Shown piece by piece: positions 1 through 64,000 of a stretch of DNA of 64,000 nt. The notes beneath the pieces were generated by a model. That model had not been told where the DNA came from. It ran no database searches and saw nothing but the letters and a program-made list of their open reading frames with translations. Positions within the stretch are counted from its first letter, which is position 1. The number at the start of each line of letters is the position of its first letter. This DNA comes from Lysinibacillus parviboronicapiens (GTDB lineage: Bacteria; Bacillota; Bacilli; Bacillales_A; Planococcaceae): assembly GCF_003049575.1 (NCBI RefSeq), contig NZ_PYWI01000013.1:1-64000 (forward strand), read 5' to 3'. Position numbers and translations under genes: made by a program.

Positions 1-60
1 CTTCTTCGTACAATTGAAGGATATGTAGTTTTAACTCGAGTGAATGTTTACTTCGCCCCA
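1..60 (-). CDS. IS3-family transposase OrfA, N-terminal fragment (cut by window edge)
   Basis: Twenty codons from ATG at 60 read MGRSKHSLELKL and onward. This is the typical opening of the helix-turn-helix OrfA subunit that binds IS3-family ends. A Shine-Dalgarno AAGGGGAGC sits 6-7 bases upstream of the ATG. The remainder is beyond base 1, so intactness and the presence of OrfB cannot be judged. Confidence 0.65.
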
Positions 61-122
61 TAAAAATGCTCCCCTTAGATAAACAGATTTTATTTTTTAA
101 TCTGTCTACCTAATAGGGAGCA
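1..122 (-). mobile_element. End of an IS3-family insertion sequence
   Basis: The first 60 bases encode the N-terminus of an IS3-type OrfA transposase reading leftward out of the window. Upstream of it, a GC-rich end sequence (TGCTCCCTATTAGG read on the minus strand from about 122) resembles the terminal inverted repeats of IS3-family elements. The 70-122 stretch also forms a hairpin with ATGCTCCC/GGGAGCAT arms. The outer boundary at about 122 is inferred, because the other end and any target duplication are outside the window. Confidence 0.6.
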
Positions 123-231
123 TATCAAAATGAGCGCCTGGTCCTTTGTTTTTATATTTGTCTAAGGTGTATATATAACTCAATAGCTTCTATTGCAGAA
201 ATAGGTTTTAATTTAATTAAAAAATATATTA

Positions 232-873
232 TTAACTAACACTGTAAATACGATTAATGATCAATATATCTTCTGGTTTTTGTAATAAACCAGTAGGAAA
301 AGTACTTTCTAATTTTTCCTTTTTCCCTTCTCCCCATAATGCTCCAAAACTTTTGATACCAGCTGCTTTAGCAGCTAAAATATCTGTCGGCTGATCTCCA
401 ATATAAATACAATTCTTTGGTTCAATTTGTAACTCGTTAACTGCTTTTAACAACGGTGCAGGATTTGGTTTGTGCTCTTTACAATCATCTAGTCCTACAA
501 TAACATTGAAAAAAGGATAGAGCTTTGTTTTATGCAATTCCTGGATAACATATTTTTTATATTTAGATGATACAATTCCCATTGTTACCCCCCTATCTTT
601 TAATTCAGTTAACACCTTGTATATACCGTTATATTCCCCAACTTGGTCATTTATCATTTCGTAGTGTCTAAAAAATGATTCCAATACCTCTGTTTTTTGC
701 CCGCTAAACCACTCATCTATAATTCTAGTAATTGGTTTTCCATTTAAATAACTTTTTTCTTCATCGGTAAGTTGACTCTCCCTAATTGTTTCTATACAGT
801 GACAGCATGCTTGAATATACCATTTCTCGCTATCATGTAGTGTACCGTCTAGATCAAATAAAATAGTATCCAT
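232..873 (-). CDS. HAD-superfamily phosphatase (phosphoglycolate phosphatase-like)
   Basis: A 213-residue haloacid-dehalogenase hydrolase. Motif I DLDGTL is at residues 7-12 with the nucleophile and acid/base aspartates. Motif II is the serine in GIVSSK near residue 102, motif III is the lysine in KPNPAP near residue 135, and motif IV is GDQPTD near residue 159. The insert after motif I is an all-helical cap (subfamily IA), typical of phosphoglycolate phosphatase and beta-phosphoglucomutase relatives. The substrate cannot be assigned. AGGGGGAAGT precedes the ATG. It lies 25 bases downstream of the NUDIX gene and is probably co-transcribed with it and the LOG-family gene, which would make a small metabolite-repair operon. 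Confidence 0.85.
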   Translation of the reverse strand: MDTILFDLDGTLHDSEKWYIQACCHCIETIRESQLTDEEKSYLNGKPITRIIDEWFSGQKTEVLESFFRHYEMINDQVGEYNGIYKVLTELKDRGVTMGIVSSKYKKYVIQELHKTKLYPFFNVIVGLDDCKEHKPNPAPLLKAVNELQIEPKNCIYIGDQPTDILAAKAAGIKSFGALWGEGKKEKLESTFPTGLLQKPEDILIINRIYSVS

Positions 874-898
874 ACTTCCCCCTTAGCTGATTCATTTT

Positions 899-1303
899 TC
901 ACTTCAACTGTTTAAGAGCATAGTCTGTTGTAATCGTAATGTTTTCGGGTATATCATCTATAGGGAACCATTGCACTTGCTCTAAAGCATGGGGCTCTTT
1001 ATTATGTACTTTACCATTTGTAATATGAGCGATGAAAGTAGGAGCAACATAATGAACATCTTCTGATTGAACGATATGATTTGTAACACATACTAATCGT
1101 TCAATTTCGATGTCAACCCCAAGCTCTTCCTTAATCTCACGTATAACAGCATTTTCTATCGTCTCCATATAATCGACCTTCCCACCAGGTAAACTCCAGT
1201 AGCCAGATTCAGGCGATTTCTTACGTAATACAAGTAAAATCCGGTTATTCTCATCTAATATAACTGCTCCAACTCCGACTTTTGGTAATTTTTCTTTTTT
1301 CAT
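899..1303 (-). CDS. NUDIX hydrolase
   Basis: A 134-residue NUDIX protein. The NUDIX box GX5EX7REUXEEXGU is complete: GGKVDYMETIENAVIREIKE followed by ELGVDI, residues about 39-64. It should hydrolyse a nucleoside diphosphate linked to another moiety, using metal bound by the REXXEE glutamates. The length and lack of extra domains fit the MutT/ADP-ribose-pyrophosphatase-like group, but the substrate is not predictable. AAGGGGGAATAATA precedes ATG. It sits between the LOG gene (70 bases upstream) and the HAD phosphatase (25 bases downstream), all on the minus strand. Confidence 0.88.
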   Translation of the reverse strand: MKKEKLPKVGVGAVILDENNRILLVLRKKSPESGYWSLPGGKVDYMETIENAVIREIKEELGVDIEIERLVCVTNHIVQSEDVHYVAPTFIAHITNGKVHNKEPHALEQVQWFPIDDIPENITITTDYALKQLK

Positions 1304-1373
1304 TATTATTCCCCCTTATAAAGACCAGCTTAGTTAATTGTTTCAAAAGCAGAGCTTAAGTTTAAACAAAATG

Positions 1374-1946
1374 TTAATTATTTTGATATGTTTTAATTGC
1401 TGGAGGCACATAAGCTAAACATTTTTCTAATAGCAGTAATACGTCATTATCTACTAAAAGTGCATTTCGATACTGTGTTTGTAAAAATTGTTCCTCTTGC
1501 ATATGATCAAATAATGCTATAAGTAAATCATAATAATGATTAATGTTTAAAATTCCACAAGGTTTTTGAATTAAACCAATTTGATTCCACGTGAACACTT
1601 CAAAAAATTCTTCTAATGTACCCGGGCCACCAGGTAAAGCTATAAAGCCATCAGCTAGCTCCATCATTTTACTTTTACGCTCATGCATAGAATTTACAAC
1701 AATAAGCTCTGTTAAATGTTTATGAGAAATTTCTCGGTCCTCAAGTAATGTTGGTATAACACCAATGACCTTGCCCCCTTCCCTAAGAACTGTGTCTGCT
1801 ACCGTTCCCATTACACCTACACTAGCTCCACCGTAAATTAATGTAATATTTCGTTTAGCTAATTCTTTCCCTAAAAGTATAGCTCCTTCTCTGTAAGCTT
1901 CAGAAGCCCCTATGCTGGATCCGCAAAAAACTGCAATGCTTTTCAT
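1374..1946 (-). CDS. LOG-family protein (TIGR00730 type)
   Basis: A 190-residue Rossmann-fold protein of the LOG/TIGR00730 family, annotated as cytokinin riboside 5'-monophosphate phosphoribohydrolase. In bacteria these enzymes cleave the N-glycosidic bond of nucleoside 5'-monophosphates. The N-terminal FCGSSIG nucleotide-binding loop (residues 7-13) and the diagnostic PGGPGTLEE motif (residues about 104-112) are intact. It resembles B. subtilis YvdD, but I do not assert orthology. A strong GGAGGAAAAT precedes the ATG. It is first in the minus-strand series with the NUDIX and HAD genes. Confidence 0.85.
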   Translation of the reverse strand: MKSIAVFCGSSIGASEAYREGAILLGKELAKRNITLIYGGASVGVMGTVADTVLREGGKVIGVIPTLLEDREISHKHLTELIVVNSMHERKSKMMELADGFIALPGGPGTLEEFFEVFTWNQIGLIQKPCGILNINHYYDLLIALFDHMQEEQFLQTQYRNALLVDNDVLLLLEKCLAYVPPAIKTYQNN

Positions 1947-2141
1947 GTAATTTTCCTCCGTATTAGGCTATATTCTTTTATAGTATAATTTAACTTATAC
2001 AAAATAGGAAATGGGCATTAATCTACTTTTTTTACAAATATAGAAATACTGTCCATAAAAAAGGCCACTTTAATCAATCAGACTAATCCCAGTCTTAAAG
2101 ACAGGGGTCAGTCCTTTAGCTATCTTGGCTTTGTTGTTTAT

Positions 2142-2523
2142 TTACTGTTTGCTTCTACGTTGTTGAATAGTAATTTGCAATCCAATCAAACGATCCGTAG
2201 TCATGGTACCATTCTGTAAATCTTTCAGATGTGAAGCTTGAATGATACCATCTTTAACAGCCTGTGCAATAAAGTTTTCTGTTTCAGTTTTCATAGCTGG
2301 TGAACCTGGATTCCAATTTGTCACTTTAATTTCCTCCTTTTTGTCTTCCACAATTAATTGAACTTGTCCTTTACTATTAGTTGGGACATTTATTTTTCCC
2401 TCTAATTTGTATCCCTTTAGCATTATCCAATTAGCTTTTACTTCAAAGTGAGGACGGTCATACCCCTCTTTTCGTTAATGTAAGTCCACCAAAATATTGT
2501 GAGAAAAGATTATGTTTAATCAT
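2142..2523 (-). pseudogene. Unknown small protein gene split by a +1 frameshift in a G run
   Basis: From ATG at 2523 (SD GGAGGG) the frame reads MIKHNLFSQYFGGLTLTKRG and then meets a stop. If one G of the GGGG run at 2463-2466 is dropped, the frame continues YDRPHFEVKANWI directly into the downstream frame MLKGYKLEGKINVP, ending at 2142. That joins to about 126 codons. The 93-codon downstream part can be read alone from ATG at 2423, but no good SD precedes it. I do not recognise the family. It follows the 45-codon membrane gene at 17 bases. Confidence 0.5.
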
Positions 2524-2540
2524 TGTTCAGCCCTCCACAA

Positions 2541-2678
2541 TTAATATTCTTTCTTTTTCATTGCATCTGATAGCCCACGCTTATATGCTTCATCTAACTT
2601 CTTGCGATGTGTTACCTCATTGGCAATAGTAGACACTATTATAAATACACTTAGGAATACGATTATCCATGACTCCAT
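2541..2678 (-). CDS. Small single-span membrane protein, 45 aa
   Basis: ATG at 2678 opens a 45-codon frame. One hydrophobic segment (residues about 4-20, WIIVFLSVFIIVSTIA) is followed by a basic, helical tail (HRKKLDEAYKRG...KKKEY). AGGTGGTG upstream is a passable ribosome-binding site. Such single-span peptides are common in phage-derived and sporulating-Firmicute DNA. No function can be given. It probably shares a transcript with the frameshifted gene immediately downstream. Confidence 0.5.
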   Translation of the reverse strand: MESWIIVFLSVFIIVSTIANEVTHRKKLDEAYKRGLSDAMKKKEY

Positions 2679-2840
2679 GTGACACACCACCTCTCAAGGC
2701 ATAATATTCGATAGTAATCTAACCATTTCATTATCAAAAAGGAAAATAACTTGATATTTACCAAAAATATGGTATTGTAATATTTAGTAAGATTTATAAT
2801 AAAATCCTACTAAAAATAAATCAAAGGGAGTTGTAAAAGT

Positions 2841-3251
2841 ATGAAAAAATTAATTGTAGTTCCGTTAGCTGCTTTAACATTAGGTTTTGGATTTTCAGGT
2901 GATATTGCAAGCGCAAGTGAATCTAACATTACTAATACTGTTCCTGTGATGATGGAAATGGCTGCAATTGAACTACTAATTGACGTCACTGATAAGACAG
3001 AAGACGGGTTTTACAATGGTTCATTTGATGTAGATGAAAGTCGACAAGTGAGAATGTATATTAAAAACAACGGTGATGTACCTATTACAGTTAAAGTAAA
3101 AAAAGGTAAAACTAATATAGTTGACGAAACAATAAAAGCAAATGGTCAAAAAGAAATTACTAAAAATTTAACTGATGGTAGTTATTCTTTCAGTATTGAT
3201 GCAAAAGGTTCCGAGGTTGGCTTTCAATTTAGAGCAGTAGGATTGGATTAG
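2841..3251 (+). CDS. Secreted protein of unknown function, 136 aa
   Basis: Starts at ATG 2841 behind AAAGGGAGTTG. A classical signal peptide (KK, hydrophobic core to about residue 20, likely cleavage after ASA near residue 27) is followed by a hydrophilic region of alternating charged and beta-branched residues (about 50-136), suggesting one beta-sandwich domain of the kind that stabilises extracellular proteins. No cysteines and no anchoring motif are seen. It is monocistronic, with its own terminator at 3298. I do not recognise a family. Confidence 0.7.
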   Translation: MKKLIVVPLAALTLGFGFSGDIASASESNITNTVPVMMEMAAIELLIDVTDKTEDGFYNGSFDVDESRQVRMYIKNNGDVPITVKVKKGKTNIVDETIKANGQKEITKNLTDGSYSFSIDAKGSEVGFQFRAVGLD

Positions 3252-3297
3252 ATCACCTACCCTAATTTTAAAAATAGGATATTAATGTATTTCTATT

Positions 3298-3357
3298 AAA
3301 AAAGAGTGTCTGTCCTAAAGTCGTTTTTTAATTACTTTTGAGACAGGCCTCTTTTAC
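3298..3357 (+). terminator. Rho-independent terminator after the secreted-protein gene
   Basis: An imperfect ~22-bp stem (AAAAGAG...TGTC... paired with ...GACAGGCCTCTTTT) closes on a T-rich loop and ends in a T run. Confidence 0.6.
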
Positions 3358-3437
3358 TTGTTTTACACTCACTCTTCATCCCTCCACAATTCATAGTGAT
3401 TGCTCATTAGCTTTTATAGTCTGTTTAGCTTTCGACT

Positions 3438-3590
3438 TTATATCTTCAAGACTGCATCAAACTCCGCCCTATCGGTTACTAGTACATGCCAGTGCTCTTC
3501 GGTATCTAATGTTCCTAAGATACTTACTCACCCGTAAACTAGTCCATTGTTATTTGTATGGCTGTTTGATACAGTATTCAAGGCATAATA
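3438..3590 (-). pseudogene. Possible gene-tail remnant with in-frame stop
   Basis: The minus-strand reading LGTLDTEEHWHVLVTDRAEF...VLKI stop (stop at 3438-3440) looks protein-like. It continues upstream through one TGA (3528-3530) into YALNTVSNSHTNNNG. No start is visible. It could be chance, and I give it only as a possible remnant of a phage gene. Confidence 0.22.
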
Positions 3591-3616
3591 AAAAGCCACA
3601 CCTGGTTAGGTGTGAC
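3588..3616 (-). terminator. Terminator, minus strand
   Basis: Read leftward: GTCACACC, six-base loop, GGTGTGGC, then TTTTTATT. It fits termination of transcripts from the 3772-4179 regulator gene. Confidence 0.65.
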
Positions 3617-3771
3617 TCGTTGCTTGTTTGCGAAACACACGTACAAGCGAACGTGGTTATTATTGTAAGGCAATTTAGTGTACGCATTTCCGTGCGCTTT
3701 TTGATACTACTATCATATAACGGTTTTTCAATAGTTTCAGCCTCTACTTAGTAAGGTACTATTTTAATACC

Positions 3772-4179
3772 TTACTTTGATGAAACTTTTTCAGCATACT
3801 CCATCATACGCATGATGTTTGCGTGCTTAATCTTGATGTAATTCGTACTGTAATTTAATTCGTTAGCAATTGTTTCGAGCGTCTTGCCTTCCACATGCTT
3901 ACGATAAAGGATTTTATATTCAAGCCCATTAAATGTACAAATCAGCTTCTTTAAATCATGTAGGTCGTTCATTTTATGAGCCAATTCATATTCGATTGCT
4001 TCTATTTTTTCTTCTACATTCGCCCCGAGTGACTTGGCTTCTAACTTAAACATACCTAAGTCATTTACGTTCTCCCAACGGTTTAATTCATGTTTGGTTT
4101 TAGTAAGGTTGAATTCAAGGTATGCTATTTCTTCCTCGAGTTTACGATAATCCTTCAACCATTCGTACATGTGCAGCAC
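3772..4179 (-). CDS. Phage-type sigma-like HTH regulator (RinA/ArpU-like)
   Basis: A 135-residue protein with two parts. Residues about 5-75 are an acidic/basic heptad-rich coiled coil. Residues 85-125 form a sigma-70 region-4-like helix-turn-helix (LYRKHVEGKTLETIANELNYS...YIKIKHANIMRMM). This architecture is typical of late-gene transcription activators in Gram-positive prophages (RinA/ArpU families). It suggests that the accessory region is derived from a prophage or similar element. No other late phage genes are nearby, so it is an isolated survivor. The family name is inferred from architecture only. Confidence 0.6.
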   Translation of the reverse strand: MLHMYEWLKDYRKLEEEIAYLEFNLTKTKHELNRWENVNDLGMFKLEAKSLGANVEEKIEAIEYELAHKMNDLHDLKKLICTFNGLEYKILYRKHVEGKTLETIANELNYSTNYIKIKHANIMRMMEYAEKVSSK

Positions 4180-4318
4180 CTACCTTTTTTAATCTTTATA
4201 TAATTCTCAATAATTACCTGCAAAATAATGACTTCTTTATTTGAATCTCCTAATATTTCCAAAAGAAATATTTTGAATTTATTGAAATTTCCTGTAATTT
4301 ATGTTAAAACTTAAACTA

Positions 4319-4716
4319 CTAGGGGATTTAACTAGACTGGAGGAATAATAATGACAAAAAAGATTAATAGTCGTATTTTTGGTTTTAGTTTACTATCAGC
4401 TTTACTTCTTTCTTTTTTCATCTATCCATCTGGTAATGTTTCAGCAGCACAAGAGAGTATTATCCAAAGCTCTAATACAAGTGAGGGAAATATCAGTCCT
4501 CTAGCAATAAGAGAAATATATGTCACTAAATACACTACAACTTCATCGTTCCCACCAGGGCAAAAGTATTTCACTCATAGAGATGGAGATTTTCTTTACT
4601 CAGGTACACTAACTCTTTTTGAATATGTGCACGATCCTGATGCAGGATTATACTTTGCAACATATAAAGGCTGGCTTAAAATTCAGTAAAAAGGCATAAT
4701 AATTTAAATCCCCTAG
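4319..4716. repeat. Perfect 13-bp inverted repeats bracketing a secreted-protein gene
   Basis: CTAGGGGATTTAA at 4319-4331 and its exact reverse complement at 4704-4716 enclose the 4351-4689 gene with its SD. The right copy is followed by a run of seven T. The unit sits beside stem-loop repeat copy 1, whose expected downstream gene is missing. This suggests either an inserted cassette or a transcript whose ends can pair. Confidence 0.45.
4351..4689 (+). CDS. Secreted protein of unknown function, 112 aa
   Basis: ATG at 4351 follows GGAGGAATAATA. Residues 1-33 form a signal peptide (KK, long hydrophobic core, cleavage near VSAA). The mature part of about 79 residues is aromatic-rich (YVTKYTTTSSFPPGQKYF, GDFLYSGTLTLFEYV) with many tyrosines and few charges, so a small beta protein is likely. 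No family is recognised. The gene is bracketed by perfect 13-bp inverted repeats. Confidence 0.65.
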   Translation: MTKKINSRIFGFSLLSALLLSFFIYPSGNVSAAQESIIQSSNTSEGNISPLAIREIYVTKYTTTSSFPPGQKYFTHRDGDFLYSGTLTLFEYVHDPDAGLYFATYKGWLKIQ

Positions 4717-4744
4717 TGTTTTTTTAATTAGCTCGTCACTTCTG

Positions 4745-4784
4745 CTGCACAATATCTTTCAGACACGATCCTCAAATTGTTCAG
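4745..4784 (-). repeat. Stem-loop repeat, copy 1 (full)
   Basis: Arms CTGCACAAT and ATTGTTCAG (one mismatch) around the conserved core TCTTTC.GACACGATCCTC. No minus-strand gene follows it; the inverted-repeat-bounded unit lies there instead. Confidence 0.8.
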
Positions 4785-4884
4785 TAATTAAACCCATTTC
4801 CGAATAATTCCTAGTTATCCAAAAATCATTTAACCCCAATAACCGTTACGTTTAGCGTTACATGCTGTCTTGATGTATTTAAAA

Positions 4885-5010
4885 CTATATATCCTTATTC
4901 CTCTTTTTTCTTTTTATATCCCATATATCTAATTTAACGAATACATAGCATAAAATCGCACAAATAAGAATAGCGCCGCCCATAAATACAAAAAACCATA
5001 TCCATCCCAT
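4885..5010 (-). CDS. Small membrane protein, 41 aa
   Basis: ATG at 5010 opens a 41-codon frame. One hydrophobic span (residues 3-26, WIWFFVFMGGAILICAIL) is followed by a basic tail (DIKRKKRNKD). GGAGGG lies 13 bases upstream. A TTG start at 5031, giving a 7-residue extension, is an alternative. A degenerate copy of the stem-loop repeat lies immediately upstream, as for the other small minus-strand genes of this region. The function is unknown. Confidence 0.5.
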   Translation of the reverse strand: MGWIWFFVFMGGAILICAILCYVFVKLDIWDIKRKKRNKDI

Positions 5011-5028
5011 AATTTTCTCGTTGCCCTC

Positions 5029-5059
5029 CAATCTCTTTTGGATCTTTAAATTATTCAGT
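5029..5059 (-). repeat. Stem-loop repeat, copy 2 (degenerate)
   Basis: CAATCTCTTTTGGATCTTTAAATTATTCAG aligns with the core and right arm of the family. It lies directly upstream of the SD of the 41-aa gene. Confidence 0.55.
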
Positions 5060-5155
5060 AATTTTTCAATCTAAACATTTTTTCTTTCCCTACTGCTTTA
5101 ATGCATATTTTCTTTCATATTGCTAAGGATTATACTTATCGCTCAACAACAGGCT

Positions 5156-5293
5156 TTTTTTATCTATTCAAGGCAATTCACTATACAAACATAGCTATAA
5201 CTTCATATTAATAATAGTGTAAAGCTAATTTAGCCTTACAAGATATCAAGATCACTCCTTTCTTGAACAATGGGTCACTCCCACACGTGACCC
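5156..5293 (-). repeat. Diverged ~135-bp duplicated unit, copy 1
   Basis: Contains a GGGTCAC...GTGACCC hairpin (5272-5293). Read leftward, this is followed by an SD-like AAAGGAG, a GCTAA/TTAGC hairpin and the conserved stretches TTTGTATAG and ATTGCCTT. It is homologous to 5335-5468. No conserved protein frame was found between the two copies. Confidence 0.55.
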
Positions 5294-5300
5294 TTGTTTA

Positions 5301-5330
5301 CCGTAGTGTGTAATAACGCTGCGGTTTTTT
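5301..5330 (+). terminator. Terminator-like hairpin between the duplicated units
   Basis: CCGTAGTG, eight-base loop, CGCTGCGG (two G-T pairs), then six T. Confidence 0.5.
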
Positions 5331-5334
5331 ACTT

Positions 5335-5468
5335 TTTAATCTATTTCAAAGGCAATGAACTATACAAACCTAGTTATCCAATCATATAAATAGTAGTGTT
5401 AAGCTAATTTCGCTTAGCTTGGCACCTCCTGAATTGTTAGTTCTGGGTCACTTTCCTACGAGTGACCC
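5335..5468 (-). repeat. Diverged ~135-bp duplicated unit, copy 2
   Basis: Same layout as 5156-5293: GGGTCACT...AGTGACCC (5445-5468), an SD-like CAGGAGG, then a perfect AAGCTAA/TTAGCTT hairpin with a GCGAAA loop, TTTGTATAG and ATTGCCTTTGAAATAG. Confidence 0.55.
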
Positions 5469-5513
5469 TATAATATTTGTTTAGTAATCCCATTTGTCTC
5501 TTAGAAATTCTTT

Positions 5514-5630
5514 TCATACAGTTGGAATGGTATTAAACCCCATTACATATATTAGTTTCGGGATAGCTACTTTTACATCGCCCCAGACTGTAATTGCCTT
5601 TTGCTAGCCCACCATTCCCAACCCAAGCAT
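5514..5630 (-). pseudogene. Small gene remnant with an in-frame stop
   Basis: ATG at 5630, with SD AGGAGAGGAAG directly after half-repeat copy 3, reads MLGLGMVG, then TAG (5604-5606), then QKAITVWGDVKVAIPKLI and on to TGA at 5514. The start context and the protein-like second part suggest a short gene inactivated by one nonsense mutation. The family is unknown. Confidence 0.3.
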
Positions 5631-5639
5631 CTTCCTCTC

Positions 5640-5656
5640 CTGCACAATATCTTTCG
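5640..5656 (-). repeat. Stem-loop repeat, copy 3 (half)
   Basis: CTGCACAATATCTTTCG matches the left arm and part of the core. It ends 9 bases before a start codon, with an SD between. Confidence 0.6.
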
Positions 5657-5661
5657 ATTGC

Positions 5662-5846
5662 TTAATATGGACTTATAATGCCAAACACCACATACCCTTC
5701 TTTTTGTTCATAATTCTTAACGTAAGTAATAACTCTTTCAGTCCATCGTCCTGTCATTTTTTCTCCATCAAATTCATTTAAAAACACAATGTCTTCGTTT
5801 CGAATGCTGCACGTCTCTCGCTAAATCCTTTTAGGAATTCTCTCAT
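5662..5846 (-). pseudogene. DUF3850/ASCH-like protein remnant
   Basis: ATG at 5846 (SD GAAGGGTG) opens MREFLKGFSERRAAFETKT. After a frame change near 5785 the text EDIVFLNEFDGEKMTGRW...VITYVKN...KEGYVVFGI runs to TAA at 5662. The FETK..., TGR and EGYVV.GI signatures are those of DUF3850, a PUA/ASCH-like RNA-binding domain frequent in phages. The middle of the domain is missing and the frames do not join, so it is a decayed copy. A stem-loop repeat lies just upstream. Confidence 0.5.
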
Positions 5847-5862
5847 CCTATCACCCTTCTTT

Positions 5863-5893
5863 CTGTTCATTTTCTTTCTGACACGAATTTCAT
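5863..5893 (-). repeat. Stem-loop repeat, copy 4
   Basis: CTGTTCATTTTCTTTCTGAC followed by ACGA keeps the left part and core, and the right arm is degenerate. It ends 16 bases before the start of the DUF3850 remnant. Confidence 0.65.
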
Positions 5894-5898
5894 TATGC

Positions 5899-6246
5899 CT
5901 AGTTAACCCAATCAACTAAGCCGCGATTTATTAACTCGTCGCACAAATTTCGTAATTGTTGTTCTGTGTTACCTTCATCGTTGAATCCGATGCGATAAAA
6001 AGCATCTCCCATTTCCCACAATTCAGGACCTCTTGTTAAAAATTGCGACATAATTAAATCGCAAATACCCTCTCCGTTACTATAAACTTCGATTTTTGTA
6101 GAAAATCTAAAAGTGTCAGGCACGTCCATTACAATAGTATTTTTTTGAATAAAGCCGTCACCTTCTTTAAAAGCTCCACCATTTACGCTTAAACCTTCAA
6201 AATCAGTGATATTAGTTTTTTCCTTAAATCTTAAAATTTTTGTCAA
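5899..6246 (-). CDS. Hypothetical phage-like protein, 115 aa
   Basis: Reads from TTG at 6246 behind AAAGGAG with 9-base spacing (no better ATG exists) to TAG at 5899. It is a soluble alpha/beta protein, MTKILRFKEKTNI... to ...LCDELINRGLVDWVN, with no recognised motif. The size, single-gene setting and stem-loop repeats on both sides fit the series of small, probably phage-derived genes here. The frame is intact. Confidence 0.6.
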   Translation of the reverse strand: MTKILRFKEKTNITDFEGLSVNGGAFKEGDGFIQKNTIVMDVPDTFRFSTKIEVYSNGEGICDLIMSQFLTRGPELWEMGDAFYRIGFNDEGNTEQQLRNLCDELINRGLVDWVN

Positions 6247-6263
6247 TTTCCATTTCTCCTTTA

Positions 6264-6304
6264 CTCAACATAATGATTCTGAAACGAATACTCATATTGT
6301 GCAG
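6264..6304 (-). repeat. Stem-loop repeat, copy 5
   Basis: A diverged copy with arms CTCAACATAAT / ATATTGTGCAG around ATTCTGAAACGAATACTC. It ends 17 bases before the TTG start of the 115-aa gene, with AAAGGAG in between. Confidence 0.6.
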
Positions 6305-6390
6305 TAAATGAATCCATTCATAGTTCTAAAAAATTCCTAATTATGTTATTCTTTTGTAATACATCATTCCAAATATTGGGAGGTATCAGA

Positions 6391-6522
6391 ATGGCCCTAA
6401 AGATTGTTAAAACTCTTTTATCTATTGTTATAGTGTTCTTGTATTATTTGGGATTTTGGACAGAAACCTTCACTTTGAAAATTGTTTTATTCTTTCTTAT
6501 GGTCATCTTTATTTTGAAGTAG
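6391..6522 (+). CDS. Small hydrophobic membrane protein, 43 aa
   Basis: ATG at 6391 is preceded by GGGAGG at good spacing. The peptide is almost entirely hydrophobic, with two possible spans (residues 4-20 and 29-42) separated by FWTETFT and a lysine at the C-terminus. It is the only plus-strand gene between repeat copies 5 and 6. No family is recognised. Confidence 0.5.
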   Translation: MALKIVKTLLSIVIVFLYYLGFWTETFTLKIVLFFLMVIFILK

Positions 6523-6570
6523 GTGTTGAAACTGGTAAGAAGCAAAAGAACAGCATTTAATGTGATAATT

Positions 6571-6588
6571 CTGCACAAAATCTTTCAG
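6571..6588 (-). repeat. Stem-loop repeat, copy 6 (half)
   Basis: CTGCACAAAATCTTTCAG abuts the stop codon of the neighbouring gene. The right half is absent. Confidence 0.6.
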
Positions 6589-6963
6589 TTAAATATCTGC
6601 CTTTTCTCCTAACAGGTGCATTTGTGTTTCCTTTTCTAAATATTCATACTGACGTTCACCAAGTAAAAATTCTGCATGATTTTTAAATGCTTCTAATTCA
6701 TGCACTTGATTATTTGCTTGTAGTAATTCATATTGTAGTTCTTTAATTTTTTCTGCCTGCTTGATAAGGGAATGGAAATCAATCTGTTCTACTTTTAAAT
6801 TATTTGGTTGACCTGTACCACCCCAAAACATTTCTCCTGAGCCTAGAATGTAACATTCACAAATGCCTTTATCATTACGGTACTCGCTTTTAAAGCCGTA
6901 GGTTTCACCACGTTTAAATAATGTACCAGGCTCTAATTCACTTAATTTAATTTGTTCTGGCAT
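6589..6963 (-). CDS. Hypothetical phage-like protein with C-terminal coiled coil, 124 aa
   Basis: The ATG at 6963 has GAAGGGG at 7-base spacing and is preferred over the one at 6969. Residues 1-55 are a beta-rich region (LSELEPGTLFKRGE, ECYILGSGEMFWGG). Residues 60-124 are a heptad-rich helix (LIKQAEKIKELQYELLQANN). It resembles small accessory proteins of Gram-positive phages by composition only. A stem-loop repeat sits directly upstream and a half copy touches the stop. Confidence 0.6.
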   Translation of the reverse strand: MPEQIKLSELEPGTLFKRGETYGFKSEYRNDKGICECYILGSGEMFWGGTGQPNNLKVEQIDFHSLIKQAEKIKELQYELLQANNQVHELEAFKNHAEFLLGERQYEYLEKETQMHLLGEKADI

Positions 6964-6977
6964 TGTCATTCCCCTTC

Positions 6978-7015
6978 CTGAATAGAATTTATCGATTAAT
7001 CCTCAAATTGTGAAG
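6978..7015 (-). repeat. Stem-loop repeat, copy 7 (diverged)
   Basis: CTGAATAG...CGATTAATCCTCAAATTGTGAAG keeps the core and right half. It ends 14 bases before the start codon at 6963. Confidence 0.6.
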
Positions 7016-7172
7016 TAATTTAAAGCCCCTTAAATTTAAAATGTAGAATATATTCAGTCCTTTGGATGAATGATAAAACAATTAAATTTTGTAATATTAA
7101 CATTGGTAACACAAATCATTTCAACTCGTTATCACTTTGATGTAACTATTTTTTATCTATGGAGGCTTGAAA

Positions 7173-7553
7173 ATGGAAATTAATATGCGTTTAGAATTGT
7201 TCGTACAAAATTTGAAAAGGTCTGTTGACTTTTATAAAAATGTAATTCAATTAGAGTTATATTCTCAAAATGAAACTAGTGCTAGATTTAAATCGAAAAA
7301 TCTTAATGTACTTTTAACGCAACAAAGTATCCTTTCAAACGACCATTATTTCAGCAATATTAATACCTCTCGAAAAGGAATGGGGGTAGAGATAATCATT
7401 ATTGTTCCTGATATTCAAAGCTTTCATCAACGTGTATGCGAGATGCAAATTGAATTAGAATCCCAACTAAAACAGCAAGAATGGGGCCTGAAAGATTTTC
7501 GTTTGGTCGATCCAGATGGATATTATTTAAGAATCTCTTCACCCCCTAAATGA
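7173..7553 (+). CDS. VOC-family (glyoxalase/bleomycin-resistance fold) protein
   Basis: A 126-residue single VOC domain. It opens with the beta-alpha unit LELFVQNLKRSVDFYKNVI (residues 6-24) and ends with the diagnostic DFRLVDPDGYYLRIS strand pair (about 108-123). VOC proteins act as metal-dependent isomerases, dioxygenases or drug-sequestering dimers, and the ligand here is unknown. The ATG at 7173 has GGAGG at 7 bases; the TTG at 7167 is too close. It is a plus-strand gene set among minus-strand repeat-associated genes, so it is probably a separate acquisition. Confidence 0.8.
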   Translation: MEINMRLELFVQNLKRSVDFYKNVIQLELYSQNETSARFKSKNLNVLLTQQSILSNDHYFSNINTSRKGMGVEIIIIVPDIQSFHQRVCEMQIELESQLKQQEWGLKDFRLVDPDGYYLRISSPPK

Positions 7554-7600
7554 ACACTCGGTTTTATTTACTCTTTTTATAAATGATTTAACCTTTCTTC

Positions 7601-7628
7601 AAGGATGATAATTCTAACTATCATCCTT
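7601..7628. terminator. Bidirectional hairpin after the VOC gene
   Basis: A perfect 10-bp stem AAGGATGATA / TATCATCCTT with an eight-base loop. The T run is short on both sides. It lies between convergent frames. Confidence 0.5.
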
Positions 7629-7784
7629 TGTGACTATTGCTACGCTCTTTGGACGTACTATACACAATAGTATTTTCGAAAAGTCTTTTGCGCATGAACG
7701 GCAAATATGTCTACTTGCTAAATGTGTATGAAAGAATGTCGGCATATCTGAACTTACTTCATTAAAGCTACTCTTGCTGCACAT
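7614..7784 (-). CDS. Possible small CxxC protein or remnant, 56 aa
   Basis: The frame from ATG at 7784 to TAG at 7614 contains HTHLASRHICRSCAKDFSK, a zinc-ribbon-like stretch. The ATG lies inside half-repeat copy 8 and has no proper SD. The expected start after the repeat (ATG at about 7759) is immediately out of frame. It may therefore be a 5'-damaged gene. Confidence 0.3.
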   Translation of the reverse strand: MCSKSSFNEVSSDMPTFFHTHLASRHICRSCAKDFSKILLCIVRPKSVAIVTKDDS

Positions 7785-7793
7785 TTTCTTTCT
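7777..7793 (-). repeat. Stem-loop repeat, copy 8 (half)
   Basis: CTGCACATTTTCTTTCT is the left arm and start of the core, overlapping the stop of the next gene. Confidence 0.6.
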
Positions 7794-7956
7794 AGTGCTT
7801 TGAAATATTTATTATTTCTTTTTTGTACTCGCTTGTGCGAGAAAACTCTGTTTCACAATCACCACATCTAACAAGAAAGTCTACTTCATAACCACCTGTG
7901 TCTGACTTTTTCCCTGTGGCATTAGCTAAAACAATTGTTTTATGTTCACACTTCAT
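7792..7956 (-). CDS. Small zinc-finger-like protein, 54 aa
   Basis: From ATG at 7956 the peptide carries MKCEH near the start and CGDCETEF near residues 38-45. This gives a C-x-x-H/CxxC set that could bind one zinc. GGTGG and GGAAGG lie upstream, 8-14 bases from the ATG. A TTG at 7980 would start inside the repeat and is unlikely. The gene lies between repeat copy 9 (5' side) and half copy 8 (3' side). Its role is unknown. Confidence 0.6.
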   Translation of the reverse strand: MKCEHKTIVLANATGKKSDTGGYEVDFLVRCGDCETEFSRTSEYKKEIINISKH

Positions 7957-7972
7957 TTTTCCACCATCCTTC

Positions 7973-8012
7973 CTGAACAATATCTTTCTGACACGATCCT
8001 CAAATTGTTCAG
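7973..8012 (-). repeat. Stem-loop repeat, copy 9 (best conserved)
   Basis: Perfect 9-bp arms CTGAACAAT / ATTGTTCAG enclose TCTTTCTGACACGATCCTC. Compared with copy 1, the left-arm base has changed (C to A) to restore pairing with the right arm. It ends 16 bases before the start codon at 7956. Confidence 0.85.
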
Positions 8013-8063
8013 TATTAAATTTAATTTGTATGTCTACACTCTTTCTTAAAGGAGTGATAGGTT

Positions 8064-8258
8064 ATGACAATTTCACATAAAGAATTCGATAGATTTTGGA
8101 ATGAATATTTAATTGAATTTGAAATAAAAAATAAAGAATTTACTCAGATTCAAAAAGAAACCTTAGAAATTGTTGAAAAAATAATTTCTAATCCTAGCTT
8201 ATATCATAAGGGAATTGTGAATGAAGCAATAAAATTAAAAGAGAATTTAATGCGGTAG
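8064..8258 (+). CDS. Small helical protein, 64 aa
   Basis: ATG at 8064 follows AAAGGAGTGATAGGTT. The sequence is highly charged and almost wholly helical (FDRFWNEYLIEFEIKNKEF...QKETLEIVEKII). It has its own terminator overlapping the stop. It lies between repeat copies 9 and 10 on the opposite strand. No family is recognised. Confidence 0.65.
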   Translation: MTISHKEFDRFWNEYLIEFEIKNKEFTQIQKETLEIVEKIISNPSLYHKGIVNEAIKLKENLMR

Positions 8259-8280
8259 ATTACGATTACCGCATTTTTTT
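8252..8280 (+). terminator. Terminator of the 64-aa gene
   Basis: GCGGTA, nine-base loop, TACCGC, then A and seven T. The stem begins within the last codons. Confidence 0.8.
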
Positions 8281-8320
8281 CTGCACAATGTCTTTCTGAC
8301 ACGATCCTCAAAATGTGCAT
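8281..8320 (-). repeat. Stem-loop repeat, copy 10 (full)
   Basis: Arms TGCACA / TGTGCA around TCTTTCTGACACGATCCTC. It has no minus-strand gene behind it. Confidence 0.8.
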
Positions 8321-8474
8321 TAACTTAACATTTATATAATTTAGTTTTAACCTTGTAATCAAATTCCTTTTACATAAAACATCAAAAATGACGATTAAAT
8401 TTAGTCGATTGTTAGCCTATTGCCCTTTATTCCATATTTCACTCGAATAAAATACTACAAATGGAGGTGAAAAA

Positions 8475-9020
8475 ATGGATAACTGTAGTAACTGTAATAA
8501 ACGTTCCTGTTTATGTGGAAGCCAAATAGGACCATTCACAGCAGTCGATCTCTGTGGAATTACAGGCTCTATTCCTCCTGTAACACCAACAGCATGTAGC
8601 GGTCTTTGCGAATATGGTTATATATATAATCTAGGTCCTGAAACTGTAGCTGTAGAGGCTGATGTTATTTTTGATTCAACAGGTATAGTTACACCTGGAA
8701 TTACGCACATTCCAGGAACCTCTCAAATTGTTGTTACCACACCAGGAATCTACGAGGTTACTTTCAGCGTATCAGGTGTTGAACCTAACCAATTTACACT
8801 ATTTTTAAATGGTGTACCGATTCCAGAATCAGTCTACGGTTCAGGGGCTGGTACTCAACAAAACACAGGTCAGGTAATAATTGCTATACCAGCCGGCGGT
8901 ATTCTTACACTTAGAAATCATACCTCCGCCGCAGCAGTAATCCTTCAAACTTTAGCAGGAGGCACACAAACAAACGTAAATGCTTCTATTATCCTTAAAA
9001 TGTTAAGTCCTATTGTTTAA
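8475..9020 (+). CDS. BclA-C-like spore-surface protein lacking a collagen stalk
   Basis: A 181-residue protein. It has a short cysteine-rich head (NCSNCNKRSCLCGS, residues 3-16) and then a beta-rich domain from about residue 45 to the end. VIFDSTGIVTPGITH...VTTPGIYEVTFSVSG...FTLFLNGVPI, ending LKMLSPIV, matches the TNF/C1q-like C-terminal domain of the exosporium glycoprotein BclA. The usual Gly-X-X collagen repeats are absent. It probably assembles as a trimer on the spore surface. GGAGGTG precedes the ATG. It is monocistronic with its own terminator. Confidence 0.75.
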   Translation: MDNCSNCNKRSCLCGSQIGPFTAVDLCGITGSIPPVTPTACSGLCEYGYIYNLGPETVAVEADVIFDSTGIVTPGITHIPGTSQIVVTTPGIYEVTFSVSGVEPNQFTLFLNGVPIPESVYGSGAGTQQNTGQVIIAIPAGGILTLRNHTSAAAVILQTLAGGTQTNVNASIILKMLSPIV

Positions 9021-9047
9021 AGATAAAATACTCGGTAAAGATAGTTA

Positions 9048-9087
9048 GGAGTAAGTATCCTTTGACCAAGGATTTGCTCCTTTTTTC
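9048..9087 (+). terminator. Terminator of the BclA-like gene
   Basis: GGAGTAAGTATCCTT pairs imperfectly with AAGGATTTGCTCC across a short loop and is followed by six T. Confidence 0.7.
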
Positions 9088-9144
9088 TTTTCAGATTTAT
9101 TCATTTATATCAGGTAATTGATAACCCGTGTTCTCACTCTCTTA

Positions 9145-9160
9145 CTGAACAATATCTTTC
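9145..9160 (-). repeat. Stem-loop repeat, copy 11 (half)
   Basis: CTGAACAATATCTTTC, the left half only. Leftward it is followed by AGAGAGTG and an 11-codon frame. Confidence 0.55.
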
Positions 9161-9270
9161 TTATCAAGACTAAAATCGAAAAAAATTAAATAAATTAATG
9201 GACCAAACATATTTTATATGACTAATATGTTTGGTCTTTATCTATTTAAAATATCGAATCTTAATGTACT

Positions 9271-9560
9271 TTAATAAAGTGTCTGTACTCGTCCCCCTTC
9301 ATTCCAAAGTTCCTCTGCAACATCTCTGTCCGGGAAGTTTGTAACCATGTGATGATGAATATGAACCTTTTTTCCCTCTGCGTTATTAAATTCTGTTACG
9401 TAGATATACTTCAACTCGAATTTTTCGTACTTCTTCTGTTTTTTCAACCAACGCTTTGCTCTATCCCCTTTGCCTTTTCTGGCTTAGGGGATTTTCGTTT
9501 CTCTTTCACCTTTTTCACCTTGCTTTCAATGCCAATTAACGTCGCTACCGTCTCATTTAG
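9271..9560 (-). pseudogene. HUH-type rolling-circle replication protein remnant
   Basis: An open minus-strand stretch reads LNETVATLIGIE...RAKRWLKKQKKYEKF...YIYVTEFNNAEGKKVHIHHHMVTN...VAEELWNEGG to TAA at 9271. The VHIHHHMV segment is an HUH motif (His-hydrophobic-His), and its setting resembles replication-associated endonucleases of phages and small replicons. No start codon or N-terminal region is present (a stop lies at 9561-9563), and the catalytic tyrosine region is lost. It is therefore a fragment. Confidence 0.5.
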
Positions 9561-9572
9561 CTATAAGTCTGA

Positions 9573-9968
9573 ATTATTATTGCCCATAGTCAAAATATAT
9601 GGGGTGTTGTACGGAATGGGAATGTCGGTATTCATGGTCTTAATTATCAACCCTGTATTTCTGTAGAAGATGAAGTGGCAGCACAGATTCAAGCAATTTT
9701 AACTGACGAGAGCATTTCCACTACTTATCGCGCATTGAAACACATGTATTATGCTATGCGTACACAAATTTTCTGGGATGGTAACAAACGAACAGCGCTT
9801 ATTTCAGCAAACTATATCTTGCTACTTAATGGAAATGGCATTCTCCCTATTGAAGAAAAAAAACTAGAACACTGGAACGAACTCTTATCGGAGTTCTACG
9901 AAACTAACGAAGATGAAAAGATTATTGACTGGACATATAACAACTGTATTTTCGGCATTGATTATTAA
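9573..9968 (+). pseudogene. Fic-family AMPylator, N-terminally truncated
   Basis: The frame is open from 9573, but no suitable start occurs before a GTG at 9675. It reads IIIAHSQNIWGVVRNGNV...EVAAQIQAILTDE, then TQIFWDGNKRTALISANYIL near the centre. This matches the Fic motif HPFxxGNGRT, except that the catalytic histidine position is Thr/Gln here and the second glycine is lysine. Fic enzymes transfer AMP to targets and often act as toxins. The missing N-terminus and absent histidine suggest a dead copy. It is abutted head-on by the HUH remnant, marking a recombination junction near 9565. Confidence 0.6.
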
Positions 9969-10042
9969 GTGAAAGAAAAGTTACATCTCTCCTATCTAGG
10001 GAGAGTGGAGTGAAAGATTATTGATTAATTTGCAAATTAATT

Positions 10043-10076
10043 AAAAAAAGAGCAAGATAGAAATCTTGCTCTTTTT
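10043..10076. terminator. Strong bidirectional terminator before the integrase
   Basis: Perfect stem AAAGAGCAAGAT / ATCTTGCTCTTT with loop AGAA and T/A runs on both sides. Confidence 0.85.
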
Positions 10077-10098
10077 CCTTAGAAGAAAGGAGATCTAT

Positions 10099-11239
10099 AT
10101 GAGAGGATCAGTAAGGAAACGCGATAATCGGTGGTATTACTCATTTGAACTACCTACCAGGAACGGCAAACGGAAAAGAATTGAGCGTGTTGGTGGCGAT
10201 ACAAAGCCCGAAGCTGAAAAAGCTTTAACAACCGCGCTCAACGAACTAAACGAAACAGGTCGCTTTTTCGAATCTTCAAAATCGCCCCTGGAGGATTATA
10301 TGTGGTATTGGTTTGCCGAATATGCATTACTCAATTTAAAAGAAAATACACAGGAAAACTATCGCATGGTTATAAAAAAACATATCGCCCCTCCAATAGG
10401 TGACATAGCGCTGCGCAATCTAACACCAACGATATTGCAAACTTGGATCAACGATAAGCGTCCCGAAGGATATTCCGACAAATCTATGTCAATTTTCCGT
10501 TGCGTCATTAACAGTGCTTTACGCCATGCAGTTTATCCGTGGGGTTTATTGAAGGAGAATCCTATGCAATATGTAACTATGCCAAAACGCCAACGTAAAA
10601 AAGTATCTAAAGAAGAATTTAAAATTATAAAGCGCGATGATCTCATTAGAATTATGGAATATTTAAAGTCTGATATGCCACTATATATGCCGTTTCATAT
10701 CGGTTTACATACTGGATTACGTGTGAGCGAGGTTTGCGGCTTATTATGGCGAGGATATTGATCTCGATGAACGCACACTCACGGTCGAGCGTGCAATGGT
10801 AAATTCTAAAGGGGAATGGGTACTAAGTTCAACAAAGACTGCATCCAGCGAGCGAACTATACCGCTCGGTCCAACAATCATTAAATTGTTGAAAGAGCAT
10901 CGCCTTTGGATTAAGAAAAATAAATTATTTTATGGACCACACTATATAGATAGCGAACATGTTTGTGTAAAAGAAAGTGGTGAACCTATTACTCCTAGTA
11001 GCATGAAATATAACACTAACAAATTAAAAAAAGAACTCCAAATTCCATTCAACTTTCACTCGCTGCGTCATACACACGCAACAATGTTGATGGAAAATGG
11101 AGCTAAAATAAAAGACATCCAAGCTCGGTTAGGTCATAGCCGATCTGCTATTACCATAGACACTTATTCGCATCTTACCGAAAAAATGCAAAAAGAATCA
11201 GTCGATATTTTCGAACGAGCATTGGATGACATCAAATAA
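10099..11239 (+). pseudogene. int: Tyrosine site-specific integrase, frameshifted
   Basis: The start ATG at 10099 follows GAAAGGAG. The first part has the arm-binding domain (MRGSVRKRDNRWYYSF), an SAM-like core-binding domain (about residues 65-150) and the first catalytic Arg in HTGLRVSE. After LLW the frame breaks. Dropping the C at 10750 restores EDIDLDERTLTVE, and the second frame ends at 11239 with HSLRH (His, Arg), LGHS (His) and DTYSH (the nucleophile Tyr). All catalytic residues survive, but in two frames. The gene points toward the 3' end of lepA, where phage and ICE integrases usually sit next to their attachment site. Confidence 0.85.
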
Positions 11240-11240
11240 A

Positions 11241-11280
11241 AACTTGCCGATCAGTTGCCGCTGGTCGGCAAGTTCTTTTA
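11241..11280 (+). terminator. Terminator between int and lepA
   Basis: Perfect 10-bp stem AACTTGCCGA / TCGGCAAGTT followed by CTTTTA. Two further TCGGCAAA motifs lie just downstream (11300-11325). Confidence 0.75.
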
Positions 11281-11366
11281 GTAGGAAAAATACATTGCGT
11301 CGGCAAAATGTCGGCAAATTCAATATTGGTCTTTTTTACCATACGCTCAAACCATTGATATATCAG

Positions 11367-13193
11367 CTATTTCGTATCATCCATTTTCAGAACAGCCATG
11401 AATGCTTCTTGAGGAACTTCGACCGAACCAACTTGTTTCATACGTTTCTTACCCGCTTTTTGTTTTTCAAGTAATTTACGTTTACGAGAAATATCCCCAC
11501 CGTAACATTTTGCAAGTACGTTTTTACCCATTGATTTAATTGTTGAACGTGCTACAATTTTTTGACCAATTGCTGCTTGAATTGGTACTTCGAATTGTTG
11601 ACGCGGGATTAATTCTTTTAGTTTTTCTACGATCACTTTACCACGCTCGTAAGCAAAGTCACGGTGAACGATGAAGCTAAGTGCATCTACTTGTTCACCA
11701 TTAAGGAGGATATCCATTTTTACAAGTTTCGATGGTTTGTACCCAATTAATTCATAGTCAAACGATGCATAACCTTTTGTGTTCGATTTTAGGTAATCGA
11801 AGAAATCATAGACAATTTCTGATAATGGCATTTCATAAATGATGCTAACACGTGTAGTATCGATATAATCCATCGTCATGAAATTACCCCGTTTGATTTG
11901 ACAAAGCTCCATAACTGCACCTACATAATCGTTCGGTACCATAATCGTCGCTTTGACATATGGCTCTTCTACACGGTCAATTTTTTGTGGATCTGGCATC
12001 ATTGACGGGTTATCGACCTTCACTGACGAGCCATCTGTCATATTCACATCGTAAATTACAGATGGTGCCGTTGTAATTAGGTCAATATTGAATTCACGCT
12101 CGATACGTTCCTGTATGATTTCCATATGTAAAAGTCCTAAGAATCCACAACGGAAACCGAAGCCAAGTGCTTGTGATGTTTCAGGTTCATATTGAAGCGC
12201 AGAATCATTTAACTCTAATTTTTCTAATGCATCACGTAAGTCATTATATTTCGCTGTGTCTATAGGATATAAACCGCAATATACCATTGGATTTAAACGA
12301 CGATAACCAGCTAATGCTTCTGTTGCTGGGCGTTTTGCGAATGTCACTGTATCCCCTACGCGCGTGTCGCCTACATTTTTAATTGACGCTGTTAAATAAC
12401 CAACATCCCCAACAGTTAGTTCTGCTTGTGGTGTGATTTTTGGTGTATGAATTCCGACTTCAATAACTTCGAATTCTGCATCAGTGGCCATCATGCGGAT
12501 TTTATCGCCCGCTTTTACTGTACCATTCATGATACGGATAGAGATGATAACACCTTTATACGCATCATACACTGAGTCGAAAATAAGTGCTTGTAAAGGC
12601 GCATCTGGATCACCAGTTGGTGCTGGTACCTTTTCTACAATCTGTTCTAAAATTTCTTCAATCCCGATACCAGCTTTAGCAGAAGCTAAAACCGCTTCAG
12701 AAGCATCTAGACCAATTACATCTTCTACTTCTTGACGTACACGTTCCGGATCAGCGGCTGGTAAGTCAATTTTATTGATGACTGGTAAAATTTCAAGGTC
12801 ATTATCTAGTGCTAAGTAAACATTTGCGAGTGTTTGCGCTTCGATGCCTTGCGCTGCATCGACGACTAAAATAGCGCCTTCACAAGCGGCTAAACTACGT
12901 GATACTTCATATGTGAAATCGACGTGTCCTGGTGTGTCGATTAGATGAAATGTATACACTTCGCCATTTTTTGCTTCATATTTTAATTGCACTGCATTTA
13001 ATTTAATCGTTATGCCTCGCTCACGTTCTAAATCCATTGAGTCGAGTAGCTGTGCTTTCATTTCACGGGACGTCAGTGATTTCGTTTGCTCTAGAATGCG
13101 GTCAGCAAGCGTTGATTTCCCGTGGTCAATATGTGCGATAATAGAGAAATTTCGAATATTCTCTTGTCTTTTTAAACGTGCTTCTCGGTTCAT
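11367..13193 (-). CDS. lepA: Elongation factor 4 (LepA)
   Basis: A 608-residue translational GTPase that back-translocates or rescues stalled ribosomes. The G motifs are intact: AHIDHGKST (residues about 17-25), RGIT, DTPGH (about 80) and NKID (about 134). It then carries the EF-G-like domains and the LepA-specific C-terminal domain ([20 protein letters not shown]). The ATG at 13193 has AGGAG at 8-base spacing; a GTG three codons earlier is too close. In Bacillus lepA follows spoIIP. Here an acetyltransferase gene and a 950-base gene-poor stretch separate them. It converges with the integrase remnant. Confidence 0.97.
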
Positions 13194-13553
13194 ATCTTCC
13201 ACTCCTAATTAAACTATAATGAATTATACTATGAACGATATGCAAAGTACAACAGCAACTAGACTTGAAAGCCTATAACATCAATACTTGAAGTGTTTTA
13301 TGCTGTTTTTAGATTTTGCAAGATACGGCATATAAATGCATAGATTTGGGGCTAGGTGGGGCTAATAATCATAGGGCGAGCTTATGTACAGGCGTATGTG
13401 AGAAAGGAATGATTGGGGCATTTGCGTCCCTCTTTTTACATTTGGGCTGTTTTCTAAAAAGATTGATACTTTCAACATACTAGGGTACTTTATAAGGTTT
13501 CTGATCTCGAATATATTCTACAATTGGACAGGAAAATTAATGTACCAAACAAA

Positions 13554-13583
13554 AAAAGCTGCCAAGAGACCTGCAGCTTTTAG
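13554..13583 (-). terminator. Minus-strand terminator
   Basis: AAAAGCTGC / GCAGCTTTT stem. Read leftward it ends in seven T. It could end the transcript of the oatA-side DNA. Confidence 0.65.
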
Positions 13584-13618
13584 CTTAACTATTGCTAACA
13601 TTATTATCAGCAACGTAA

Positions 13619-13756
13619 AAGTCGATATCGATTAAAGATGAAAGGTGGCTCTTGCATTACTCTGCATACGTCCAATCTAAGCGTGAACAGATTGTTGATC
13701 ATCTCTTTTTCTTTGGAACACATAGTGCTCTGAAGAAATTGCTTGATGGATTGTAG
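13619..13756 (+). pseudogene. Possible gene-tail remnant
   Basis: The plus frame after a TAA reads KSISIKDERWLLHYSAYVQ...EQIVDHLFFFGTHSALKK, ending at 13756. The composition is protein-like, but there is no start and I do not recognise the family. Confidence 0.22.
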
Positions 13757-13805
13757 TAGAGATGGCTTCAAACGATGTGTTGTAGGTTTCCTTTTGTTAG
13801 GGTTG

Positions 13806-13943
13806 CTACCGCAGTTGTGCCATCGTAATGGTAGTCCCTTTCATCGTCTGGTGTTGCGGCGGTGTTTTTGGTTCAATAAACAACGTTGCGTAATACGCAT
13901 CCGCAATGACAATCAAGTAAATCACAAAAAGTAATAGTTTCAT
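13806..13943 (-). CDS. Possible small membrane or secreted peptide, 45 aa
   Basis: ATG at 13943 gives MKLLLFVIYLIVIADAYYAT, a clear hydrophobic N-terminus, then a polar tail with PKTPPQHQ. AAAGGGAGA lies about 25 bases upstream, too far for a normal SD, so expression is doubtful. Confidence 0.35.
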   Translation of the reverse strand: MKLLLFVIYLIVIADAYYATLFIEPKTPPQHQTMKGTTITMAQLR

Positions 13944-14154
13944 TCAACGGTTCAAAAATTCATGTCTCCCTTTTTTCAGTTCTCTCAATTCAAATTGTCT
14001 AGTTATAATACGAATGGTACGTGAAAAGGTTTCAAAAATAACAGCACGACAATTTTCTTACGATATTGAAAAAGCAAGAACGCAATAAGCATTCTTACTT
14101 GTGTGTTATATATCCCTTTACTGTCAGAAAAAACTTCAATTGAAGAAGAGTTTG

Positions 14155-16065
14155 TTATTCCTCAACATGCGTTTGATTCAGTAGTGCTTGTTGAATTAGA
14201 TTTGTTAGCGTTTCGACTCCTTTTTGTTCCAAATGTACACCGTCTGGAGCAAAATATTCAGGATGATCAATGGCTGCGGCATGCCAATCGATCAGCGTAA
14301 TATTGTCATGCTCTTGAGCCTTCCTATACAAAGCGTTATTCACTTTTCCTTCCCATGGACGTGGTACACGCGTATTTACTAAATAAAGGTGAGCATTTGA
14401 AAATGCTCCAAGAAGCATGTCTATTTGATTGTTAGTAAAATAACCATTTGTACCTAGTTGAATAATGACTGCTTTTTTCGATTGATTAAAATTAGCAAAA
14501 GCAGGTGCCAACTTGACAGCTTGCGAAACTTGTCTGCCAATTTTTGCATCAATTGTAATGTTAGGATATATTTTTTGTAAGCTTGAAGCAATATCAATCA
14601 TTACAGAATCTCCAATGGCTAATATTCCCTCATAAGAATCATTCAATGAGTTAGAATTAGAATCGTTTGTCTCCGTTTGAGGCGTTTCTTTATTGTGTTC
14701 GATGTTAGTGCCAGCTATTTCTCCATTATCGCGAGATTTCTGATCCAATGTTTCCGGATTGTTATCGATGTCACTGCTTGAAGTCTGTGGTTCACCATCT
14801 ATTTTTACATGCGTTGGATATAATTCTTTTGCATCCTTTTGTGCTTCACCAACTACCCCTGTAATGCCTGTAAAAAACACTAGAAGAAATAGTGGTAAAA
14901 GTACCGTTGATATTTTTCTTGCAAAAGAAAAACTTGCCCATTTTGTTAGATCGATTACAACATACTGACGATAAAATGAACGGAATCCACGTTTGCGAAT
15001 CGGCGTTTCAATAAAACGATAAGACAGTTCAGCAATAATCAATATAACGATCATCTGTAAAGCGATACGCCAGTATACTGGATTTCCGATTTCGTGAACA
15101 GGGGTACCCAACACCATTATAGGATAGTGCCAAAGATAAATTCCATATGATCTTGAGCCTATCCAGCAAAAGGGCTTCCATGAAAGTAATTTTCCCAAAA
15201 AGCTAACTGGGTGACAAACACATGCTATCAATATCGCTGCATTTATCGAAACAAGGAACATGCCTCCTCTGTATAAAAACCCTTGATATTCATCTACAAA
15301 AAAAACACAAAGTATCAAGATACTAAAAGCAACCCAACTTGTTATATTTAGTTTATTGACGTGTTCGCTAGAAAGTTTTTGGGACGTAAGCCGTTTCATG
15401 GGCCAGACTAGTGCTAACCAACAGCCAATAAGTAACTCAAACGCGCGCGTATCGGTCCCATAATAAACACGACTCGGATCCATTCCTGGTTGATACAGTA
15501 TGCTCATTAATATCGCCGAACATAATGCACTGATAAAGATAAATATCGATAATTTGCTTTGCTTTCTAAAAATATATAACCCAACTGTTAATATGATAGG
15601 CCATACAACATAAAATTGTTCTTCAATGGCTAGTGACCATAAATTTTTAAAGGGTGAAGGCGAACCGAAACTATCAAAGTATGAAAGTTTATGATAAACG
15701 AACCACCAATTGCTCATATAAAACAGAGACGAAACTGCATCTCCCCGCAAAGTATGTAGAAGTTCCTTGTTAAATAGCATTACCCAAACAAAAGTAACAA
15801 TTATCATGACATATGCAGCTGGTAAGAGACGTCGAATCCTACCAATCCAAAATTGACCTAAACTTAACTTTAAGCCATTTCCTTTTACCGGTAAAATTGT
15901 GGAGGTTATTAAATATCCTGATAATACAAAAAAGATATCAACTCCTAAGAACCCTCCACTGGCCCAACTAAAGTTAAAATGGTAAGCAATGACAGATAGT
16001 ACTGCTATAGCTCTAATCCCATCTAATCCAGGGATATAACGATGATTTAATGTCTTGCTTAACAT
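14155..16065 (-). CDS. OatA-type acyltransferase (AT3 membrane domain + SGNH esterase domain)
   Basis: A 636-residue two-domain O-acetyltransferase. Residues about 8-400 are an AT3 (acyltransferase-3) membrane domain of ten or so helices, opening YIPGLDGIRAIAV with the conserved R and later GGFLGVDIFFVLSGYLIT. Residues about 490-636 are an extracellular SGNH hydrolase with GDSVM (Ser nucleophile), QLGTNG and the Asp-His pair in APDGVHLE. The fusion is typical of OatA, which acetylates MurNAc in peptidoglycan and confers lysozyme resistance; polysaccharide acetylation is an alternative. It lies alone between spoIIP and lepA, which adjoin in Bacillus. Confidence 0.85.
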   Translation of the reverse strand: MLSKTLNHRYIPGLDGIRAIAVLSVIAYHFNFSWASGGFLGVDIFFVLSGYLITSTILPVKGNGLKLSLGQFWIGRIRRLLPAAYVMIIVTFVWVMLFNKELLHTLRGDAVSSLFYMSNWWFVYHKLSYFDSFGSPSPFKNLWSLAIEEQFYVVWPIILTVGLYIFRKQSKLSIFIFISALCSAILMSILYQPGMDPSRVYYGTDTRAFELLIGCWLALVWPMKRLTSQKLSSEHVNKLNITSWVAFSILILCVFFVDEYQGFLYRGGMFLVSINAAILIACVCHPVSFLGKLLSWKPFCWIGSRSYGIYLWHYPIMVLGTPVHEIGNPVYWRIALQMIVILIIAELSYRFIETPIRKRGFRSFYRQYVVIDLTKWASFSFARKISTVLLPLFLLVFFTGITGVVGEAQKDAKELYPTHVKIDGEPQTSSSDIDNNPETLDQKSRDNGEIAGTNIEHNKETPQTETNDSNSNSLNDSYEGILAIGDSVMIDIASSLQKIYPNITIDAKIGRQVSQAVKLAPAFANFNQSKKAVIIQLGTNGYFTNNQIDMLLGAFSNAHLYLVNTRVPRPWEGKVNNALYRKAQEHDNITLIDWHAAAIDHPEYFAPDGVHLEQKGVETLTNLIQQALLNQTHVEE

Positions 16066-16335
16066 AAAATTCCTCCAATAATCTGTACAACCTCTATTTT
16101 TATATGTTGCAAATTTTTTGTCTGATGATAAACAACGTCCCCTTTTTCGTTCTGAATCATTTTCTATATAAAAAGACGCATGATTTACTTTAAAAGTTTA
16201 AGACAAAAATTTTTTTACCTAAAACTAAAACAAAGGCTGACTTTGAAGGGTCTTCTATAGTGCTATCACGGTGCATAGCTAACAATTAAACTTCTTAGTG
16301 GTTATTTATTTTATGGACATCGAATTCTAGAAAAA

Positions 16336-16392
16336 CAAAAACAACTTTTTAGCTCCATCTCCAGTTGCTTTGGGATGTAGCTAAAAAGTTGT
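16336..16392 (-). terminator. Terminator with 14-bp perfect stem
   Basis: ACAACTTTTTAGCT pairs with AGCTAAAAAGTTGT. Read leftward it ends in TTTTTGTTTTT. Confidence 0.8.
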
Positions 16393-16396
16393 TAGG

Positions 16397-16429
16397 GAAA
16401 AAGTGGCTAATAACTAGCCTTACTTTCTC
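16397..16429 (-). terminator. Second terminator after spoIIP
   Basis: GAGAAAGTAAGGCTA, five-base loop, TAGCCACTTTTTC. It is in tandem with the hairpin at 16336-16392. Confidence 0.65.
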
Positions 16430-16514
16430 TATACTTTGATATATTAACGTTTTGAATTATTTGAAGTCTCATATTAGTTAATCATGGTGTATTTTTCAAT
16501 TCTAACAATGACTA

Positions 16515-17336
16515 TTATTTTTTCTCCGCTGCGAAAGCTTTCGCAATAGCTTTCCCTAAAACGGCAATTGTTCGATTGATTTCTTCTTCAGTATTGCCAA
16601 TTCCACCAACCTCTACAATCATCATTTGTTTTGCTAAATCCTGATTGTAACGTCCGTCCACGCCATCGCCACTTTTTGAGATAACACCTTTGGAAATATT
16701 AGGAACAATCGAATTTAAGGTTGTTGACAAACTTTCAGCATATGCCGTGTTCCATCGATAATTTACATGCTCAGCCCCTACAACAAGGGCAATTTTCGCA
16801 TAGTTTTCACCATTCAATGTTAAAGTTGTTCGATCATGTTTTAAAGAATCTCGATGCAAGTCTAATATTAAATCATATTTATTTGTTTCCAAATGTTTAC
16901 TCAAATGTGGTCTCATCACATTGTAAGCTTCATGATACCCTCTGCCTTCTAGTTTAATTTCTTTCATGACATCTACATCTAAAACATCTGTTTGCAGTCC
17001 ATTTACATTAAAATGATTGACAATCATATCTTGCAAACTAAAAATATTGGTCGTTTCATGAGAAGTTGCTACTTTTCCGTTGACAGCTTGCACAATCGGT
17101 TCATATGCTTCATGTGAATGGGTAAATAACAATAAAACTTTAAAGGGATCTTTCGTCTGCTCTAACACACTTTGTTCAGCTAAATTAGTAGCGGCAAACA
17201 CGACTTGTTTATCCTCTTGTTGTTTTAACGGAGTCGATGCTTGCTTGTTGAACGGAAGTTGCCCAGCAATGACAGGTAATACGAAGAAGAACAATAATAG
17301 ACCAGTTGACCATTGTAGTTTTTTTAGCAAAGTCAC
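16515..17336 (-). CDS. spoIIP: Stage II sporulation protein P (peptidoglycan amidase/endopeptidase)
   Basis: A 273-residue membrane-anchored cell-wall hydrolase of the engulfment DMP complex, acting with SpoIID and SpoIIM in the mother cell. One N-terminal span (residues 8-25) is followed by the SpoIIP domain from about residue 65. Zinc and active-site signatures LLFTHSHEAY (about 69-78), DLHRDS (about 161-166) and VEVGG (about 243) are present. It is shorter than B. subtilis SpoIIP (about 400 aa), mainly in the linker. The start is a GTG 5 bases after GGAGG. It lies directly downstream of gpr, as in Bacillus. Confidence 0.93.
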   Translation of the reverse strand: MTLLKKLQWSTGLLLFFFVLPVIAGQLPFNKQASTPLKQQEDKQVVFAATNLAEQSVLEQTKDPFKVLLLFTHSHEAYEPIVQAVNGKVATSHETTNIFSLQDMIVNHFNVNGLQTDVLDVDVMKEIKLEGRGYHEAYNVMRPHLSKHLETNKYDLILDLHRDSLKHDRTTLTLNGENYAKIALVVGAEHVNYRWNTAYAESLSTTLNSIVPNISKGVISKSGDGVDGRYNQDLAKQMMIVEVGGIGNTEEEINRTIAVLGKAIAKAFAAEKK

Positions 17337-17387
17337 ACCCTCCTCCCCTTATCGTATGGAGGGGATGTGTCTTTTAGAACGATGAAA

Positions 17388-18404
17388 TTATAGTTCGCTT
17401 GCCCATTTCGTTAGCATAGAAGAAATGAGTGTTGCATACTTATCAATCCAATAGTCTGCCTCCTTTGGCGTGACCATCAGCTGTGAATGAGAGGCCGCAA
17501 ATGTTTCTTCAAACAATTGTTGTCGCTCCTCCTTTGACCAAGTAGCCCATTCCCCAAAAATAGGTGTTATCAGAGACATATCTAATTCTTTATTAGTGTC
17601 TGGTTGCCAAGAAGACAGTGATAACTTAGATGAAGGTTTACCACGTTCTGCGACACGTGCCGCTATAGAGCGTAGCATCAGTTCTACAGCATCTGCAATT
17701 AAAACGGGTGCATCCACTACTGTTGGGATACCAATTGCTGTCACAGGCACGCCAAGCATTTCAAATGAAATTTCCTGGCGCTGGTTCCCTACACCAGAAC
17801 CAGGGTGAATCCCCGTATCTGTAAGCTGAACTGTTTTGCATAAACGGCTACTTGCCCTCGTTGCGAGTGCATCGACGACGATAATTAATTTTGGTTTTAT
17901 ACGTTCTGCCAACGCCGCAACAAATTCACCTGTTTCATAGCCAGTCTGGCCGGTTACACCTGGAGCGTACATCACGAATTTGTCATCGATTTGCTCTAGA
18001 CTATGCAAATGGTCTATCAAATAAGGGCCGATAGCATCCGGTGTAATTGTGCGATTTCCTAAACCTATAATTAAAATTTTGTCATCATCTTTCCATGAAA
18101 TCGATTCATGTAATTTTTTAAAATTCGTCAGGAGTGCTTTCTCTAGCTGTTGAAAACCATCCTTATCTTCTAATGTAAGGGTTGGTACGGACAGGGTAAT
18201 ATACTGCCCTTGCTTTTTACCGATTTGCTTTTCGCCCTCACCGTTGACTTGCACATCCGTAATTTTCACTCGGCCAGCATTTCGATCTTCAACTTGTATA
18301 CCACTCGACTGCTCTAGCGTTTGTTTCTGTTCCCTCGTTTGATGTAAAACAACCTCATCTGATTCATCAATTAAGTCTGAACGTTGCCAATTTAAATTTT
18401 GCAT
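17388..18404 (-). CDS. gpr: Germination protease GPR
   Basis: A 338-residue A25-family aspartic-type protease that degrades small acid-soluble spore proteins at germination. Conserved blocks include LIIGLGNRTITPDAIGP (about 125), APGVTGQTGYETGE, IIVVDALATRASSR and SDTGIHPGSGVGN in variant TDTG form (about 205), then GVPTVVDA in variant IPTVVDA form. The ATG at 18404 has GAGGTG at 6 bases; an upstream TTG lacks an SD. An N-terminal propeptide removed in the forespore is expected. It is divergent from rpsT and is followed 51 bases later by spoIIP. Confidence 0.95.
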   Translation of the reverse strand: MQNLNWQRSDLIDESDEVVLHQTREQKQTLEQSSGIQVEDRNAGRVKITDVQVNGEGEKQIGKKQGQYITLSVPTLTLEDKDGFQQLEKALLTNFKKLHESISWKDDDKILIIGLGNRTITPDAIGPYLIDHLHSLEQIDDKFVMYAPGVTGQTGYETGEFVAALAERIKPKLIIVVDALATRASSRLCKTVQLTDTGIHPGSGVGNQRQEISFEMLGVPVTAIGIPTVVDAPVLIADAVELMLRSIAARVAERGKPSSKLSLSSWQPDTNKELDMSLITPIFGEWATWSKEERQQLFEETFAASHSQLMVTPKEADYWIDKYATLISSMLTKWASEL

Positions 18405-18567
18405 ATAATTCACCTCAATCGGTAGTTTGTTCAAACTGTCAAGTAAATATTCTTTGCATTTATCTATTGCAATTTAGCCTAGCGTTTGTTAAAATGATTT
18501 TTGTTGTATTGACACAAGAAATCAATGAGAAGATATCATCTCGTACCTAATTTAGGAGGTGAAAGAT

Positions 18568-18816
18568 ATGCCAAACATTAAATCTGCGATTAAACGCGTA
18601 AAAGTTAACGCAAAAGCTAACGCTGCTAACTCTCAAGCTAAATCTGCAATGCGTACTACAGTGAAAAAAGCTGAAAACGCTGTTGCTGTTAACGCTGAAA
18701 ACGCACAAGAACTTTTACAAGCAGCTTACAAATCTTTAGATAAAGCAGCTTCAAAAGGACTTATCCACAAAAACGCGGCGGCTCGTAAAAAGTCTCGCCT
18801 AGCTAAAAAAGCGTAA
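18568..18816 (+). CDS. rpsT: 30S ribosomal protein S20
   Basis: An 82-residue S20, [18 protein letters not shown] to [10 protein letters not shown], a three-helix 16S rRNA-binding protein. ATG at 18568 follows AGGAGGTG; the GTG three codons upstream is part of the SD. A TTGACA at 18509-18514 with TATCAT at 18534-18539 is a possible promoter, though its spacing is long (19). It is divergent from gpr and ends in a clear terminator. Confidence 0.98.
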
Positions 18817-18825
18817 GTGTTTATA

Positions 18826-18864
18826 AGATCAGTTTACTCTCTTAGGAGTAGCTGATCTTTTTTC
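18826..18864 (+). terminator. rpsT terminator
   Basis: AGATCAG / CTGATCT stem followed by six T. Confidence 0.85.
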
Positions 18865-18878
18865 ATTTTTAATGAGAG

Positions 18879-18914
18879 AAGACTGCCCAACATTAATATT
18901 GGACAGTCTTTTTT
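18879..18914. terminator. Bidirectional terminator rpsT / acyltransferase
   Basis: AGACTGCCCAA / TTGGACAGTCT stem with T run on the plus side, positioned between convergent genes. Confidence 0.75.
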
Positions 18915-18921
18915 AACAAAT

Positions 18922-19956
18922 CTAGACAATGCGTTTTACTAGTGGTATTTTTTGAATGATCCATACAATCATCGTGGACAGCACTAGAATAATGAACACT
19001 TGCATTGGAATGGCCATAATCGGCTTTAAAAAAAGCTCATCGTCTTCAAAAAAGTAAGGACGTACTTTATCAAGAATCATCGCATGAACTAAGTACACAC
19101 CAAAACTTGTTTGGCCAATTAGTTTTATAATTCCGCTTGTCCTATAAGTGCCGCGAGCAGCTTTTCGATTGACCCAATATTTCACAAAGACAAAGAGTGC
19201 CACACTCATTGCAATGACATTGGGACTGGAATACGAAAAAGCATAGCTTGTGAATTGTCCCTGCTCCGCCGTTAAAACATTTGTCCGTAATACCGTTTCC
19301 ATTGCTCCGATAAACCCTAAGACATATATCCCTATACGCCATTTCTTTGTTAACTCAAATGCCGCCAAGTAATAGCCCAGTAAAAAGAAGCCAATGTATT
19401 CACTCAACGGGAAAAACAATGTAAATTCATTACTCACTATATAGGAATAATAGCGCAAGACTCCATAAAATAAAATCCATAGAACCACCACATAGCCAAT
19501 CATTTGTTTGGATGCATGATTGACAAAAATATTAACTATCGGTGCTAGCAAATAAATGCCGATAAGTGCATAAAAATACCACAAATGATAATATATTTGA
19601 TTATTAAAAAACATAATAAAAAATTCTTTCCATGAATAACCAGGGCTCCACATATATGTTGCCCATGCGTAATAGATAATTGACCAAGCAATAAACGGCA
19701 GTAAAATTTTATTGGCTCGTTTTTTGAAAAAGATACCTAGTGGTTCTTCCGTTCTGCCCAGCAGAAGTGCCCCACTGATCATTAAAAAAATTGGCACACA
19801 CCAGCGAGACAAAGCATTATAAATAATGCCGATTTGCCAATCAATTTCATTTATTTTGCCATAAAGTACGACATACGGAGTCGCTACATGCAATAATAAC
19901 ACGCCTAAAATTGCAATGGCACGTAAGCTATCCATATACTGAATTCGTTTTTGCAC
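18922..19956 (-). CDS. Acyltransferase-3 family membrane protein
   Basis: A 344-residue AT3-family O-acyltransferase without an SGNH domain. It opens with RIQYMDSLRAIAILGVLLLH, including the conserved Arg and His of the family, followed by about ten hydrophobic spans (VPIFLMISGALLLG, LLAPIVNIFV, FGVYLVHAMIL). This class acylates membrane or cell-surface glycans such as teichoic acids or exopolysaccharide, and the substrate cannot be told. GTG at 19956 lies 8 bases after GGGAGG and is preferred over ATG at 19977. It stands between rpsT and holA, an insertion compared with Bacillus. Confidence 0.8.
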   Translation of the reverse strand: MQKRIQYMDSLRAIAILGVLLLHVATPYVVLYGKINEIDWQIGIIYNALSRWCVPIFLMISGALLLGRTEEPLGIFFKKRANKILLPFIAWSIIYYAWATYMWSPGYSWKEFFIMFFNNQIYYHLWYFYALIGIYLLAPIVNIFVNHASKQMIGYVVVLWILFYGVLRYYSYIVSNEFTLFFPLSEYIGFFLLGYYLAAFELTKKWRIGIYVLGFIGAMETVLRTNVLTAEQGQFTSYAFSYSSPNVIAMSVALFVFVKYWVNRKAARGTYRTSGIIKLIGQTSFGVYLVHAMILDKVRPYFFEDDELFLKPIMAIPMQVFIILVLSTMIVWIIQKIPLVKRIV

Positions 19957-20012
19957 GTTCAAAACCTCCCACGACATTATACAACCATTTAAGTCTAACT
20001 CAAAAATAAATT

Positions 20013-21023
20013 TTACAGTTGTCGTAGTAAAAACAGCTCTAAATAACGCTCACGATTACCACCGGCCGTTTTTAGTTGTAAATCTACTTCAGCTAATTGG
20101 TATAGAGCCTTGAGTAAACTTTCCTCCGAGGGACGATTACGCTGTTCAACCATTAACTTCACACGATAAGGATGAATTTTTAAATTTTTGGCAATTTGCT
20201 GCGGATGATAACCTTTTTTCAATAAATAAAAAACATTCGACATTGTACGTACATTGGATGCTAGAAGACCTACAAGCATGATGGGTTCTTGCTTTTGGCG
20301 CAGCAAATCGTGATAAATAGATAGTGCCGCAACAGGCTCATTGGCTAAATAAGCATTCAACATTTTGAAGGCATCCTGTTCCAATGTTTTCGCCACTAAA
20401 TCCTCAACTAAAGTAACTGTAATTTCCCCACCCTCTCCTAAATATAAGGACAGTTTTTCAATTTCCATTTGAAGTTGAAGCATGTTTGAGCCAACCATCG
20501 TTACAAGCTGTTCAATGGCATTTTGTGTAATAGTGTTTCCCTGTGCCTTGACAAGCCCTTGAATCCACACAGCTAAATCTTGCTCTTTCGGTGTTTCTGC
20601 TTGTACTAAAAAGGCATGTTCTTTCATCATTTTCGTTACTTTTTTACGTTCATCAAGCTTTTCATATGGGGCAATAAAAACCGTCACAGAAAAATCTGAA
20701 GGATTTCCTAGCCATGCCTCTAACCGTTTCACATCGTGATCAATTTTTTCTTTACCTTTTTCTGTCGCTTTTAAAAAGGAAGCATTTTTGGCAATAATAA
20801 GCTTACGTTCTGAGAAAAAAGGGATGGTATCTGCTTCGTCAATCACTACATCAACGGGCGTTTCTTCTAAATCAAATGTAGTCATTTCTACCTCATCATT
20901 TGCAGCAATTGCTTCTTTTAAACGTTTTACAGTTTCATCTATAAAATAGCTTTCCTCCCCAACGAGCAAATAAACTGGCGAAAGCTCACCTTTTTTTATG
21001 TTGTTCCAAACGTTTGAAATCAT
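20013..21023 (-). CDS. holA: DNA polymerase III delta subunit
   Basis: A 336-residue clamp-loader delta subunit (YqeN in Bacillus). The N-terminal AAA-like region has PVYLLVGEESYFIDETVKRL (residues about 16-35) in place of a functional Walker A, and DEADTIPFFSERKLI follows. The C-terminal helical domain carries LLRQKQEPIMLVGLLA and the final GNRERYLELFLLRQL. It opens the beta clamp for loading. ATG at 21023 has GGAGGGG. It is next to comEC and divergent from yqzM, as in Bacillus. Confidence 0.94.
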   Translation of the reverse strand: MISNVWNNIKKGELSPVYLLVGEESYFIDETVKRLKEAIAANDEVEMTTFDLEETPVDVVIDEADTIPFFSERKLIIAKNASFLKATEKGKEKIDHDVKRLEAWLGNPSDFSVTVFIAPYEKLDERKKVTKMMKEHAFLVQAETPKEQDLAVWIQGLVKAQGNTITQNAIEQLVTMVGSNMLQLQMEIEKLSLYLGEGGEITVTLVEDLVAKTLEQDAFKMLNAYLANEPVAALSIYHDLLRQKQEPIMLVGLLASNVRTMSNVFYLLKKGYHPQQIAKNLKIHPYRVKLMVEQRNRPSEESLLKALYQLAEVDLQLKTAGGNRERYLELFLLRQL

Positions 21024-21183
21024 TGTTTCCCCTCCATTTAGCAATAGAAATAGTATACATGATTTATGGCCCTTTGTGACTTTGACTAATTTGTGTCCCT
21101 TGCAGCACGGTTAATTCACGTTTTCGATATAGCTTTTATGAAAATGATGTCTTATAATAAATAACAGAATTGGAGGGATAACA

Positions 21184-21321
21184 ATGAATCCATTTGAAGG
21201 TAAAAATATACAATGCAGACGTAACGATGCAATCGACTCAGGCATTGGTTTCGGCGTATCTTTTGCAGTCTTCGCTATTATGTTCATCATCGCAATAGTA
21301 GTAGACTACGCTGCAATGTAA
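21184..21321 (+). CDS. yqzM: YqzM family small membrane protein, 45 aa
   Basis: A 45-codon gene with SD TTGGAGGG 7 bases before ATG 21184. MNPFEGKNIQCRRNDAIDSG then a hydrophobic span GIGFGVSFAVFAIMFIIAIV. The RNDAIDSGxGFxVSF pattern and the position between holA and comEC match YqzM of B. subtilis, as I recall it. The function is unknown, though competence linkage has been suggested by its position. Confidence 0.8.
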   Translation: MNPFEGKNIQCRRNDAIDSGIGFGVSFAVFAIMFIIAIVVDYAAM

Positions 21322-21341
21322 ATCTACCACTCAGACAGGTG

Positions 21342-21376
21342 AAAAGACCTTGTTCAATATTGGACAAGGTCTTTTT
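21342..21376. terminator. Shared terminator yqzM / comEC
   Basis: AAAGACCTTGT / ACAAGGTCTTT with T runs both ways. The comEC stop codon (21354-21356) lies in its loop. Confidence 0.85.
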
Positions 21377-23549
21377 CTGTATGCATTGTCCATCTATTCG
21401 CTTGTATTCGGATTTCAATAGTGCCATCGATTGCAGTTGTCCTTGTCATTAATTGACGCTTTCTAAAACGTTCTACAACCATATCATGTGGGTGTTGATA
21501 GCGATTATTGAGCCCTGCACTAAAAATTGTCAATTCAGGCTGTAACAGTTCAACAAAAGACTCGATGCTTGATGTTTTACTGCCATGATGCCCTGCCTTT
21601 AAAAGCGTCATATTCGCTAACAGGCTTCCATAAAGCTTGATGAGCTCTCTTTCCCCATCCTCCTCTAAATCACCTGTTAGCAACGCTCTAAACGTCCCTT
21701 GTTGCATATATAAGACAATTGAATCGTCATTGCCCTCGTAATCCGTATCACGGGGCCATAAATAGTGAAAGCTTGACTCGCCCATTTGCCAGGCTGTTCC
21801 CTGCATCTTTTCCTTCACAGGCACTTTTTGTTGCGACGCTTCTACTAACAAATCTCGCATCACAGGTTTATCCATGGAGCCAGGCGTTACATGAATTTCG
21901 AGCATACGAATCTCCTTTAATACTTCTTCTGCTCCCTCTACATGGTCTGCATCCGCATGTGTGACTAAGAAAATATCTATTGTTCGGATCCCTTTGCCCT
22001 TTAAAAAAGGTACAACAACCTGTTTTCCAACCTCATATGGGCTACGAGATGTCTTCCATGCCTCCTGTTCAAAGCGCAGAAGCCCACCGGCATCCACAAC
22101 ATACACAGCCTTGCGAAAAGGCAATTCAATAACGGTACAATCTCCCTGACCTACATTTAAAAACGTGAGCTTTGTATCGTTAAATAACATTGGAGCGATG
22201 TGAATACACATAGCTGGGATGATAAGCACTGTTATAAATTTTCCATAGTACCGTTCCTCTAAAAAATATAAACCTGTTAACACACTAACAAATGCCAAAC
22301 AAACAAGCCAAATTGCAGGCTTACCAGGTGTCCAAAGTTGATATGGAAATGTTTGTAAATATACGATTGCCTCCGTCAGTAAAACACGTAACGGCTCATA
22401 TAGATGGAACACGCAGTTTGCTGCAGGTATGGATATATACGTTATAACTAGCAGCACAATATTAGATGGTAATATTACAAATGAAAACAATGGTACGAAG
22501 ACTATATTTGCAAAAAATGAGGAAATGGAAACTTCATAAAAATGATGAAGTAATAGTGGATAAACAAGCACTTGGCAAACAACTGTTATTAAAAATGACT
22601 GCATCAACCAGCCCTTTGACAGTTTAAAGAGTACTCCTGAATAGACAATGCCCAACGTAGCTAAATACGATAATTGAAATCCTACCTGAAAAATGACACC
22701 AGGTTCAAGTAGAATAAAGCCAATAAAGCTAATTGCTAGTGCATCATCAATAGGCACTTGCCACTTCACATACCGCATCAGCAAGACAAATTCAACCACT
22801 GAAACTGCACGCCATACGGAAGGGGCACCACCAGCCAAAATTCCGTACATAGGTAAAATAATAAGTAAAACAACCCTAGCTATTTCTTTGCGTACACCAA
22901 CACGCAATAGTCCTTCGTAAAACAGCCATGACACGAGTGCTACATGTAGACCTGAAATCGCAAACAAATGCGTAATGCCAAGTTTTTGATAAGCACGTTG
23001 TAGTTCATCGTCGACATGATCTTGCAAGCCTATAAGAAGCGCCTGTGCCTCTGCAGCTAATGATTGTGGGAACGTAGCCTCAATATGCTTTTTCACCTGC
23101 AACCTTTGCTTCGCAAGAAAGGATCGAATCGATTTTTCTGTGGATACGTAGGACCAGTCTGTCACTTCGAATATGCCATTTGCACCTTTACTCACCAAAT
23201 AATCTTGCATTGAGAAAGCATAAGCGTGTGCAGGGGGTGTTGGCGCTACAAGTTCGCCTTGTACAAGATAGTTGAAGCCTGTAATTGATGTATTTATATA
23301 AAAATTTTTCTCTTGCTCTGAGGCAAAGCTATACACAACATAAAGCTTTTCACCGGTCTCTGTTTTCGCAAAGCCACGTAGCTTTTGCCCATTGATTTTA
23401 TATTCGTTTGTCCATGTTAATTGAAAGGATGACGGTAAAGGGGAAGGTTCCGTCAATTGCACGACTAATAAGAAGAAAAATGAAAGAAGTCCAGCGCTCA
23501 CAACGAGCGCTGAAAACACATGTGTCTCACCTTTATAGATTAGCCACAT
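21354..23549 (-). CDS. comEC: DNA internalisation channel ComEC/Rec2
   Basis: A 731-residue (as read from ATG 23549) membrane channel for transforming DNA. Order: N-terminal OB-like DUF4131 region; Competence domain with GLQDHVDDELQRAYQKLGITHLFAISGLH (split here, about residues 170-200) and many spans to about 440; C-terminal metallo-beta-lactamase-like domain from LTFLNVGQGDCTVIELP (about 480) with HADADHVEGAEE and KAGHHGS. The frame stays open for about 33 hydrophobic codons upstream (KHKWIYLALAVLVASIAV...) without ATG, GTG or TTG and with no SD at 23549. The true start is therefore unresolved. It follows comEB. Confidence 0.93.
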   Translation of the reverse strand: MWLIYKGETHVFSALVVSAGLLSFFFLLVVQLTEPSPLPSSFQLTWTNEYKINGQKLRGFAKTETGEKLYVVYSFASEQEKNFYINTSITGFNYLVQGELVAPTPPAHAYAFSMQDYLVSKGANGIFEVTDWSYVSTEKSIRSFLAKQRLQVKKHIEATFPQSLAAEAQALLIGLQDHVDDELQRAYQKLGITHLFAISGLHVALVSWLFYEGLLRVGVRKEIARVVLLIILPMYGILAGGAPSVWRAVSVVEFVLLMRYVKWQVPIDDALAISFIGFILLEPGVIFQVGFQLSYLATLGIVYSGVLFKLSKGWLMQSFLITVVCQVLVYPLLLHHFYEVSISSFFANIVFVPLFSFVILPSNIVLLVITYISIPAANCVFHLYEPLRVLLTEAIVYLQTFPYQLWTPGKPAIWLVCLAFVSVLTGLYFLEERYYGKFITVLIIPAMCIHIAPMLFNDTKLTFLNVGQGDCTVIELPFRKAVYVVDAGGLLRFEQEAWKTSRSPYEVGKQVVVPFLKGKGIRTIDIFLVTHADADHVEGAEEVLKEIRMLEIHVTPGSMDKPVMRDLLVEASQQKVPVKEKMQGTAWQMGESSFHYLWPRDTDYEGNDDSIVLYMQQGTFRALLTGDLEEDGERELIKLYGSLLANMTLLKAGHHGSKTSSIESFVELLQPELTIFSAGLNNRYQHPHDMVVERFRKRQLMTRTTAIDGTIEIRIQANRWTMHTEKDLVQY

Positions 23550-23644
23550 TGCCAGTAGTAGTAAAATAATGAGTAGCCATGCTGACTTGTGTACGGCTAT
23601 GGATGCTACAAGTACAGCTAATGCTAGGTAAATCCATTTATGTT

Positions 23645-24214
23645 TTACAGTGTTTTGCCAAATAATGCACTCACCTTCTGTTCATAAGGGAGTAATTTTT
23701 CTGCCGGTAGGCCACTCTCACGTAACTCATTCAGCATGTCTATGTACAAAGCTAATTTTTCATTGCTTAAGAAGTCAATTTTACGTTCATCAAATGGTAC
23801 ATGCAAGACTTCCACGCCCGCTTTTCTAAATAATTCTTGTGCATACGGGTTGTTTTTATAGTCTGTAGCATAATACACGCGCTCAATACCAGCTTGAATA
23901 ATTGATTTTGTACATGGTAGGCAGGGGAAATGCGTAACATATAGGTCTGCACCCTTCGTTGGTGTACCATATTTTGCACATTGTAGAAGTGCATTCATTT
24001 CTGCATGTATTGTACGCACACAATGATTATCCACAACATAGCAGCCTTCTTCAATACAATGTTCATCACCAGTAATCGAACCGTTATAGCCTCCTGCAAT
24101 AATACGTTTATCACGTACAATTGTTGCACCTACCGCTAGTCTTGTACAAGTGCTTCGTAATGCGAGTAAATGGCTTTGTGCCATGAAAAATTGATCCCAA
24201 GTAATACGCTCCAT
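23645..24214 (-). CDS. comEB: ComE operon protein 2, dCMP deaminase family
   Basis: A 189-residue cytidine/deoxycytidylate-deaminase fold protein. Zinc ligands are His in TIHAEMNALL (with the catalytic Glu, about residues 70-79) and the cysteines of PCLPC (about 98-102). The extra Cys/His set after GDEHCIEEGCYVVDNHC binds a second zinc in this family. It would convert dCMP to dUMP; in Bacillus it sits in the competence operon but is not essential for DNA uptake. It lies between comEA and comEC on the same strand. Confidence 0.95.
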   Translation of the reverse strand: MERITWDQFFMAQSHLLALRSTCTRLAVGATIVRDKRIIAGGYNGSITGDEHCIEEGCYVVDNHCVRTIHAEMNALLQCAKYGTPTKGADLYVTHFPCLPCTKSIIQAGIERVYYATDYKNNPYAQELFRKAGVEVLHVPFDERKIDFLSNEKLALYIDMLNELRESGLPAEKLLPYEQKVSALFGKTL

Positions 24215-24326
24215 ATGACTACCTCCAATAATATTAGGCTATCGCGACTAACTGTCAACGATGCTTTTCTACTCTAGTGTAGCCCTTTTCGAAAAGAGTC
24301 GTCAATATCTCAAAATATTGAAGAGT

Positions 24327-24971
24327 TTAATTAACCGTGATTGAATCTTTTAGTTTTTCAAATGTCTTATCGCCTATACCGGTAATCTTTTTTAAATCTT
24401 CTATGGATTTAAAGCTACCGTTTTCCTGCCGATAGGCAATGATACTTTGCGCCTTAGACGGTCCTATTCCAACTAAAGTTGTTAGTGTGGCAGCATCTGC
24501 CTTATTTAAATTTACCTTTCCGTCTTTCACGCCCTCATTCCCTTTAGTTGTTTCAACTGTCGGCATAGCGATAAAACGAGACGGTACTTGTTCTAGTTGC
24601 TCACCCTTTGCAGGTATATAAATGACCATTTCATCTAACACTTTTTGTGCATGATTCATAAACTGTGTATCTGCATCCTGTGTATAGCCACCTGCAAGCT
24701 GGACGGCATCTATGATACGTTGCTCAGGTTTAAGCGCATAAACACCAGGATGTAATACAGCACCTTTTACATCAACAATCACCTGTTGAAAGACCGCTTC
24801 TTGGACAGGCTCTACCGTTTCTGTTTGTTCAGTAAGTTGGATTGTTTCGATGAGCTCTTCTTGGGGAGGTGAAGAGTCAAAACTCGAAAAATAGAAGTAA
24901 CAAAGTCCACTGATGACAAGTATGCCGGGGAGCAACACACTTTTATACTTTTGCCATAAAGATTGGATCAT
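24327..24971 (-). CDS. comEA: Competence DNA receptor ComEA
   Basis: A 214-residue membrane-anchored DNA-binding protein that captures double-stranded DNA and feeds ComEC. One N-terminal span (about residues 12-30) is followed by an acidic linker, an SLBB/oligomerisation domain (VDVKGAVLHPGVYALKP, about 70-135) and two helix-hairpin-helix motifs (LTTLVGIGPSKAQSIIAYR, LKKITGIGDKTFEKLK) at the end. ATG at 24971 is 8 bases after AGAAAGGA. comER, usually divergent here, is not in the window. Confidence 0.95.
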   Translation of the reverse strand: MIQSLWQKYKSVLLPGILVISGLCYFYFSSFDSSPPQEELIETIQLTEQTETVEPVQEAVFQQVIVDVKGAVLHPGVYALKPEQRIIDAVQLAGGYTQDADTQFMNHAQKVLDEMVIYIPAKGEQLEQVPSRFIAMPTVETTKGNEGVKDGKVNLNKADAATLTTLVGIGPSKAQSIIAYRQENGSFKSIEDLKKITGIGDKTFEKLKDSITVN

Positions 24972-25057
24972 AACAAACATCCTTTCTAGTCAAAAGGCAC
25001 ATCATATGGAGCTATCTTTATTATACAATATTCCCTTAAAATTTAAAAAGTATTGTA

Positions 25058-25273
25058 TCACTCTATTATCGATTTATATTTTAATTTTAGCTCTTGTGTT
25101 AACACACCTTCCTTATTGAAATGGTTAACATAAACAAACTGCATCATATCTTCCTCATCAAGTAACATAACTGTTAAAATAAGCTGAATAATAGGTGCTA
25201 ACTCTATGGGATTAGCATACATCGTATTCCATGCGCGAACTTTCAACTCCGAATCGTTGCCAAGTGCTGCTTC
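25058..25273 (-). pseudogene. Possible gene-tail remnant
   Basis: An open frame after TAA at 25274 reads EAALGNDSELKVRAWNTMYA...LILTVMLLDEEDMMQF to a stop at 25058. It looks like a helical protein C-terminus. A second frame just upstream (MLKDFSEPVPKKQH) may be its continuation after a frameshift. There is no SD. The family is unknown; it does not read as ComER. Confidence 0.3.
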
Positions 25274-25371
25274 TTAGGTACAGGCTCACTGAAATCTTTG
25301 AGCATGTCTATGGATGGAAAGATTTAAAACATCAAGTACTTATTTGATGGACTACGACTGCTGTTGGACAT

Positions 25372-25412
25372 AAAAAACAGCCCTATAAAGTTTAGAACTT
25401 CAACAGGGCTGT
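25372..25412 (-). terminator. Terminator of the yqeG-yqeM operon
   Basis: Read leftward: ACAGCCCT, 20-base loop, AGGGCTGT, then TTTTTT. It lies immediately after the yqeM stop. Confidence 0.85.
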
Positions 25413-25415
25413 CCA

Positions 25416-26156
25416 TTATTTCACCGCACGTATAAAAATGCGTTCGCTTTCGTATTCAGGTGCTTCGTCTGTAAAATCAGCCGTTACCTCAACATCCGTA
25501 AAACCAATAGTACGAAGCCATATTATATACTGTTCAATCGGGAATGTGCGTTGTACATGCTCCTCATCGAAGCGTTCGTACAAATCACTTGCCGCATCAC
25601 GCACATAAAACGTCATTTGATGGACAACTGAATGGTCAAAGTCACCAGGTTCAGTATGCCATACATAACTAATATCACCATCATCATACGTAAAAGGTCC
25701 ATCTAAAAAGATGTCATCCATTTTAAATAATGAATGGACATCAAAGAATAGCTGTCCACCATCTCGTAAAGCCTCGTAAATATGTTTTAATGTTGCATAA
25801 ACATCCGCTTCCTCAACAACATAATTGAGTGAATCAATTGCAATAGAGATAACATCAAAATTCACAAAACCGTCTAATTCATGCATCGACATACAGTATA
25901 GTGGTACATGCAAGCCTACATCTGCGAAACGCTCCGCCGCAATGGCGAGCATCTCCTCAGATAAATCGACTCCACTTACCTTGTAACCAGCATTTGCAAG
26001 CATTAGACCAAGCACACCTGTGCCGCAGCCAATATCTAAAAGATTCGAGAATTGTTTGCTCGGTGCATGCCGCATCACCCAATCCACATAGCTACTATAA
26101 GGAATGTCAATTTGCAGCTCATCATACACCTGAGCAAAACGCTCATAGCTACTCAC
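25416..26156 (-). CDS. yqeM: Class I SAM-dependent methyltransferase YqeM
   Basis: A 246-residue methyltransferase. SAM-binding motif I LLDIGCGTGVLGLMLA is at about residues 41-56, the acidic loop VDLSEEM is near 64, and a UbiE/Coq5-like core extends to about 150. It matches YqeM by position and length, and its substrate is not established. GTG start directly abuts the rsfS TAA (TAAGTG), so it is translationally coupled. Last gene of the operon, followed by a strong terminator. Confidence 0.9.
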   Translation of the reverse strand: MSSYERFAQVYDELQIDIPYSSYVDWVMRHAPSKQFSNLLDIGCGTGVLGLMLANAGYKVSGVDLSEEMLAIAAERFADVGLHVPLYCMSMHELDGFVNFDVISIAIDSLNYVVEEADVYATLKHIYEALRDGGQLFFDVHSLFKMDDIFLDGPFTYDDGDISYVWHTEPGDFDHSVVHQMTFYVRDAASDLYERFDEEHVQRTFPIEQYIIWLRTIGFTDVEVTADFTDEAPEYESERIFIRAVK

Positions 26157-26501
26157 TTACGCCTCAGCAATGTCTAACTGAGGTGCATCGCCCCATAGAC
26201 GCTCTAAGTTATAATAAGCACGCTCATCCTTGTGGAATACGTGTGCCACTACATCACCTAGGTCTACAAGAATCCAACGTGCGCCATCAAAACCTTCCAC
26301 ACGACGAATCTCATGACCCTCTTTTACTGCCACATCTTGTAATTCACGTGCAATAGCTTGCACTTGGCGGTCTGAGTTACCATGAGCAATAATGAAGTAA
26401 TCTGCTAATAGTGAAATACCTTGCATATTTAACACGACAATATCCTCACCATGTTTGTCGTCAATTGCTTTGTAAGCTGCCTGTAATAAAGTTGAAGTCA
26501 T
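26157..26501 (-). CDS. rsfS: Ribosomal silencing factor RsfS
   Basis: A 114-residue RsfS/Iojap protein (YqeL). DIVVLNMQGISLLADYFII (residues about 20-38) and GARWILVDLGDVVAHVFH (about 73-90) are the family signatures. It binds uL14 on the 50S subunit and blocks subunit joining during starvation. ATG overlaps the yqeK stop by four bases (ATGA). Confidence 0.96.
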   Translation of the reverse strand: MTSTLLQAAYKAIDDKHGEDIVVLNMQGISLLADYFIIAHGNSDRQVQAIARELQDVAVKEGHEIRRVEGFDGARWILVDLGDVVAHVFHKDERAYYNLERLWGDAPQLDIAEA

Positions 26502-27070
26502 CCTTCACTGTCCTCTCTTTTCATCATATCGTTATAACAATCTATTGATAATGGATAAATCGGTTGCTTTGTATCAATTAAAAACGCCAATGTATGACGT
26601 ACACAAGCACTCACAGCCTTATCCAAATTCTTTTGTGCCTTCTTGCGCAGACGTTCTACACCATTAAATTTTCGATTAGGTTCAATCATATCTGCAACAA
26701 AAAGTATTTTTTCTAAACGGCTCATGCCCACGCGCCCTGTTGTGTGAAAACGTATTGCATTTAATATATCTTCCTCAACAATGCCAAATTCATGTTCTGC
26801 AATATACGCTCCAACTGGTCCATGTAGTAATTCACTACCCCATCCAATCAGACGGTGATCCAGTTTTTCGTCTCGAACAATTTTCTCCATCCAAGCTATG
26901 TCTGCGTACTTTGCAATATCATGCAGTATGGCCGCTATTTCAGCATTTTTCTCGTTCTCGCCATAGACCTTCGCTAACGCAATCGCTGTTTCCATCACAC
27001 CTATCGTATGAATATAGCGTTTTTCAGGCATTCGTGGCTTAATCGCCGCTAAATACTCTTCACGTTCCAT
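26498..27070 (-). CDS. yqeK: Symmetrical Ap4A hydrolase YqeK (HD domain)
   Basis: A 190-residue HD-domain phosphohydrolase. The metal set comprises H in RYIHTIGVMETA (about 21), HDIAKY (HD pair, about 49), a downstream H in LLHGPVGAY (about 82) and FHTTG (about 108). YqeK proteins split Ap4A to two ADP. Its start overlaps nadD by 11 bases, and the pair is conserved in Firmicutes. Confidence 0.93.
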   Translation of the reverse strand: MEREEYLAAIKPRMPEKRYIHTIGVMETAIALAKVYGENEKNAEIAAILHDIAKYADIAWMEKIVRDEKLDHRLIGWGSELLHGPVGAYIAEHEFGIVEEDILNAIRFHTTGRVGMSRLEKILFVADMIEPNRKFNGVERLRKKAQKNLDKAVSACVRHTLAFLIDTKQPIYPLSIDCYNDMMKREDSEG

Positions 27071-27629
27071 ATAGACCTTCCTCTCGTATGAACGTCTCTA
27101 CCGCTTCAGGCAGTAAAAATGTTACCGTTCCACCAGTAGCAAGGCGTTCACGAATCAAGGTTGACGATAAGTCGATTTGTGGCACTTCCACCATTAATAC
27201 AGGGTACTCGGTTCGTGCCTCCGTACTTGGACGTTTCACACCTACAAATTGTACAAGCTCTACTAATTCGTCAATACAGTACCACGTATGAAGCGAATCA
27301 ATCATATCTCCACCAATGATAAAGTAAAACTTTACATCCGGCTCTCTCGCACATAATGCAGCAAGTGTGTCATACGAATAGGATACGCCACCTTTGACTA
27401 CCTCATACGACTCTACACGAAATTGCGGATATGGACTTATTGCACGCTTTACCATTTCAAGGCGATGAGCATCACTTGCATCATGTCGAGCTTGTTTATG
27501 CGGTGGTAATGCATTCGGCATAAAACGGACTTCATCTAATGCCAACGCATGAAATACTTCATTCGCCATCATTAAATGTCCGATATGTGGTGGATTAAAC
27601 GTCCCTCCGAGTAAACCGACTTTCTTCAT
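27060..27629 (-). CDS. nadD: Nicotinate-nucleotide adenylyltransferase
   Basis: A 189-residue nucleotidyltransferase making deamido-NAD from NaMN and ATP. GGTFNPPHIGHLMMANE (residues 8-24) has the HxGH ATP site, and the second signature is near ISSTLIRERL in variant LSSTLIRERL form (about 155). It lies between yhbY and yqeK in the standard order. Confidence 0.96.
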   Translation of the reverse strand: MKKVGLLGGTFNPPHIGHLMMANEVFHALALDEVRFMPNALPPHKQARHDASDAHRLEMVKRAISPYPQFRVESYEVVKGGVSYSYDTLAALCAREPDVKFYFIIGGDMIDSLHTWYCIDELVELVQFVGVKRPSTEARTEYPVLMVEVPQIDLSSTLIRERLATGGTVTFLLPEAVETFIREEGLYGT

Positions 27630-27637
27630 TGTCTCAC

Positions 27638-27940
27638 CTATTTCGCTGCTTTTGGTAATACAATCTTTTTGTTCGTGCGTGATTCTTTATATAAAACAAC
27701 TGTTAGACCTATTAATTGAACAAGCTCTGCATGTGCCCCTTTCGCAAGAGCCTGTGCCACATCATGCTTGTCCTCTTCACAGTTATCTAAAATACGTACC
27801 TTAATAAGCTCACGTACTTCTAATGCTTCTCGAATTTGCTTTGTCATTTCGTCATTAACGCCGCCTTTTCCTACTTGGAAAATTGGAGTTAAATGATGTG
27901 CTTCCGCACGTAAAAAACGCTTTTGTTTACCTGTTAACAT
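27638..27940 (-). CDS. yhbY: YhbY-type RNA-binding (CRM domain) protein
   Basis: A 100-residue CRM-domain protein (YqeI in Bacillus). LTGKQKRFLRAEAHHLTPIF opens the domain, and the GKGG loop of VGKGGVND is at about residues 23-30. It is associated with 50S/pre-rRNA maturation. Five bases after the aroE stop. Confidence 0.95.
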   Translation of the reverse strand: MLTGKQKRFLRAEAHHLTPIFQVGKGGVNDEMTKQIREALEVRELIKVRILDNCEEDKHDVAQALAKGAHAELVQLIGLTVVLYKESRTNKKIVLPKAAK

Positions 27941-27945
27941 AAAAA

Positions 27946-28776
27946 TTATTGTCCTCCTAATTGCGCCTTCAATTGCGCAATCATTGAATTTGTATTTGGG
28001 TATTCGCCAAGCCAGTAATTGAAAGCAATTGCTCCTTGATGCACGAACATTCCAAGACCTGCAACGACAGTTGCCCCTTTTTCCTCAGCCGCTTGTAAAA
28101 AAGGCGTCATTAATGGATTATACACAATATCCGCAACAATTGCGCCTTTTGCAAGTCGATCTAGTGAAAATGGCATTGAAAAATTACCCGTAGCAAGCCC
28201 AGCTGACGTCATTTGCACTAAAATGCTGAAGTCGGCCAATGTTTCCTCTGCCTGTGCTAACGAAATGGCACGACCAGTACCCATTTCATCGACGATAGTT
28301 TGTGCATTCGCGACAGTACGATTAGCAATCGTTAAATTTGTATAGCCTTGCTGATGCATTGCAAAAGCGATGCCACGTGCCGCTCCACCAGCTCCAATAA
28401 GAAGCACAGGCTTTTCTTTCTGCGATGTGCCAATCGCTTCTTCAAGTGAGCGAACAAATCCAACACCGTCTGTATTATAGCCTTTTAATTTGCCTTCATT
28501 TGTCCGTACAACTGTATTTACTGCTCCCATTTTCTCTGCTAACTGATCTAGCTCATCTAAATAAGGAATGATCGCTGTTTTATGTGGGATTGTGACATTC
28601 CAGCCACTTGCACCTAATGTTTTAAAACCACTAACAGCCGCCTCTAAATTTTCTGATGGCACATGCACTGGTATGTACGTTGCATCGATTGCCATCTCCT
28701 CAAACCAAGCATTGTGCATTGCTGGTGATTTCGAATGCTCGATTGGATCACCAATAACTGCAAACCATTTCTTCAT
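27946..28776 (-). CDS. aroE: Shikimate dehydrogenase
   Basis: A 276-residue NADPH-dependent enzyme reducing 3-dehydroshikimate. Substrate-binding motifs: SKSPAMHNAWF (about 14-24), NVTIPHK with catalytic Lys (about 59-65) and NTDG (about 100). The Rossmann loop is GAGGAARG (about 129-136). Full-length. It lies between yqeH and yhbY. Confidence 0.97.
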   Translation of the reverse strand: MKKWFAVIGDPIEHSKSPAMHNAWFEEMAIDATYIPVHVPSENLEAAVSGFKTLGASGWNVTIPHKTAIIPYLDELDQLAEKMGAVNTVVRTNEGKLKGYNTDGVGFVRSLEEAIGTSQKEKPVLLIGAGGAARGIAFAMHQQGYTNLTIANRTVANAQTIVDEMGTGRAISLAQAEETLADFSILVQMTSAGLATGNFSMPFSLDRLAKGAIVADIVYNPLMTPFLQAAEEKGATVVAGLGMFVHQGAIAFNYWLGEYPNTNSMIAQLKAQLGGQ

Positions 28777-28803
28777 TTTCTAGTGCCTCTTCTCTTCTAA
28801 TAA

Positions 28804-29907
28804 TTAAATGAGTGACGGACGAATCGATACTTGTACACCTTTTGGTGCATGAGCGGCAACGACAACATTTGCATGCTGTATCGTAATCCAACCGAGACCA
28901 GAAAACACCACATCGGTTTTTGCTTCTTTTATGGAAAATTCGTGACGTACCAATTCTGGCAATTGGTCGATAAAGTTTGCCGTTGGGGGTGCAAGTAATT
29001 CGCCTTTATGCTCAGCATACAATGCATCCGCCTTGTCAAGCTTTGTTCTGTGAATTGGCAAATCATTAGCCACATGTACCGTAAATGCTGAACGCTCACC
29101 TTGGATAAAGTCAAAGCGTGCAAGTGCCCCAATAAATAAAGTTTGACCAGCATTTTGCTGATATACTTTAGGCTTAATTTCTTTTTTGGGCATAATATAT
29201 TTCAATTCACTTGCGTCAATATGGTGTGCCATCTGATGGTGATTAATAATCCCCGGTGTATCATATAATGCACTACCATCATCGAGTGGAATTTCAATCA
29301 TATCTAATGTCGTTCCTGGGAAATGAGACGTTGTAATCACTTCCCCTTCACCAGTTGCTTGTTTTATGATGCGGTTAATGAACGTTGATTTCCCAACATT
29401 TGTACAACCTACAACATAAACGTTTTGCCCATTACGGTATTCGTCGATAGCCTCCATTGCTTCAGCCATGCCTTTACCCTTATGTGCACTGACTAAAAGT
29501 ACATCAATTGGTTGTAAACCGAGTGCCTTCGCTTCTCTTTTTAACCAATTAATGACTTTCTTAGGCTTCACAGATTTAGGTAGTAAATCGGCTTTATTTG
29601 CTACTAGTAACACTGGATTTTTGCCAACGAAGCGGTGTAGACCTGGCAACCAGCTCCCATTGAAGTCAAAAATATCAACTATTTTTACGATTAAGCCTTG
29701 CTGTGTTCCTAGACCATTTAAAATACGTAAAAAGTCGTCATCTGTTAATGACACTGGTTGAATTTCATTGTAATTTTTCAAACGGAAGCAACGTTGGCAT
29801 ATGACCACGTCTTTTTCTAATGATGAAGGGGGTGCATACCCAACTGCTGTTTTATCTTCTGTTTGAATTGTCGTACCACAGCCAATACAATTTGGCATTT
29901 CGTTCAT
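28804..29907 (-). CDS. yqeH: Ribosome biogenesis GTPase YqeH
   Basis: A 367-residue circularly permuted GTPase for 30S assembly. An N-terminal zinc finger (CIGCG...ICQRCF, residues 6-39) is followed by G4 NKAD (about 104), G5, then G1 GCTNVGKST (about 165) and G3 DTPG (about 217), with the permuted order G4-G5-G1-G2-G3 visible. ATG at 29907 has GGGAGG at 7 bases and overlaps the yqeG stop as ATGA, so the five-codon-longer frame is not needed. Confidence 0.96.
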   Translation of the reverse strand: MNEMPNCIGCGTTIQTEDKTAVGYAPPSSLEKDVVICQRCFRLKNYNEIQPVSLTDDDFLRILNGLGTQQGLIVKIVDIFDFNGSWLPGLHRFVGKNPVLLVANKADLLPKSVKPKKVINWLKREAKALGLQPIDVLLVSAHKGKGMAEAMEAIDEYRNGQNVYVVGCTNVGKSTFINRIIKQATGEGEVITTSHFPGTTLDMIEIPLDDGSALYDTPGIINHHQMAHHIDASELKYIMPKKEIKPKVYQQNAGQTLFIGALARFDFIQGERSAFTVHVANDLPIHRTKLDKADALYAEHKGELLAPPTANFIDQLPELVRHEFSIKEAKTDVVFSGLGWITIQHANVVVAAHAPKGVQVSIRPSLI

Positions 29908-30425
29908 TCTTTTTCCTCCCAAGTAAGTATTCCTTTTCGTTTTAAATCATTGAACACTCGGCGTTCAATGAAACGATTAAATTTTGTAACGAGCCCATCA
30001 GATTGTGCAACCGGTTTTACTAAAACCGTATGCAAGTCCAATCGATTAGCCCCCATTACGTCTGTTAGTAGCTGATCTCCAACCATTACTACTTCATTTG
30101 GACGTAACCCTAGTTGAATAATGGCACTATAAAATGCATTACGGAATGGCTTTTTCGCTTTATGGATATACGGAATCCCAAGTGGTTCAGCAAAATGTTT
30201 TACACGTGCCTCATTGTTATTCGACGCGATGATAACACGAATGCCCGACTCTTTCATAATACGTAGCCAAATAATTAGCTCTTCAGTTGCGTCTGCACGA
30301 TCCCATTCTACAAGCGTGTTATCTAAATCCGTAATAATGCCTTTAATACCTAGTTCTTGAAGCTTTTCTGGTGTGATTTCAAAAATACTCGTCACAAATT
30401 CATCTGGTAATAAAAAATTATACAA
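29904..30425 (-). CDS. yqeG: YqeG family HAD IIIA-type phosphatase
   Basis: A 173-residue HAD phosphatase. Motif I DLDNTLVEW is at about residues 34-42, motif II is in IIASNNNEAR (about 70), and motif IV is VGDQLLTDV (about 115-123). It is related to the phosphatidylglycerophosphate phosphatase Gep4/YqeG group, which would fit the adjacent psd and pssA genes. First gene of the yqeG-yqeM operon. Confidence 0.92.
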   Translation of the reverse strand: MYNFLLPDEFVTSIFEITPEKLQELGIKGIITDLDNTLVEWDRADATEELIIWLRIMKESGIRVIIASNNNEARVKHFAEPLGIPYIHKAKKPFRNAFYSAIIQLGLRPNEVVMVGDQLLTDVMGANRLDLHTVLVKPVAQSDGLVTKFNRFIERRVFNDLKRKGILTWEEKE

Positions 30426-30461
30426 AATAGCGACCCCTAATCTAAACGTATTATTCGACCA

Positions 30462-31244
30462 TTATAGCATATTTGCAAAGGCTTCACCCATTCGAATTGG
30501 GCTACCTTGCACTACATTATCAGTAAATGCAATGGCATCTTTTTCAAAAAGCATAACTACTGTTGAACCGAATGAAAAATAGCCGACTTCCTCGCCCTTA
30601 CGCCAATGAGCTGTTGTATTTGTCAACACAATGGAGTTTACAAAGGTAGCACCAACTTTGATGAATGCGACTTGTTGGTCATTCACTGTTTTCAGCTCCG
30701 TCACTTGACGATAATTATGTGAAATCGGTTTTTTACCATATGTGAGACCCAGTTGATTAACTGGGTAGGACGTTTGACCGAGTGTATATTGTCGTAGTAC
30801 ATGGCCATCAATTGGGCTATGTATCCGGTGATAATCCGCTGGGCTTAAATAAAATACGATGTAATGTCCATCTGCATAGCGCGCAGCACGCTCTGCATTC
30901 CCTAGTAAGTCTTGCAAAGAATAGGGCTTGCCTTTCACAAGAAAAGTCATATCCCATTCAATTCGGCCAAACGATTCCACTTTCGCATCAACAGGACTTG
31001 CATAGACTGTTGGACTTTGTTCGATTGGTCGTGCTTCTTCTAAAAGCTCTCGTGTAAAAAAGTCATGTAAACTTGAAAATTGTTGTGGTTTTTTTGAAAC
31101 TTCTTCAAGGTTAATATCGTATATTTTCATATAGCTTGGAATAATACGTTTACTCCACTTTGCTTTTGCAATAGTTTGCAAAAGATGGGAAGATTGCTTG
31201 CCATTCGTTAATTCTATCAAACGTTGATACAGTTTCTCTTTCAT
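30462..31244 (-). CDS. psd: Phosphatidylserine decarboxylase
   Basis: A 260-residue pyruvoyl-dependent enzyme making phosphatidylethanolamine. The autocleavage site is the Ser of FSFGSTVVMLFEKD (about residues 223-236); cleavage gives a short alpha chain carrying the pyruvoyl group. YASPVDAKVESFG and SPADYHRIHSPIDG (catalytic His) are conserved. It is divergent from pssA with about 95 bases between, so precursor and product enzymes sit together. Confidence 0.95.
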   Translation of the reverse strand: MKEKLYQRLIELTNGKQSSHLLQTIAKAKWSKRIIPSYMKIYDINLEEVSKKPQQFSSLHDFFTRELLEEARPIEQSPTVYASPVDAKVESFGRIEWDMTFLVKGKPYSLQDLLGNAERAARYADGHYIVFYLSPADYHRIHSPIDGHVLRQYTLGQTSYPVNQLGLTYGKKPISHNYRQVTELKTVNDQQVAFIKVGATFVNSIVLTNTTAHWRKGEEVGYFSFGSTVVMLFEKDAIAFTDNVVQGSPIRMGEAFANML

Positions 31245-31338
31245 AAAGCAAAACTCCTATCGATTAAATTAGACTGTCAATTTTTTCGCATCCGAAGTAT
31301 AATGGTACAATATCTTAAGTGCAAAGGAGTGATCCCCC

Positions 31339-31881
31339 TTGTTTTTTTATCACAAGTTGGTGGATACCACGGTTAAGAAAATGAAATCGCACGCAGCAAA
31401 CTTCATTACAATTAGTAATATGTCCTTTGGTGGCGCGGCCATTATGGCCACTTTACATGAATATTATAGCTATAGTGTCCTGTTTATCTTTATTGCAGCC
31501 CTTCTTGATCGCTACGATGGAAAAGTAGCGCGCGCGCTCGGACAAGAATCTGAGTTAGGTAAGCAATTAGATTCTATGAGTGATATTATATCATTTGGTG
31601 TAGCACCTGCATTATTAATGTATGAAGTTGTCCTAGTCGACTTTGGTTTTGTCGGTATGATGATGACCGTTCTTTACATCGTCTGCGGTGCAATGCGATT
31701 AGCTCGCTTCAATATTAGTGAAGCTAACGGCTTTTTCACAGGGTTACCGATTACAGCTGCAGGTACGTTATTAACATTAACGTATTTTGCATCAAATACG
31801 TTCCACCCTGCGTTTTATCTTTTCCTTTTTCCAATACTAGCGTTATTAATGATTAGTACATTTACGCTAAAAAAAGTGTAA
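31339..31881 (+). CDS. pssA: CDP-diacylglycerol-serine O-phosphatidyltransferase
   Basis: A 180-residue integral membrane CDP-alcohol phosphatidyltransferase with five to six spans. The catalytic pattern DGxxAR(x)8Gx3Dx3D is present in DRYDGKVARALGQESELGKQ and LDSMSD (about residues 50-76). The start is TTG 31339, ten bases after AAAGGAG; ATG at codon 15 has no SD. It makes phosphatidylserine for psd, which is encoded divergently. Confidence 0.93.
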   Translation: MFFYHKLVDTTVKKMKSHAANFITISNMSFGGAAIMATLHEYYSYSVLFIFIAALLDRYDGKVARALGQESELGKQLDSMSDIISFGVAPALLMYEVVLVDFGFVGMMMTVLYIVCGAMRLARFNISEANGFFTGLPITAAGTLLTLTYFASNTFHPAFYLFLFPILALLMISTFTLKKV

Positions 31882-31908
31882 CAGCAAACTTGCTGTTGCA
31901 CTTTTTTT
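31869..31908 (+). terminator. pssA terminator
   Basis: AAAAAGTGTAACAGCA / TGCTGTTGCACTTTTT with a short loop and seven T. The stop codon is inside the stem. Confidence 0.88.
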
Positions 31909-31968
31909 CATTGAACGCCGTTTCTTAACATATACTGTCGAAAAATGGGGAAAGGATGAAATCATTCA

Positions 31969-32676
31969 ATGAGCGGAATTTTTACTTCTATGCTTCAATT
32001 ATGGTTTGAGATCCCAGCATTATTAGGTTACTTAAAAGGGCAAACATTCCATAAACCCTTTTCAAAGGAAGAGGAAGCTGCTTGTATTGAACGATTTTTA
32101 GGTGGTGATGAGCAAGCACGTCTAGATTTAATCGAACGCAATATGAGGCTCGTCGCACATGTCGTAAAGAAATTCCATCCAAAACATGAGCAGCTTGATG
32201 ACTATATTTCCATCGGTACGATTGGTCTTATGAAGGCCGTTGAAAGCTATACCCCTGACAAAAAAACACGGTTAGCTACGTACGCAGCACGCTGTATCGA
32301 AAATGAAATTTTAATGCATCTGCGTACCCAAAAGAAAGTTCAAAAGGATGTATCCTTGTTTGAACCAATTGGTACAGACAAAGATGGCAATGCTTTGCAA
32401 ATTCGTGACCTTCTACAATGTGATGAAGAAAGTGCGACAGAAAAGCTCGAACATAAGGAACACGTTGCACAGCTATATCACTATTTACACATGCTCGATG
32501 AACGTGAGCTTGAAATTGTGACACTCCGTTATGGCTTAAATCATCAGGATGCACTCACGCAAAAAGAAATTGCTGCGCGTTTGAACATTTCTCGAAGCTA
32601 TGTATCTCGCATTGAAAAGCGAGCACTCATTAAACTCTATCAATTTTATAAACGGGATCAAAAGTCTATTGAGTAG
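31969..32676 (+). CDS. sigK: RNA polymerase sporulation sigma factor SigK (uninterrupted)
   Basis: A 235-residue pro-sigma-K, mother-cell sigma factor of late sporulation. The N-terminal hydrophobic prosequence (about 20 residues, FTSMLQLWFEIPALLGYLKG) is removed by SpoIVFB. Region 2 has LIERNMRLVAHVVKKF and DDYISIGTIGLMKAVE, and region 4 has QKEIAARLNISRSYVSRIEKRAL. The gene is continuous, without the skin-type insertion found in B. subtilis 168. AAAGGATG precedes the ATG. Confidence 0.97.
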   Translation: MSGIFTSMLQLWFEIPALLGYLKGQTFHKPFSKEEEAACIERFLGGDEQARLDLIERNMRLVAHVVKKFHPKHEQLDDYISIGTIGLMKAVESYTPDKKTRLATYAARCIENEILMHLRTQKKVQKDVSLFEPIGTDKDGNALQIRDLLQCDEESATEKLEHKEHVAQLYHYLHMLDERELEIVTLRYGLNHQDALTQKEIAARLNISRSYVSRIEKRALIKLYQFYKRDQKSIE

Positions 32677-32778
32677 TTTATTGTAATTTGTTAAAGACAA
32701 AAATTCAACACAAGTCATAATAATTCATGACCGCGTCTAAAATTATTAGTCTAAGTAGCTTGTTATCTCCTCTGATAA

Positions 32779-32816
32779 GAAAAAACTCCTTTGCGGCTTT
32801 AGCAGCCTCAAAGGAG
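32779..32816 (-). terminator. Minus-strand terminator downstream of the 28-aa gene
   Basis: CTCCTTTG / CAAAGGAG with inner GGCT/AGCC pairing. Read leftward it ends in six T. It may also serve sigK from the other side. Confidence 0.75.
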
Positions 32817-32828
32817 CTTTACATACTA

Positions 32829-32915
32829 TTAATGAGTAGCTTCAGAAAGTTCAGCTGATATAAGTGAACCGATTAACGTCGTAAGAATGACTACACCTGC
32901 TGTCAAAAATAACAT
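32829..32915 (-). CDS. Small hydrophobic peptide, 28 aa
   Basis: ATG at 32915 is preceded by GGGAGG at 8 bases. The 28-residue product MLFLTAGVVILTTLIGSLIS plus AELSEATH is a single transmembrane helix with an acidic tail. A good terminator follows 13 bases after the stop. The tight SD-peptide-terminator unit supports a real gene. Its role is unknown; membrane peptides of this size often modulate membrane enzymes or act in sporulation. Confidence 0.55.
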   Translation of the reverse strand: MLFLTAGVVILTTLIGSLISAELSEATH

Positions 32916-33256
32916 CATTCATGCCTCCCATCCGAATGTAAAGAGAATTTACCCCATATTAACGGGTGCTCTGACACCTATCTTCAAGGTGAGTAGGTGC
33001 GCATTTATGAGGGCTAATAGGAACACACATACAGTTCACCGCATTGTGTGGTACCGTATGTTGGACCCGCTCCTGATGGCTAAAATCGTGGATGATGAAC
33101 TACTATAGTGTATCAATGCTTGTATAGCATGTCCTGAACATCGAAAGTTCCATGATTAAAGTTTAATTTTATTAATGACAGTGTAGCATTAGTATGCACT
33201 ATAAAACTGTGATTTTTCTCACTTTTCAGGCACTCATTTTGACCATTTTGTGTAGA
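32916..33256. other. Intergenic stretch mtnN to 28-aa gene
   Basis: A 74-codon plus-strand frame here lacks an SD and codon bias. Otherwise only the presumed promoter of the 28-aa gene would be expected. Nothing else is recognisable. Confidence 0.4.
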
Positions 33257-33949
33257 TTATAGCGAGGAAATCGCTTTTAACACTACTTGTGTCGAATGTT
33301 TTGCTGCCACCGGTAAAAATTCATCAAAGCTAATATTTGATTCTTTTCCTGCAATATCAGATAGAGCACGAATAACAACAAAAGGTGTTCCAAATTGGTA
33401 ACATACTTGTGCAACAGCTGCTGCTTCCATTTCGACTGCTTTCATTTGGGGGAAATGAGCACGTACAGCTTCGACACGCACAGGATCATTCATAAAGGCA
33501 TCACCTGAACAAATTAATCCAATATCATATTGATGTTCGCCTACTGCCTTCACAGCCTCTTCAGCGACTTTCATAAGCTTTGCATCTGATATATATGCTG
33601 CCGGCATACCAGCCATCTGACCCATCTCATAACCAAAAATCGTCACATCCACGTCATGATGACGCACTTCATCTGAAATAACAACTGCACCCACTTCTAA
33701 TGCCTCGTCATAGCCTCCAGCAGAGCCTGTATTTATCACTACATCTGGTTGAAATTCATGTAATAAAATTGTTGTTGACATGGCTGCATTGACTTTACCA
33801 ATACCGCTCTTCAATAAAATAACTTCATTGCCTTCATACGTTCCAGTTGTATATTCACTACCCGCAATTGTTGTGCTCTTAGCATTTGCTAAAGATGCAC
33901 GTAATAGTTCTACTTCTTCTTCCATTGCACCGATTACAGCGATTTTCAT
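33257..33949 (-). CDS. mtnN: 5'-methylthioadenosine/S-adenosylhomocysteine nucleosidase
   Basis: A 230-residue nucleosidase cleaving MTA and SAH to adenine plus thioribose derivatives in methionine salvage and quorum-signal precursor formation. [10 protein letters not shown] (about 6-15), NTGSAGG (about 75-81), [12 protein letters not shown] (about 170-181, substrate Met-Glu) and RALSDIAG with catalytic Asp (about 193) are all present. It is in the standard position next to yrrS and greA. Confidence 0.96.
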
Positions 33950-34010
33950 GTGTATGTTACTTCCCTTCTATATTCAACTCTATTAAAAATAATCAATAGA
34001 GTTACTTTCG

Positions 34011-34679
34011 TCAATAGGCACCTTCCAATGTATTCAGTTGCTCAAGCTTTACAGGCAGCCAGCCTTCATTATTAACCCACTCCATGCTCACTCGATACAT
34101 TTCTGCCTTGTCATTAGTGGATACCGTAGCAATGGCTGTATCAGCGCTACCATTATTTTTTAAACGCCAAATAATCATATTGTTTTCGGCAATGCCTGTT
34201 GCAGCTGTAATGGTTGCTACTTTTTCTGCCCAGTCTACAGATTTATCATTATAGGACGACACATGCTCACCTGTCTGGGTTGTAGGTGTAGGTTGCCAGT
34301 TCTTATCTGTCACCACACGGTCAACAATTGGATTATCGGATGTTGTTTCAACAGCTGTATCCTGCTCAGGCTGTTGTGATTCCTCTGTAGGCAGTTCCTC
34401 TTTAGATACTTCCTCGTCTACGTTGACATCTTCCTCATCTACTTTGCCGTCTTCGTTGTCCTCTTTTGAAGGCTCTTTCGTCGCCTCCTCGTTCTTTTGC
34501 TCCTGACCTGGGTCCTCTTTTGCTGTTTCTTCTGAGTCGTCTTGCCATTTAATCACATATATTGCTGTTATAACAATTAGTATAAGCACAACGCCAATTA
34601 ATACATTTAAAAGTTTATCGAACTTTTTATTGTGAGATGGCTGTAGATGACGACTGCTTCGTGTTTGTCGTTCACTCAC
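34011..34679 (-). CDS. yrrS: YrrS-like DUF1510 membrane protein
   Basis: A 222-residue protein. It has a basic cytoplasmic N-terminus, one span (residues about 25-46, LLNVLIGVVLILIVITAIYV), a long acidic low-complexity linker (residues 48-125, rich in Glu/Asp/Lys/Thr) and a C-terminal DUF1510 domain (NWQPTPTTQTGEHVSSYN to the end). In Bacillus yrrS lies beside greA, and its function is unknown. Confidence 0.85.
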   Translation of the reverse strand: MSERQTRSSRHLQPSHNKKFDKLLNVLIGVVLILIVITAIYVIKWQDDSEETAKEDPGQEQKNEEATKEPSKEDNEDGKVDEEDVNVDEEVSKEELPTEESQQPEQDTAVETTSDNPIVDRVVTDKNWQPTPTTQTGEHVSSYNDKSVDWAEKVATITAATGIAENNMIIWRLKNNGSADTAIATVSTNDKAEMYRVSMEWVNNEGWLPVKLEQLNTLEGAY

Positions 34680-34734
34680 GAAATCTCCCCCTCTCTAGCC
34701 AATATTTTAACAAGTTCCTGACCACTTGCAAAAT

Positions 34735-34775
34735 AAAAACAGCTAGCCCTTCTTAAGAAAGAAAAGCTAACTGCT
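34735..34775 (-). terminator. greA terminator
   Basis: AGCAGTTAGC / GCTAGCTGTT stem with a long loop. Read leftward it ends in TTTATTTT. Confidence 0.65.
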
Positions 34776-34787
34776 TGTACACATCAA

Positions 34788-35276
34788 TTATTTAATCGAA
34801 ATAATTTTCACTTTCATCTCGCCACCAGGTGTTTGAACAGCTACCTCTTCACCTTCTGCTCGTCCTAGCAAACCTTTAGCAATCGGTGATTCATTTGAGA
34901 TACGGAATTCCATTGGATCCGCTTCTGCTGAACCAACAATTGTGTATGATTCTTTATCTGTTGATGGTTTTCCATCAATAATCTCTACAAATGTAACCGT
35001 TTTCCCAAGTGAAACTACACTGTTATCTGTTTCATCTTCTGCGATAATTACCGCGTTACGAATCATAGATTTTAAAGTAGAGATACGTCCTTCTAAAAAG
35101 GCTTGTTCTTCTTTAGCAGAATCATACTCCGCATTTTCAGAAAGATCCCCGAAGTCACGTGCAATTTTTATACGTTCTACGATTTCCTTACGTGTTTCTG
35201 TTTCTAATTTCACTAATTCTTCTTCTAATTTTTTCTTACCCTCAGCTGTCATTGGGTACTGTTTTTCATTTGACAC
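34788..35276 (-). CDS. greA: Transcription elongation factor GreA
   Basis: A 162-residue GreA. The N-terminal coiled coil ([19 protein letters not shown]...) has the acidic tip [18 protein letters not shown] (about residues 45-62) that stimulates RNA cleavage by stalled polymerase. The C-terminal FKBP-like domain ends [17 protein letters not shown]. Full-length. Monocistronic between terminators. Confidence 0.97.
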
Positions 35277-35310
35277 AGTTCTTCACTCCCTAATTCTTCA
35301 ATATAAAAAC

Positions 35311-35359
35311 ATAAAACTCGACCAAATGCATGCAATGATGCATTTAATCGAATTTTATT
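35311..35359 (-). terminator. Terminator of the yrrM-yrrN-yrrO-udk operon
   Basis: Read leftward: AAATTCGATTAAATGCAT, six-base loop, ATGCATTTGGTCGAGTTT, then TATGTTTTTAT. It lies about 100 bases after udk. Confidence 0.65.
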
Positions 35360-35462
35360 ATTTTTAATCCATTTCAAAATGCTCTTTGACCTAATAGTAT
35401 GCATGCTTTACAAGTATATGCATCGATAAGCATGTAAATATTGTCAATACCACTCTATCTTA

Positions 35463-36101
35463 TTACAATACGTGGTCAGTTTCAAGAATAGTTTTAATTT
35501 TCGTTACCATCAAATCGATTGCCACCTCATTATCCCCACCTTCAGGAATAATAATATCAGCATAACGTTTTGTTGGTTCAATAAATAAATTATGCATCGG
35601 ACGAACTGCAGATAGGTACTGATCGATTACTGAATCCGTTGTACGTCCTCGCTCTTTAATATCACGTAGTATTCGACGGATAATACGTAAATCAGAATCT
35701 GTATCTACAAATAATTTAATATCCATTAAATCACGTAAATCTGCATCTTCTAGTACTAAAATACCTTCTAATATAATAACATCGACTGGGGCTACCTGGA
35801 TTACTTCCTGCGCCCTTGTATGTTGTACATAGTCATATACAGGTTTTTCAATAGGCTGACGCTTTAATAGCTTGTTAATATGCTCAATTAGCAAATCATT
35901 ATCAAACGCAAGTGGATGGTCATAGTTTGTCTCTAAACGCTCCTCAAACGTTAAATGACTTTGATCTTTGTAGTAATAATCTTGTTCGATTACCACTACG
36001 GAATGCTCACGGAAAACATCATAAATAGCACGTGTCACACTCGTCTTACCCGAGCATGAGCCACCAGCGATTCCGATGACGACTGGACGCTTTGTTGCCA
36101 T
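35463..36101 (-). CDS. udk: Uridine kinase
   Basis: A 212-residue pyrimidine-salvage kinase phosphorylating uridine and cytidine. P-loop [14 protein letters not shown] is at residues about 10-23. [11 protein letters not shown] (about 39) and the lid with RDIKERGRT (about 150) match Udk. Its ATG overlaps the yrrO stop (TAATG), so it is translationally coupled. Confidence 0.97.
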
Positions 36102-37381
36102 TAATTATTCTCCTTTCGCATCATATTATGCGGTTTTAAGGGCGTATCGCATTTAAATTTAACAATTTGTAATGGATGACGTGCCGCATCTAGGCTATTA
36201 CCATCCTCATCCCAAATTTCACCCATTGTTAAGCGGAAGTTTTCAATTTCTGGCCCAAAGAATTCTACTTCGTCTCCAGGTTTAAAATAGTTACGCTGTT
36301 GCATTGTCACAATGTTCGATGCTGGATCATGGTCTAAAATTAACCCTGCAAATTCATAGGTCGTTTTACGGCCATGAACGCCAAACATTTGCTCTTCGTG
36401 GCCAGGCGCATCATGGAAGAATGCTTCCGCTGTGTCACGATTTGCACATTTATCTAGCTCTTCAAGCCATTCACGTTTAATGATGAAGTTATCTGGATCA
36501 GCACAATAAGCATCAATTACTTTACGATAAACAGAAACTACGGTTGCCACATAATGTATTGATTTCATGCGGCCTTCTACCTTTAACGAATCAATACCAA
36601 GCTCAATCATATGAGGAATTGCTTCAATTAATTTTAAATCTTTTGGGCTCATAGCAAACGGCGCATGATTATCATCGAATAATGCTTTTTCCGCACCGTC
36701 TTCTACCTCATATAAATCATAATCCCAACGACAAGATTGACAGCATCCTCCACGGTTAGAGTCACGTGCAGTCATATGATTAGATAGTACACATCGGCCA
36801 GAATAAGCGATACACATTGCACCATGAACAAACGCTTCGATTTCAATATCGACTTTTTCCTTCATTAGCTTCATTTCTTCGCCGCCTACTTCACGTGCTA
36901 ATACTACACGGTGTAAGCCCTCTTCTTTCCAATACTGTACTGCCTTCCAGTTAGATAGAGATTGTTGTGTAGAAAGATGAATTTCAAGCTTAGGTGCAAC
37001 AGTACGGCATGTTTCAATAATTAACGGGTCCGCTACGATAATGCCCGTTACACCCGCAGATTCAATATCCTTTAAATACTGCTCTAAGCCATCCATATTT
37101 TCATTGTGGGCAAAAATATTCGTTGTCACATAGATTTTTGCGCCATATTTGTTGGCGAATCCTACACCCTCACGCATTTCCTCAATAGAGAAGTTATCTG
37201 CGCTTGAACGAAGACCGAATTCACGACCACCAATAAATACAGCATCTGCACCGTAATGAACGGCCACTTTTAATTTTTCTAAGCTACCTGCGGGGGCAAG
37301 TAGTTCAGGTTTCTTTGTAATGACACGCTTACCATCCACGATTCCACGGATTTTGTCATTTTGTTCTAATGCTAATGCCAT
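36101..37381 (-). CDS. yrrO: Peptidase U32 family tRNA hydroxylation protein (YrrO/TrhP2-like)
   Basis: A 426-residue U32-family protein: [29 protein letters not shown] (start), [17 protein letters not shown] (about 190-206) and a Cys cluster ([11 protein letters not shown], about 217-227) that likely binds an iron-sulfur cluster. B. subtilis YrrN/YrrO (TrhP1/TrhP2) perform prephenate-dependent 5-hydroxylation of tRNA wobble uridine rather than proteolysis. The neighbouring yrrM homologue methylates the product, which supports this role. Order yrrM-yrrN-yrrO-udk. Confidence 0.92.
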
Positions 37382-37395
37382 GTTCTTGCCACCTC

Positions 37396-38328
37396 CTAGT
37401 ACACTGTTTCTTTGAAGATAAACCCAGTATCGAGAGGTCTGATTGCTGGCTGAATGTCTTCAATTTTTGCTAGTAAATCATCTTTAATGTCTTCATAAGC
37501 ATCTTCTGATTCGTCAAAATATGTGTCAATTGCTTGACGATAAGTTTGTGTTACCGTTACAACGTATTCCGGTGTTTGCAGTACACCTTCAATTTTTAAT
37601 GCATCAATACCAGCCTCGAATAATTCTCCGAGCTCATCGATCATGCACATATCATTTGGACTGAAAATATGTGTACCATTTGCATCCTCATAAATCGGAT
37701 ACTTATTGTTACGTTCATCATCATGAAGGAACATATTCCGATTTTCCTTACGATTTTCAATCTCCATAACTTTTTCTTGATATAAGAAATAATGGCCTAA
37801 TAAAGGACGCTTCGATTGGAACATACATGTCATACCATGCACCTGAACTTCTATTTCCATCTCGACATTTTCTTTAATTTCTATCACTTCATCTAACGAA
37901 AGTTCACGTGCTAGAACCGCTCGAGTGGCACCACGTTTTCCCCAGTAATTAGCCGTAAACCAGTTTGTCGCGGTTGTTTCTGGATTCCAGTGCAGTGGAA
38001 TTGTGACACCTTGCTCACGACGTACAATGATAACAGCAGGGTCACCGTAAATTAAACGGTCAACGCCAATTCGCTGCATCTCTTTTAAATAGTTGCCAAG
38101 CGCTTCTAGTTTTTCATTATGGAAAAGCGCATTCACTGCCACATATACTTTCTTACCTGCTGCATGAATAAGCTTTGTTGCTTCTTCTACTTCGCTGACA
38201 GAAAATTCTCCAGCTAGACGAAGGCCAAATTGTTGTTCACCAATGACAAAAGCATCTGCTCCAGTTTCTAATAATGCTTTTACATGGTCCACCGTCTGTG
38301 GTGTTACAAGCAATTCAGGTTTTTTCAT
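37396..38328 (-). CDS. yrrN: Peptidase U32 family protein (YrrN/TrhP1-like)
   Basis: A 310-residue U32-family partner of YrrO: KPELLVTPQTVDHVKALLETGADAF, and then IEVQVHGMTCMFQSKRPLL. Unlike YrrO it lacks the clustered cysteines. The pair probably forms the tRNA uridine 5-hydroxylation enzyme. ATG at 38328 has GAGGTGA at 6 bases, and the upstream seven codons of the frame overlap yrrM. Gap to yrrO 14 bases. Confidence 0.9.
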   Translation of the reverse strand: MKKPELLVTPQTVDHVKALLETGADAFVIGEQQFGLRLAGEFSVSEVEEATKLIHAAGKKVYVAVNALFHNEKLEALGNYLKEMQRIGVDRLIYGDPAVIIVRREQGVTIPLHWNPETTATNWFTANYWGKRGATRAVLARELSLDEVIEIKENVEMEIEVQVHGMTCMFQSKRPLLGHYFLYQEKVMEIENRKENRNMFLHDDERNNKYPIYEDANGTHIFSPNDMCMIDELGELFEAGIDALKIEGVLQTPEYVVTVTQTYRQAIDTYFDESEDAYEDIKDDLLAKIEDIQPAIRPLDTGFIFKETVY

Positions 38329-38333
38329 AGTAG

Positions 38334-38966
38334 TCACCTCTTCAAACATAATAATAAGCCATCACCGACTGGTAAAAATGCACTTGTATAATCAGGATGA
38401 TGCATAATCCAATCAGTGAAGTTTTTTAAATTTCGAATCATAGTGCGCTTGCGACGCGGCACGTCCTTTAAGTCCAAATCTGACAAGCCATGCATATACA
38501 TATTATCGATATATAACACTCCACCTGATTTCACAAGCGGTGCATATTTTTCAAAAAAACGTTGATATTGTCCTTTTGCTGCATCAATAAAAACTGCATC
38601 GAATGCCGTATGAATCGCCTCATCATCCACTTCTAAGGCGTCCCCCTCAATAACAGTAATACGATTTGAATCCGTGGATCGTGCTATATAATCCTTTGCT
38701 TTCTTAACCCGGTCTACATCACGCTCAATCGTAACGATTTGCACATTTGGCAAAGCTTGTGCCATACGTAGTGCCGAATAACCGATGGCCGTACCAATTT
38801 CTAAAATGTTAGATGGATTTTGAATACGCAGTAACTGATTCAATGCATCTATGCCTGCAAGTTGCATAATTGGTACATGATGGTCCTTCGCATACGCTTC
38901 CATTTCTAAAAGCAAATCATTACGTGGTTGAATAAATGATTGTATATATGCATCCGATAATTCCAT
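38334..38966 (-). CDS. yrrM: SAM O-methyltransferase (YrrM/TrmR-like)
   Basis: A 210-residue class I methyltransferase of the O-MT type: ILEIGTAIGYSALRMA (motif I, about 57-72), TIERD (about 82), DAVFIDAAKGQYQRFFE (metal and acceptor region, about 127-143) and YIDNM. B. subtilis YrrM (TrmR) methylates 5-hydroxyuridine-34 of tRNA to 5-methoxyuridine. Adjacency to yrrN/yrrO supports the same role. First gene of the operon. Confidence 0.9.
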   Translation of the reverse strand: MELSDAYIQSFIQPRNDLLLEMEAYAKDHHVPIMQLAGIDALNQLLRIQNPSNILEIGTAIGYSALRMAQALPNVQIVTIERDVDRVKKAKDYIARSTDSNRITVIEGDALEVDDEAIHTAFDAVFIDAAKGQYQRFFEKYAPLVKSGGVLYIDNMYMHGLSDLDLKDVPRRKRTMIRNLKNFTDWIMHHPDYTSAFLPVGDGLLLCLKR

Positions 38967-39769
38967 TGTTTTATTTACACCTCAATTAATCACACCACCG
39001 CAGAATTGCCATTGACCCATTGCTAGCAGACTGTTTTCACATAGATAACAATACGTCCAAATTCACATTGCATGTAGCAATGCAAGAAGGTAGAGTCGAT
39101 GTCAATAACCTAGGATAACCATAGAAATTGGCATTTTTAGCTTTAGACCTTTCCTCAATTTTGACATTCGCTGGGCGCTTTCACTTGACTCAGTTGAGTT
39201 TGAATCTCAATTGAGCCTAAAATATTTTTTGGCACTTATCCCCGTAGTAGAGGATTCTGGTCGTCACATAAAAAAGACCTGCTGATAAATTACAAGCAAC
39301 GAGAGAAGCCCCATTGACGATACCCATATTTCATCATCATTTACTACAAAAAGAAAAAGACCAAACGTGATGTCTTGGTACTTTGCCATACAAAAATGAG
39401 CAATTGTTTTTTCGAATATGCTCGAAACAATTGCCACCACGTATATATTGAATCAATTACACTAAGTGTAATTGCGTCCAGATGATGAATTGTGTGAACA
39501 CAATCCAATACTTGCAGAGTCTTTATTGACGCTTCATTTTCGCGTAAAAAACAGCTGTGACAATCACGGAGGCATTAACTTTATTCTACAGTCATTTCCT
39601 ATGCCTGCTTACGGCAAGTCGAAACCTGCACTTGCATCAACCTATAAAGGTAGTATTTTGCTGAATAATGTTAAAATCACAACTTATAATAGCATGAAAA
39701 TAGAAGGAAAGCTATTTTTCTTTCCTTCTATTCATGCTATTGCATATGCTTTTTTCTATTTACATGCAA
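38967..39769. other. 800-bp gene-poor stretch rich in hairpins
   Basis: Contains palindromes at 39187-39221 (CTCAGTTGAG / CTCAATTGAG), 39404-39435 (GCAATTGTTT...AAACAATTGC), 39454-39474 (CAATTACAC TAA GTGTAATTG, perfect) and 39691-39738. A plus-strand frame at 39472-39840 has no SD and runs into mltG antisense. A 36-codon minus-strand hydrophobic frame (about 39220-39330) lacks an SD. No gene is claimed. Confidence 0.5.
39691..39738. terminator. Long hairpin downstream of mltG
   Basis: AGCATGAAAATAGAAGGAAAG pairs with CTTTCCTTCTATTCATGCT across eight bases. It is likely the mltG terminator, although the T run is weak. Confidence 0.5.
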
Positions 39770-40897
39770 CTATTCAGCTTGGCGTAAATATTTTTCTACC
39801 TTTTGTAAATGCTCATCATAAGTTTTCGAGAAGTGGTTGACCCCTTCTTTATCAGCTAAGAAATAGAAATAATCCGTTTTGCTAGGATTTAACGACGCTT
39901 CAATCGATGTTTTTCCAGCACCCGCAATTGGTCCAGGTGGTAAGCCTTTGTTTTTGTATGTGTTATAAGCATTTTCTACTTCTAAATCTTCGTATAGTAC
40001 ACGGTCTTTATGAGATCCAAGTGCATATAAAACAGTTGGGTCTGTTTGCAATGGCATGCCTTCATCGATACGATTAAAGAATACACTTGCTATTGTTTCA
40101 CGATCTGTTTGCGCTGTCGCTTCTTCCTCCAATAATGAGGCAAATGTTAAAAGCTGATGCACTGACATTTGTTTTTCAGTTAAAACATCACTGTAATTTT
40201 TCACAACATTATTCATAGCGGCTATCATTTCTTCTACTATAGACTCTAAGGAAGGTTTTTCTTCAAAGTATGAATACGTTGCTGGGAATAAATAGCCCTC
40301 TAAATCATAGCGAATATTATCTGCTAAAACAGCCTCTGTCACAAGTTCAGGATAGTTGGCCATCATTTGCTGCACAAACGTCTCACTTGTCACAAGTTCC
40401 ATAAATTCTTTTTGCGTATACGGCGTTTTCTTCTCAATAATTTTACCTATTTGTTCAAGTGTTAAGCCTTCTGGTATTGTCATTGCGAAGACTGGCGTAC
40501 GATAAACTTTCCCAGTTTTTAAACTCTCGATCAGCTCGTCCAATGTCATAGCTTGTGTTAAATCATAATTTCCAGCTTGGAATTGTGATTCATTTTTAAA
40601 CTTGGCATAATACTTAAAAACGCGTGCATCTTTAATAATGTTCTTATCTTCTAATAAAGCCGAAATAGACCCTAAACTTGAACCAATTGGTACTTCAACG
40701 GCAATTGTTTTTGTTGCATCAGGATCCATCGGCTTTAGTGCACTCTTCACATAGTTATAGCCCATAAAACCAACAATCCCTAATACTAGAACAAAAACAA
40801 TTGCTATAATAGCAACTATTTTTCTCACAATTTTTACCTCAGATTTTTTTTCCTGCATTTTTGAAAACATTTCTTGTTTTTTTGAACCGTTATCCAC
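39770..40897 (-). CDS. mltG: Endolytic murein transglycosylase MltG
   Basis: A 375-residue YceG-like protein (YrrL in Bacillus). It has one N-terminal span (about 27-49, IVAIIAIVFVLVLGIVGFMG), a LysM-like region (IAVEVPIGSSLGSISALLE), and the catalytic Glu in LLTFASLLEEEA (about residue 244) with QTDPTVLYALG. It cleaves nascent glycan strands and sets their length. GTG at 40897 lies about 7 bases after AGGGGGGAA and is preferred over the ATG six codons earlier. In Bacillus it adjoins yrrM and yrzB; here the sulfur operon separates it from yrzB. Confidence 0.94.
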   Translation of the reverse strand: MDNGSKKQEMFSKMQEKKSEVKIVRKIVAIIAIVFVLVLGIVGFMGYNYVKSALKPMDPDATKTIAVEVPIGSSLGSISALLEDKNIIKDARVFKYYAKFKNESQFQAGNYDLTQAMTLDELIESLKTGKVYRTPVFAMTIPEGLTLEQIGKIIEKKTPYTQKEFMELVTSETFVQQMMANYPELVTEAVLADNIRYDLEGYLFPATYSYFEEKPSLESIVEEMIAAMNNVVKNYSDVLTEKQMSVHQLLTFASLLEEEATAQTDRETIASVFFNRIDEGMPLQTDPTVLYALGSHKDRVLYEDLEVENAYNTYKNKGLPPGPIAGAGKTSIEASLNPSKTDYFYFLADKEGVNHFSKTYDEHLQKVEKYLRQAE

Positions 40898-40986
40898 GGG
40901 TTTCCCCCCTATCACTATCCAATATCATACTAGAAATCAACTTTTACGACAAACAGAAATCGACAATTCAGGAGAATTAGCACACA

Positions 40987-41020
40987 TAAAAAAATCTGCT
41001 GACACTTTTGTCAGCAGATT
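40987..41020 (-). terminator. Terminator of the met/sulfur operon
   Basis: Perfect 12-bp stem AATCTGCTGACA / TGTCAGCAGATT. Read leftward it ends in seven T, 10 bases after the operon's last stop. Confidence 0.9.
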
Positions 41021-41029
41021 ACCTGATTT

Positions 41030-42217
41030 TCATAATTGAAAAGCACCTTGTTTTTCGTCCACCAATAAGCCTTGTGCAAGTTGTGAAATGACCACATCGT
41101 CAGCAGGTGGATTGAAACGGCTGCACTGTACGTCCCGGAATAAGCGCTGCAATTTATTGGATTTCGAAATGCTACGCCCACCAACAATTTGCATAGCTTT
41201 TGTCACAATTTCAATCACATTATTACAAATCATATACTTTGCAATACTCACATCATCCGCTAATTGCTCCTTAATAGCTGGAATCTGTTCTACCTGCGAG
41301 GCAATGCTATAAAGAGTACGTCTGGCTGTTTGATACAACACTTCCATTTCGCCAATTTTTTGTTGTACATGACTAGCATGGGCAATCGTATTATTAAGAC
41401 TGTATGAATAGGTATTTTTCGCACAGTCAATCGCATAATCCCTGGCAGACCCTGCAATACCTAAATAGACAGCTGGAATTTCTAGTGAATAGACCCGACC
41501 ATCTGCTAAAAAACGATTCACTTCATTCGGGCGATGACGGTATAATAATGCTTCTTCAGGCACAAATGTGTCATGAAAAATAATATCATGACTACCTGTA
41601 GCACGCATGCCCATCGCATCCCATGTATTAAGAACTTCTACCTGCTCGTTTTTCGTCATTAAAAACTCCGCAGTTAAATTTTCTTCTTCTAAATAGGCGA
41701 TAATCGTAAATTGCTTTAATATCGGCGCTAATGAAGCAAAGGCCTTCTCACCTGAAATAATATAGCCACCATTAACTTTTTTAGCAATCGTTCCAGGCAA
41801 GCTACCGCGTGAAATATTGCCCTTCCCACGCTCACTAGTTATAATATTTAGTAACGATCCTTCCTCAACCGCTTTACGGCTCAGTTCTGCAAACACTGGT
41901 TCTGGCCATGTCCTTGCCTCTCGAACATTTAAAAAGGTTAATAAATGCCAGCCGACTGACAGTGCAGTTGAAGCATCACCTCGAGCTAACTGCTCCTGAA
42001 CTAATAACAGTTCATAGAGTGAAATTTCATCCCCTCCATATTTTTTCGGCACTGTTAATCGGAAATAACCCGCATCTTCTAAAATTTTAAAATGCTCAAA
42101 TGGAAATTCTCCACGTTCATCATAGGTAGCTGCCGTTTTTTCAATTTGTGTGGATAAGCCACGAGCATATTGTACAAGCTGTTGTTCACGTTCATTGCGA
42201 ATAAAAACATCGCTCAT
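41030..42217 (-). CDS. Acyl-CoA-dehydrogenase-fold monooxygenase (SfnB/DszC-like)
   Basis: A 395-residue flavoprotein with the acyl-CoA dehydrogenase fold: AGYFRLTVPKKYGG (about 49-62), GGYIISGEKAFAS (about 150-162) and MRATGSHDI (about 205). The general base Glu of true dehydrogenases is not obvious at the end. Fold members next to LLM monooxygenases and methionine/sulfonate transporters are usually FMNH2-dependent oxygenases of sulfur compounds (DszC, SfnB). Its ATG overlaps the LLM gene stop by four bases. Last gene of the operon; a flavin reductase is not in the window. Confidence 0.78.
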   Translation of the reverse strand: MSDVFIRNEREQQLVQYARGLSTQIEKTAATYDERGEFPFEHFKILEDAGYFRLTVPKKYGGDEISLYELLLVQEQLARGDASTALSVGWHLLTFLNVREARTWPEPVFAELSRKAVEEGSLLNIITSERGKGNISRGSLPGTIAKKVNGGYIISGEKAFASLAPILKQFTIIAYLEEENLTAEFLMTKNEQVEVLNTWDAMGMRATGSHDIIFHDTFVPEEALLYRHRPNEVNRFLADGRVYSLEIPAVYLGIAGSARDYAIDCAKNTYSYSLNNTIAHASHVQQKIGEMEVLYQTARRTLYSIASQVEQIPAIKEQLADDVSIAKYMICNNVIEIVTKAMQIVGGRSISKSNKLQRLFRDVQCSRFNPPADDVVISQLAQGLLVDEKQGAFQL

Positions 42218-43560
42218 TGTGGTGTCACCTTGCTTTTGACAAATCGATTTTCGGGTATTTTCAGCCCTAAATGCTCTCGCAAGGTCGAACCTGTATAATC
42301 TTTTCGATAGATGCCGCGTTCTTGTAAAATGGGGATTACCTTTTCTACAAAGTCCTCTAAATCACGTGGTAAAAGTGGGAATTGCAACATAAAGCCATCT
42401 GCTGCATGCTCTTTAATCCAACGCTCCATCTCATCGGCAATTTGAATGGGTGTCCCTACAAAAGCATCACGGCGTGCCGGACCGAATAGGCGAGCATATA
42501 AATCCCCAACCTTTAAATTTTCTTTTTTAATAATGTCTAAATGTTCATAGAAATGACTTTGAATACTGTTGACCTTCGGGAATTCTACTTCGATTGCTGG
42601 TGTATCTAAAGAATACTTCGAAAAGTCAACATTACCCATATAACCTGACACAAACTTCAAACTCTCATACGGATCTACCAGCGCTTGTAACTCATTGTAC
42701 TTACGATTGGCTTCTTCCTCCGTATCACCGACAATCGGTGAAATCCCCTGTAATATAAGAAGCTCTTCTTCCGAACGACCAAATGGAGCAAGTTGCGCCT
42801 TTAAATTACGATAATGCTCCTTCGACTTTTCTATATCATCCCAGTGTACAAAAACTACTTCAGCTGTCCGTGCAGCCAATTTTTGTCCAGGCTTCGACGC
42901 ACCTGCTTCCACAATAACAGGCTGCCCTTGTACTGAACGAGCGATATTTAACGGACCCTTTACCGATAAATATTGTCCTTTGAAGGCCGTTTCATGGACC
43001 TTCTCTCGGCGATAAAAAATGTTATTTTGACGATCATAAACAAAAGCATCATCTTCCCATGAATCCCATAATGACTGGACGACATCAATAAATTCCTCTG
43101 CACGTTCGTATCGATGATCGTGCTCCCAATGCTTATCACGACTAAAGTTTTGAGCCGTTTCACCAGTTGCGTCGGCTGTCGTTACTAAATTCCATGCAAC
43201 GCGACCGTTACTTATATGGTCAATAGACATTAACTGTCTCGCCAACACATATGGCTCACTATACGTTGTGGATGCGGTTGCACCTAAACCAATTTTTGTC
43301 GTTGCTGCCGCTAAAGCTGTAATCTGAATGAGTGGGTCAAAACGATTTAAAATATGTGGATGAGATTCATGATTAATTGCTAAACTGTCTGCCACAAAAG
43401 CAATATCAAATTTACCCTTCTCCGCAATCTGAGCTGCCTTTTGCAATGCTTGAATATCAATACTTGCATTTACCTGCCCTTTCGGATGTTTCCACGCTGC
43501 AACATGCATCCCTGCACCTATTAAATACAACGCTAACTTCAATTCCTTGTTGTTTACCAT
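42214..43560 (-). CDS. LLM-class flavin-dependent monooxygenase (NtaA/SnaA/DszA family)
   Basis: A 448-residue luciferase-like monooxygenase: LIGAGMHVAAWKHP, FDIAFVADSLAIN (about 55-67), GLGATASTTYSEPYVLARQL and NLVTTADATGETAQNF (about 138). The length and motifs place it in the NtaA/SnaA/SoxA(DszA) group, which uses FMNH2 from a partner reductase to oxidise organosulfur or nitrilotriacetate-type substrates. B. subtilis YtnJ, in a sulfur-regulated operon, is of this group. ATG 43560 has AAAGGGAG at 8 bases. Downstream of metQ2, upstream-coupled to the SfnB-like gene. Confidence 0.85.
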   Translation of the reverse strand: MVNNKELKLALYLIGAGMHVAAWKHPKGQVNASIDIQALQKAAQIAEKGKFDIAFVADSLAINHESHPHILNRFDPLIQITALAAATTKIGLGATASTTYSEPYVLARQLMSIDHISNGRVAWNLVTTADATGETAQNFSRDKHWEHDHRYERAEEFIDVVQSLWDSWEDDAFVYDRQNNIFYRREKVHETAFKGQYLSVKGPLNIARSVQGQPVIVEAGASKPGQKLAARTAEVVFVHWDDIEKSKEHYRNLKAQLAPFGRSEEELLILQGISPIVGDTEEEANRKYNELQALVDPYESLKFVSGYMGNVDFSKYSLDTPAIEVEFPKVNSIQSHFYEHLDIIKKENLKVGDLYARLFGPARRDAFVGTPIQIADEMERWIKEHAADGFMLQFPLLPRDLEDFVEKVIPILQERGIYRKDYTGSTLREHLGLKIPENRFVKSKVTPQ

Positions 43561-43576
43561 AATCATCACTCCCTTT

Positions 43577-44413
43577 TTAATATGAATAAAACTTCTTCCA
43601 TGAAGCTAATTCTTCCAATGACATCTTTACAGGAATATAATTCCCCTTTGAAATTTCTTGAATGAAATCCGCCGTGTCTTCACGTTGATAGATGTCCACA
43701 ACTTGTTTCAATATGGTATTGTCCTTATCTTCGGCCTTTGCCACAATCACATTGATAAATGGTTTTGCAGTTTCATTCTCATGAATAATAGCGTCCTTTA
43801 AAAGCAAGCCAGCTTCTACTGCCACACCATTATTAATAACCGCGAAATCTGCATCTTCCATTACGCGTGGTGTTGTTGCACCGTCAACAGGTAACAATGT
43901 TAAATTTTTCGGATTGTCTTTAATACGGTCCTCTCCACCATTGCCATCAAAATCATCTGAAACTGTCAGTAGATTATATTCTTGCAGTAATAACAATGCA
44001 CGTCCCCAGTTTGACGTATCGTTTGGTACAGCAATTTTAGCACCTTCTTTGATATCCGCTAATGAGCTGTATTTGTTGGAATATAGACCAATAGGTGCCA
44101 TAATCGTTGTACCTATCGCCTGTAAATCTGTATCATTATTTGTATTAAATAAATTTAAGTAGGCTACATGCTGAAAGGCATTAATATCCACTTCATCTTC
44201 TGCTAACGCTTGATTTGGATCGAATTGTGCGGAGAACGTAACGAGTACTAGCTCAAGGTCTTCCTTCGCCGCTTGTTCTTTTATATATTCCCATGTTTTC
44301 AGTTCTGAGCTGCGAATCCCCACTTTTACGACATCCTTTTCTTCGGATTTCCCACATGCTACAAGTAAAAAGAGCAATGTAAGCAATCCTAGGAGAACGT
44401 GAATTTTTTTCAT
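43577..44413 (-). CDS. metQ: MetQ-type substrate-binding lipoprotein (second copy)
   Basis: A 278-residue NlpA/MetQ lipoprotein. Signal peptide with lipobox LVACGKSEE (Cys about 20). Binding-domain signatures FDPNQALAEDEVDINAFQH (about 64-82) and ANDTSNWGRALLLLQ in PNDTSNWGRAL form (about 136) match methionine-binding proteins. It differs clearly from the first MetQ of the operon, suggesting a different ligand, perhaps a methionine derivative or organosulfur compound oxidised by the next two enzymes. Confidence 0.88.
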   Translation of the reverse strand: MKKIHVLLGLLTLLFLLVACGKSEEKDVVKVGIRSSELKTWEYIKEQAAKEDLELVLVTFSAQFDPNQALAEDEVDINAFQHVAYLNLFNTNNDTDLQAIGTTIMAPIGLYSNKYSSLADIKEGAKIAVPNDTSNWGRALLLLQEYNLLTVSDDFDGNGGEDRIKDNPKNLTLLPVDGATTPRVMEDADFAVINNGVAVEAGLLLKDAIIHENETAKPFINVIVAKAEDKDNTILKQVVDIYQREDTADFIQEISKGNYIPVKMSLEELASWKKFYSY

Positions 44414-44428
44414 TGTGAGACTTCCCTT

Positions 44429-45082
44429 CTACGACACTCTTCTTAGTTTTCTTTCAAAGCTATTGCCGATACTTTGAATAATTTGAACGAGCACAACTAA
44501 AATCACAACCGTTACTAAAATCGTGACATTATCAAAGCGCTGATAGCCATATGTTAGAGCTACATCACCAAGACCACCGCCACCAACTGCGCCTGCCATT
44601 GCTGTAGCTCCAATTAAGCCAATAGTGGCTGTAGTGACACTTAAAATCAATGATGGGAAAGCTTCAGGCAACAAAAATTTACGGATAATTTGAAACGGAG
44701 AGGCCCCCATTGCCTTTGCTGCTTCGATGATGCCCTCATCCACTTCAAGTAATGAATTTTCTATTAATCTTGAAATATACGGTCCAATATGCAAAATAAG
44801 CGGCACAATTGCTGCTGTTGTACCAATCGCCGTACCAACAATTAAACGTGTAAATGGAATAATGGCAACCAGTAAAATAATAAAGGGAATGGAGCGCAGC
44901 GTATTTACAATAGGATTCACGATAGAGAAGAATAATTTATTTTCCAAAATATGTCCTTTTCTTGTTACAACCAATGTAATGCCTAAAATAAAGCCCAAGA
45001 TAGCTCCGAAAAATAACGAGATACTAACCATGTACAGCGTATCCAACACTGCGTCGATAATGATTTGCGCGCTCACCTTCAT
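44429..45082 (-). CDS. metI: Methionine ABC transporter permease MetI
   Basis: A 217-residue permease with five spans: YMVSISLFFGAILGFILGI, RSIPFIILLVAIIPF, and the ATPase-contacting EAA loop EAAKAMGASPFQIIRKFLLPEA (split; about 130-151). AMAGAVGGGGLGDVALTYGY is characteristic of MetI. ATG 45082, within the end of metN, has GGAGGAGG at 9 bases; the longer frame's extra 27 codons are metN sequence read in another frame. Confidence 0.93.
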   Translation of the reverse strand: MKVSAQIIIDAVLDTLYMVSISLFFGAILGFILGITLVVTRKGHILENKLFFSIVNPIVNTLRSIPFIILLVAIIPFTRLIVGTAIGTTAAIVPLILHIGPYISRLIENSLLEVDEGIIEAAKAMGASPFQIIRKFLLPEAFPSLILSVTTATIGLIGATAMAGAVGGGGLGDVALTYGYQRFDNVTILVTVVILVVLVQIIQSIGNSFERKLRRVS

Positions 45083-46103
45083 GTGCACTGACCTCCTCCA
45101 TCTGAATATTTTTATGTTGAATATATAAAAAAGCCTTTTGTATTTCTGCCTTAGGACCCACAAGTTCGACGATTAAATGTCCAAAAGGTATACCTTGTAG
45201 CTCAGTAATATTACCAAACAGTACATTTACATCGACATTGAATCTCTTTGCCACCTGCGAGACGACCGGTTGCCCAACATCCACTCCGATAAATTTCATG
45301 TTATAAACCCGTTTTGAGCCATTGTTTTCTTTAAGTTGCTCATAGATTGACAGAGGAATGTCATCACGTACGACTGATTGCACAAAGTTTTTAGTTGTGT
45401 CTTCCTTCGGTGCTGAAAAAATGTCAAGTACATTCCCTTCTTCAATAATTTGACCGTTTTCCATGACTGCAACACGATTACATATGTCGCGTATTACTTC
45501 CATTTCATGAGTAATCATTAAAATTGTAATACTGAACTCAATATTGACACGCTTTAATAGCTCTAAAATGGATTTTGTCGTTTGTGGATCAAGCGCACTT
45601 GTCGCTTCATCACACAATAAAATTTTGGGCTTTGTGACAAGGGCACGCGCTATCCCGACCCGTTGCTTTTGACCACCTGATAATTCGTCTATATAACGAT
45701 TGGCCTTATCTTCTAGGCCAACAAATGCTAATACCTCGCTTACTTGAGATTCAATTATTGTTTTTTGGGTACCAGCTAACTCTAATGGCATCGCCACATT
45801 TTCAAAAACCGTTTTAGAGTTGAGAAGATTGAAATGTTGGAAAATCATCCCGATTTTTTTCTTTTCCTCTCGTAATTGCTTTTTACTCAACGAAGTAAGA
45901 TTTATGCCATTTACAAGAACCTGACCTGCTGTTGGCTCTTCCAATAAGTTTACGGTTCTAATCAAGGTACTTTTACCAGCTCCGCTAAAACCAATAACGC
46001 CAAATATATCCCCTTTCTGAACGGTCAAATTGATGTGATTCAGGGCCTTCACAGTGGATTGCCCTACCTGAAATTCCTTCGTCGTTTCGATAAATTCAAT
46101 CAT
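45024..46103 (-). CDS. metN: Methionine ABC transporter ATP-binding protein MetN
   Basis: A 359-residue ATPase. Walker A GFSGAGKST (about 38-46), Q-loop FQHFNL, signature LSGGQKQRVGIARAL (about 143-157), Walker B ILLCDEATSALD (about 163-174) and H-loop THEM. The C-terminal NIL/ACT-like regulatory domain (about 280-345) binds methionine and inhibits transport. Its last 59 bases overlap metI. Confidence 0.95.
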   Translation of the reverse strand: MIEFIETTKEFQVGQSTVKALNHINLTVQKGDIFGVIGFSGAGKSTLIRTVNLLEEPTAGQVLVNGINLTSLSKKQLREEKKKIGMIFQHFNLLNSKTVFENVAMPLELAGTQKTIIESQVSEVLAFVGLEDKANRYIDELSGGQKQRVGIARALVTKPKILLCDEATSALDPQTTKSILELLKRVNIEFSITILMITHEMEVIRDICNRVAVMENGQIIEEGNVLDIFSAPKEDTTKNFVQSVVRDDIPLSIYEQLKENNGSKRVYNMKFIGVDVGQPVVSQVAKRFNVDVNVLFGNITELQGIPFGHLIVELVGPKAEIQKAFLYIQHKNIQMEEVSAHEGERANHYRRSVGYAVHG

Positions 46104-46160
46104 GCATTTTTACCTCCTTGTCAGTGAACCTTTTGCCGTTATAATTTTGCAAAATGTATG

Positions 46161-46970
46161 TTAAAAAGCTGGAACGACAGCACCTTTATATTGTTCTTCA
46201 AAAAACTGGCGCGCCTTATCACTTGTCAACCATTTGACAACTTTTTGAATGGCAGCATCATCCTTTTTATCTTTTGTCGTGGCGATAATATTGACATATG
46301 GTGATTGTGAATCTTCAATGATGAGTGCATCCTTCACAGGGTTATAGCCCCCTTCTAAGGCATAATTCGTATTAATGGCAGATGCGTCTACATCGTCTAA
46401 TGAACGAACTAAAAACAGTGAATCCACCCCAATAAATTGAATATTTTTTTCGTTTTTTGTTATATCCTCGACTGTAAAATCATTTTGCTTTGCATCATCT
46501 AATTCAATCAGACCATTGCTCTCAAACAATAATAATGCACGAGAAAAATTGACGACATCATTTGGTACCGCTACTTTTGCATTGTGTGGTAAATCATCTA
46601 TGTGATCGATTGTTTTTGAGTACACACCAAACGGTTCAATGTGAATACCTTTTACACTTACTAAATCTAAATGGCTTTCTTTATTCGTCTGCTCTAAAAA
46701 TGGGATGTGCTGAAAATAATTGAAATCCAATTCACCGTCTGCTGTATGTTGATTTGTTTGTACGGCATCCTTTAAAATAGAAATTTCTAATTTCACACCC
46801 TCTTTTGCTATATCATCTGCCAAATATTCCAGTACTTGTGCATGAGGTACACTTGCTGCCCCTACTTTTAATGTGACCGTTTCATCCTTACTTGCCTCAC
46901 CTGATGCAGCACAACCTGCTAATACGCTAATCACTAACACACTGACTAACAATACCCCTAATTTCCTCAA
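46161..46970 (-). CDS. metQ: MetQ-type substrate-binding lipoprotein (first copy)
   Basis: A 269-residue lipoprotein. Lipobox SVLAGCAAS (Cys about 20) and MetQ signatures ASVPHAQVLEYLADDIAKEG in AASVPHAQ form (about 38), GELDFNYFQHIPFL (about 78-91) and VPNDVVNFSRALLL (about 134). The start is TTG 46970 with AAAGGGGG at 8 bases. First gene of the metQ-metN-metI-metQ-LLM-ACDH operon, with a clear sigma-A promoter upstream. Confidence 0.9.
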   Translation of the reverse strand: MRKLGVLLVSVLVISVLAGCAASGEASKDETVTLKVGAASVPHAQVLEYLADDIAKEGVKLEISILKDAVQTNQHTADGELDFNYFQHIPFLEQTNKESHLDLVSVKGIHIEPFGVYSKTIDHIDDLPHNAKVAVPNDVVNFSRALLLFESNGLIELDDAKQNDFTVEDITKNEKNIQFIGVDSLFLVRSLDDVDASAINTNYALEGGYNPVKDALIIEDSQSPYVNIIATTKDKKDDAAIQKVVKWLTSDKARQFFEEQYKGAVVPAF

Positions 46971-47063
46971 TCCGATATCCCCCTTTGTAAATAAATTTAC
47001 TTGGTTTTATAACGAAATAAAAAATAGAAAATTCTTGCACATATAAAATTCCCTCTCAAAAAA

Positions 47064-47076
47064 TCAAATAATTTGA
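47064..47076. promoter_or_regulatory. Palindrome downstream of the met operon promoter
   Basis: TCAAATAATTTGA lies about 25-40 bases downstream of the -10 box, in the leader of the first metQ gene. A repressor site is possible. It does not match a consensus I can name. Confidence 0.3.
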
Positions 47077-47101
47077 AATTTCTTATTTTTATTTAAAACA
47101 A

Positions 47102-47130
47102 ATATTATCTGTTTACTTGTAATTGGTCAA
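47102..47130 (-). promoter_or_regulatory. Sigma-A promoter of the met/sulfur operon
   Basis: On the minus strand TTGACC (47125-47130), 17-base spacer, TAATAT (47102-47107). No S-box (SAM riboswitch) or T-box core is visible in the ~125-base leader that follows. Confidence 0.7.
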
Positions 47131-47310
47131 TGCCACTTTATCTTATTTTTTCCTTACAATTAAAAAATCACGAACGTAAAAATCACGAAAATCAATTATT
47201 TTCTCGTTAATGACAAATATTCAATTAAAAATGCGCATTTTACGTTTGCAGATAGAAAACTTTTAGTGATACGATAGAAATTTTCAATTAGGCTTACGTC
47301 TAAAACGTCA

Positions 47311-47346
47311 AAAAAACTCCGAATAGCATATCGCCACTCAGAGTTT
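47311..47346 (-). terminator. Terminator of the tandem DUF1292 gene
   Basis: AAACTCTGAGT / ATTCGGAGTTT stem. Read leftward it ends in seven T. Confidence 0.8.
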
Positions 47347-47349
47347 CAT

Positions 47350-47877
47350 TTATAATTCATTTAATATATCTTCCACAAATGCCCATTCTTCATCTGTTTC
47401 AATTGGTAGTAATTCCTCAATATGGCCTTCTTCATTTGGCACAAACTGCGCAGCAAAAATATCTCGCTCCTCAATTGGCTCGTCCGTCGCAGGAACGTAG
47501 AGCACATACGATTTAGCAAATTGTTCTGATGTAAACGTATGAATTACCTCACACACTTGATCATTACCTTCTTCATCTGTCACTGTAATAAGTTGTGGCT
47601 GTTCTTCAAATTCATCAAGCAGTGTTAAAACAACCTCATTAATCATTTCCCACTCTGCCTCTGTTTCAACAGGCTGTAAATTGGTCATTTCTCCATTGTT
47701 GTCATCATAGTCGAACGTCATGGCTGAGATATCGCCGGGAATTTCATTGCCATCTGCATCAATTAGTGAAAACAGTACATAGGATTTTTCTTCCGCATCG
47801 AATGTAAAGACTACACGACATTTTTGCTCCTTGCCATCCTTACCTATTATCATAAACTCTTGTATTTCTTCGTTCAT
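47350..47877 (-). CDS. Tandem DUF1292 protein (YrzB duplication)
   Basis: A 175-residue acidic protein made of two DUF1292 units. The first (about residues 5-85) is MIIGKDGKEQKCRVVFTFDA...SYVLFS...PVETEAEWEMINEVV. The second (about 93-175) is ITVTDEEGNDQVCEVIHTF...KSYVLYVP...PIETDEEWAFVEDIL. Unit 2 is closer to the neighbouring single-domain YrzB. The unit ends ETEAEW and ETDEEW are shared by all three. It probably arose by duplication and fusion of yrzB. It is separated from yrzB by a strong terminator, so it must have its own promoter. The function is unknown. Confidence 0.8.
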   Translation of the reverse strand: MNEEIQEFMIIGKDGKEQKCRVVFTFDAEEKSYVLFSLIDADGNEIPGDISAMTFDYDDNNGEMTNLQPVETEAEWEMINEVVLTLLDEFEEQPQLITVTDEEGNDQVCEVIHTFTSEQFAKSYVLYVPATDEPIEERDIFAAQFVPNEEGHIEELLPIETDEEWAFVEDILNEL

Positions 47878-48031
47878 TCAAACATCACTCCTTCTTCAAA
47901 ACAATTGTCTTAAACAACATCAAAATTACGTCCTCATACTTTGAGCGAGAAATTGTCGAATGGTGCGACCTTGAAGCTATCACCATAAAATAACTGTTCA
48001 GTAGAGGTTTCTCTTCACGAATGAACACAGT

Positions 48032-48070
48032 AAAAAAGGAACAAGGACCGCACATTGCCATCCTTGTTCC
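48032..48070 (-). terminator. Terminator of the ireB-ruvX-yrzB operon
   Basis: GGAACAAGGA / TCCTTGTTCC perfect 10-bp stem. Read leftward it ends in six T. Confidence 0.88.
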
Positions 48071-48092
48071 CACACTTTAAATAGAAAAACGA

Positions 48093-48401
48093 TTATTCTT
48101 CGTCTTCATCCTCTAAAGCGTTTAATACGTCTTCCACCATATCCCATTCTGCTTCCGTTTCGATAGGTGTTAATTCACCATCTTCACCGTTTTCAGATGG
48201 TACGAATGAAGATACGAAAATTTCAACAGAACCTTCTTCATCTTCTTCAGCGCCTACCATTGCATAAAATACGTATGATTTGCCAAATTCAGGAGACTCG
48301 TGTACGTGAATAACTTCGCAAAGCTGCTCGTTTCCACTTTCGTCAATCACTGTAATATGTTGTACATGTAATTCTTCTTCATGATTATGCTCTTGTGCCA
48401 T
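48093..48401 (-). CDS. yrzB: DUF1292 protein YrzB
   Basis: A 102-residue strongly acidic protein of DUF1292: [20 protein letters not shown], then [10 protein letters not shown] and [21 protein letters not shown] 48401 lies 5-6 bases after GGGGTG. It is third in the conserved ireB-ruvX-yrzB set downstream of alaS. Its function is unknown in all species I know of. Confidence 0.9.
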
Positions 48402-48418
48402 GTCTGTCACCCCATCAG

Positions 48419-48835
48419 TTAATTTTTGCTATCTAAATAGCCTTGTAAAATCATCACAGCAGCCATTTTATCAATAACCTGCTTGCGCTTTTTACGACTC
48501 ACGTCCGCTTCGATTAGCATGCGCTCTGCAGCCATCGTTGTTAATCGCTCGTCCCATAGCTTGACCGGTAGAGAAAATGTTTCTTCTAATAACTTTTTAT
48601 AGTTTTCAGAAGCCTCTCCACGCGGTCCTACCGTATTATTCATGTTTTTCGGGAATCCTACAACAAATTCTGTTATCGTGTATTCCTTCACTAGCTCGGC
48701 TATACGGTCGATGCCGAACACGCCATTTGCTTCATCAATTTTTACGGTTTCAATACCTTGTGCCGTCCAGCCAAGTGCATCACTAATTGCAACGCCCACA
48801 GTTTTCGACCCAACGTCTAATCCCATAATTCTCAT
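48419..48835 (-). CDS. ruvX: Putative pre-16S rRNA nuclease / Holliday junction resolvase-like RuvX
   Basis: A 138-residue YqgF/RuvX protein (YrrK). RNase-H-fold active-site blocks [16 protein letters not shown] (Asp at about residue 6) and [14 protein letters not shown] (about 99-112), with [16 protein letters not shown] near the end. The E. coli homologue matures the 16S rRNA 5' end. It is co-transcribed with ireB and yrzB. Confidence 0.95.
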
Positions 48836-48837
48836 TT

Positions 48838-49104
48838 CTAGTCCTCGTTATTCTTTTTGATATAAAATTTAACAAGCTCTTCTAGAATTTCGTCCCGCTC
48901 AAGCTTGCGAATTAAATTACGAGCATCCTGATGGCGAGGAATATACGCCGGATCACCAGAAAGTAAGTAACCGACAATCTGATTGATAGGATTATATCCC
49001 TTTTCCTCTAATGAAGAATGTACTTTCAACATTACCTGCTTGACTTCCTGTTCCATTGATTCTTCTGGAAAATTAAATTTCATCGTTTGATCAAATGAAC
49101 TCAT
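48838..49104 (-). CDS. ireB: IreB family regulatory phosphoprotein
   Basis: An 88-residue protein (YrzL, DUF965). [12 protein letters not shown] near the start carries the threonine region phosphorylated by IreK/PrkC-type kinases in Enterococcus IreB, and [18 protein letters not shown] is the family core. ATG 49104 is preceded by GAGGTG at 6 bases; the longer frame adds 18 codons without support. Two-base gap to ruvX. Confidence 0.93.
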
Positions 49105-49191
49105 GACCAGCACCTCGCTTTCAGAAATAAGGAGATGTGCAAAGAAGCTCATCTCCAATTTCTCTTTATTATAACCGATTTGGCGGATTAA

Positions 49192-51852
49192 TTAAATGGA
49201 TTTAACGTAATCATACACAGAAAGTAGAGCTTCTTCAAGTTTTGATGCATCTTTTGCTCCTGCCATTGCCATATCTGGACGGCCGCCGCCTTTACCGCCA
49301 CAAGCTTCTGCGACCATTTTCACGATATTTCCTGCGTGATAATTTCCACCATTTAAATCTTTTGTTACGCCAGCACAAAGCATCACTTTATCGCCATCCA
49401 CAGCACCTAAAACGACAATAGCTTTCGTCATTTTTACTTTTAAATCATCCATCATTTGACGCAATTGATTATTATCCTTCGCTTCTACTTTAGTAGATAG
49501 CACTGTTACATCACCAATTGTTTGTGCTGCGTCCACGATCGCTCCTGCTTGTGCGTTCGCTATTTTTTGTGATAGTGCTTCATTATCACGTTGTAATTCT
49601 TTAAAGTCGGCTTGGAGCGCTTGTACTTTTGTCACAATATCTTTTGGATTTGCTTTTAGCAATGTTGCTGCATCGTTTAAGTACGCCTCTTCTTCTTTTA
49701 CGGCTTCGTAGGCAACTTTACCAGTAACTGCTTCAATACGACGAGTACCCGCACCAATACCACCTTCAGAGACAATTTTGAAGAAACCAATTTCAGAAGA
49801 GCGTTTTACGTGGATACCACCGCAAAGCTCAATAGAGTAGTCACCAACGGATACAACACGTACAACATCGCCATATTTTTCTCCGAATAATGCCATTGCT
49901 CCCATTGCTTTTGCTTCATCAATACCTTTTTCTTCAATCACGACTTCAATATCATCCCACACTTTTTCGTTTACGATACGTTCAATTTGTTGTAATTCTT
50001 CTTTTGTTACTTGGCCGAAGTGAGAGAAGTCAAAACGTAAACGATCAGGACCCACATATGAACCAGCTTGATTTACATGGTCGCCTAAAACATCTTTTAA
50101 TGCACGTTGCATAATATGTGTAGCTGTATGGTTTTTAATAATTAGATTACGCTCATCACGACTAACTACCGCTTTTGCTGCATCTTCAACATGCATTTCG
50201 CCAGATGCCACAATTACAGTGTGCAAAGGTTGTCCATTAGGCGCTTTTTGTACGTCTTTGACAATTGCAGTAAAACTATCATTAGAAATGACACCACTGT
50301 CAGCAATTTGTCCACCCATTTCAGCGTAGAATGGTGTTTTTGCTAATACCACTAACGCTTCTTGGCCTTCCGAAGCCACTTTTGCCACTTGGCCGTTAAC
50401 GATCATCGCCGCAACTTCTGTATCTACAGTTAATGTTTCGAAACCAACGAATTCACTTGCCACTGTTAAGTTTGCGAGTACTTCGTTTTGTACTTGCATA
50501 GAGTCTACATCTTGACGAGCGGCACGTGCACGCTCACGTTGTTCCTCCATTGCAGCTTCAAATCCTTCATGGTCTACTTTCATGCCCACTTCTTCCGCAT
50601 ATTCTTCTGTTAGTTCAATTGGGAATCCGTATGTGTCATATAAACGGAATGCATCTGCACCAGGAATATAGTCATGACCCGCAGATTTTTGAGCTTCAAC
50701 GACATCGTTAAAGATTGCTAAACCACCATCTAATGTTTCATGGAAGCGAATTTCTTCATTTTTAATAACACGTTGGATAAATTCACATTTCTCTGTTACT
50801 TCTGGGTAGAAATCAACCATAATTTCACCAACAGTTGGTACTAATTCAAACATAAATGGTTTTTCGATACCAATTTGTTTTGCATAGCGAACTGCACGAC
50901 GTAGTAAACGACGTAAAACATAGCCGCGACCTTCGTTTGAAGGAAGTGCACCATCACCTATTGCAAACGCTACTGTACGAATATGGTCAGCAATGACTTT
51001 GAACGGTGTGTTAATGTCTTCTTCAGATCCGAAGATTTCACTTAATTCCACTTCGCCTGGACGTTTATATTGACGGTTGGCGACGTGTTCAATTTTTTCA
51101 ATAATCGGCATGAATAAATCTGTATCAAAGTTTGTTGGAACATTTTGTATCACTGAAACAATACGCTCTAGACCCATACCTGTATCAATATTCTGCTTTG
51201 GCAGTGGTGTATATGTGCCATCAGGATTATGGTTGAATTGAGAGAACACTAAGTTCCAAATTTCAAGATAGCGCTCATTTTCACCACCAGGATACATTTC
51301 TGGATCATTTTCATCTGAGCCATACTCTTCTCCACGATCATAGAAAATTTCTGAGTTCGGACCTGATGGACCTTCTCCAATATCCCAGAAGTTCCCTTCT
51401 AGACGGATTAAACGCTCTTCTGGAATGCCAATTTCGTTATGCCATACAGCATACGCTTCTTGGTCTTCTGGATGAATTGTAATTGATAATAGTTCTGGAT
51501 CAAAGCCCATCCATTTTTTATCTGTTAAAAACTCCCATGCATAATGTATGGATTCTTTTTTGAAATAGTCACCGATTGAGAAGTTTCCAAGCATTTCAAA
51601 GAATGTGTGGTGACGAGCTGTTTTTCCGACGTTTTCTATATCATTCGTACGGATTGATTTTTGTGCATTTGTAATACGTGGATTGTCAGGAATAATACGA
51701 CCATCAAAATAAGGTTTTAGTGTTGCAACACCTGAGTTAATCCATAATAACGATGGGTCATTGATAGGTACAAGTGGTGCTGATGGCTCATGATGATGTC
51801 CTTTTTCTTTAAAAAATTCTAAATACATGCGTCGAATTTCTGCTGCTTTCAT
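49192..51852 (-). CDS. alaS: Alanyl-tRNA synthetase
   Basis: An 886-residue class II synthetase. Catalytic core from [11 protein letters not shown] with motif 2 and motif 3 regions ([24 protein letters not shown]). The editing domain zinc site is [11 protein letters not shown] (about 577) with CGGIHV (about 670). Coiled coil (about 720-780), then C-Ala domain with [14 protein letters not shown]. It charges tRNA-Ala and edits Ser/Gly mischarging. It is preceded by a T-box leader. Confidence 0.98.
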
Positions 51853-51907
51853 GTGGAAAGTTCCTCCTCTTATCTACGTAAAATTACAAAGATGAATCCG
51901 CTAAATA

Positions 51908-52152
51908 AACAAAAAAAGCCCTCATCCCCAAAAAAGGGACGAGGACTTGTTATTATCTCGCGGTACCACCCTAGTTGTAAGTATAACCTACTTACCTCTC
52001 AAGCACTTGTAACGTAAGTGAACGGCAGTGATTAGCTGCACTCTGGAGTAGCTTTCGGCATTTGTTAGTCGTGAGGATTTTTCCAGCCTAGAAATCCCTT
52101 TCTTGTCCACGTACAAATACGTACTTGTTCCATCTTCGTTTTTACTATTATA
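51908..52152 (-). ncRNA. T-box riboswitch leader of alaS
   Basis: The minus-strand leader contains the hallmark T-box bulge sequence AGGGTGGTACCGCG (51959-51972), which pairs with the uncharged tRNA acceptor end. It is followed by a terminator stem with GTCCTCGTCCC / GGGGATGAGGGC and seven T (51910-51946). Upstream are stem I elements (AAGAAAGGGATT, GCTGGAAAAATCC) of the T-box class. Uncharged tRNA-Ala would favour the antiterminator and induce alaS. I did not assign the specifier codon with certainty. Confidence 0.9.
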
Positions 52153-52158
52153 CAATAA

Positions 52159-52187
52159 ATTATAAAAAAGATTGCAAAGAGTGTCAA
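52159..52187 (-). promoter_or_regulatory. Sigma-A promoter of alaS
   Basis: Consensus TTGACA (52182-52187), 17 bases, TATAAT (52159-52164) on the minus strand, immediately before the T-box leader. Confidence 0.85.
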
Positions 52188-52199
52188 CGTTCATCTTGT

Positions 52200-52599
52200 T
52201 TTAAAGTAAATACTGCTCAAAGAATTACTGTGAAGATTTTCTATATATAATCCCATTATTGAATAGCTAAAATACTTTCACAACAGCCGTTTTTAAAAGA
52301 TAAACTACTATTTGAAATTTTTCAATGTACGGTTAATTTAGCGTTCACTTACCATCTTTTAAACTATTCTCTCCATTGACATGATTGATCTAACTACAAT
52401 TTTGTTAAAGTCCACTATAGTCTACCCCAACAGTGAAGCGTTCATTTCTTGAAGTTGAAATCTTCTTATAGTCCATATAATTCCCCCCACTCCGTCAGTC
52501 TAAACGTTCCCAAAATATACATTTTTTATCAATAAAAATAAGTTATACTTAAAATAGTATCTCGCTATAAAGATACACTATAACAAGGAGAGGATAATT
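52200..52599. other. Intergenic stretch upstream of the chemoreceptor gene
   Basis: AT-rich. A small hairpin GTATCT...AGATAC at 52557-52576 lies just before the SD. I see no sigma-D-type (TAAA...GCCGATAT) promoter and no gene. Confidence 0.45.
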
Positions 52600-54588
52600 A
52601 TGCACAAGCAGAAACATATGACAACAATGACGATTGGAAAAAAATTAGGCTTAACTTTTTTCTTCGCACTTATCATTCCGAGCCTACTTATCGCTATAAC
52701 GTCGTATTCAGTCGCAAAAAATGAAATATACGATACTATGCATACAAGTGCCTCACAAAACGTTGCGGTTGTCGATGAATTTATCAATAAACATATCCAA
52801 CCGATTGTAGAAGATGTGACTTACTTTGGCAACTCATTAACAGAGGCAACTTTATCCCAAGAAGAACGCACTATCCTGCTACAAAGCATGCAGCAATATT
52901 TCGATACGAGTAAAGGGCTTGTTTCGTCATTTATTGGTACTGGGAATGGGGAGATGATTCAAATTCCTAATCTCGGATTATCTGGAAAAAAGGATTTCGA
53001 TCCACGTACACGGGATTGGTACAAGAACGCCATTGAAGCACAAGGAGAAGTTGTTATATCTGACCCACACGAATCTGCTTCAACAGGTGACTGGGTTGTG
53101 ACGATTTCCAAAGAAATTAAAAATGCCGATGGTGTCTTTGCTGTCAATCTTAAAATGGAAGAGCTAGCAAATTTAATCGGTACCATACATATTGGCAATG
53201 AAGGTTATGCATTTTTAGTAAGTCGTAATCAAGCAATCATTTCACACCCAACAATAAAGGTTGGTGCAGATATTTCAGATGAGTCTTGGGCATCAGCGAT
53301 GTTAGAAGGCACAGACAACTTTATTAACTACCGATTAGATAATGAAGAAAAGCAAATGTTTGTACAACAAAATGCATTAACCGGATGGCATGTAGGTGGA
53401 GCGATGTCAAGAAGTGAAATATCTAATGCGACAAAACCTATATTTATTTCTACATTCATCGTCGTATGTCTTTCTATAGCATTTTTCGGTGTCATTTTAT
53501 ATGTCATAATTCGTACAATTACACTCTCACTAGGCTCTATGATCAATGCAGCTAAAACGATGAGTGCAGGTGATTTACGTGCAAAAGTGGTCAGCAAGAA
53601 AAAAGATGAAATCGGCGTTCTCGGTAAAGCCTTTCAAAAAATGAGTGATTCACTACGTGATGTATTATCACATATTCACGAAAAATCAACTTCACTACTT
53701 GCTTCCTCAGAGGAATTAAGTGCAGTTACAGACGAAAACTCACGTGCTACAGAACGGGTGTCACAGGCTGCCATCGCCGTTTCTGAAGGTATCGACAAGC
53801 AAACTGCCAAATTAGTAGCAAGCTTTGATACGCTAGAGCAAGTTTCAAATGACATTCATCAAATTTATGAAAACACCAATATCTTAACGCAAAAAGCTGA
53901 AAAAGCTGAAGCAACTGCTGATATAGGTCAAAATGTCGTTGCATCTACTCAAAAACAAATGAGAACAATCGAGGGCAAAATTAACGAGCTTTCAACGGAC
54001 ATTACAACGGTGAATACCTATGTCAAAGAAATTGACGAAATTTTAGCGGTTATTACATCGATATCTGAACAAACGAATTTGTTGGCACTAAATGCTGCCA
54101 TTGAAGCAGCACGCGCAGGCGAGCATGGTAAGGGTTTTGCAGTTGTAGCAGATGAAGTACGGAAGTTAGCCGAGCAAACGAACCACTCCTCTTCACAAGT
54201 TCGTCAAATAATTACAGCTATCCAACGAGAGGCATCAAAACTAGCAACATCAATGGATACAAGCCATAGCGAAGTGACTTTAGGATTACAGTTGTTTACA
54301 CAAACTGAAGAGAACTTCCATGAAATGAAAACATTCATTGAAGAAATTAATGATCAGCTCCATGATGTATTAGAAAAATCAAAAACGATATCTGCTAATA
54401 GTCATCAAGTTGTAGGAGACATGAAAGTGATAGAAGACATTTCACTTTCTTCAAAAAATGAGGTAGAGGCAATGGCACAGGCGACTGTTAAACAAGCATC
54501 TGCTATGCAAGAAATCGCTGCGACTGCTGAAGCACTCGAAAAATACGCAGAAGAATTACAAGAAGAAGTACGTACATTTACACTATAA
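52600..54588 (+). CDS. Methyl-accepting chemotaxis protein (dCache sensor)
   Basis: A 662-residue chemoreceptor. TM1 is at about 20-40. An extracellular double-Cache domain at about 41-280 contains [13 protein letters not shown] and [17 protein letters not shown], which fits an amino-acid or small-ligand sensor. TM2 is at about 285-307 and HAMP at about 308-360. The signalling domain has hairpin tip [20 protein letters not shown] (about 487-506) contacting CheA/CheW. SD AAGGAGAGG precedes ATG. It is a single gene, not linked to che genes here; the ligand is unknown. Confidence 0.94.
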
Positions 54589-54590
54589 GT

Positions 54591-54632
54591 AAAAGAGCAA
54601 GGGAAATCACTATCGACTTCTCTTGCTCTTTT
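54591..54632 (+). terminator. Terminator of the chemoreceptor gene
   Basis: AAAAGAGCAAG / CTTGCTCTTTT stem with a 20-base loop. Confidence 0.8.
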
Positions 54633-54710
54633 GCACTTCATATAATCAAATATTTTTTCTATGTCTTCACTTGATCAAATTATCAATAATGATTTACTGA
54701 CTACCATTAT

Positions 54711-56144
54711 TTAATTTTCACTTAAAAAATCTTCCACCCGTTTCACTAAATTTTCTCGATTATAAGATTGAAAAAGCATGCTCGACAAGCGTACAGGATC
54801 ACCGAAGAAATAGCGTTCATACAAAGTTTGCCTTGTGCCAAAGCTACTCATCGTTAAATCCCAGGCAAGACGGAATTTTTTCACACGCTCCTCCCCACCA
54901 TCACGAGAGGATTGTAAATAATGTTCGAAGTCACCATCATCCGCTGCAAATGCTTTTTCGCTCGGAATCGACATTAATCCACTCGCTCCAAGCAACTGGA
55001 TTATTTCCGTAAAGGACGGATATACTTTAGGGAAAATTTGAATCGCGACTTGCAATGTTGGCTGATCGGGTCTAATGAAGCCAAAAGCATCTCGCTTGGC
55101 ATCTATTTCTGACTTTAGCAGTAAAGCCTTCATCGTTTCTAATGTTACAATGACTTCAACAACCTTGTGCTGAACATGCTGATAGTCGCCAATATTTATC
55201 GTATCTACAATTGTTTGCACAACACCTAATACAAATTCAGTCTTGGCAATCTGGCGTGACAACACTTGATGTAAAGTAAATGCTTGGAAACCACTAACAT
55301 TCATAAAATTATTAGCGACTTCCACATTCTCAAAATAAAACACGCGGTCCCAAGGCACTGTTACATTGTCAAAGACCACAATAGCATCCATTTCTTCAAA
55401 ACGGGCGCTTAACGGGTGATCGAAAGTTGATTCACCACCCACAAAGGACTGCCTACATAAAAATTTCAAGCCTTTAGTATTGCTGGGAATCGAGAAACCA
55501 AATCCTTTGCCTTCGTCATAGCCATTTGTCGATAATACAAGGAGCTCATCTGTGATTCCACCTTGTGTCGCAAGCAACCTTGCCCCTTTAATCACTAAAC
55601 CATTCTTTGTTTTATCCACAATTTTAGCTGCAATTGTTAATTCTTCATCTTCATAATAAAATCTTTGCCTATTTACTTGTGGCTCAATAAATGTATGAGT
55701 CATTGTCAGATCATGCTCACGGGCATACTCGTAAAAATTAAGCAGATGATCAGGAAAACAATTAGGTTTATCTTTTAAATATTCCGCAGCTGATGCTAGA
55801 GCCATGAGTGTGGTATTCATATAATCAGGACTTCTTCCCATAAAACCATGGTTACATAAGGCCCACTCTCGAGCCGCATGACGTCTTTTCGTTAAATCTT
55901 CAATCGTCACAGTTTGAAGGAAAGACATGCCCACCCTCTCGTTAGTCGTTGGTGATACATAGGTCATACTATCATGTACCGCTTCATCATATTGCAAATC
56001 AAAGAGTCTTGCTTGACTCTGTATAACACCTTTAAACGCTGGATGCTCTGAAATCTTTCCCTTAATTATTTCTCCATCTAACGATATATACGTTTGCAAT
56101 GCATCAATACGATCAATATATTGCTGTCCTGTAATTGCTGGCAT
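54711..56144 (-). CDS. hpaB: HpaB-family 4-hydroxyphenylacetate 3-monooxygenase, oxygenase subunit
   Basis: A 477-residue FADH2-dependent flavin monooxygenase: MPAITGQQYIDRIDAL, then VTIEDLTKRRHAAREW, DAIVVFDNVTVPWDRVFYF (about 252-270) and FGTRQTLYERYFFGDPVR (about 437-454) are HpaB signatures. It ortho-hydroxylates 4-hydroxyphenylacetate or related phenols with reduced flavin from HpaC. No hpaC or ring-cleavage genes are in the window, so it must use a reductase encoded elsewhere. A cre-like site lies upstream. Related vinylacetyl-CoA dehydratase-like members are a lesser alternative. Confidence 0.87.
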   Translation of the reverse strand: MPAITGQQYIDRIDALQTYISLDGEIIKGKISEHPAFKGVIQSQARLFDLQYDEAVHDSMTYVSPTTNERVGMSFLQTVTIEDLTKRRHAAREWALCNHGFMGRSPDYMNTTLMALASAAEYLKDKPNCFPDHLLNFYEYAREHDLTMTHTFIEPQVNRQRFYYEDEELTIAAKIVDKTKNGLVIKGARLLATQGGITDELLVLSTNGYDEGKGFGFSIPSNTKGLKFLCRQSFVGGESTFDHPLSARFEEMDAIVVFDNVTVPWDRVFYFENVEVANNFMNVSGFQAFTLHQVLSRQIAKTEFVLGVVQTIVDTINIGDYQHVQHKVVEVIVTLETMKALLLKSEIDAKRDAFGFIRPDQPTLQVAIQIFPKVYPSFTEIIQLLGASGLMSIPSEKAFAADDGDFEHYLQSSRDGGEERVKKFRLAWDLTMSSFGTRQTLYERYFFGDPVRLSSMLFQSYNRENLVKRVEDFLSEN

Positions 56145-56321
56145 ACATTCACCCCTAATTGATACCTATGTTTTTTACTTATTAATATATGATTTTTCAC
56201 CATAATCTGTTCCTCAACGCATCAATCTGTATTATATCAGTGCCTAAAAATAACAATCTGTATTACTTTTTAAATACAGTTAAAAAATTTAGCATTCGTA
56301 TGATTTATCAGTCATATTAGA

Positions 56322-56335
56322 AGAAAACGCTTCCA
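56322..56335. promoter_or_regulatory. Possible cre site (CcpA) upstream of hpaB
   Basis: AGAAAACGCTTCCA matches the catabolite-response element consensus TGNAARCGNWWWCA at all but two positions. It lies about 180 bases upstream of the hpaB start and 155 bases upstream of the 62-aa gene. Confidence 0.3.
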
Positions 56336-56490
56336 GTAAGCACTTTTAAAACAAGTTCATGTTTGTGTCACATTCATCCAAAAACTTTTTTGATTAGTAC
56401 AACCTTGCTAGATTTTTAGTACAGATGGGTGTATGATAACATCGTAAACAAAACAAATACACTTTTTATCCAAAAAAGGAGTAAATATAC

Positions 56491-56679
56491 ATGAATTCTC
56501 AAATCATTTCTTATGTAGCTAAAATGGAAGCGGCTTTAATGAACAGCATGGAGGATCACAATGAAGAAAACTTATTATTCTCTATCGCTTCTAACATAAT
56601 TGCAGAAGAAAAAGACCAATTCAAAAATGTTTGCCAAGCATATGAAGTTGTCAAACATCACTTAATCGGCTTACACTAA
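56491..56679 (+). CDS. Small hypothetical protein, 62 aa
   Basis: ATG 56491 with AAAAGGAG at 10 bases. The peptide is helical and acidic (MNSQIISYVAKMEAALMNSM ... AEEKDQFKNVCQAYEVVKHH) with one cysteine and no membrane span. A strong terminator follows, which supports expression as a single gene. No family is recognised. Confidence 0.65.
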   Translation: MNSQIISYVAKMEAALMNSMEDHNEENLLFSIASNIIAEEKDQFKNVCQAYEVVKHHLIGLH

Positions 56680-56724
56680 TTTCTTGTATTCTGAACATTG
56701 CTAACATCTAAACTACTACACAAC

Positions 56725-56764
56725 AAACCCGCATCTTATCACTTAGGATGCGGGTTTGTTTTTA
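56725..56764 (+). terminator. Terminator of the 62-aa gene
   Basis: AAACCCGCATC / GATGCGGGTTT perfect 11-bp stem followed by GTTTTT. Confidence 0.88.
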
Positions 56765-56893
56765 CGCTATCGGTAATTAAAGCATAATGATGTTTTTGAA
56801 GAAGCGTTCGCTTTTCACCAACAAAAGACTCCTCCCTCGTTAACTGGGTGTATGCCAATACGCGTGTGTTCTAGAAAAACCACAGAGAAAAGC

Positions 56894-56937
56894 AAAAGGT
56901 TCCAGGAATGTTTGGCATTCCCGAAACCTTTTATTTT
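56894..56937 (-). terminator. Terminator of the polysaccharide deacetylase gene
   Basis: AAAAGGTTCCAGGAATG / CATTCCCGAAACCTTTT imperfect stem downstream of the stop at 56979. It is active in either direction. Confidence 0.7.
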
Positions 56938-56978
56938 CTGGGTGAGCACCATCTAATAGTAGTTCAGTTCAGAATTAG

Positions 56979-58679
56979 CTATTGCGCAATAGGAGAGACC
57001 ATTTTTTGGTATTGTGCAAAGGATGTTTTTTGATCGCTATACAAACGTTTAATTTGATAGACATCATCATATGGATTGTTATAGCCAGGCATTGTTGAGA
57101 ATGCCATTGAAAATCCAGCTTCTTTTACAGCATAAATCGTGTTGGAATTATATTGACCAAACGGATAGGCAAATGCCTTGGCATCCGGAATAATAGTTAA
57201 ACTACGTTTTAAATCTTGTACCACTTCATGATATGGAATAAGCAGCATCTTTCCTTTGTTACCTACCATATCATGTAAGTTATACGTATGTGACTCATAC
57301 GTAAAGACATCTTGCATATTAGCCATATCCTGACGGGAAATAGCTTGTAAGTCTGTATAATCAAACATTTGCTCCATTGGCGAATGTTCATTACGATACG
57401 TAATTAAAAATTGCGCTGCTTGAAAACCATGTTTTTTTAGCACAGGATATGCATATTCACGTGTTGATAATAAACCATCATCAAATGTTAAGACGATGGA
57501 ATAAGCAGGCAATGTTATTTCATTGCGCATAAAACGTAATAATTCATCTGTACTGACTGTTTCATAGTTTTTGCTTTTTAAATACTGCATTTCCTTGGCA
57601 AACTGCACATCTGTCATCGTGGTACTAACATTTTTAAAGCGGCCAAGCTCATGGTCTTTTAAGAAATGGTGATACATCATCACAGGTACGCCTCGATCTA
57701 ATGCTACCTTTGAGCTGTGAATATAGCCTTCACGTCCTCCAAGTGTCGTCACGTACCAGCTTGCTTCTTTTCGCAAAATTGGATAACGGCGATTGCTATC
57801 AAGTTTCGCAAATGGTTTTAAACTGCCTGAAGAACGATCATAAATATCGTTATTTTCAGAAATAGGAATGAAATATTTATTTTGTACTGCTTTATCATTT
57901 CCTAAATTTTTATAGGCAGGTGTATGAACGAATTTCACTTTCGATTTTTCAGCATAGACAAATGTTTTGCCCCAACGTACTTGTACATATGTCGCGTCTT
58001 CCGCATTTGTCACTTCTAACTGTTGACCTTTTAATAAAGTAGCTATGGCCATCACATGATTTTCACGGCGTAAATCATAAAGTATTGTGTTTTCTAACGC
58101 TTCAATATAGCCATTTTGTTTACTTGGTAATGTTGGTGTAGGCTTTTCAGTCGGTTTCGACGATGTATCCGTTGTCTCTTCGCCTTTTTCTTCTTCAACT
58201 AACTTACTATGTACATACCCTAGTCGTCCGTTCACAGCAATGCCGTACCAACTGCCCATCCTACTATAGATAGGGAAACTAGCACCTTCAGACAAGGTTG
58301 CAAACTGTACTAGCTTATTGCCAGTATTATCATAAATCGGTGTGACACTTGTTGCCACTATATAATCTTTAATCTTTACAACTGATGGCACGGTATTTTT
58401 ATACGTAGTTGTTGGTACAACAGTTGTATAGCGTTTATCAACATAGCCATAATTACCGCCCCAACGAATTTGCCACCAATTGGCTCCGTAATCTTTTGTT
58501 ACAACAAAGGTTTGTCCAGCTGATAATGTTCCCACTTGTACAAGTGAGCCTGAACGATTATCAAAGACAGTTGCTTCCTCATTTAGCTGAATAACCGTAT
58601 TATTCGCATGTACCTGTTGCGCAAATGGTAAAAACAGCATAAATAGGAGCAATAAAACGATGCGTTTCACTTTCTTCAC
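56979..58679 (-). CDS. Secreted polysaccharide deacetylase with four SH3-like domains
   Basis: A 566-residue secreted protein. Signal peptide residues 1-25 (cleavage near VHA). Four bacterial SH3-like repeats at about 28-90, 105-165, 192-255 and 270-330 carry WWQIRWGGNYGYV, SWYGIAVNGRLGYV and SWYVTTLGGREGYI. The NodB domain from about 335 opens PVMMYHHF. NodB motif 1 TFDDG (about 400) and motif 2 SHTYNLHD (about 460, H-x4-H) hold the metal-binding Asp and His residues. It probably de-N-acetylates peptidoglycan or another wall glycan while anchored by SH3 domains. It lies directly after recD2. Confidence 0.9.
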   Translation of the reverse strand: MKKVKRIVLLLLFMLFLPFAQQVHANNTVIQLNEEATVFDNRSGSLVQVGTLSAGQTFVVTKDYGANWWQIRWGGNYGYVDKRYTTVVPTTTYKNTVPSVVKIKDYIVATSVTPIYDNTGNKLVQFATLSEGASFPIYSRMGSWYGIAVNGRLGYVHSKLVEEEKGEETTDTSSKPTEKPTPTLPSKQNGYIEALENTILYDLRRENHVMAIATLLKGQQLEVTNAEDATYVQVRWGKTFVYAEKSKVKFVHTPAYKNLGNDKAVQNKYFIPISENNDIYDRSSGSLKPFAKLDSNRRYPILRKEASWYVTTLGGREGYIHSSKVALDRGVPVMMYHHFLKDHELGRFKNVSTTMTDVQFAKEMQYLKSKNYETVSTDELLRFMRNEITLPAYSIVLTFDDGLLSTREYAYPVLKKHGFQAAQFLITYRNEHSPMEQMFDYTDLQAISRQDMANMQDVFTYESHTYNLHDMVGNKGKMLLIPYHEVVQDLKRSLTIIPDAKAFAYPFGQYNSNTIYAVKEAGFSMAFSTMPGYNNPYDDVYQIKRLYSDQKTSFAQYQKMVSPIAQ

Positions 58680-58695
58680 CTCATAAATCTTTTAT

Positions 58696-61140
58696 TTAAG
58701 TAATGTCATCCATAAATTCATACGGTGAAACACCATCCATTCCAATCATTGGATGAATATGTGGCATCGTGTCTACCGTGAGTTTCGCAGGGATTGTTTG
58801 TTTCTCTTCCTGCAATGTTTCTTCTTCAGTTAGCGAGGCTTCCACTACCTCAACTATTGCCTCAGTTGCTTCCATCGGATTAAGTCGAGCACGCAACGAG
58901 GTAAAACGTTGTAAATCGTCTGTACGTTGTAAGCCACCTGCTAGTACATCAGGCTCCCCACATAAAATCAGGAAATTTTTCGCGCGTGTAATGCCCGTAT
59001 ATAACAAATTACGACGTAGCATTTTTGAATAGCCTCGCACGACGGGCATAATAACAGTTTGAAACTCAGAGCCCTGTGATTTGTGAATAGAGCAACAATA
59101 GGCAAGCGTCAATTGATTTAGATCACTGCGTTGATAGGTAACTTCAATTCCTTCGAAAGACACAACGAGTAAGTCTTGCTTCTCGATTGTTTCCTTTGCC
59201 TTAATGATACTAATTACTTCGCCCATATCGCCATTAAAGACATTGCTCTCTGGTTGATTGACGAGCTGAAGTACTTTATCTTTTATGCGGTACGTTACAT
59301 CGCCAAAGACAAGTTCTTTCCTTGAACCCGTATCATTGGGATTGATCAACTCTTGAATCATTTTATTTAAATTATCAATTCCTGCTGGTCCTTTATACAT
59401 TGGCGCAAGTACTTGAATATTGCGAATTTCTTGGCCTTTTGCTACAGCACTTTTGACAATCTGTGTAACAACATTTGCCACCTGTTCTGAGGAGGCTTTA
59501 ATAAACGAACGATCTGATGTTTTCACTGTTAAATCGTTGGGAATCGTTCCGCGCTTTATTTGATGGGCAAGTTCGATAATTGTAGACCCTTCAGCCTGAC
59601 GATATACATCTGTTAATTCTACAGTAGGAATTTGCTGAGAGGCTAGTAAATCCTTTAACACTTGTCCCGGACCTACTGGAGGCAACTGATCTTGATCCCC
59701 TACAAATACTACCTGTACATCCTCATGTAACGACTTCAATAATTGATGTGCAAGCCATGTATCCACCATTGACATTTCATCTACAATAATAAGCTTGCCT
59801 GTCACTTCACGCTCGGTTTCTTCTTCTTTTTCCTGTCCTGTAAACCCTAATAAACGATGAATTGTCATAGCAGGGAGCTCTGTCGACTCTGAAAGACGTT
59901 TTGCTGCACGTCCGGTCGGCGCACATAAAATAATGGGAAACGGTTCCTCTTTTTGTGCATACTCTTTTGGGTTCAGTGATAGCCCATGTAGCTTTGCGTA
60001 GACTTCAACGACACCTCGTACAACGGTCGTTTTCCCTGTCCCTGGTCCACCAGTTAAAATCATCACTGCGGAATTGAGGGCTTGTTCAATCGCGTATGCT
60101 TGCGTTTCTGCATATGTGACGTTTAGAAACTCTTCTGTTTCGCCAATTGCCTTGCGAATCTCATCCTTACTAAAATGCTCAGCCTTACTGTTCCGTTCGG
60201 TTAACGCTAAAATTTTAGAGGCGATGCCGACCTCTGAAAAATATAAGGATGGCAAATAAAGCCTAGTCTCTTCGCCATAAATTTTACTGTCCTCACGCAT
60301 TTCAATACACGCCTTAGAAATCGTCTCATAAGGAATTTCCTCGCGTTGACTTTGTTCGAGCATGTCCTTTACCTGTGGTAATACATGTTCGGCATCTAAA
60401 TACACATGACCATCTGAAAGTGCAGCTGTATTTAAGTTGTGTAAAATTGCTGCCTTAATACGGTCAGGGTGACTGCCGGTAATACCTAATTTTGCACCCA
60501 GTTCATCGGCACGTAAAAATCCAACACCTTCGATGTCTTCAATAAGACGATACGGATTTTCTGTTAATAACGCTATTGCTTCCGTACGATATGTTTGGTA
60601 AATTTTCATTCCGAGCTGTGGTCCAAAGCCCCATTCATTAAGTTGAATCATGACACGTTCTAAGCCAAGATTTTGTTCAATCGTGCGATGAATAACCTCT
60701 TTTTTATCAGCAGATAAACGAGGTACGACATCGAGTGCATTTGGGTCCTCTAAAATAAGGCGTAATGCATTTGCACCAAGTTTTTCAACGATTGTTTCGG
60801 CTGTTTTTTTGCCAATTCCAACAAATAAGTCACTCGATAAGTAATGGACAATCCCCTGTTCAGTCGCAGGCACTTCTTTTGCAAACGTCTCAATTTGAAA
60901 TTGTACACCATATTTTGGATGTTGTCTCAAAATTCCAGTAAATCGATACTGTTCATCCATTTGAAGCGGAGGAAAATAGCCAACTACAATAATTTCTTTA
61001 TCGTCATATTGTAAATTTGTTTCTTGAATTTTTACACGGACAATGGAATACATATTTTGCGCATTATGAAAAATTGAGACGATAGGACGTCCGAGAATAA
61101 AAAACTTATTTAGCTCAAATAAATCAAGATTTTCTGCCAT
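58696..61140 (-). CDS. recD2: RecD2-type ATP-dependent DNA helicase
   Basis: An 814-residue SF1B 5'-3' helicase (YrrC). Long N-terminal region with OB-like (VGYFPPLQMDEQYRFTG) and HhH segments (VHYLSSDLFVGIGKKTAETI, IEDIEGVGFLRADELG). Walker A GGPGTGKTTVV (about 362-372), Walker B VDEMSMVD, then VGDQDQLPPVGPG and the C-terminal SIHKSQGSEFQ and LLYTGITRAK motifs. It works without RecBC in mismatch repair and fork protection. Standard location upstream of alaS; the alaS-recD2 interval here carries three extra genes. Confidence 0.95.
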   Translation of the reverse strand: MAENLDLFELNKFFILGRPIVSIFHNAQNMYSIVRVKIQETNLQYDDKEIIVVGYFPPLQMDEQYRFTGILRQHPKYGVQFQIETFAKEVPATEQGIVHYLSSDLFVGIGKKTAETIVEKLGANALRLILEDPNALDVVPRLSADKKEVIHRTIEQNLGLERVMIQLNEWGFGPQLGMKIYQTYRTEAIALLTENPYRLIEDIEGVGFLRADELGAKLGITGSHPDRIKAAILHNLNTAALSDGHVYLDAEHVLPQVKDMLEQSQREEIPYETISKACIEMREDSKIYGEETRLYLPSLYFSEVGIASKILALTERNSKAEHFSKDEIRKAIGETEEFLNVTYAETQAYAIEQALNSAVMILTGGPGTGKTTVVRGVVEVYAKLHGLSLNPKEYAQKEEPFPIILCAPTGRAAKRLSESTELPAMTIHRLLGFTGQEKEEETEREVTGKLIIVDEMSMVDTWLAHQLLKSLHEDVQVVFVGDQDQLPPVGPGQVLKDLLASQQIPTVELTDVYRQAEGSTIIELAHQIKRGTIPNDLTVKTSDRSFIKASSEQVANVVTQIVKSAVAKGQEIRNIQVLAPMYKGPAGIDNLNKMIQELINPNDTGSRKELVFGDVTYRIKDKVLQLVNQPESNVFNGDMGEVISIIKAKETIEKQDLLVVSFEGIEVTYQRSDLNQLTLAYCCSIHKSQGSEFQTVIMPVVRGYSKMLRRNLLYTGITRAKNFLILCGEPDVLAGGLQRTDDLQRFTSLRARLNPMEATEAIVEVVEASLTEEETLQEEKQTIPAKLTVDTMPHIHPMIGMDGVSPYEFMDDIT

Positions 61141-61324
61141 TTTTCGTTCGTCCTTTCTCGTTCATTTCAATCTTTTTATTTTACCACAGCATGCCTAAAA
61201 ATATCGATTTAACTTGCAAATCCGTAAAATCTTTTAACATTATTTTGACAAATGACAATTGACCGCTATTTTAACAATTTCCATGCTATGATATAAAGAA
61301 TGAATGTGTAGTACGGGAAGGATT

Positions 61325-62101
61325 GTGGAACAATTGGAATTTAGACCTTGCATCGATTTACACGATGGCAAAGTGAAGCAAATTGTTGGCAGTACTTTAG
61401 GACATGAAGATCAAGAAGTTGTTGAAAATTTCATTTCTATTCATAGTTCTAGTTATTATGCCAAGATGTTTGCGAAAGACCAGTTAACAGGTGGTCATGT
61501 CATTATGCTTGGTAGTGGAAACGAAGAAGCCGCGTTTGCAGCTTTAAGCACTTATCCTGGTGGTTTACAGGTTGGTGGTGGCATAAACGCTAAAAATGCA
61601 CAACAATATATTGATGCAGGTGCTTCACATGTGATTGTCACTTCGTTCATCTTCCATAATGGAATGCTCGATCTTGTCCGCCTAGAGCAATTAGTAACAG
61701 CTGTGGGGAAAGAACATCTTGTCATCGATTTAAGCTGCCGTATGCGTGATGGCAAATGGTTTGTTGTAACAGATAAATGGACGAAGTTTAGCGATTTTGA
61801 AGTGAATGCTGATTCAATTGCATATATTGAAAGTTTTTGTGATGAACTACTTATTCACGCTGTAGATGTAGAAGGAAAAAAAGACGGAATGCAAGAAAGC
61901 TTAGTACGTGATTTAGCCGCCTGGACTACGATACCAACCACCTACGCAGGAGGGGTTCATTCTTTAGACGATTTGAAAAAATTTCAGGACATTGCGAATG
62001 GTAAGCTCCATGTGACAATTGGCAGTGCCTTATCTATCTTTGGTGGAGATTTACTTTATTCAGATGTTGTAAACTATTGTAAAAAAGGCGGGGTATTATG
62101 A
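61325..62101 (+). CDS. hisA: Eukaryote-type (HIS6-like) HisA isomerase
   Basis: A 258-residue TIM barrel. FRPCIDLHDGKVKQIVGSTL (about 7-26), SSYYAKMF (about 44), LQVGGGIN (about 82), VIDLSCR (about 140), ELLIHAVDVEGKKDG (about 180) and TTYAGGVHS (about 205) match yeast HIS6 and its relatives far better than ordinary bacterial HisA. It should isomerise ProFAR to PRFAR in histidine biosynthesis. No other his gene is nearby. GTG at 61325 is tentatively chosen (GGAAGG 3 bases upstream); ATG 61304 has no SD, and TTG 61334 is possible. Confidence 0.88.
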   Translation: MEQLEFRPCIDLHDGKVKQIVGSTLGHEDQEVVENFISIHSSSYYAKMFAKDQLTGGHVIMLGSGNEEAAFAALSTYPGGLQVGGGINAKNAQQYIDAGASHVIVTSFIFHNGMLDLVRLEQLVTAVGKEHLVIDLSCRMRDGKWFVVTDKWTKFSDFEVNADSIAYIESFCDELLIHAVDVEGKKDGMQESLVRDLAAWTTIPTTYAGGVHSLDDLKKFQDIANGKLHVTIGSALSIFGGDLLYSDVVNYCKKGGVL

Positions 62102-62385
62102 AATTAATATATAAAGAGTATGTTTTTCCATTCACAGAAACCAATTTAGAGCGAATTATTGATGGCAAGTATTTTAAAGTAAATACTTTTGATGACTCTC
62201 TTTCATTACAAGTACAACTTGATAACGAACAAATGCTGTTAGAATTTTCCAAATCATTAAAAGCGACATGTGGTTTTTTACGTAATCAAGAAAACGAACC
62301 TTATATCGGCACATATATTGATTTACAAATTTTTGTCGAAGAGTTTAATAAACGTTACAACTTAAATGCCAAAATTATCGTATAA
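62098..62385 (+). CDS. Unknown protein coupled to the HIS6-like gene, 95 aa
   Basis: The ATG overlaps the hisA stop by four bases (ATGA), so the two are almost certainly translated together. The soluble mixed alpha/beta sequence MKLIYKEYVFPFTETNLERI ... YIDLQIFVEEFNKRYNLNAK shows no motif I recognise. A strong terminator follows, making this a two-gene operon. The coupling suggests a partner or a consecutive metabolic role, but nothing in the sequence proves it. Confidence 0.7.
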   Translation: MKLIYKEYVFPFTETNLERIIDGKYFKVNTFDDSLSLQVQLDNEQMLLEFSKSLKATCGFLRNQENEPYIGTYIDLQIFVEEFNKRYNLNAKIIV

Positions 62386-62391
62386 TACTAG

Positions 62392-62428
62392 AAAAACCTA
62401 TCTTCTCTGTTGAAGATAGGTTTTCCTG
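62392..62428 (+). terminator. Terminator of the hisA-like operon
   Basis: AAAACCTATCTTC / GAAGATAGGTTTT perfect 13-bp stem with a six-base loop. Confidence 0.88.
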
Positions 62429-62598
62429 ATTGGAGCGCTTATTTCTCATTTCATCTAAGTTTTGTTAAGCTTACTAGTGAGAAAGCCTGTATATCCCTCA
62501 AACATATGCTAACTCATAAAGCTCGAGTCACTAATTCACTACAGGTGGGACTCCCACTACTAATTGTTTCACTTTATCATGAAAGGATTTAACACTAT

Positions 62599-63333
62599 AT
62601 GAAAAACGAACTTGAAACAACTACCTTAAAAAGCTTCCAAACAGAACTAACGCGCTTCTTTTTAGGCTATAAATTTGCCCTGAATGAAATTGAGACGAAG
62701 ATAAATATTTTAAAAGAAGAATTTAAACTCATTCACGAGTACAATCCAATTGAACATGTTTCAACTCGCATAAAATCACCAAAAAGTATTTTGTTAAAAG
62801 TGAAGAAAAAGGAATTACAACCTTCAATAGACGCTATTCGTGAAAATATTCGTGACATAGCTGGCGTACGTATTACTTGCTCATTTGTGGAAGATATCTA
62901 TAAAGTGAGTGCTATGCTTCAGGCGCAAAGTGATATTGAAGTCGTTGATGTAAAAGATTATATTGCCCAGCCAAAAGAAAATGGCTATCAAAGTTTGCAT
63001 CTCATCATAAAGATTCCTATATTCATGTCTGATCGGATGGAAAAAGTCTATAGTGAAATTCAAATCCGCACGATTGCGATGGATTTTTGGGCCAGCTTAG
63101 AGCATAAAATCTACTATAAGTATAATAAAGAGGTTCCTACACATATTCGTACAGAACTAAAAGATGCAGCACTTCAAGCAGCTGAACTTGATCGTAAAAT
63201 GGAACGTCTAAATAAGGAAATAAATATTTTAAAAGCTAATGAAACGGAGACATCATTTATCGACGAGACACCTATTGCTCATTTAGCAAAATATTTGTCT
63301 CTTATAACATCTGATCGACAAGTAGAAGAATAA
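62599..63333 (+). CDS. Small alarmone synthetase ((p)ppGpp synthetase, RelP/RelQ type)
   Basis: A 244-residue RelA/SpoT-domain synthetase without hydrolase or TGS domains. ATP/GTP-binding motifs RIKSPKSILLK (about 55-65), DIAGVRITCSFVEDIY (about 88-103), PKENGYQSLHLII (about 123-135), EIQIRTIAMDFWASLEHKIYYK (about 153-174; catalytic Glu/Gln region). The C-terminal coiled-coil extension (about 190-244) is somewhat longer than in RelQ (about 211 aa). The SD is weak (AAAGGA about 10 bases upstream). It is followed 21 bases later by the DedA gene. Confidence 0.9.
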   Translation: MKNELETTTLKSFQTELTRFFLGYKFALNEIETKINILKEEFKLIHEYNPIEHVSTRIKSPKSILLKVKKKELQPSIDAIRENIRDIAGVRITCSFVEDIYKVSAMLQAQSDIEVVDVKDYIAQPKENGYQSLHLIIKIPIFMSDRMEKVYSEIQIRTIAMDFWASLEHKIYYKYNKEVPTHIRTELKDAALQAAELDRKMERLNKEINILKANETETSFIDETPIAHLAKYLSLITSDRQVEE

Positions 63334-63354
63334 TGCAGAAAGGACATTCCTATT

Positions 63355-64000
63355 ATGCAAAAAACCCTGACCTTTTTAAAAACAATTGACACGGAATTAT
63401 ATCGCTATATTGTTGAATACGGTATCGTTATGTATATAGTGTTATTTCTCATCATTTATGCCAAAACAGCATTTATCTTATTAACTTTTCTCCCAGGTGA
63501 TTCAACCGTCTTTGCCAGTGGTACAATTGCTGCAATTGGTCATTTAAATGTTTGGTTGTTATTTTTGTTATTTTTCATTGCAACTATTCTAGGTGATGCA
63601 CAAAACTATACTATCGGAAAGTTTTTAAATAAGGCAAAATTAAAATCATGGCGATTTTCTCCACTTCGCTTTATTCCGGATAAGACAATTTTAAAGGCTA
63701 CAAATTTTTTAGAACGCTATGGTAAAATTGCGATTACATTTTCCCGTTTTGTGCCATTAATGCGCACGACTGTACCGTTTGTAAGTGGTTTTACTTCCTA
63801 TAATTTTCAATGTTTTTTAATGTACAATTGTCTAGGAGCACTGATTTGGACAATCGTTTGGCTGTTTTCAGGTTTTGCACTCGGCAATATCCCATGGATT
63901 GCAGATAATTTATTTTTATCTTTACTGTTTATATCATTAACCGCCTTTATCCCTGCAACCGTCGCCTTTATCTTTGAATATATTAAAAAGCATTCAAAAA
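63355..64000 (+). CDS. DedA family membrane protein (cut by window end)
   Basis: The frame from ATG 63355 (SD AGAAAGGAC) is open to the window end, 215 codons. It has several spans: VMYIVLFLIIYAKTAFI, FLPGDSTVFASGTIAAIGH (the DedA re-entrant region), WLLFLLFFIATILGDAQNYTIG and then SRFVPLMRTTVPFVSGF with the conserved F.R..P..R...P pattern. It lies 21 bases after the synthetase and is probably co-transcribed. DedA proteins are undecaprenyl-phosphate or phospholipid flippases. The C-terminus is outside the window. Confidence 0.9.
   Translation, partial: MQKTLTFLKTIDTELYRYIVEYGIVMYIVLFLIIYAKTAFILLTFLPGDSTVFASGTIAAIGHLNVWLLFLLFFIATILGDAQNYTIGKFLNKAKLKSWRFSPLRFIPDKTILKATNFLERYGKIAITFSRFVPLMRTTVPFVSGFTSYNFQCFLMYNCLGALIWTIVWLFSGFALGNIPWIADNLFLSLLFISLTAFIPATVAFIFEYIKKHSK

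Follow-up and report, generated by a model that had tools for sequence, protein, structure and literature searches.

A probable joint sequence between gene cassettes in Lysinibacillus

The window, by which we mean the whole 64,000-nt stretch analysed, carries between positions 4741 and 9161 a series of repeats with inverted arms of 9–11 bases. A model of the repeat built from sequence only (R2), to which several of these copies themselves contributed, places 10 copies in the window at E ≤ 0.05, all of them on the minus strand. Five cover most of the element (those beginning at 4741, 6259, 6973, 7967 and 8276), and five further copies are halves or diverged (at 5635, 5858, 6569, 7772 and 9140). 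A weak copy at 5041 (E = 0.22) was kept as the eleventh, and a candidate at 5097 (E = 0.44) was dropped. The repeats are genuine: the original prediction of at least eleven copies, five of them fairly complete and the rest halved or diverged, agrees with the ten copies plus the weak one, and the common core and complementary arms that it had described in the best copies were found as described. By eye, 5634–5667 is a short-type element, and a broken ASCH-like gene ends with its stop codon inside the left arm. Across 43 full copies the element's length ranges from 28 to 48 bp, and many copies are halved or decayed. The features of the region are as follows.

4741..4786, minus strand: full joint element, left half plus right half, long spacer type (R2 52.1 bits)
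5041..5060, minus strand: left half, weak and diverged (R2 9.6 bits, E = 0.22)
5635..5660, minus strand: right half (R2 17.6 bits; R1 19.4 bits for 5634–5667)
5858..5892, minus strand: element without most of its left arm (R2 19.1 bits)
6259..6306, minus strand: full element, diverged, whose left half is the 3′ boundary of the 59-aa cassette (R2 33.3 bits and homology boundary)
6287..6588, no strand: cassette with a 59-aa plus-strand gene (6343–6522), also in genome G026 at locus L115 (81% over 304 bp)
6569..6591, minus strand: right half, the 5′ boundary of the 59-aa cassette (R2 13.1 bits and homology boundary)
6589..6969, minus strand: 126-aa gene read in the element's direction (comparison with a relative)
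6973..7017, minus strand: full element, diverged, directly upstream of the 126-aa gene (R2 32.9 bits)
7018..7771, no strand: interval between elements with a glyoxalase-like plus-strand gene (7173–7553; PF12681, 4e-10)
7772..7795, minus strand: right half (R2 15.9 bits)
7967..8014, minus strand: full joint element, the best copy (R2 54.6 bits)
8042..8323, no strand: cassette with a 64-aa plus-strand gene (8064–8258), also in prophage contig L006 (94% over 284 bp)
8276..8322, minus strand: full joint element, with the BclA-like cassette on its left-half side and the 64-aa cassette on its right-half side (R2 48.3 bits and homology boundary)
8305..9160, no strand: cassette with a plus-strand gene for a BclA_C-domain protein (8475–9020), also in G030 (L107) and G026 (L115) (85%; BclA_C, 4.5e-10)
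9140..9161, minus strand: right half, the 5′ boundary of the BclA-like cassette (R2 17.0 bits and homology boundary)

Each cassette consists of a right half, GAAAGAWWTGTKCAG(TA), then usually one gene on either strand, and then a left half, TACTGMACAWWTGAGGA; its gene is trimmed close to the ribosome binding site or the terminator. At three minus-strand genes, with starts at 6246, 6963 and 7956, the right half lies directly before the Shine–Dalgarno (SD) sequence and start codon. The repeat had been proposed to precede at least six minus-strand starts; it does so for these three, and the other starts named (5010, 5630 and 5846) belong to very short or broken frames. Ten window intervals are bounded by repeats, four with a gene in the repeat's direction, four with an antisense, plus-strand gene and two empty. 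Over the loci examined, a crude rule assigns an opposite-strand gene to 32 of 56 intervals; at least four of the 32 were misjudged, which leaves about half. Several right halves in the printed boundaries face a terminator-like stem instead of a start. The proposed placement just upstream of small-gene starts holds for these three sense genes and is not general, and regulation at start codons can account for only part of the picture, because four of the eight gene-bearing window intervals, and about half over the loci examined, carry an antisense gene.

Whole cassettes, bounded by elements, recur in other Lysinibacillus genomes with different neighbours. The homology of the 59-aa cassette has an element at both ends in the window and at one end in L115, and that of the 64-aa cassette has one end at an element in both the window and L006, with unrelated sequence past the element. 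No second context for the glyoxalase-like interval was found among the compared genomes. Homology ends inside the repeat in 14 of 18 pairs and continues through the element in the other 4. Where the upstream genes are homologous, homology ends after the left half in 6/8 pairs, and the left halves of these six match at 16.0 of 18 bases, compared with 13.8 among all left halves; the left half is inherited with the gene that precedes it. Where the downstream genes are homologous, no homology precedes the right half in 8/10 pairs, and the right halves of these eight match no better than right halves at large (13.25/18 versus 12.6), so that co-inheritance of the right half with the following gene is not clearly shown. 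The point at which homology switches is variable, lying by eye at about model positions 15–37. Such variability is less to be expected of a strict site-specific enzyme than of homologous or illegitimate exchange.

Within 10 bp of an element lie 81 of 854 homology-block ends, against 21.4 ± 5.6 when elements were shuffled uniformly and 41.3 ± 7.1 when they were shuffled among intergenic positions (300 shuffles each; maxima 38 and 66). At 40 bp the enrichment is weaker (115 versus 82 ± 10 for intergenic shuffling, where the highest of 300 shuffles also reached 115). The repeats had been linked to the shuffling of small genes, and this link is upheld: different genes follow the same repeat, and relatives of a single gene differ in whether they have it. 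A methyltransferase gene is found with a full element, a half or none, and the element is missing upstream of a 71% relative of the 126-aa gene in G029 (L129). Among possible flank markers, the gene to the left of the array at L090 has relatives in 13 of 32 genomes, and the CMD gene was dropped, since in L103 it stands among elements itself.

The orientation of the elements is highly regular. All 77 secondary matches, two of them above E = 0.05, lie on the same strand as the best match of their locus; genome-wide, neighbouring repeats up to 20 kb apart share a strand in 31/31 pairs and in 20/20 clusters. The ends of a MITE or an IS would be terminal repeats with a target duplication and free orientation; within these arrays, orientation is not mixed (77/77; 31/31). 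By GC skew, elements follow the G-rich, leading strand at 29 of the first 30 loci and at 18 of 20 further ones, 47 of 50 in all, with the sense strand of the element on the lagging-strand template. L118, L283 and L285 break this rule, and L285 may be a chance match in coding sequence. Orientation follows the G-rich strand even though roughly every second gene between elements is read the opposite way.

The repeats occur in chromosomal islands, a prophage and a plasmid, and matches of at least 25 bits are confined to the genus Lysinibacillus. Elsewhere in the family, a scan of 229 genomes from other genera gave matches at E ≤ 1e-3 in 10, the best at 23.9 bits, which we judged to be chance. Of 11 plasmid records matched by similarity, L. 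fusiformis pHJ.T1 alone was taken as real, and 35 phage records with short similarity matches (20 of the 35 listed) were judged chance. Pattern scans of IMG/VR found full copies in one contig, L006, whose repeats lie in the prophage's early region and include a right half standing alone upstream of open frames. The left-half pattern returned 36 IMG/VR stretches, L006 and 35 others, and those 35 have no R1 match at E ≤ 0.1. Among 80 viral loci with methyltransferase relatives, of which L137 is L006 itself, the 47 scanned with R2 gave no match at E ≤ 1. A pattern search of genome contigs gave no match with a first pattern and one with a second, in Lysinibacillus sp. BPa_S21. A literature search limited to open-licence PMC papers found no paper describing this repeat.

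We favour, with a probability of roughly two in three, the reading in which gene cassettes of a modular, integron-like system on Lysinibacillus chromosomes, prophages and plasmids meet at the repeat. In a full repeat, one cassette's left half would be joined to the right half of the following cassette, and recombination between joints would lead to cassettes being gained, lost and reordered. The conserved arms may be bound by a protein, with the exchange point between the halves. Because the strand of the repeat is locked to replication, one joint strand, single-stranded at the fork, is suggested as the substrate. Right halves would lie close to start codons because genes oriented with the array are tightly trimmed. 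Against this reading, tyrosine recombinases occur in 32/32 genus genomes and none was linked to the arrays; tandem tyrosine recombinases did not lie near the elements listed. Circular forms, empty sites and ongoing rearrangements were not observed.

The same observations can be read without a dedicated system. The repeats may be primarily regulatory or structural, and RecA or a phage annealing protein may use them as short patches of homology, so that the cassettes are only apparent. This has a considerable chance of being correct, if a minority one: the point of exchange is not constant inside the element, no dedicated enzyme came to light, right halves lack clear co-inheritance, elements lie in a prophage early region, and Pope et al. 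2011 suggest the same for their repeats (PMC3203893). Against it, about 18 conserved bases per half offer little homology, unrelated genes on both strands stand between a right half and a left half, and a replication-locked orientation (47/50) is not obviously expected. Alternatively, each cassette may be a non-autonomous, transposon-like unit with distinct ends, inserting as a single strand next to GAGGA on the lagging-strand template, like IS200/IS605. The distinct left and right ends, the head-to-tail joints and the sense strand's place on that template (47/50 loci) would suit such a unit, and IS608 and ISDra2 target the lagging-strand template, as reported in PMC6006769. We nevertheless consider it unlikely, as no hairpin was noticed within a cassette end, an empty target site was not seen and the passenger genes vary from unit to unit.

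Two further readings give the repeat a role in expression. It could be an operator or promoter whose two arms are recognised by a phage- or plasmid-encoded DNA-binding protein that controls the downstream gene, as with MrpR at SPBRE or in the ESAS proposal. Arms conserved without covarying fit such a protein, as does the lone right half upstream of open frames in L006, and SPBRE provides a precedent in Bacillus (PMC10516654); but roughly every second gene-bearing interval has its gene antisense, several right halves point at a terminator-like stem, element length is not constant, and a prophage contig, a plasmid and chromosomes all share the repeat, which makes this quite improbable. Least probable is an RNA hairpin working at translation starts, as first envisaged. 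The inverted arms and the right half's position near the SD of sense genes speak for it; its central claims, that arm changes preserve pairing and that a hairpin is under selection, are not confirmed and not supported, respectively. Among 30 copies (31 rows less one misaligned row), 194 of 270 cells are Watson–Crick pairs, compared with 193.1 ± 3.5 when right arms are shuffled between copies; among the 43 full copies called by the sequence-only model, 283 of 387 cells are paired, compared with 285.0 ± 4.3. At arm position four, the most frequent combination is a non-pairing A opposite G (15/43). Rfam gives four matches at E ≤ 1 in positions 3500–10500 of the window, none of which reaches the gathering score, and isolated halves stand upstream of open frames. 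Without covariation, and with about half of the genes antisense, a hairpin at start codons was rejected.

Comparison with known systems suggests that arrays joined by the repeat work like an integron but with different joint sequences. The likeness lies in compact, mostly single-gene cassettes in arrays; in an asymmetric inverted-repeat site, one per joint, with all sites on one strand; in cargo made up of single GNAT, hydrolase and glyoxalase genes and many unknown genes; and in array orientation tied to replication, as the account of sedentary chromosomal integrons in PMC11023631 describes. In contrast, integron sites are recognised by structure, whereas the Lysinibacillus arms are conserved in sequence and do not covary; the arrays are short, with several loci per genome and genes on both strands; and exchange falls inside the site, leaving halves. 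The attC boxes RYYYAAC and GTTRRRY occur in 0/43 left ends and 2/83 right ends, respectively, and the integron integrase TIGR02249 scores above its cut-off in none of the 32 genus genomes, which made up the whole of that search.

pdif sites are about 28 bp long and alternate in orientation, whereas the Lysinibacillus elements, at 28–48 bp, never alternate within 20 kb. In Acinetobacter plasmids, the pdif (XerC/XerD) modules are small gene modules flanked by recombination sites (PMC7399989). The ESAS of cluster K mycobacteriophages are imperfect 17-bp inverted repeats with a variable spacer adjoining translation starts; their description in PMC3203893 gives mRNA pairing little support and suggests recombination targets. 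These features are shared; the sequence is different. The 13-bp SAS GGGATAGGAGCCC, which the ESAS pair directly precedes, was not seen by eye at start codons in the printed boundaries. ESAS are described in that paper as keeping to starts and as constant within a gene family; some Lysinibacillus joints face terminator-like stems, and relatives of a gene differ in having the element. The PeSL cassettes of T4-like phages, in the description given in PMC4503421, are likewise intergenic repeats mediating gene shuffling. PeSL combine promoter and stem-loop in one motif; here a stem lacks support from covariation, and the repeat is also on chromosomes and a plasmid. The original analogy to ESAS and PeSL pointed rightly towards shuffling, while its hairpin selection is unsupported and its start-codon regulation incomplete. 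SPBRE of phage SPbeta, also a repeated intergenic element in a Bacillus prophage, is a 15-bp operator bound by MrpR in promoter regions; its account in PMC10516654 describes no cassette-bounding role.

Integron-type cassette arrays are hardly known in Firmicutes. Tentatively, the arrays might represent a previously undescribed, integron-like cassette system of that phylum, in which a site-specific recombinase joins cassettes at a two-ended site other than attC, possibly on single-stranded DNA at the fork, and through which genes for the spore surface, for enzymes and from phages have spread across the chromosomes, prophages and plasmids of Lysinibacillus. If so, this phylum would have, in a spore-former, a gene-shuffling machine of its own, with other joints and with spore-surface genes in its cargo, and the enzyme that cuts the joints would become a clear target to seek. 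Even with ordinary recombination, a seam repeat of 30–50 bp in fixed orientation would account for the traffic of small genes among phages, plasmids and chromosomes.

The element's sense-strand consensus is TACTGMACAWWTGAGGA - spacer - GAAAGAWWTGTKCAG, with a length of 40 or 42 bases in 28 of 43 full copies (range 28-48), and half elements are common, many copies being a left half or a right half alone. A sequence-only model built from 27 copies (R2) located 10 copies between positions 4741 and 9161 of the window (E ≤ 0.05), all on the minus strand. The original prediction counted eleven or more; a further match, at 5041, was retained as weak (E = 0.22). A candidate copy at 5097 was discarded (E = 0.44).

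The window belongs to a 4.75 Mb genome (G000), and the same repeat is present in Lysinibacillus sp. BPa_S21 and on the L. fusiformis plasmid pHJ.T1, which has 13 matches at E ≤ 0.05, 12 of them within two gene blocks. On this basis the genus was taken to be Lysinibacillus. At E ≤ 1e-3, R2 matched 20 of 32 genus genomes, and in the rest of the family 10 of 229; at ≥25 bits it matched 15 of 32 versus 0 of 229, the best match outside the genus reaching 23.9 bits. A prophage contig (IMGVR_UViG_2939593269_000003) contains 5 matches, and copies are also borne by regions judged prophage-like by eye (e.g. L117) and by chromosomal islands (e.g. L090 and L103). In locus L098 of pHJ.T1, the block with the repeats has type I-C cas genes (59-3472) on one side and a gene for a putative holin-like toxin (24905-25001) on the other. 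A second repeat family, present in the window at 5155-5234 and 5334-5413 (80 bp, 76% alike) and accompanied by stems of the form GGGTCAC...GTGACCC (near 5272-5293 and 5445-5468), also occurs in many element loci (L003, L090, L091, L093, L102, L103, L107 and L115); an RsaF match overlapping it is weak (E = 0.056, under the gathering score). The ORF at 3772-4179 (minus strand) resembles phage ArpU-type regulators by eye and has relatives in loci L003, L092, L109 and L138.

Homology between genomes ends at elements more often than expected by chance. Within 10 bp of an element we found 81 of 854 homology-block ends, compared with 21.4 ± 5.6 (maximum 38) when elements were shuffled anywhere and 41.3 ± 7.1 (maximum 66) when placed intergenically (300 shuffles per placement scheme); within 40 bp there were 115, compared with 82 ± 10 for intergenic shuffles, whose maximum was also 115. 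Three window blocks are shared with other sequences, where their neighbours differ:

6287-6588, also in genome G026
8042-8323, also in the prophage contig
8305-9160, also in genomes G030 and G026

A YbaK-like cassette likewise occurs at three places with differing neighbours (L090 and L109 in genome G014, L103 in G021; 95-97%), and further shared cassettes were recorded. In the families aligned, cassettes match over a stretch that opens near WWTGTKCAG, takes in the gene and closes with TACTGMACAWWTGAGGA, and they diverge outside; some DUF3231 cassettes are exceptions, with L090 and L094 having no left half there. When upstream genes were homologous, the 27 bases past the left half matched at just 7-10 of 27 in 6 of 8 pairs, and when downstream genes were homologous, 8 of 10 pairs showed just 4-13 matches over the 27 bases preceding the last 18; homology continued through the element in four pairs (L093/L118, L103/L106, L113/L114 and window 8276/L006). 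Left halves of the 6 diverging pairs agreed at 16.0 of 18 bases, compared with 13.8 among all 72 (reached by 0.1% of random draws), indicating that left halves travel with the preceding gene. For right halves, co-inheritance with the following gene was not evident (13.25 in the 8 diverging pairs versus 12.6 among all 83, reached by 23% of random draws). The switch point within the element varies, with no single fixed base. A DUF4183 gene pair occurs twice in the L090 island (8044-9096 and 12144-13095) and a cysteine-rich gene twice in L107 (6542-6847 and 7058-7342); these are within-array duplications.

The same gene can be found with and without an element. For a methyltransferase gene, the element is complete in L006, on a prophage contig, consists of a right half in L130, and is missing in L138, L139 and L131 (91% protein identity). 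The 126-aa window gene has a 71% relative in genome G029 with no element upstream; its locus, L129, has one weak left-half match (E = 0.14) elsewhere. By eye, a left half comes after an ASCH-like gene in L003 and also in L121, where R2 does not call it; in the window the gene has a short element after it. Among 51 hand-picked array proteins searched against Pfam and PHROGs, 34 Pfam families had at least one cargo protein (domain names are from 25 of the 34); among those listed, DUF4183 was found in 4 proteins, tRNA_edit in 3, BclA_C in 2, and GNAT, alpha/beta-hydrolase, glyoxalase, CMD, rubrerythrin, DUF3231, methyltransferase and other domains in one each. The 23 PHROGs families were chiefly methyltransferases, acetyltransferases or nameless.

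The original prediction regarded the repeats as hairpins upstream of small-gene starts, their arm differences preserving base pairing. The arms do not bear out selection for pairing: Watson-Crick pairs filled 283 of 387 arm cells in 43 copies, compared with 285.0 ± 4.3 when right arms were re-dealt, and 194 of 270 in 30 copies (one row out of 31 left out), compared with 193.1 ± 3.5. At the fourth arm position, the most frequent combination is the non-pairing A opposite G (15 of 43). Because paired cells equal the shuffled expectation in both sets, the arms are conserved as sequence, without covariation, in a test limited by most arm positions being nearly invariant. Pope et al. came to the same view on arm pairing in ESAS (PMC3203893). 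Placement before gene starts is not general: in the window, 4 intervals have a gene that reads along the elements, 4 an antisense gene and 2 none. Across 67 intervals between neighbouring elements, the largest ORF reads with the elements in 24 and against them in 32, with no ORF ≥45 aa in 11; this rule is crude, and according to annotation or a longer frame at least 4 of the 32 read with the elements instead:

L006 (prophage contig), 726-1094
L098 (pHJ.T1), 5938-6385
L098 (pHJ.T1), 16184-17094
L130 (methyltransferase locus), 927-1460

The real split is therefore about half and half. Several genes in the array direction begin right after the right half; with no space left for a promoter, they are probably transcribed from further upstream. 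For several opposed genes, a terminator-like stem adjoins the right half.

Within a locus, the orientation of the elements themselves is nearly uniform. All 77 secondary matches in the fetched loci are on the best match's strand (E ≤ 0.05 except two, at 0.052 and 0.22), and 20 further loci yielded one opposite-strand match (L283, E = 0.12). A genome-wide scan at E ≤ 0.01 (up to 150 candidates scored per genome) gave 101 matches in 27 of 32 genomes; neighbours up to 20 kb apart shared a strand in 31 of 31 pairs, as did 20 of 20 clusters, and pairs farther apart were on the same strand in 19 cases and on different strands in 7. The element strand is the positive-GC-skew strand of flanking DNA in 29 of 30 loci (exception L118), some flanks being short, down to 1.6 kb. 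A second set of 20 loci, with weaker matches, agreed in 18; L283 and L285 did not, and L285 may be a chance match. Consequently, the element's sense strand lies on the lagging-strand template. In each of five genomes inspected, a dnaA gene (by eye) is at the contig start, and skew samples from G009, G010, G021 and G027 are consistent. L113 and L114 appear orthologous, and binomial values exaggerate the bias because the genomes are related and hence non-independent. As a rough control, 10 of 16 non-core integrases were leading and 6 lagging (Fisher p = 0.005), assigned by hand among matches listed for seven genomes; in four of these, the terminus was taken to lie halfway. Chromosomal integron arrays are oriented relative to replication in a comparable manner, their recombinogenic attC strands being carried by the leading-strand template (PMC11023631).

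None of the 32 genus genomes contains an integron integrase above the cut-off, and none of the recombinases surveyed in them is linked to the arrays. Two regions from separate genomes of the genus (G015:C1:4471989-4476077 and G019:C11:184638-187725) each encode four tandem tyrosine recombinase domains. By eye, the window has an integrase-like gene beside lepA, split over two frames (10066-11239, plus strand), and an adjoining Fic/Doc-like ORF near the array end (9675-9968, plus strand). Our search of open-licence papers found no account of the element family. We propose that each joint would comprise two half-sites, with orientation set by the unlike ends (GAGGA and GAAAG), and that recombination between same-orientation joints, by either a dedicated enzyme or the general machinery, would add, delete or reshuffle cassettes. 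The element family is of the same kind as integrons, ESAS and PeSL, and differs from them in the absence of a known enzyme and in its site, host group and cargo.
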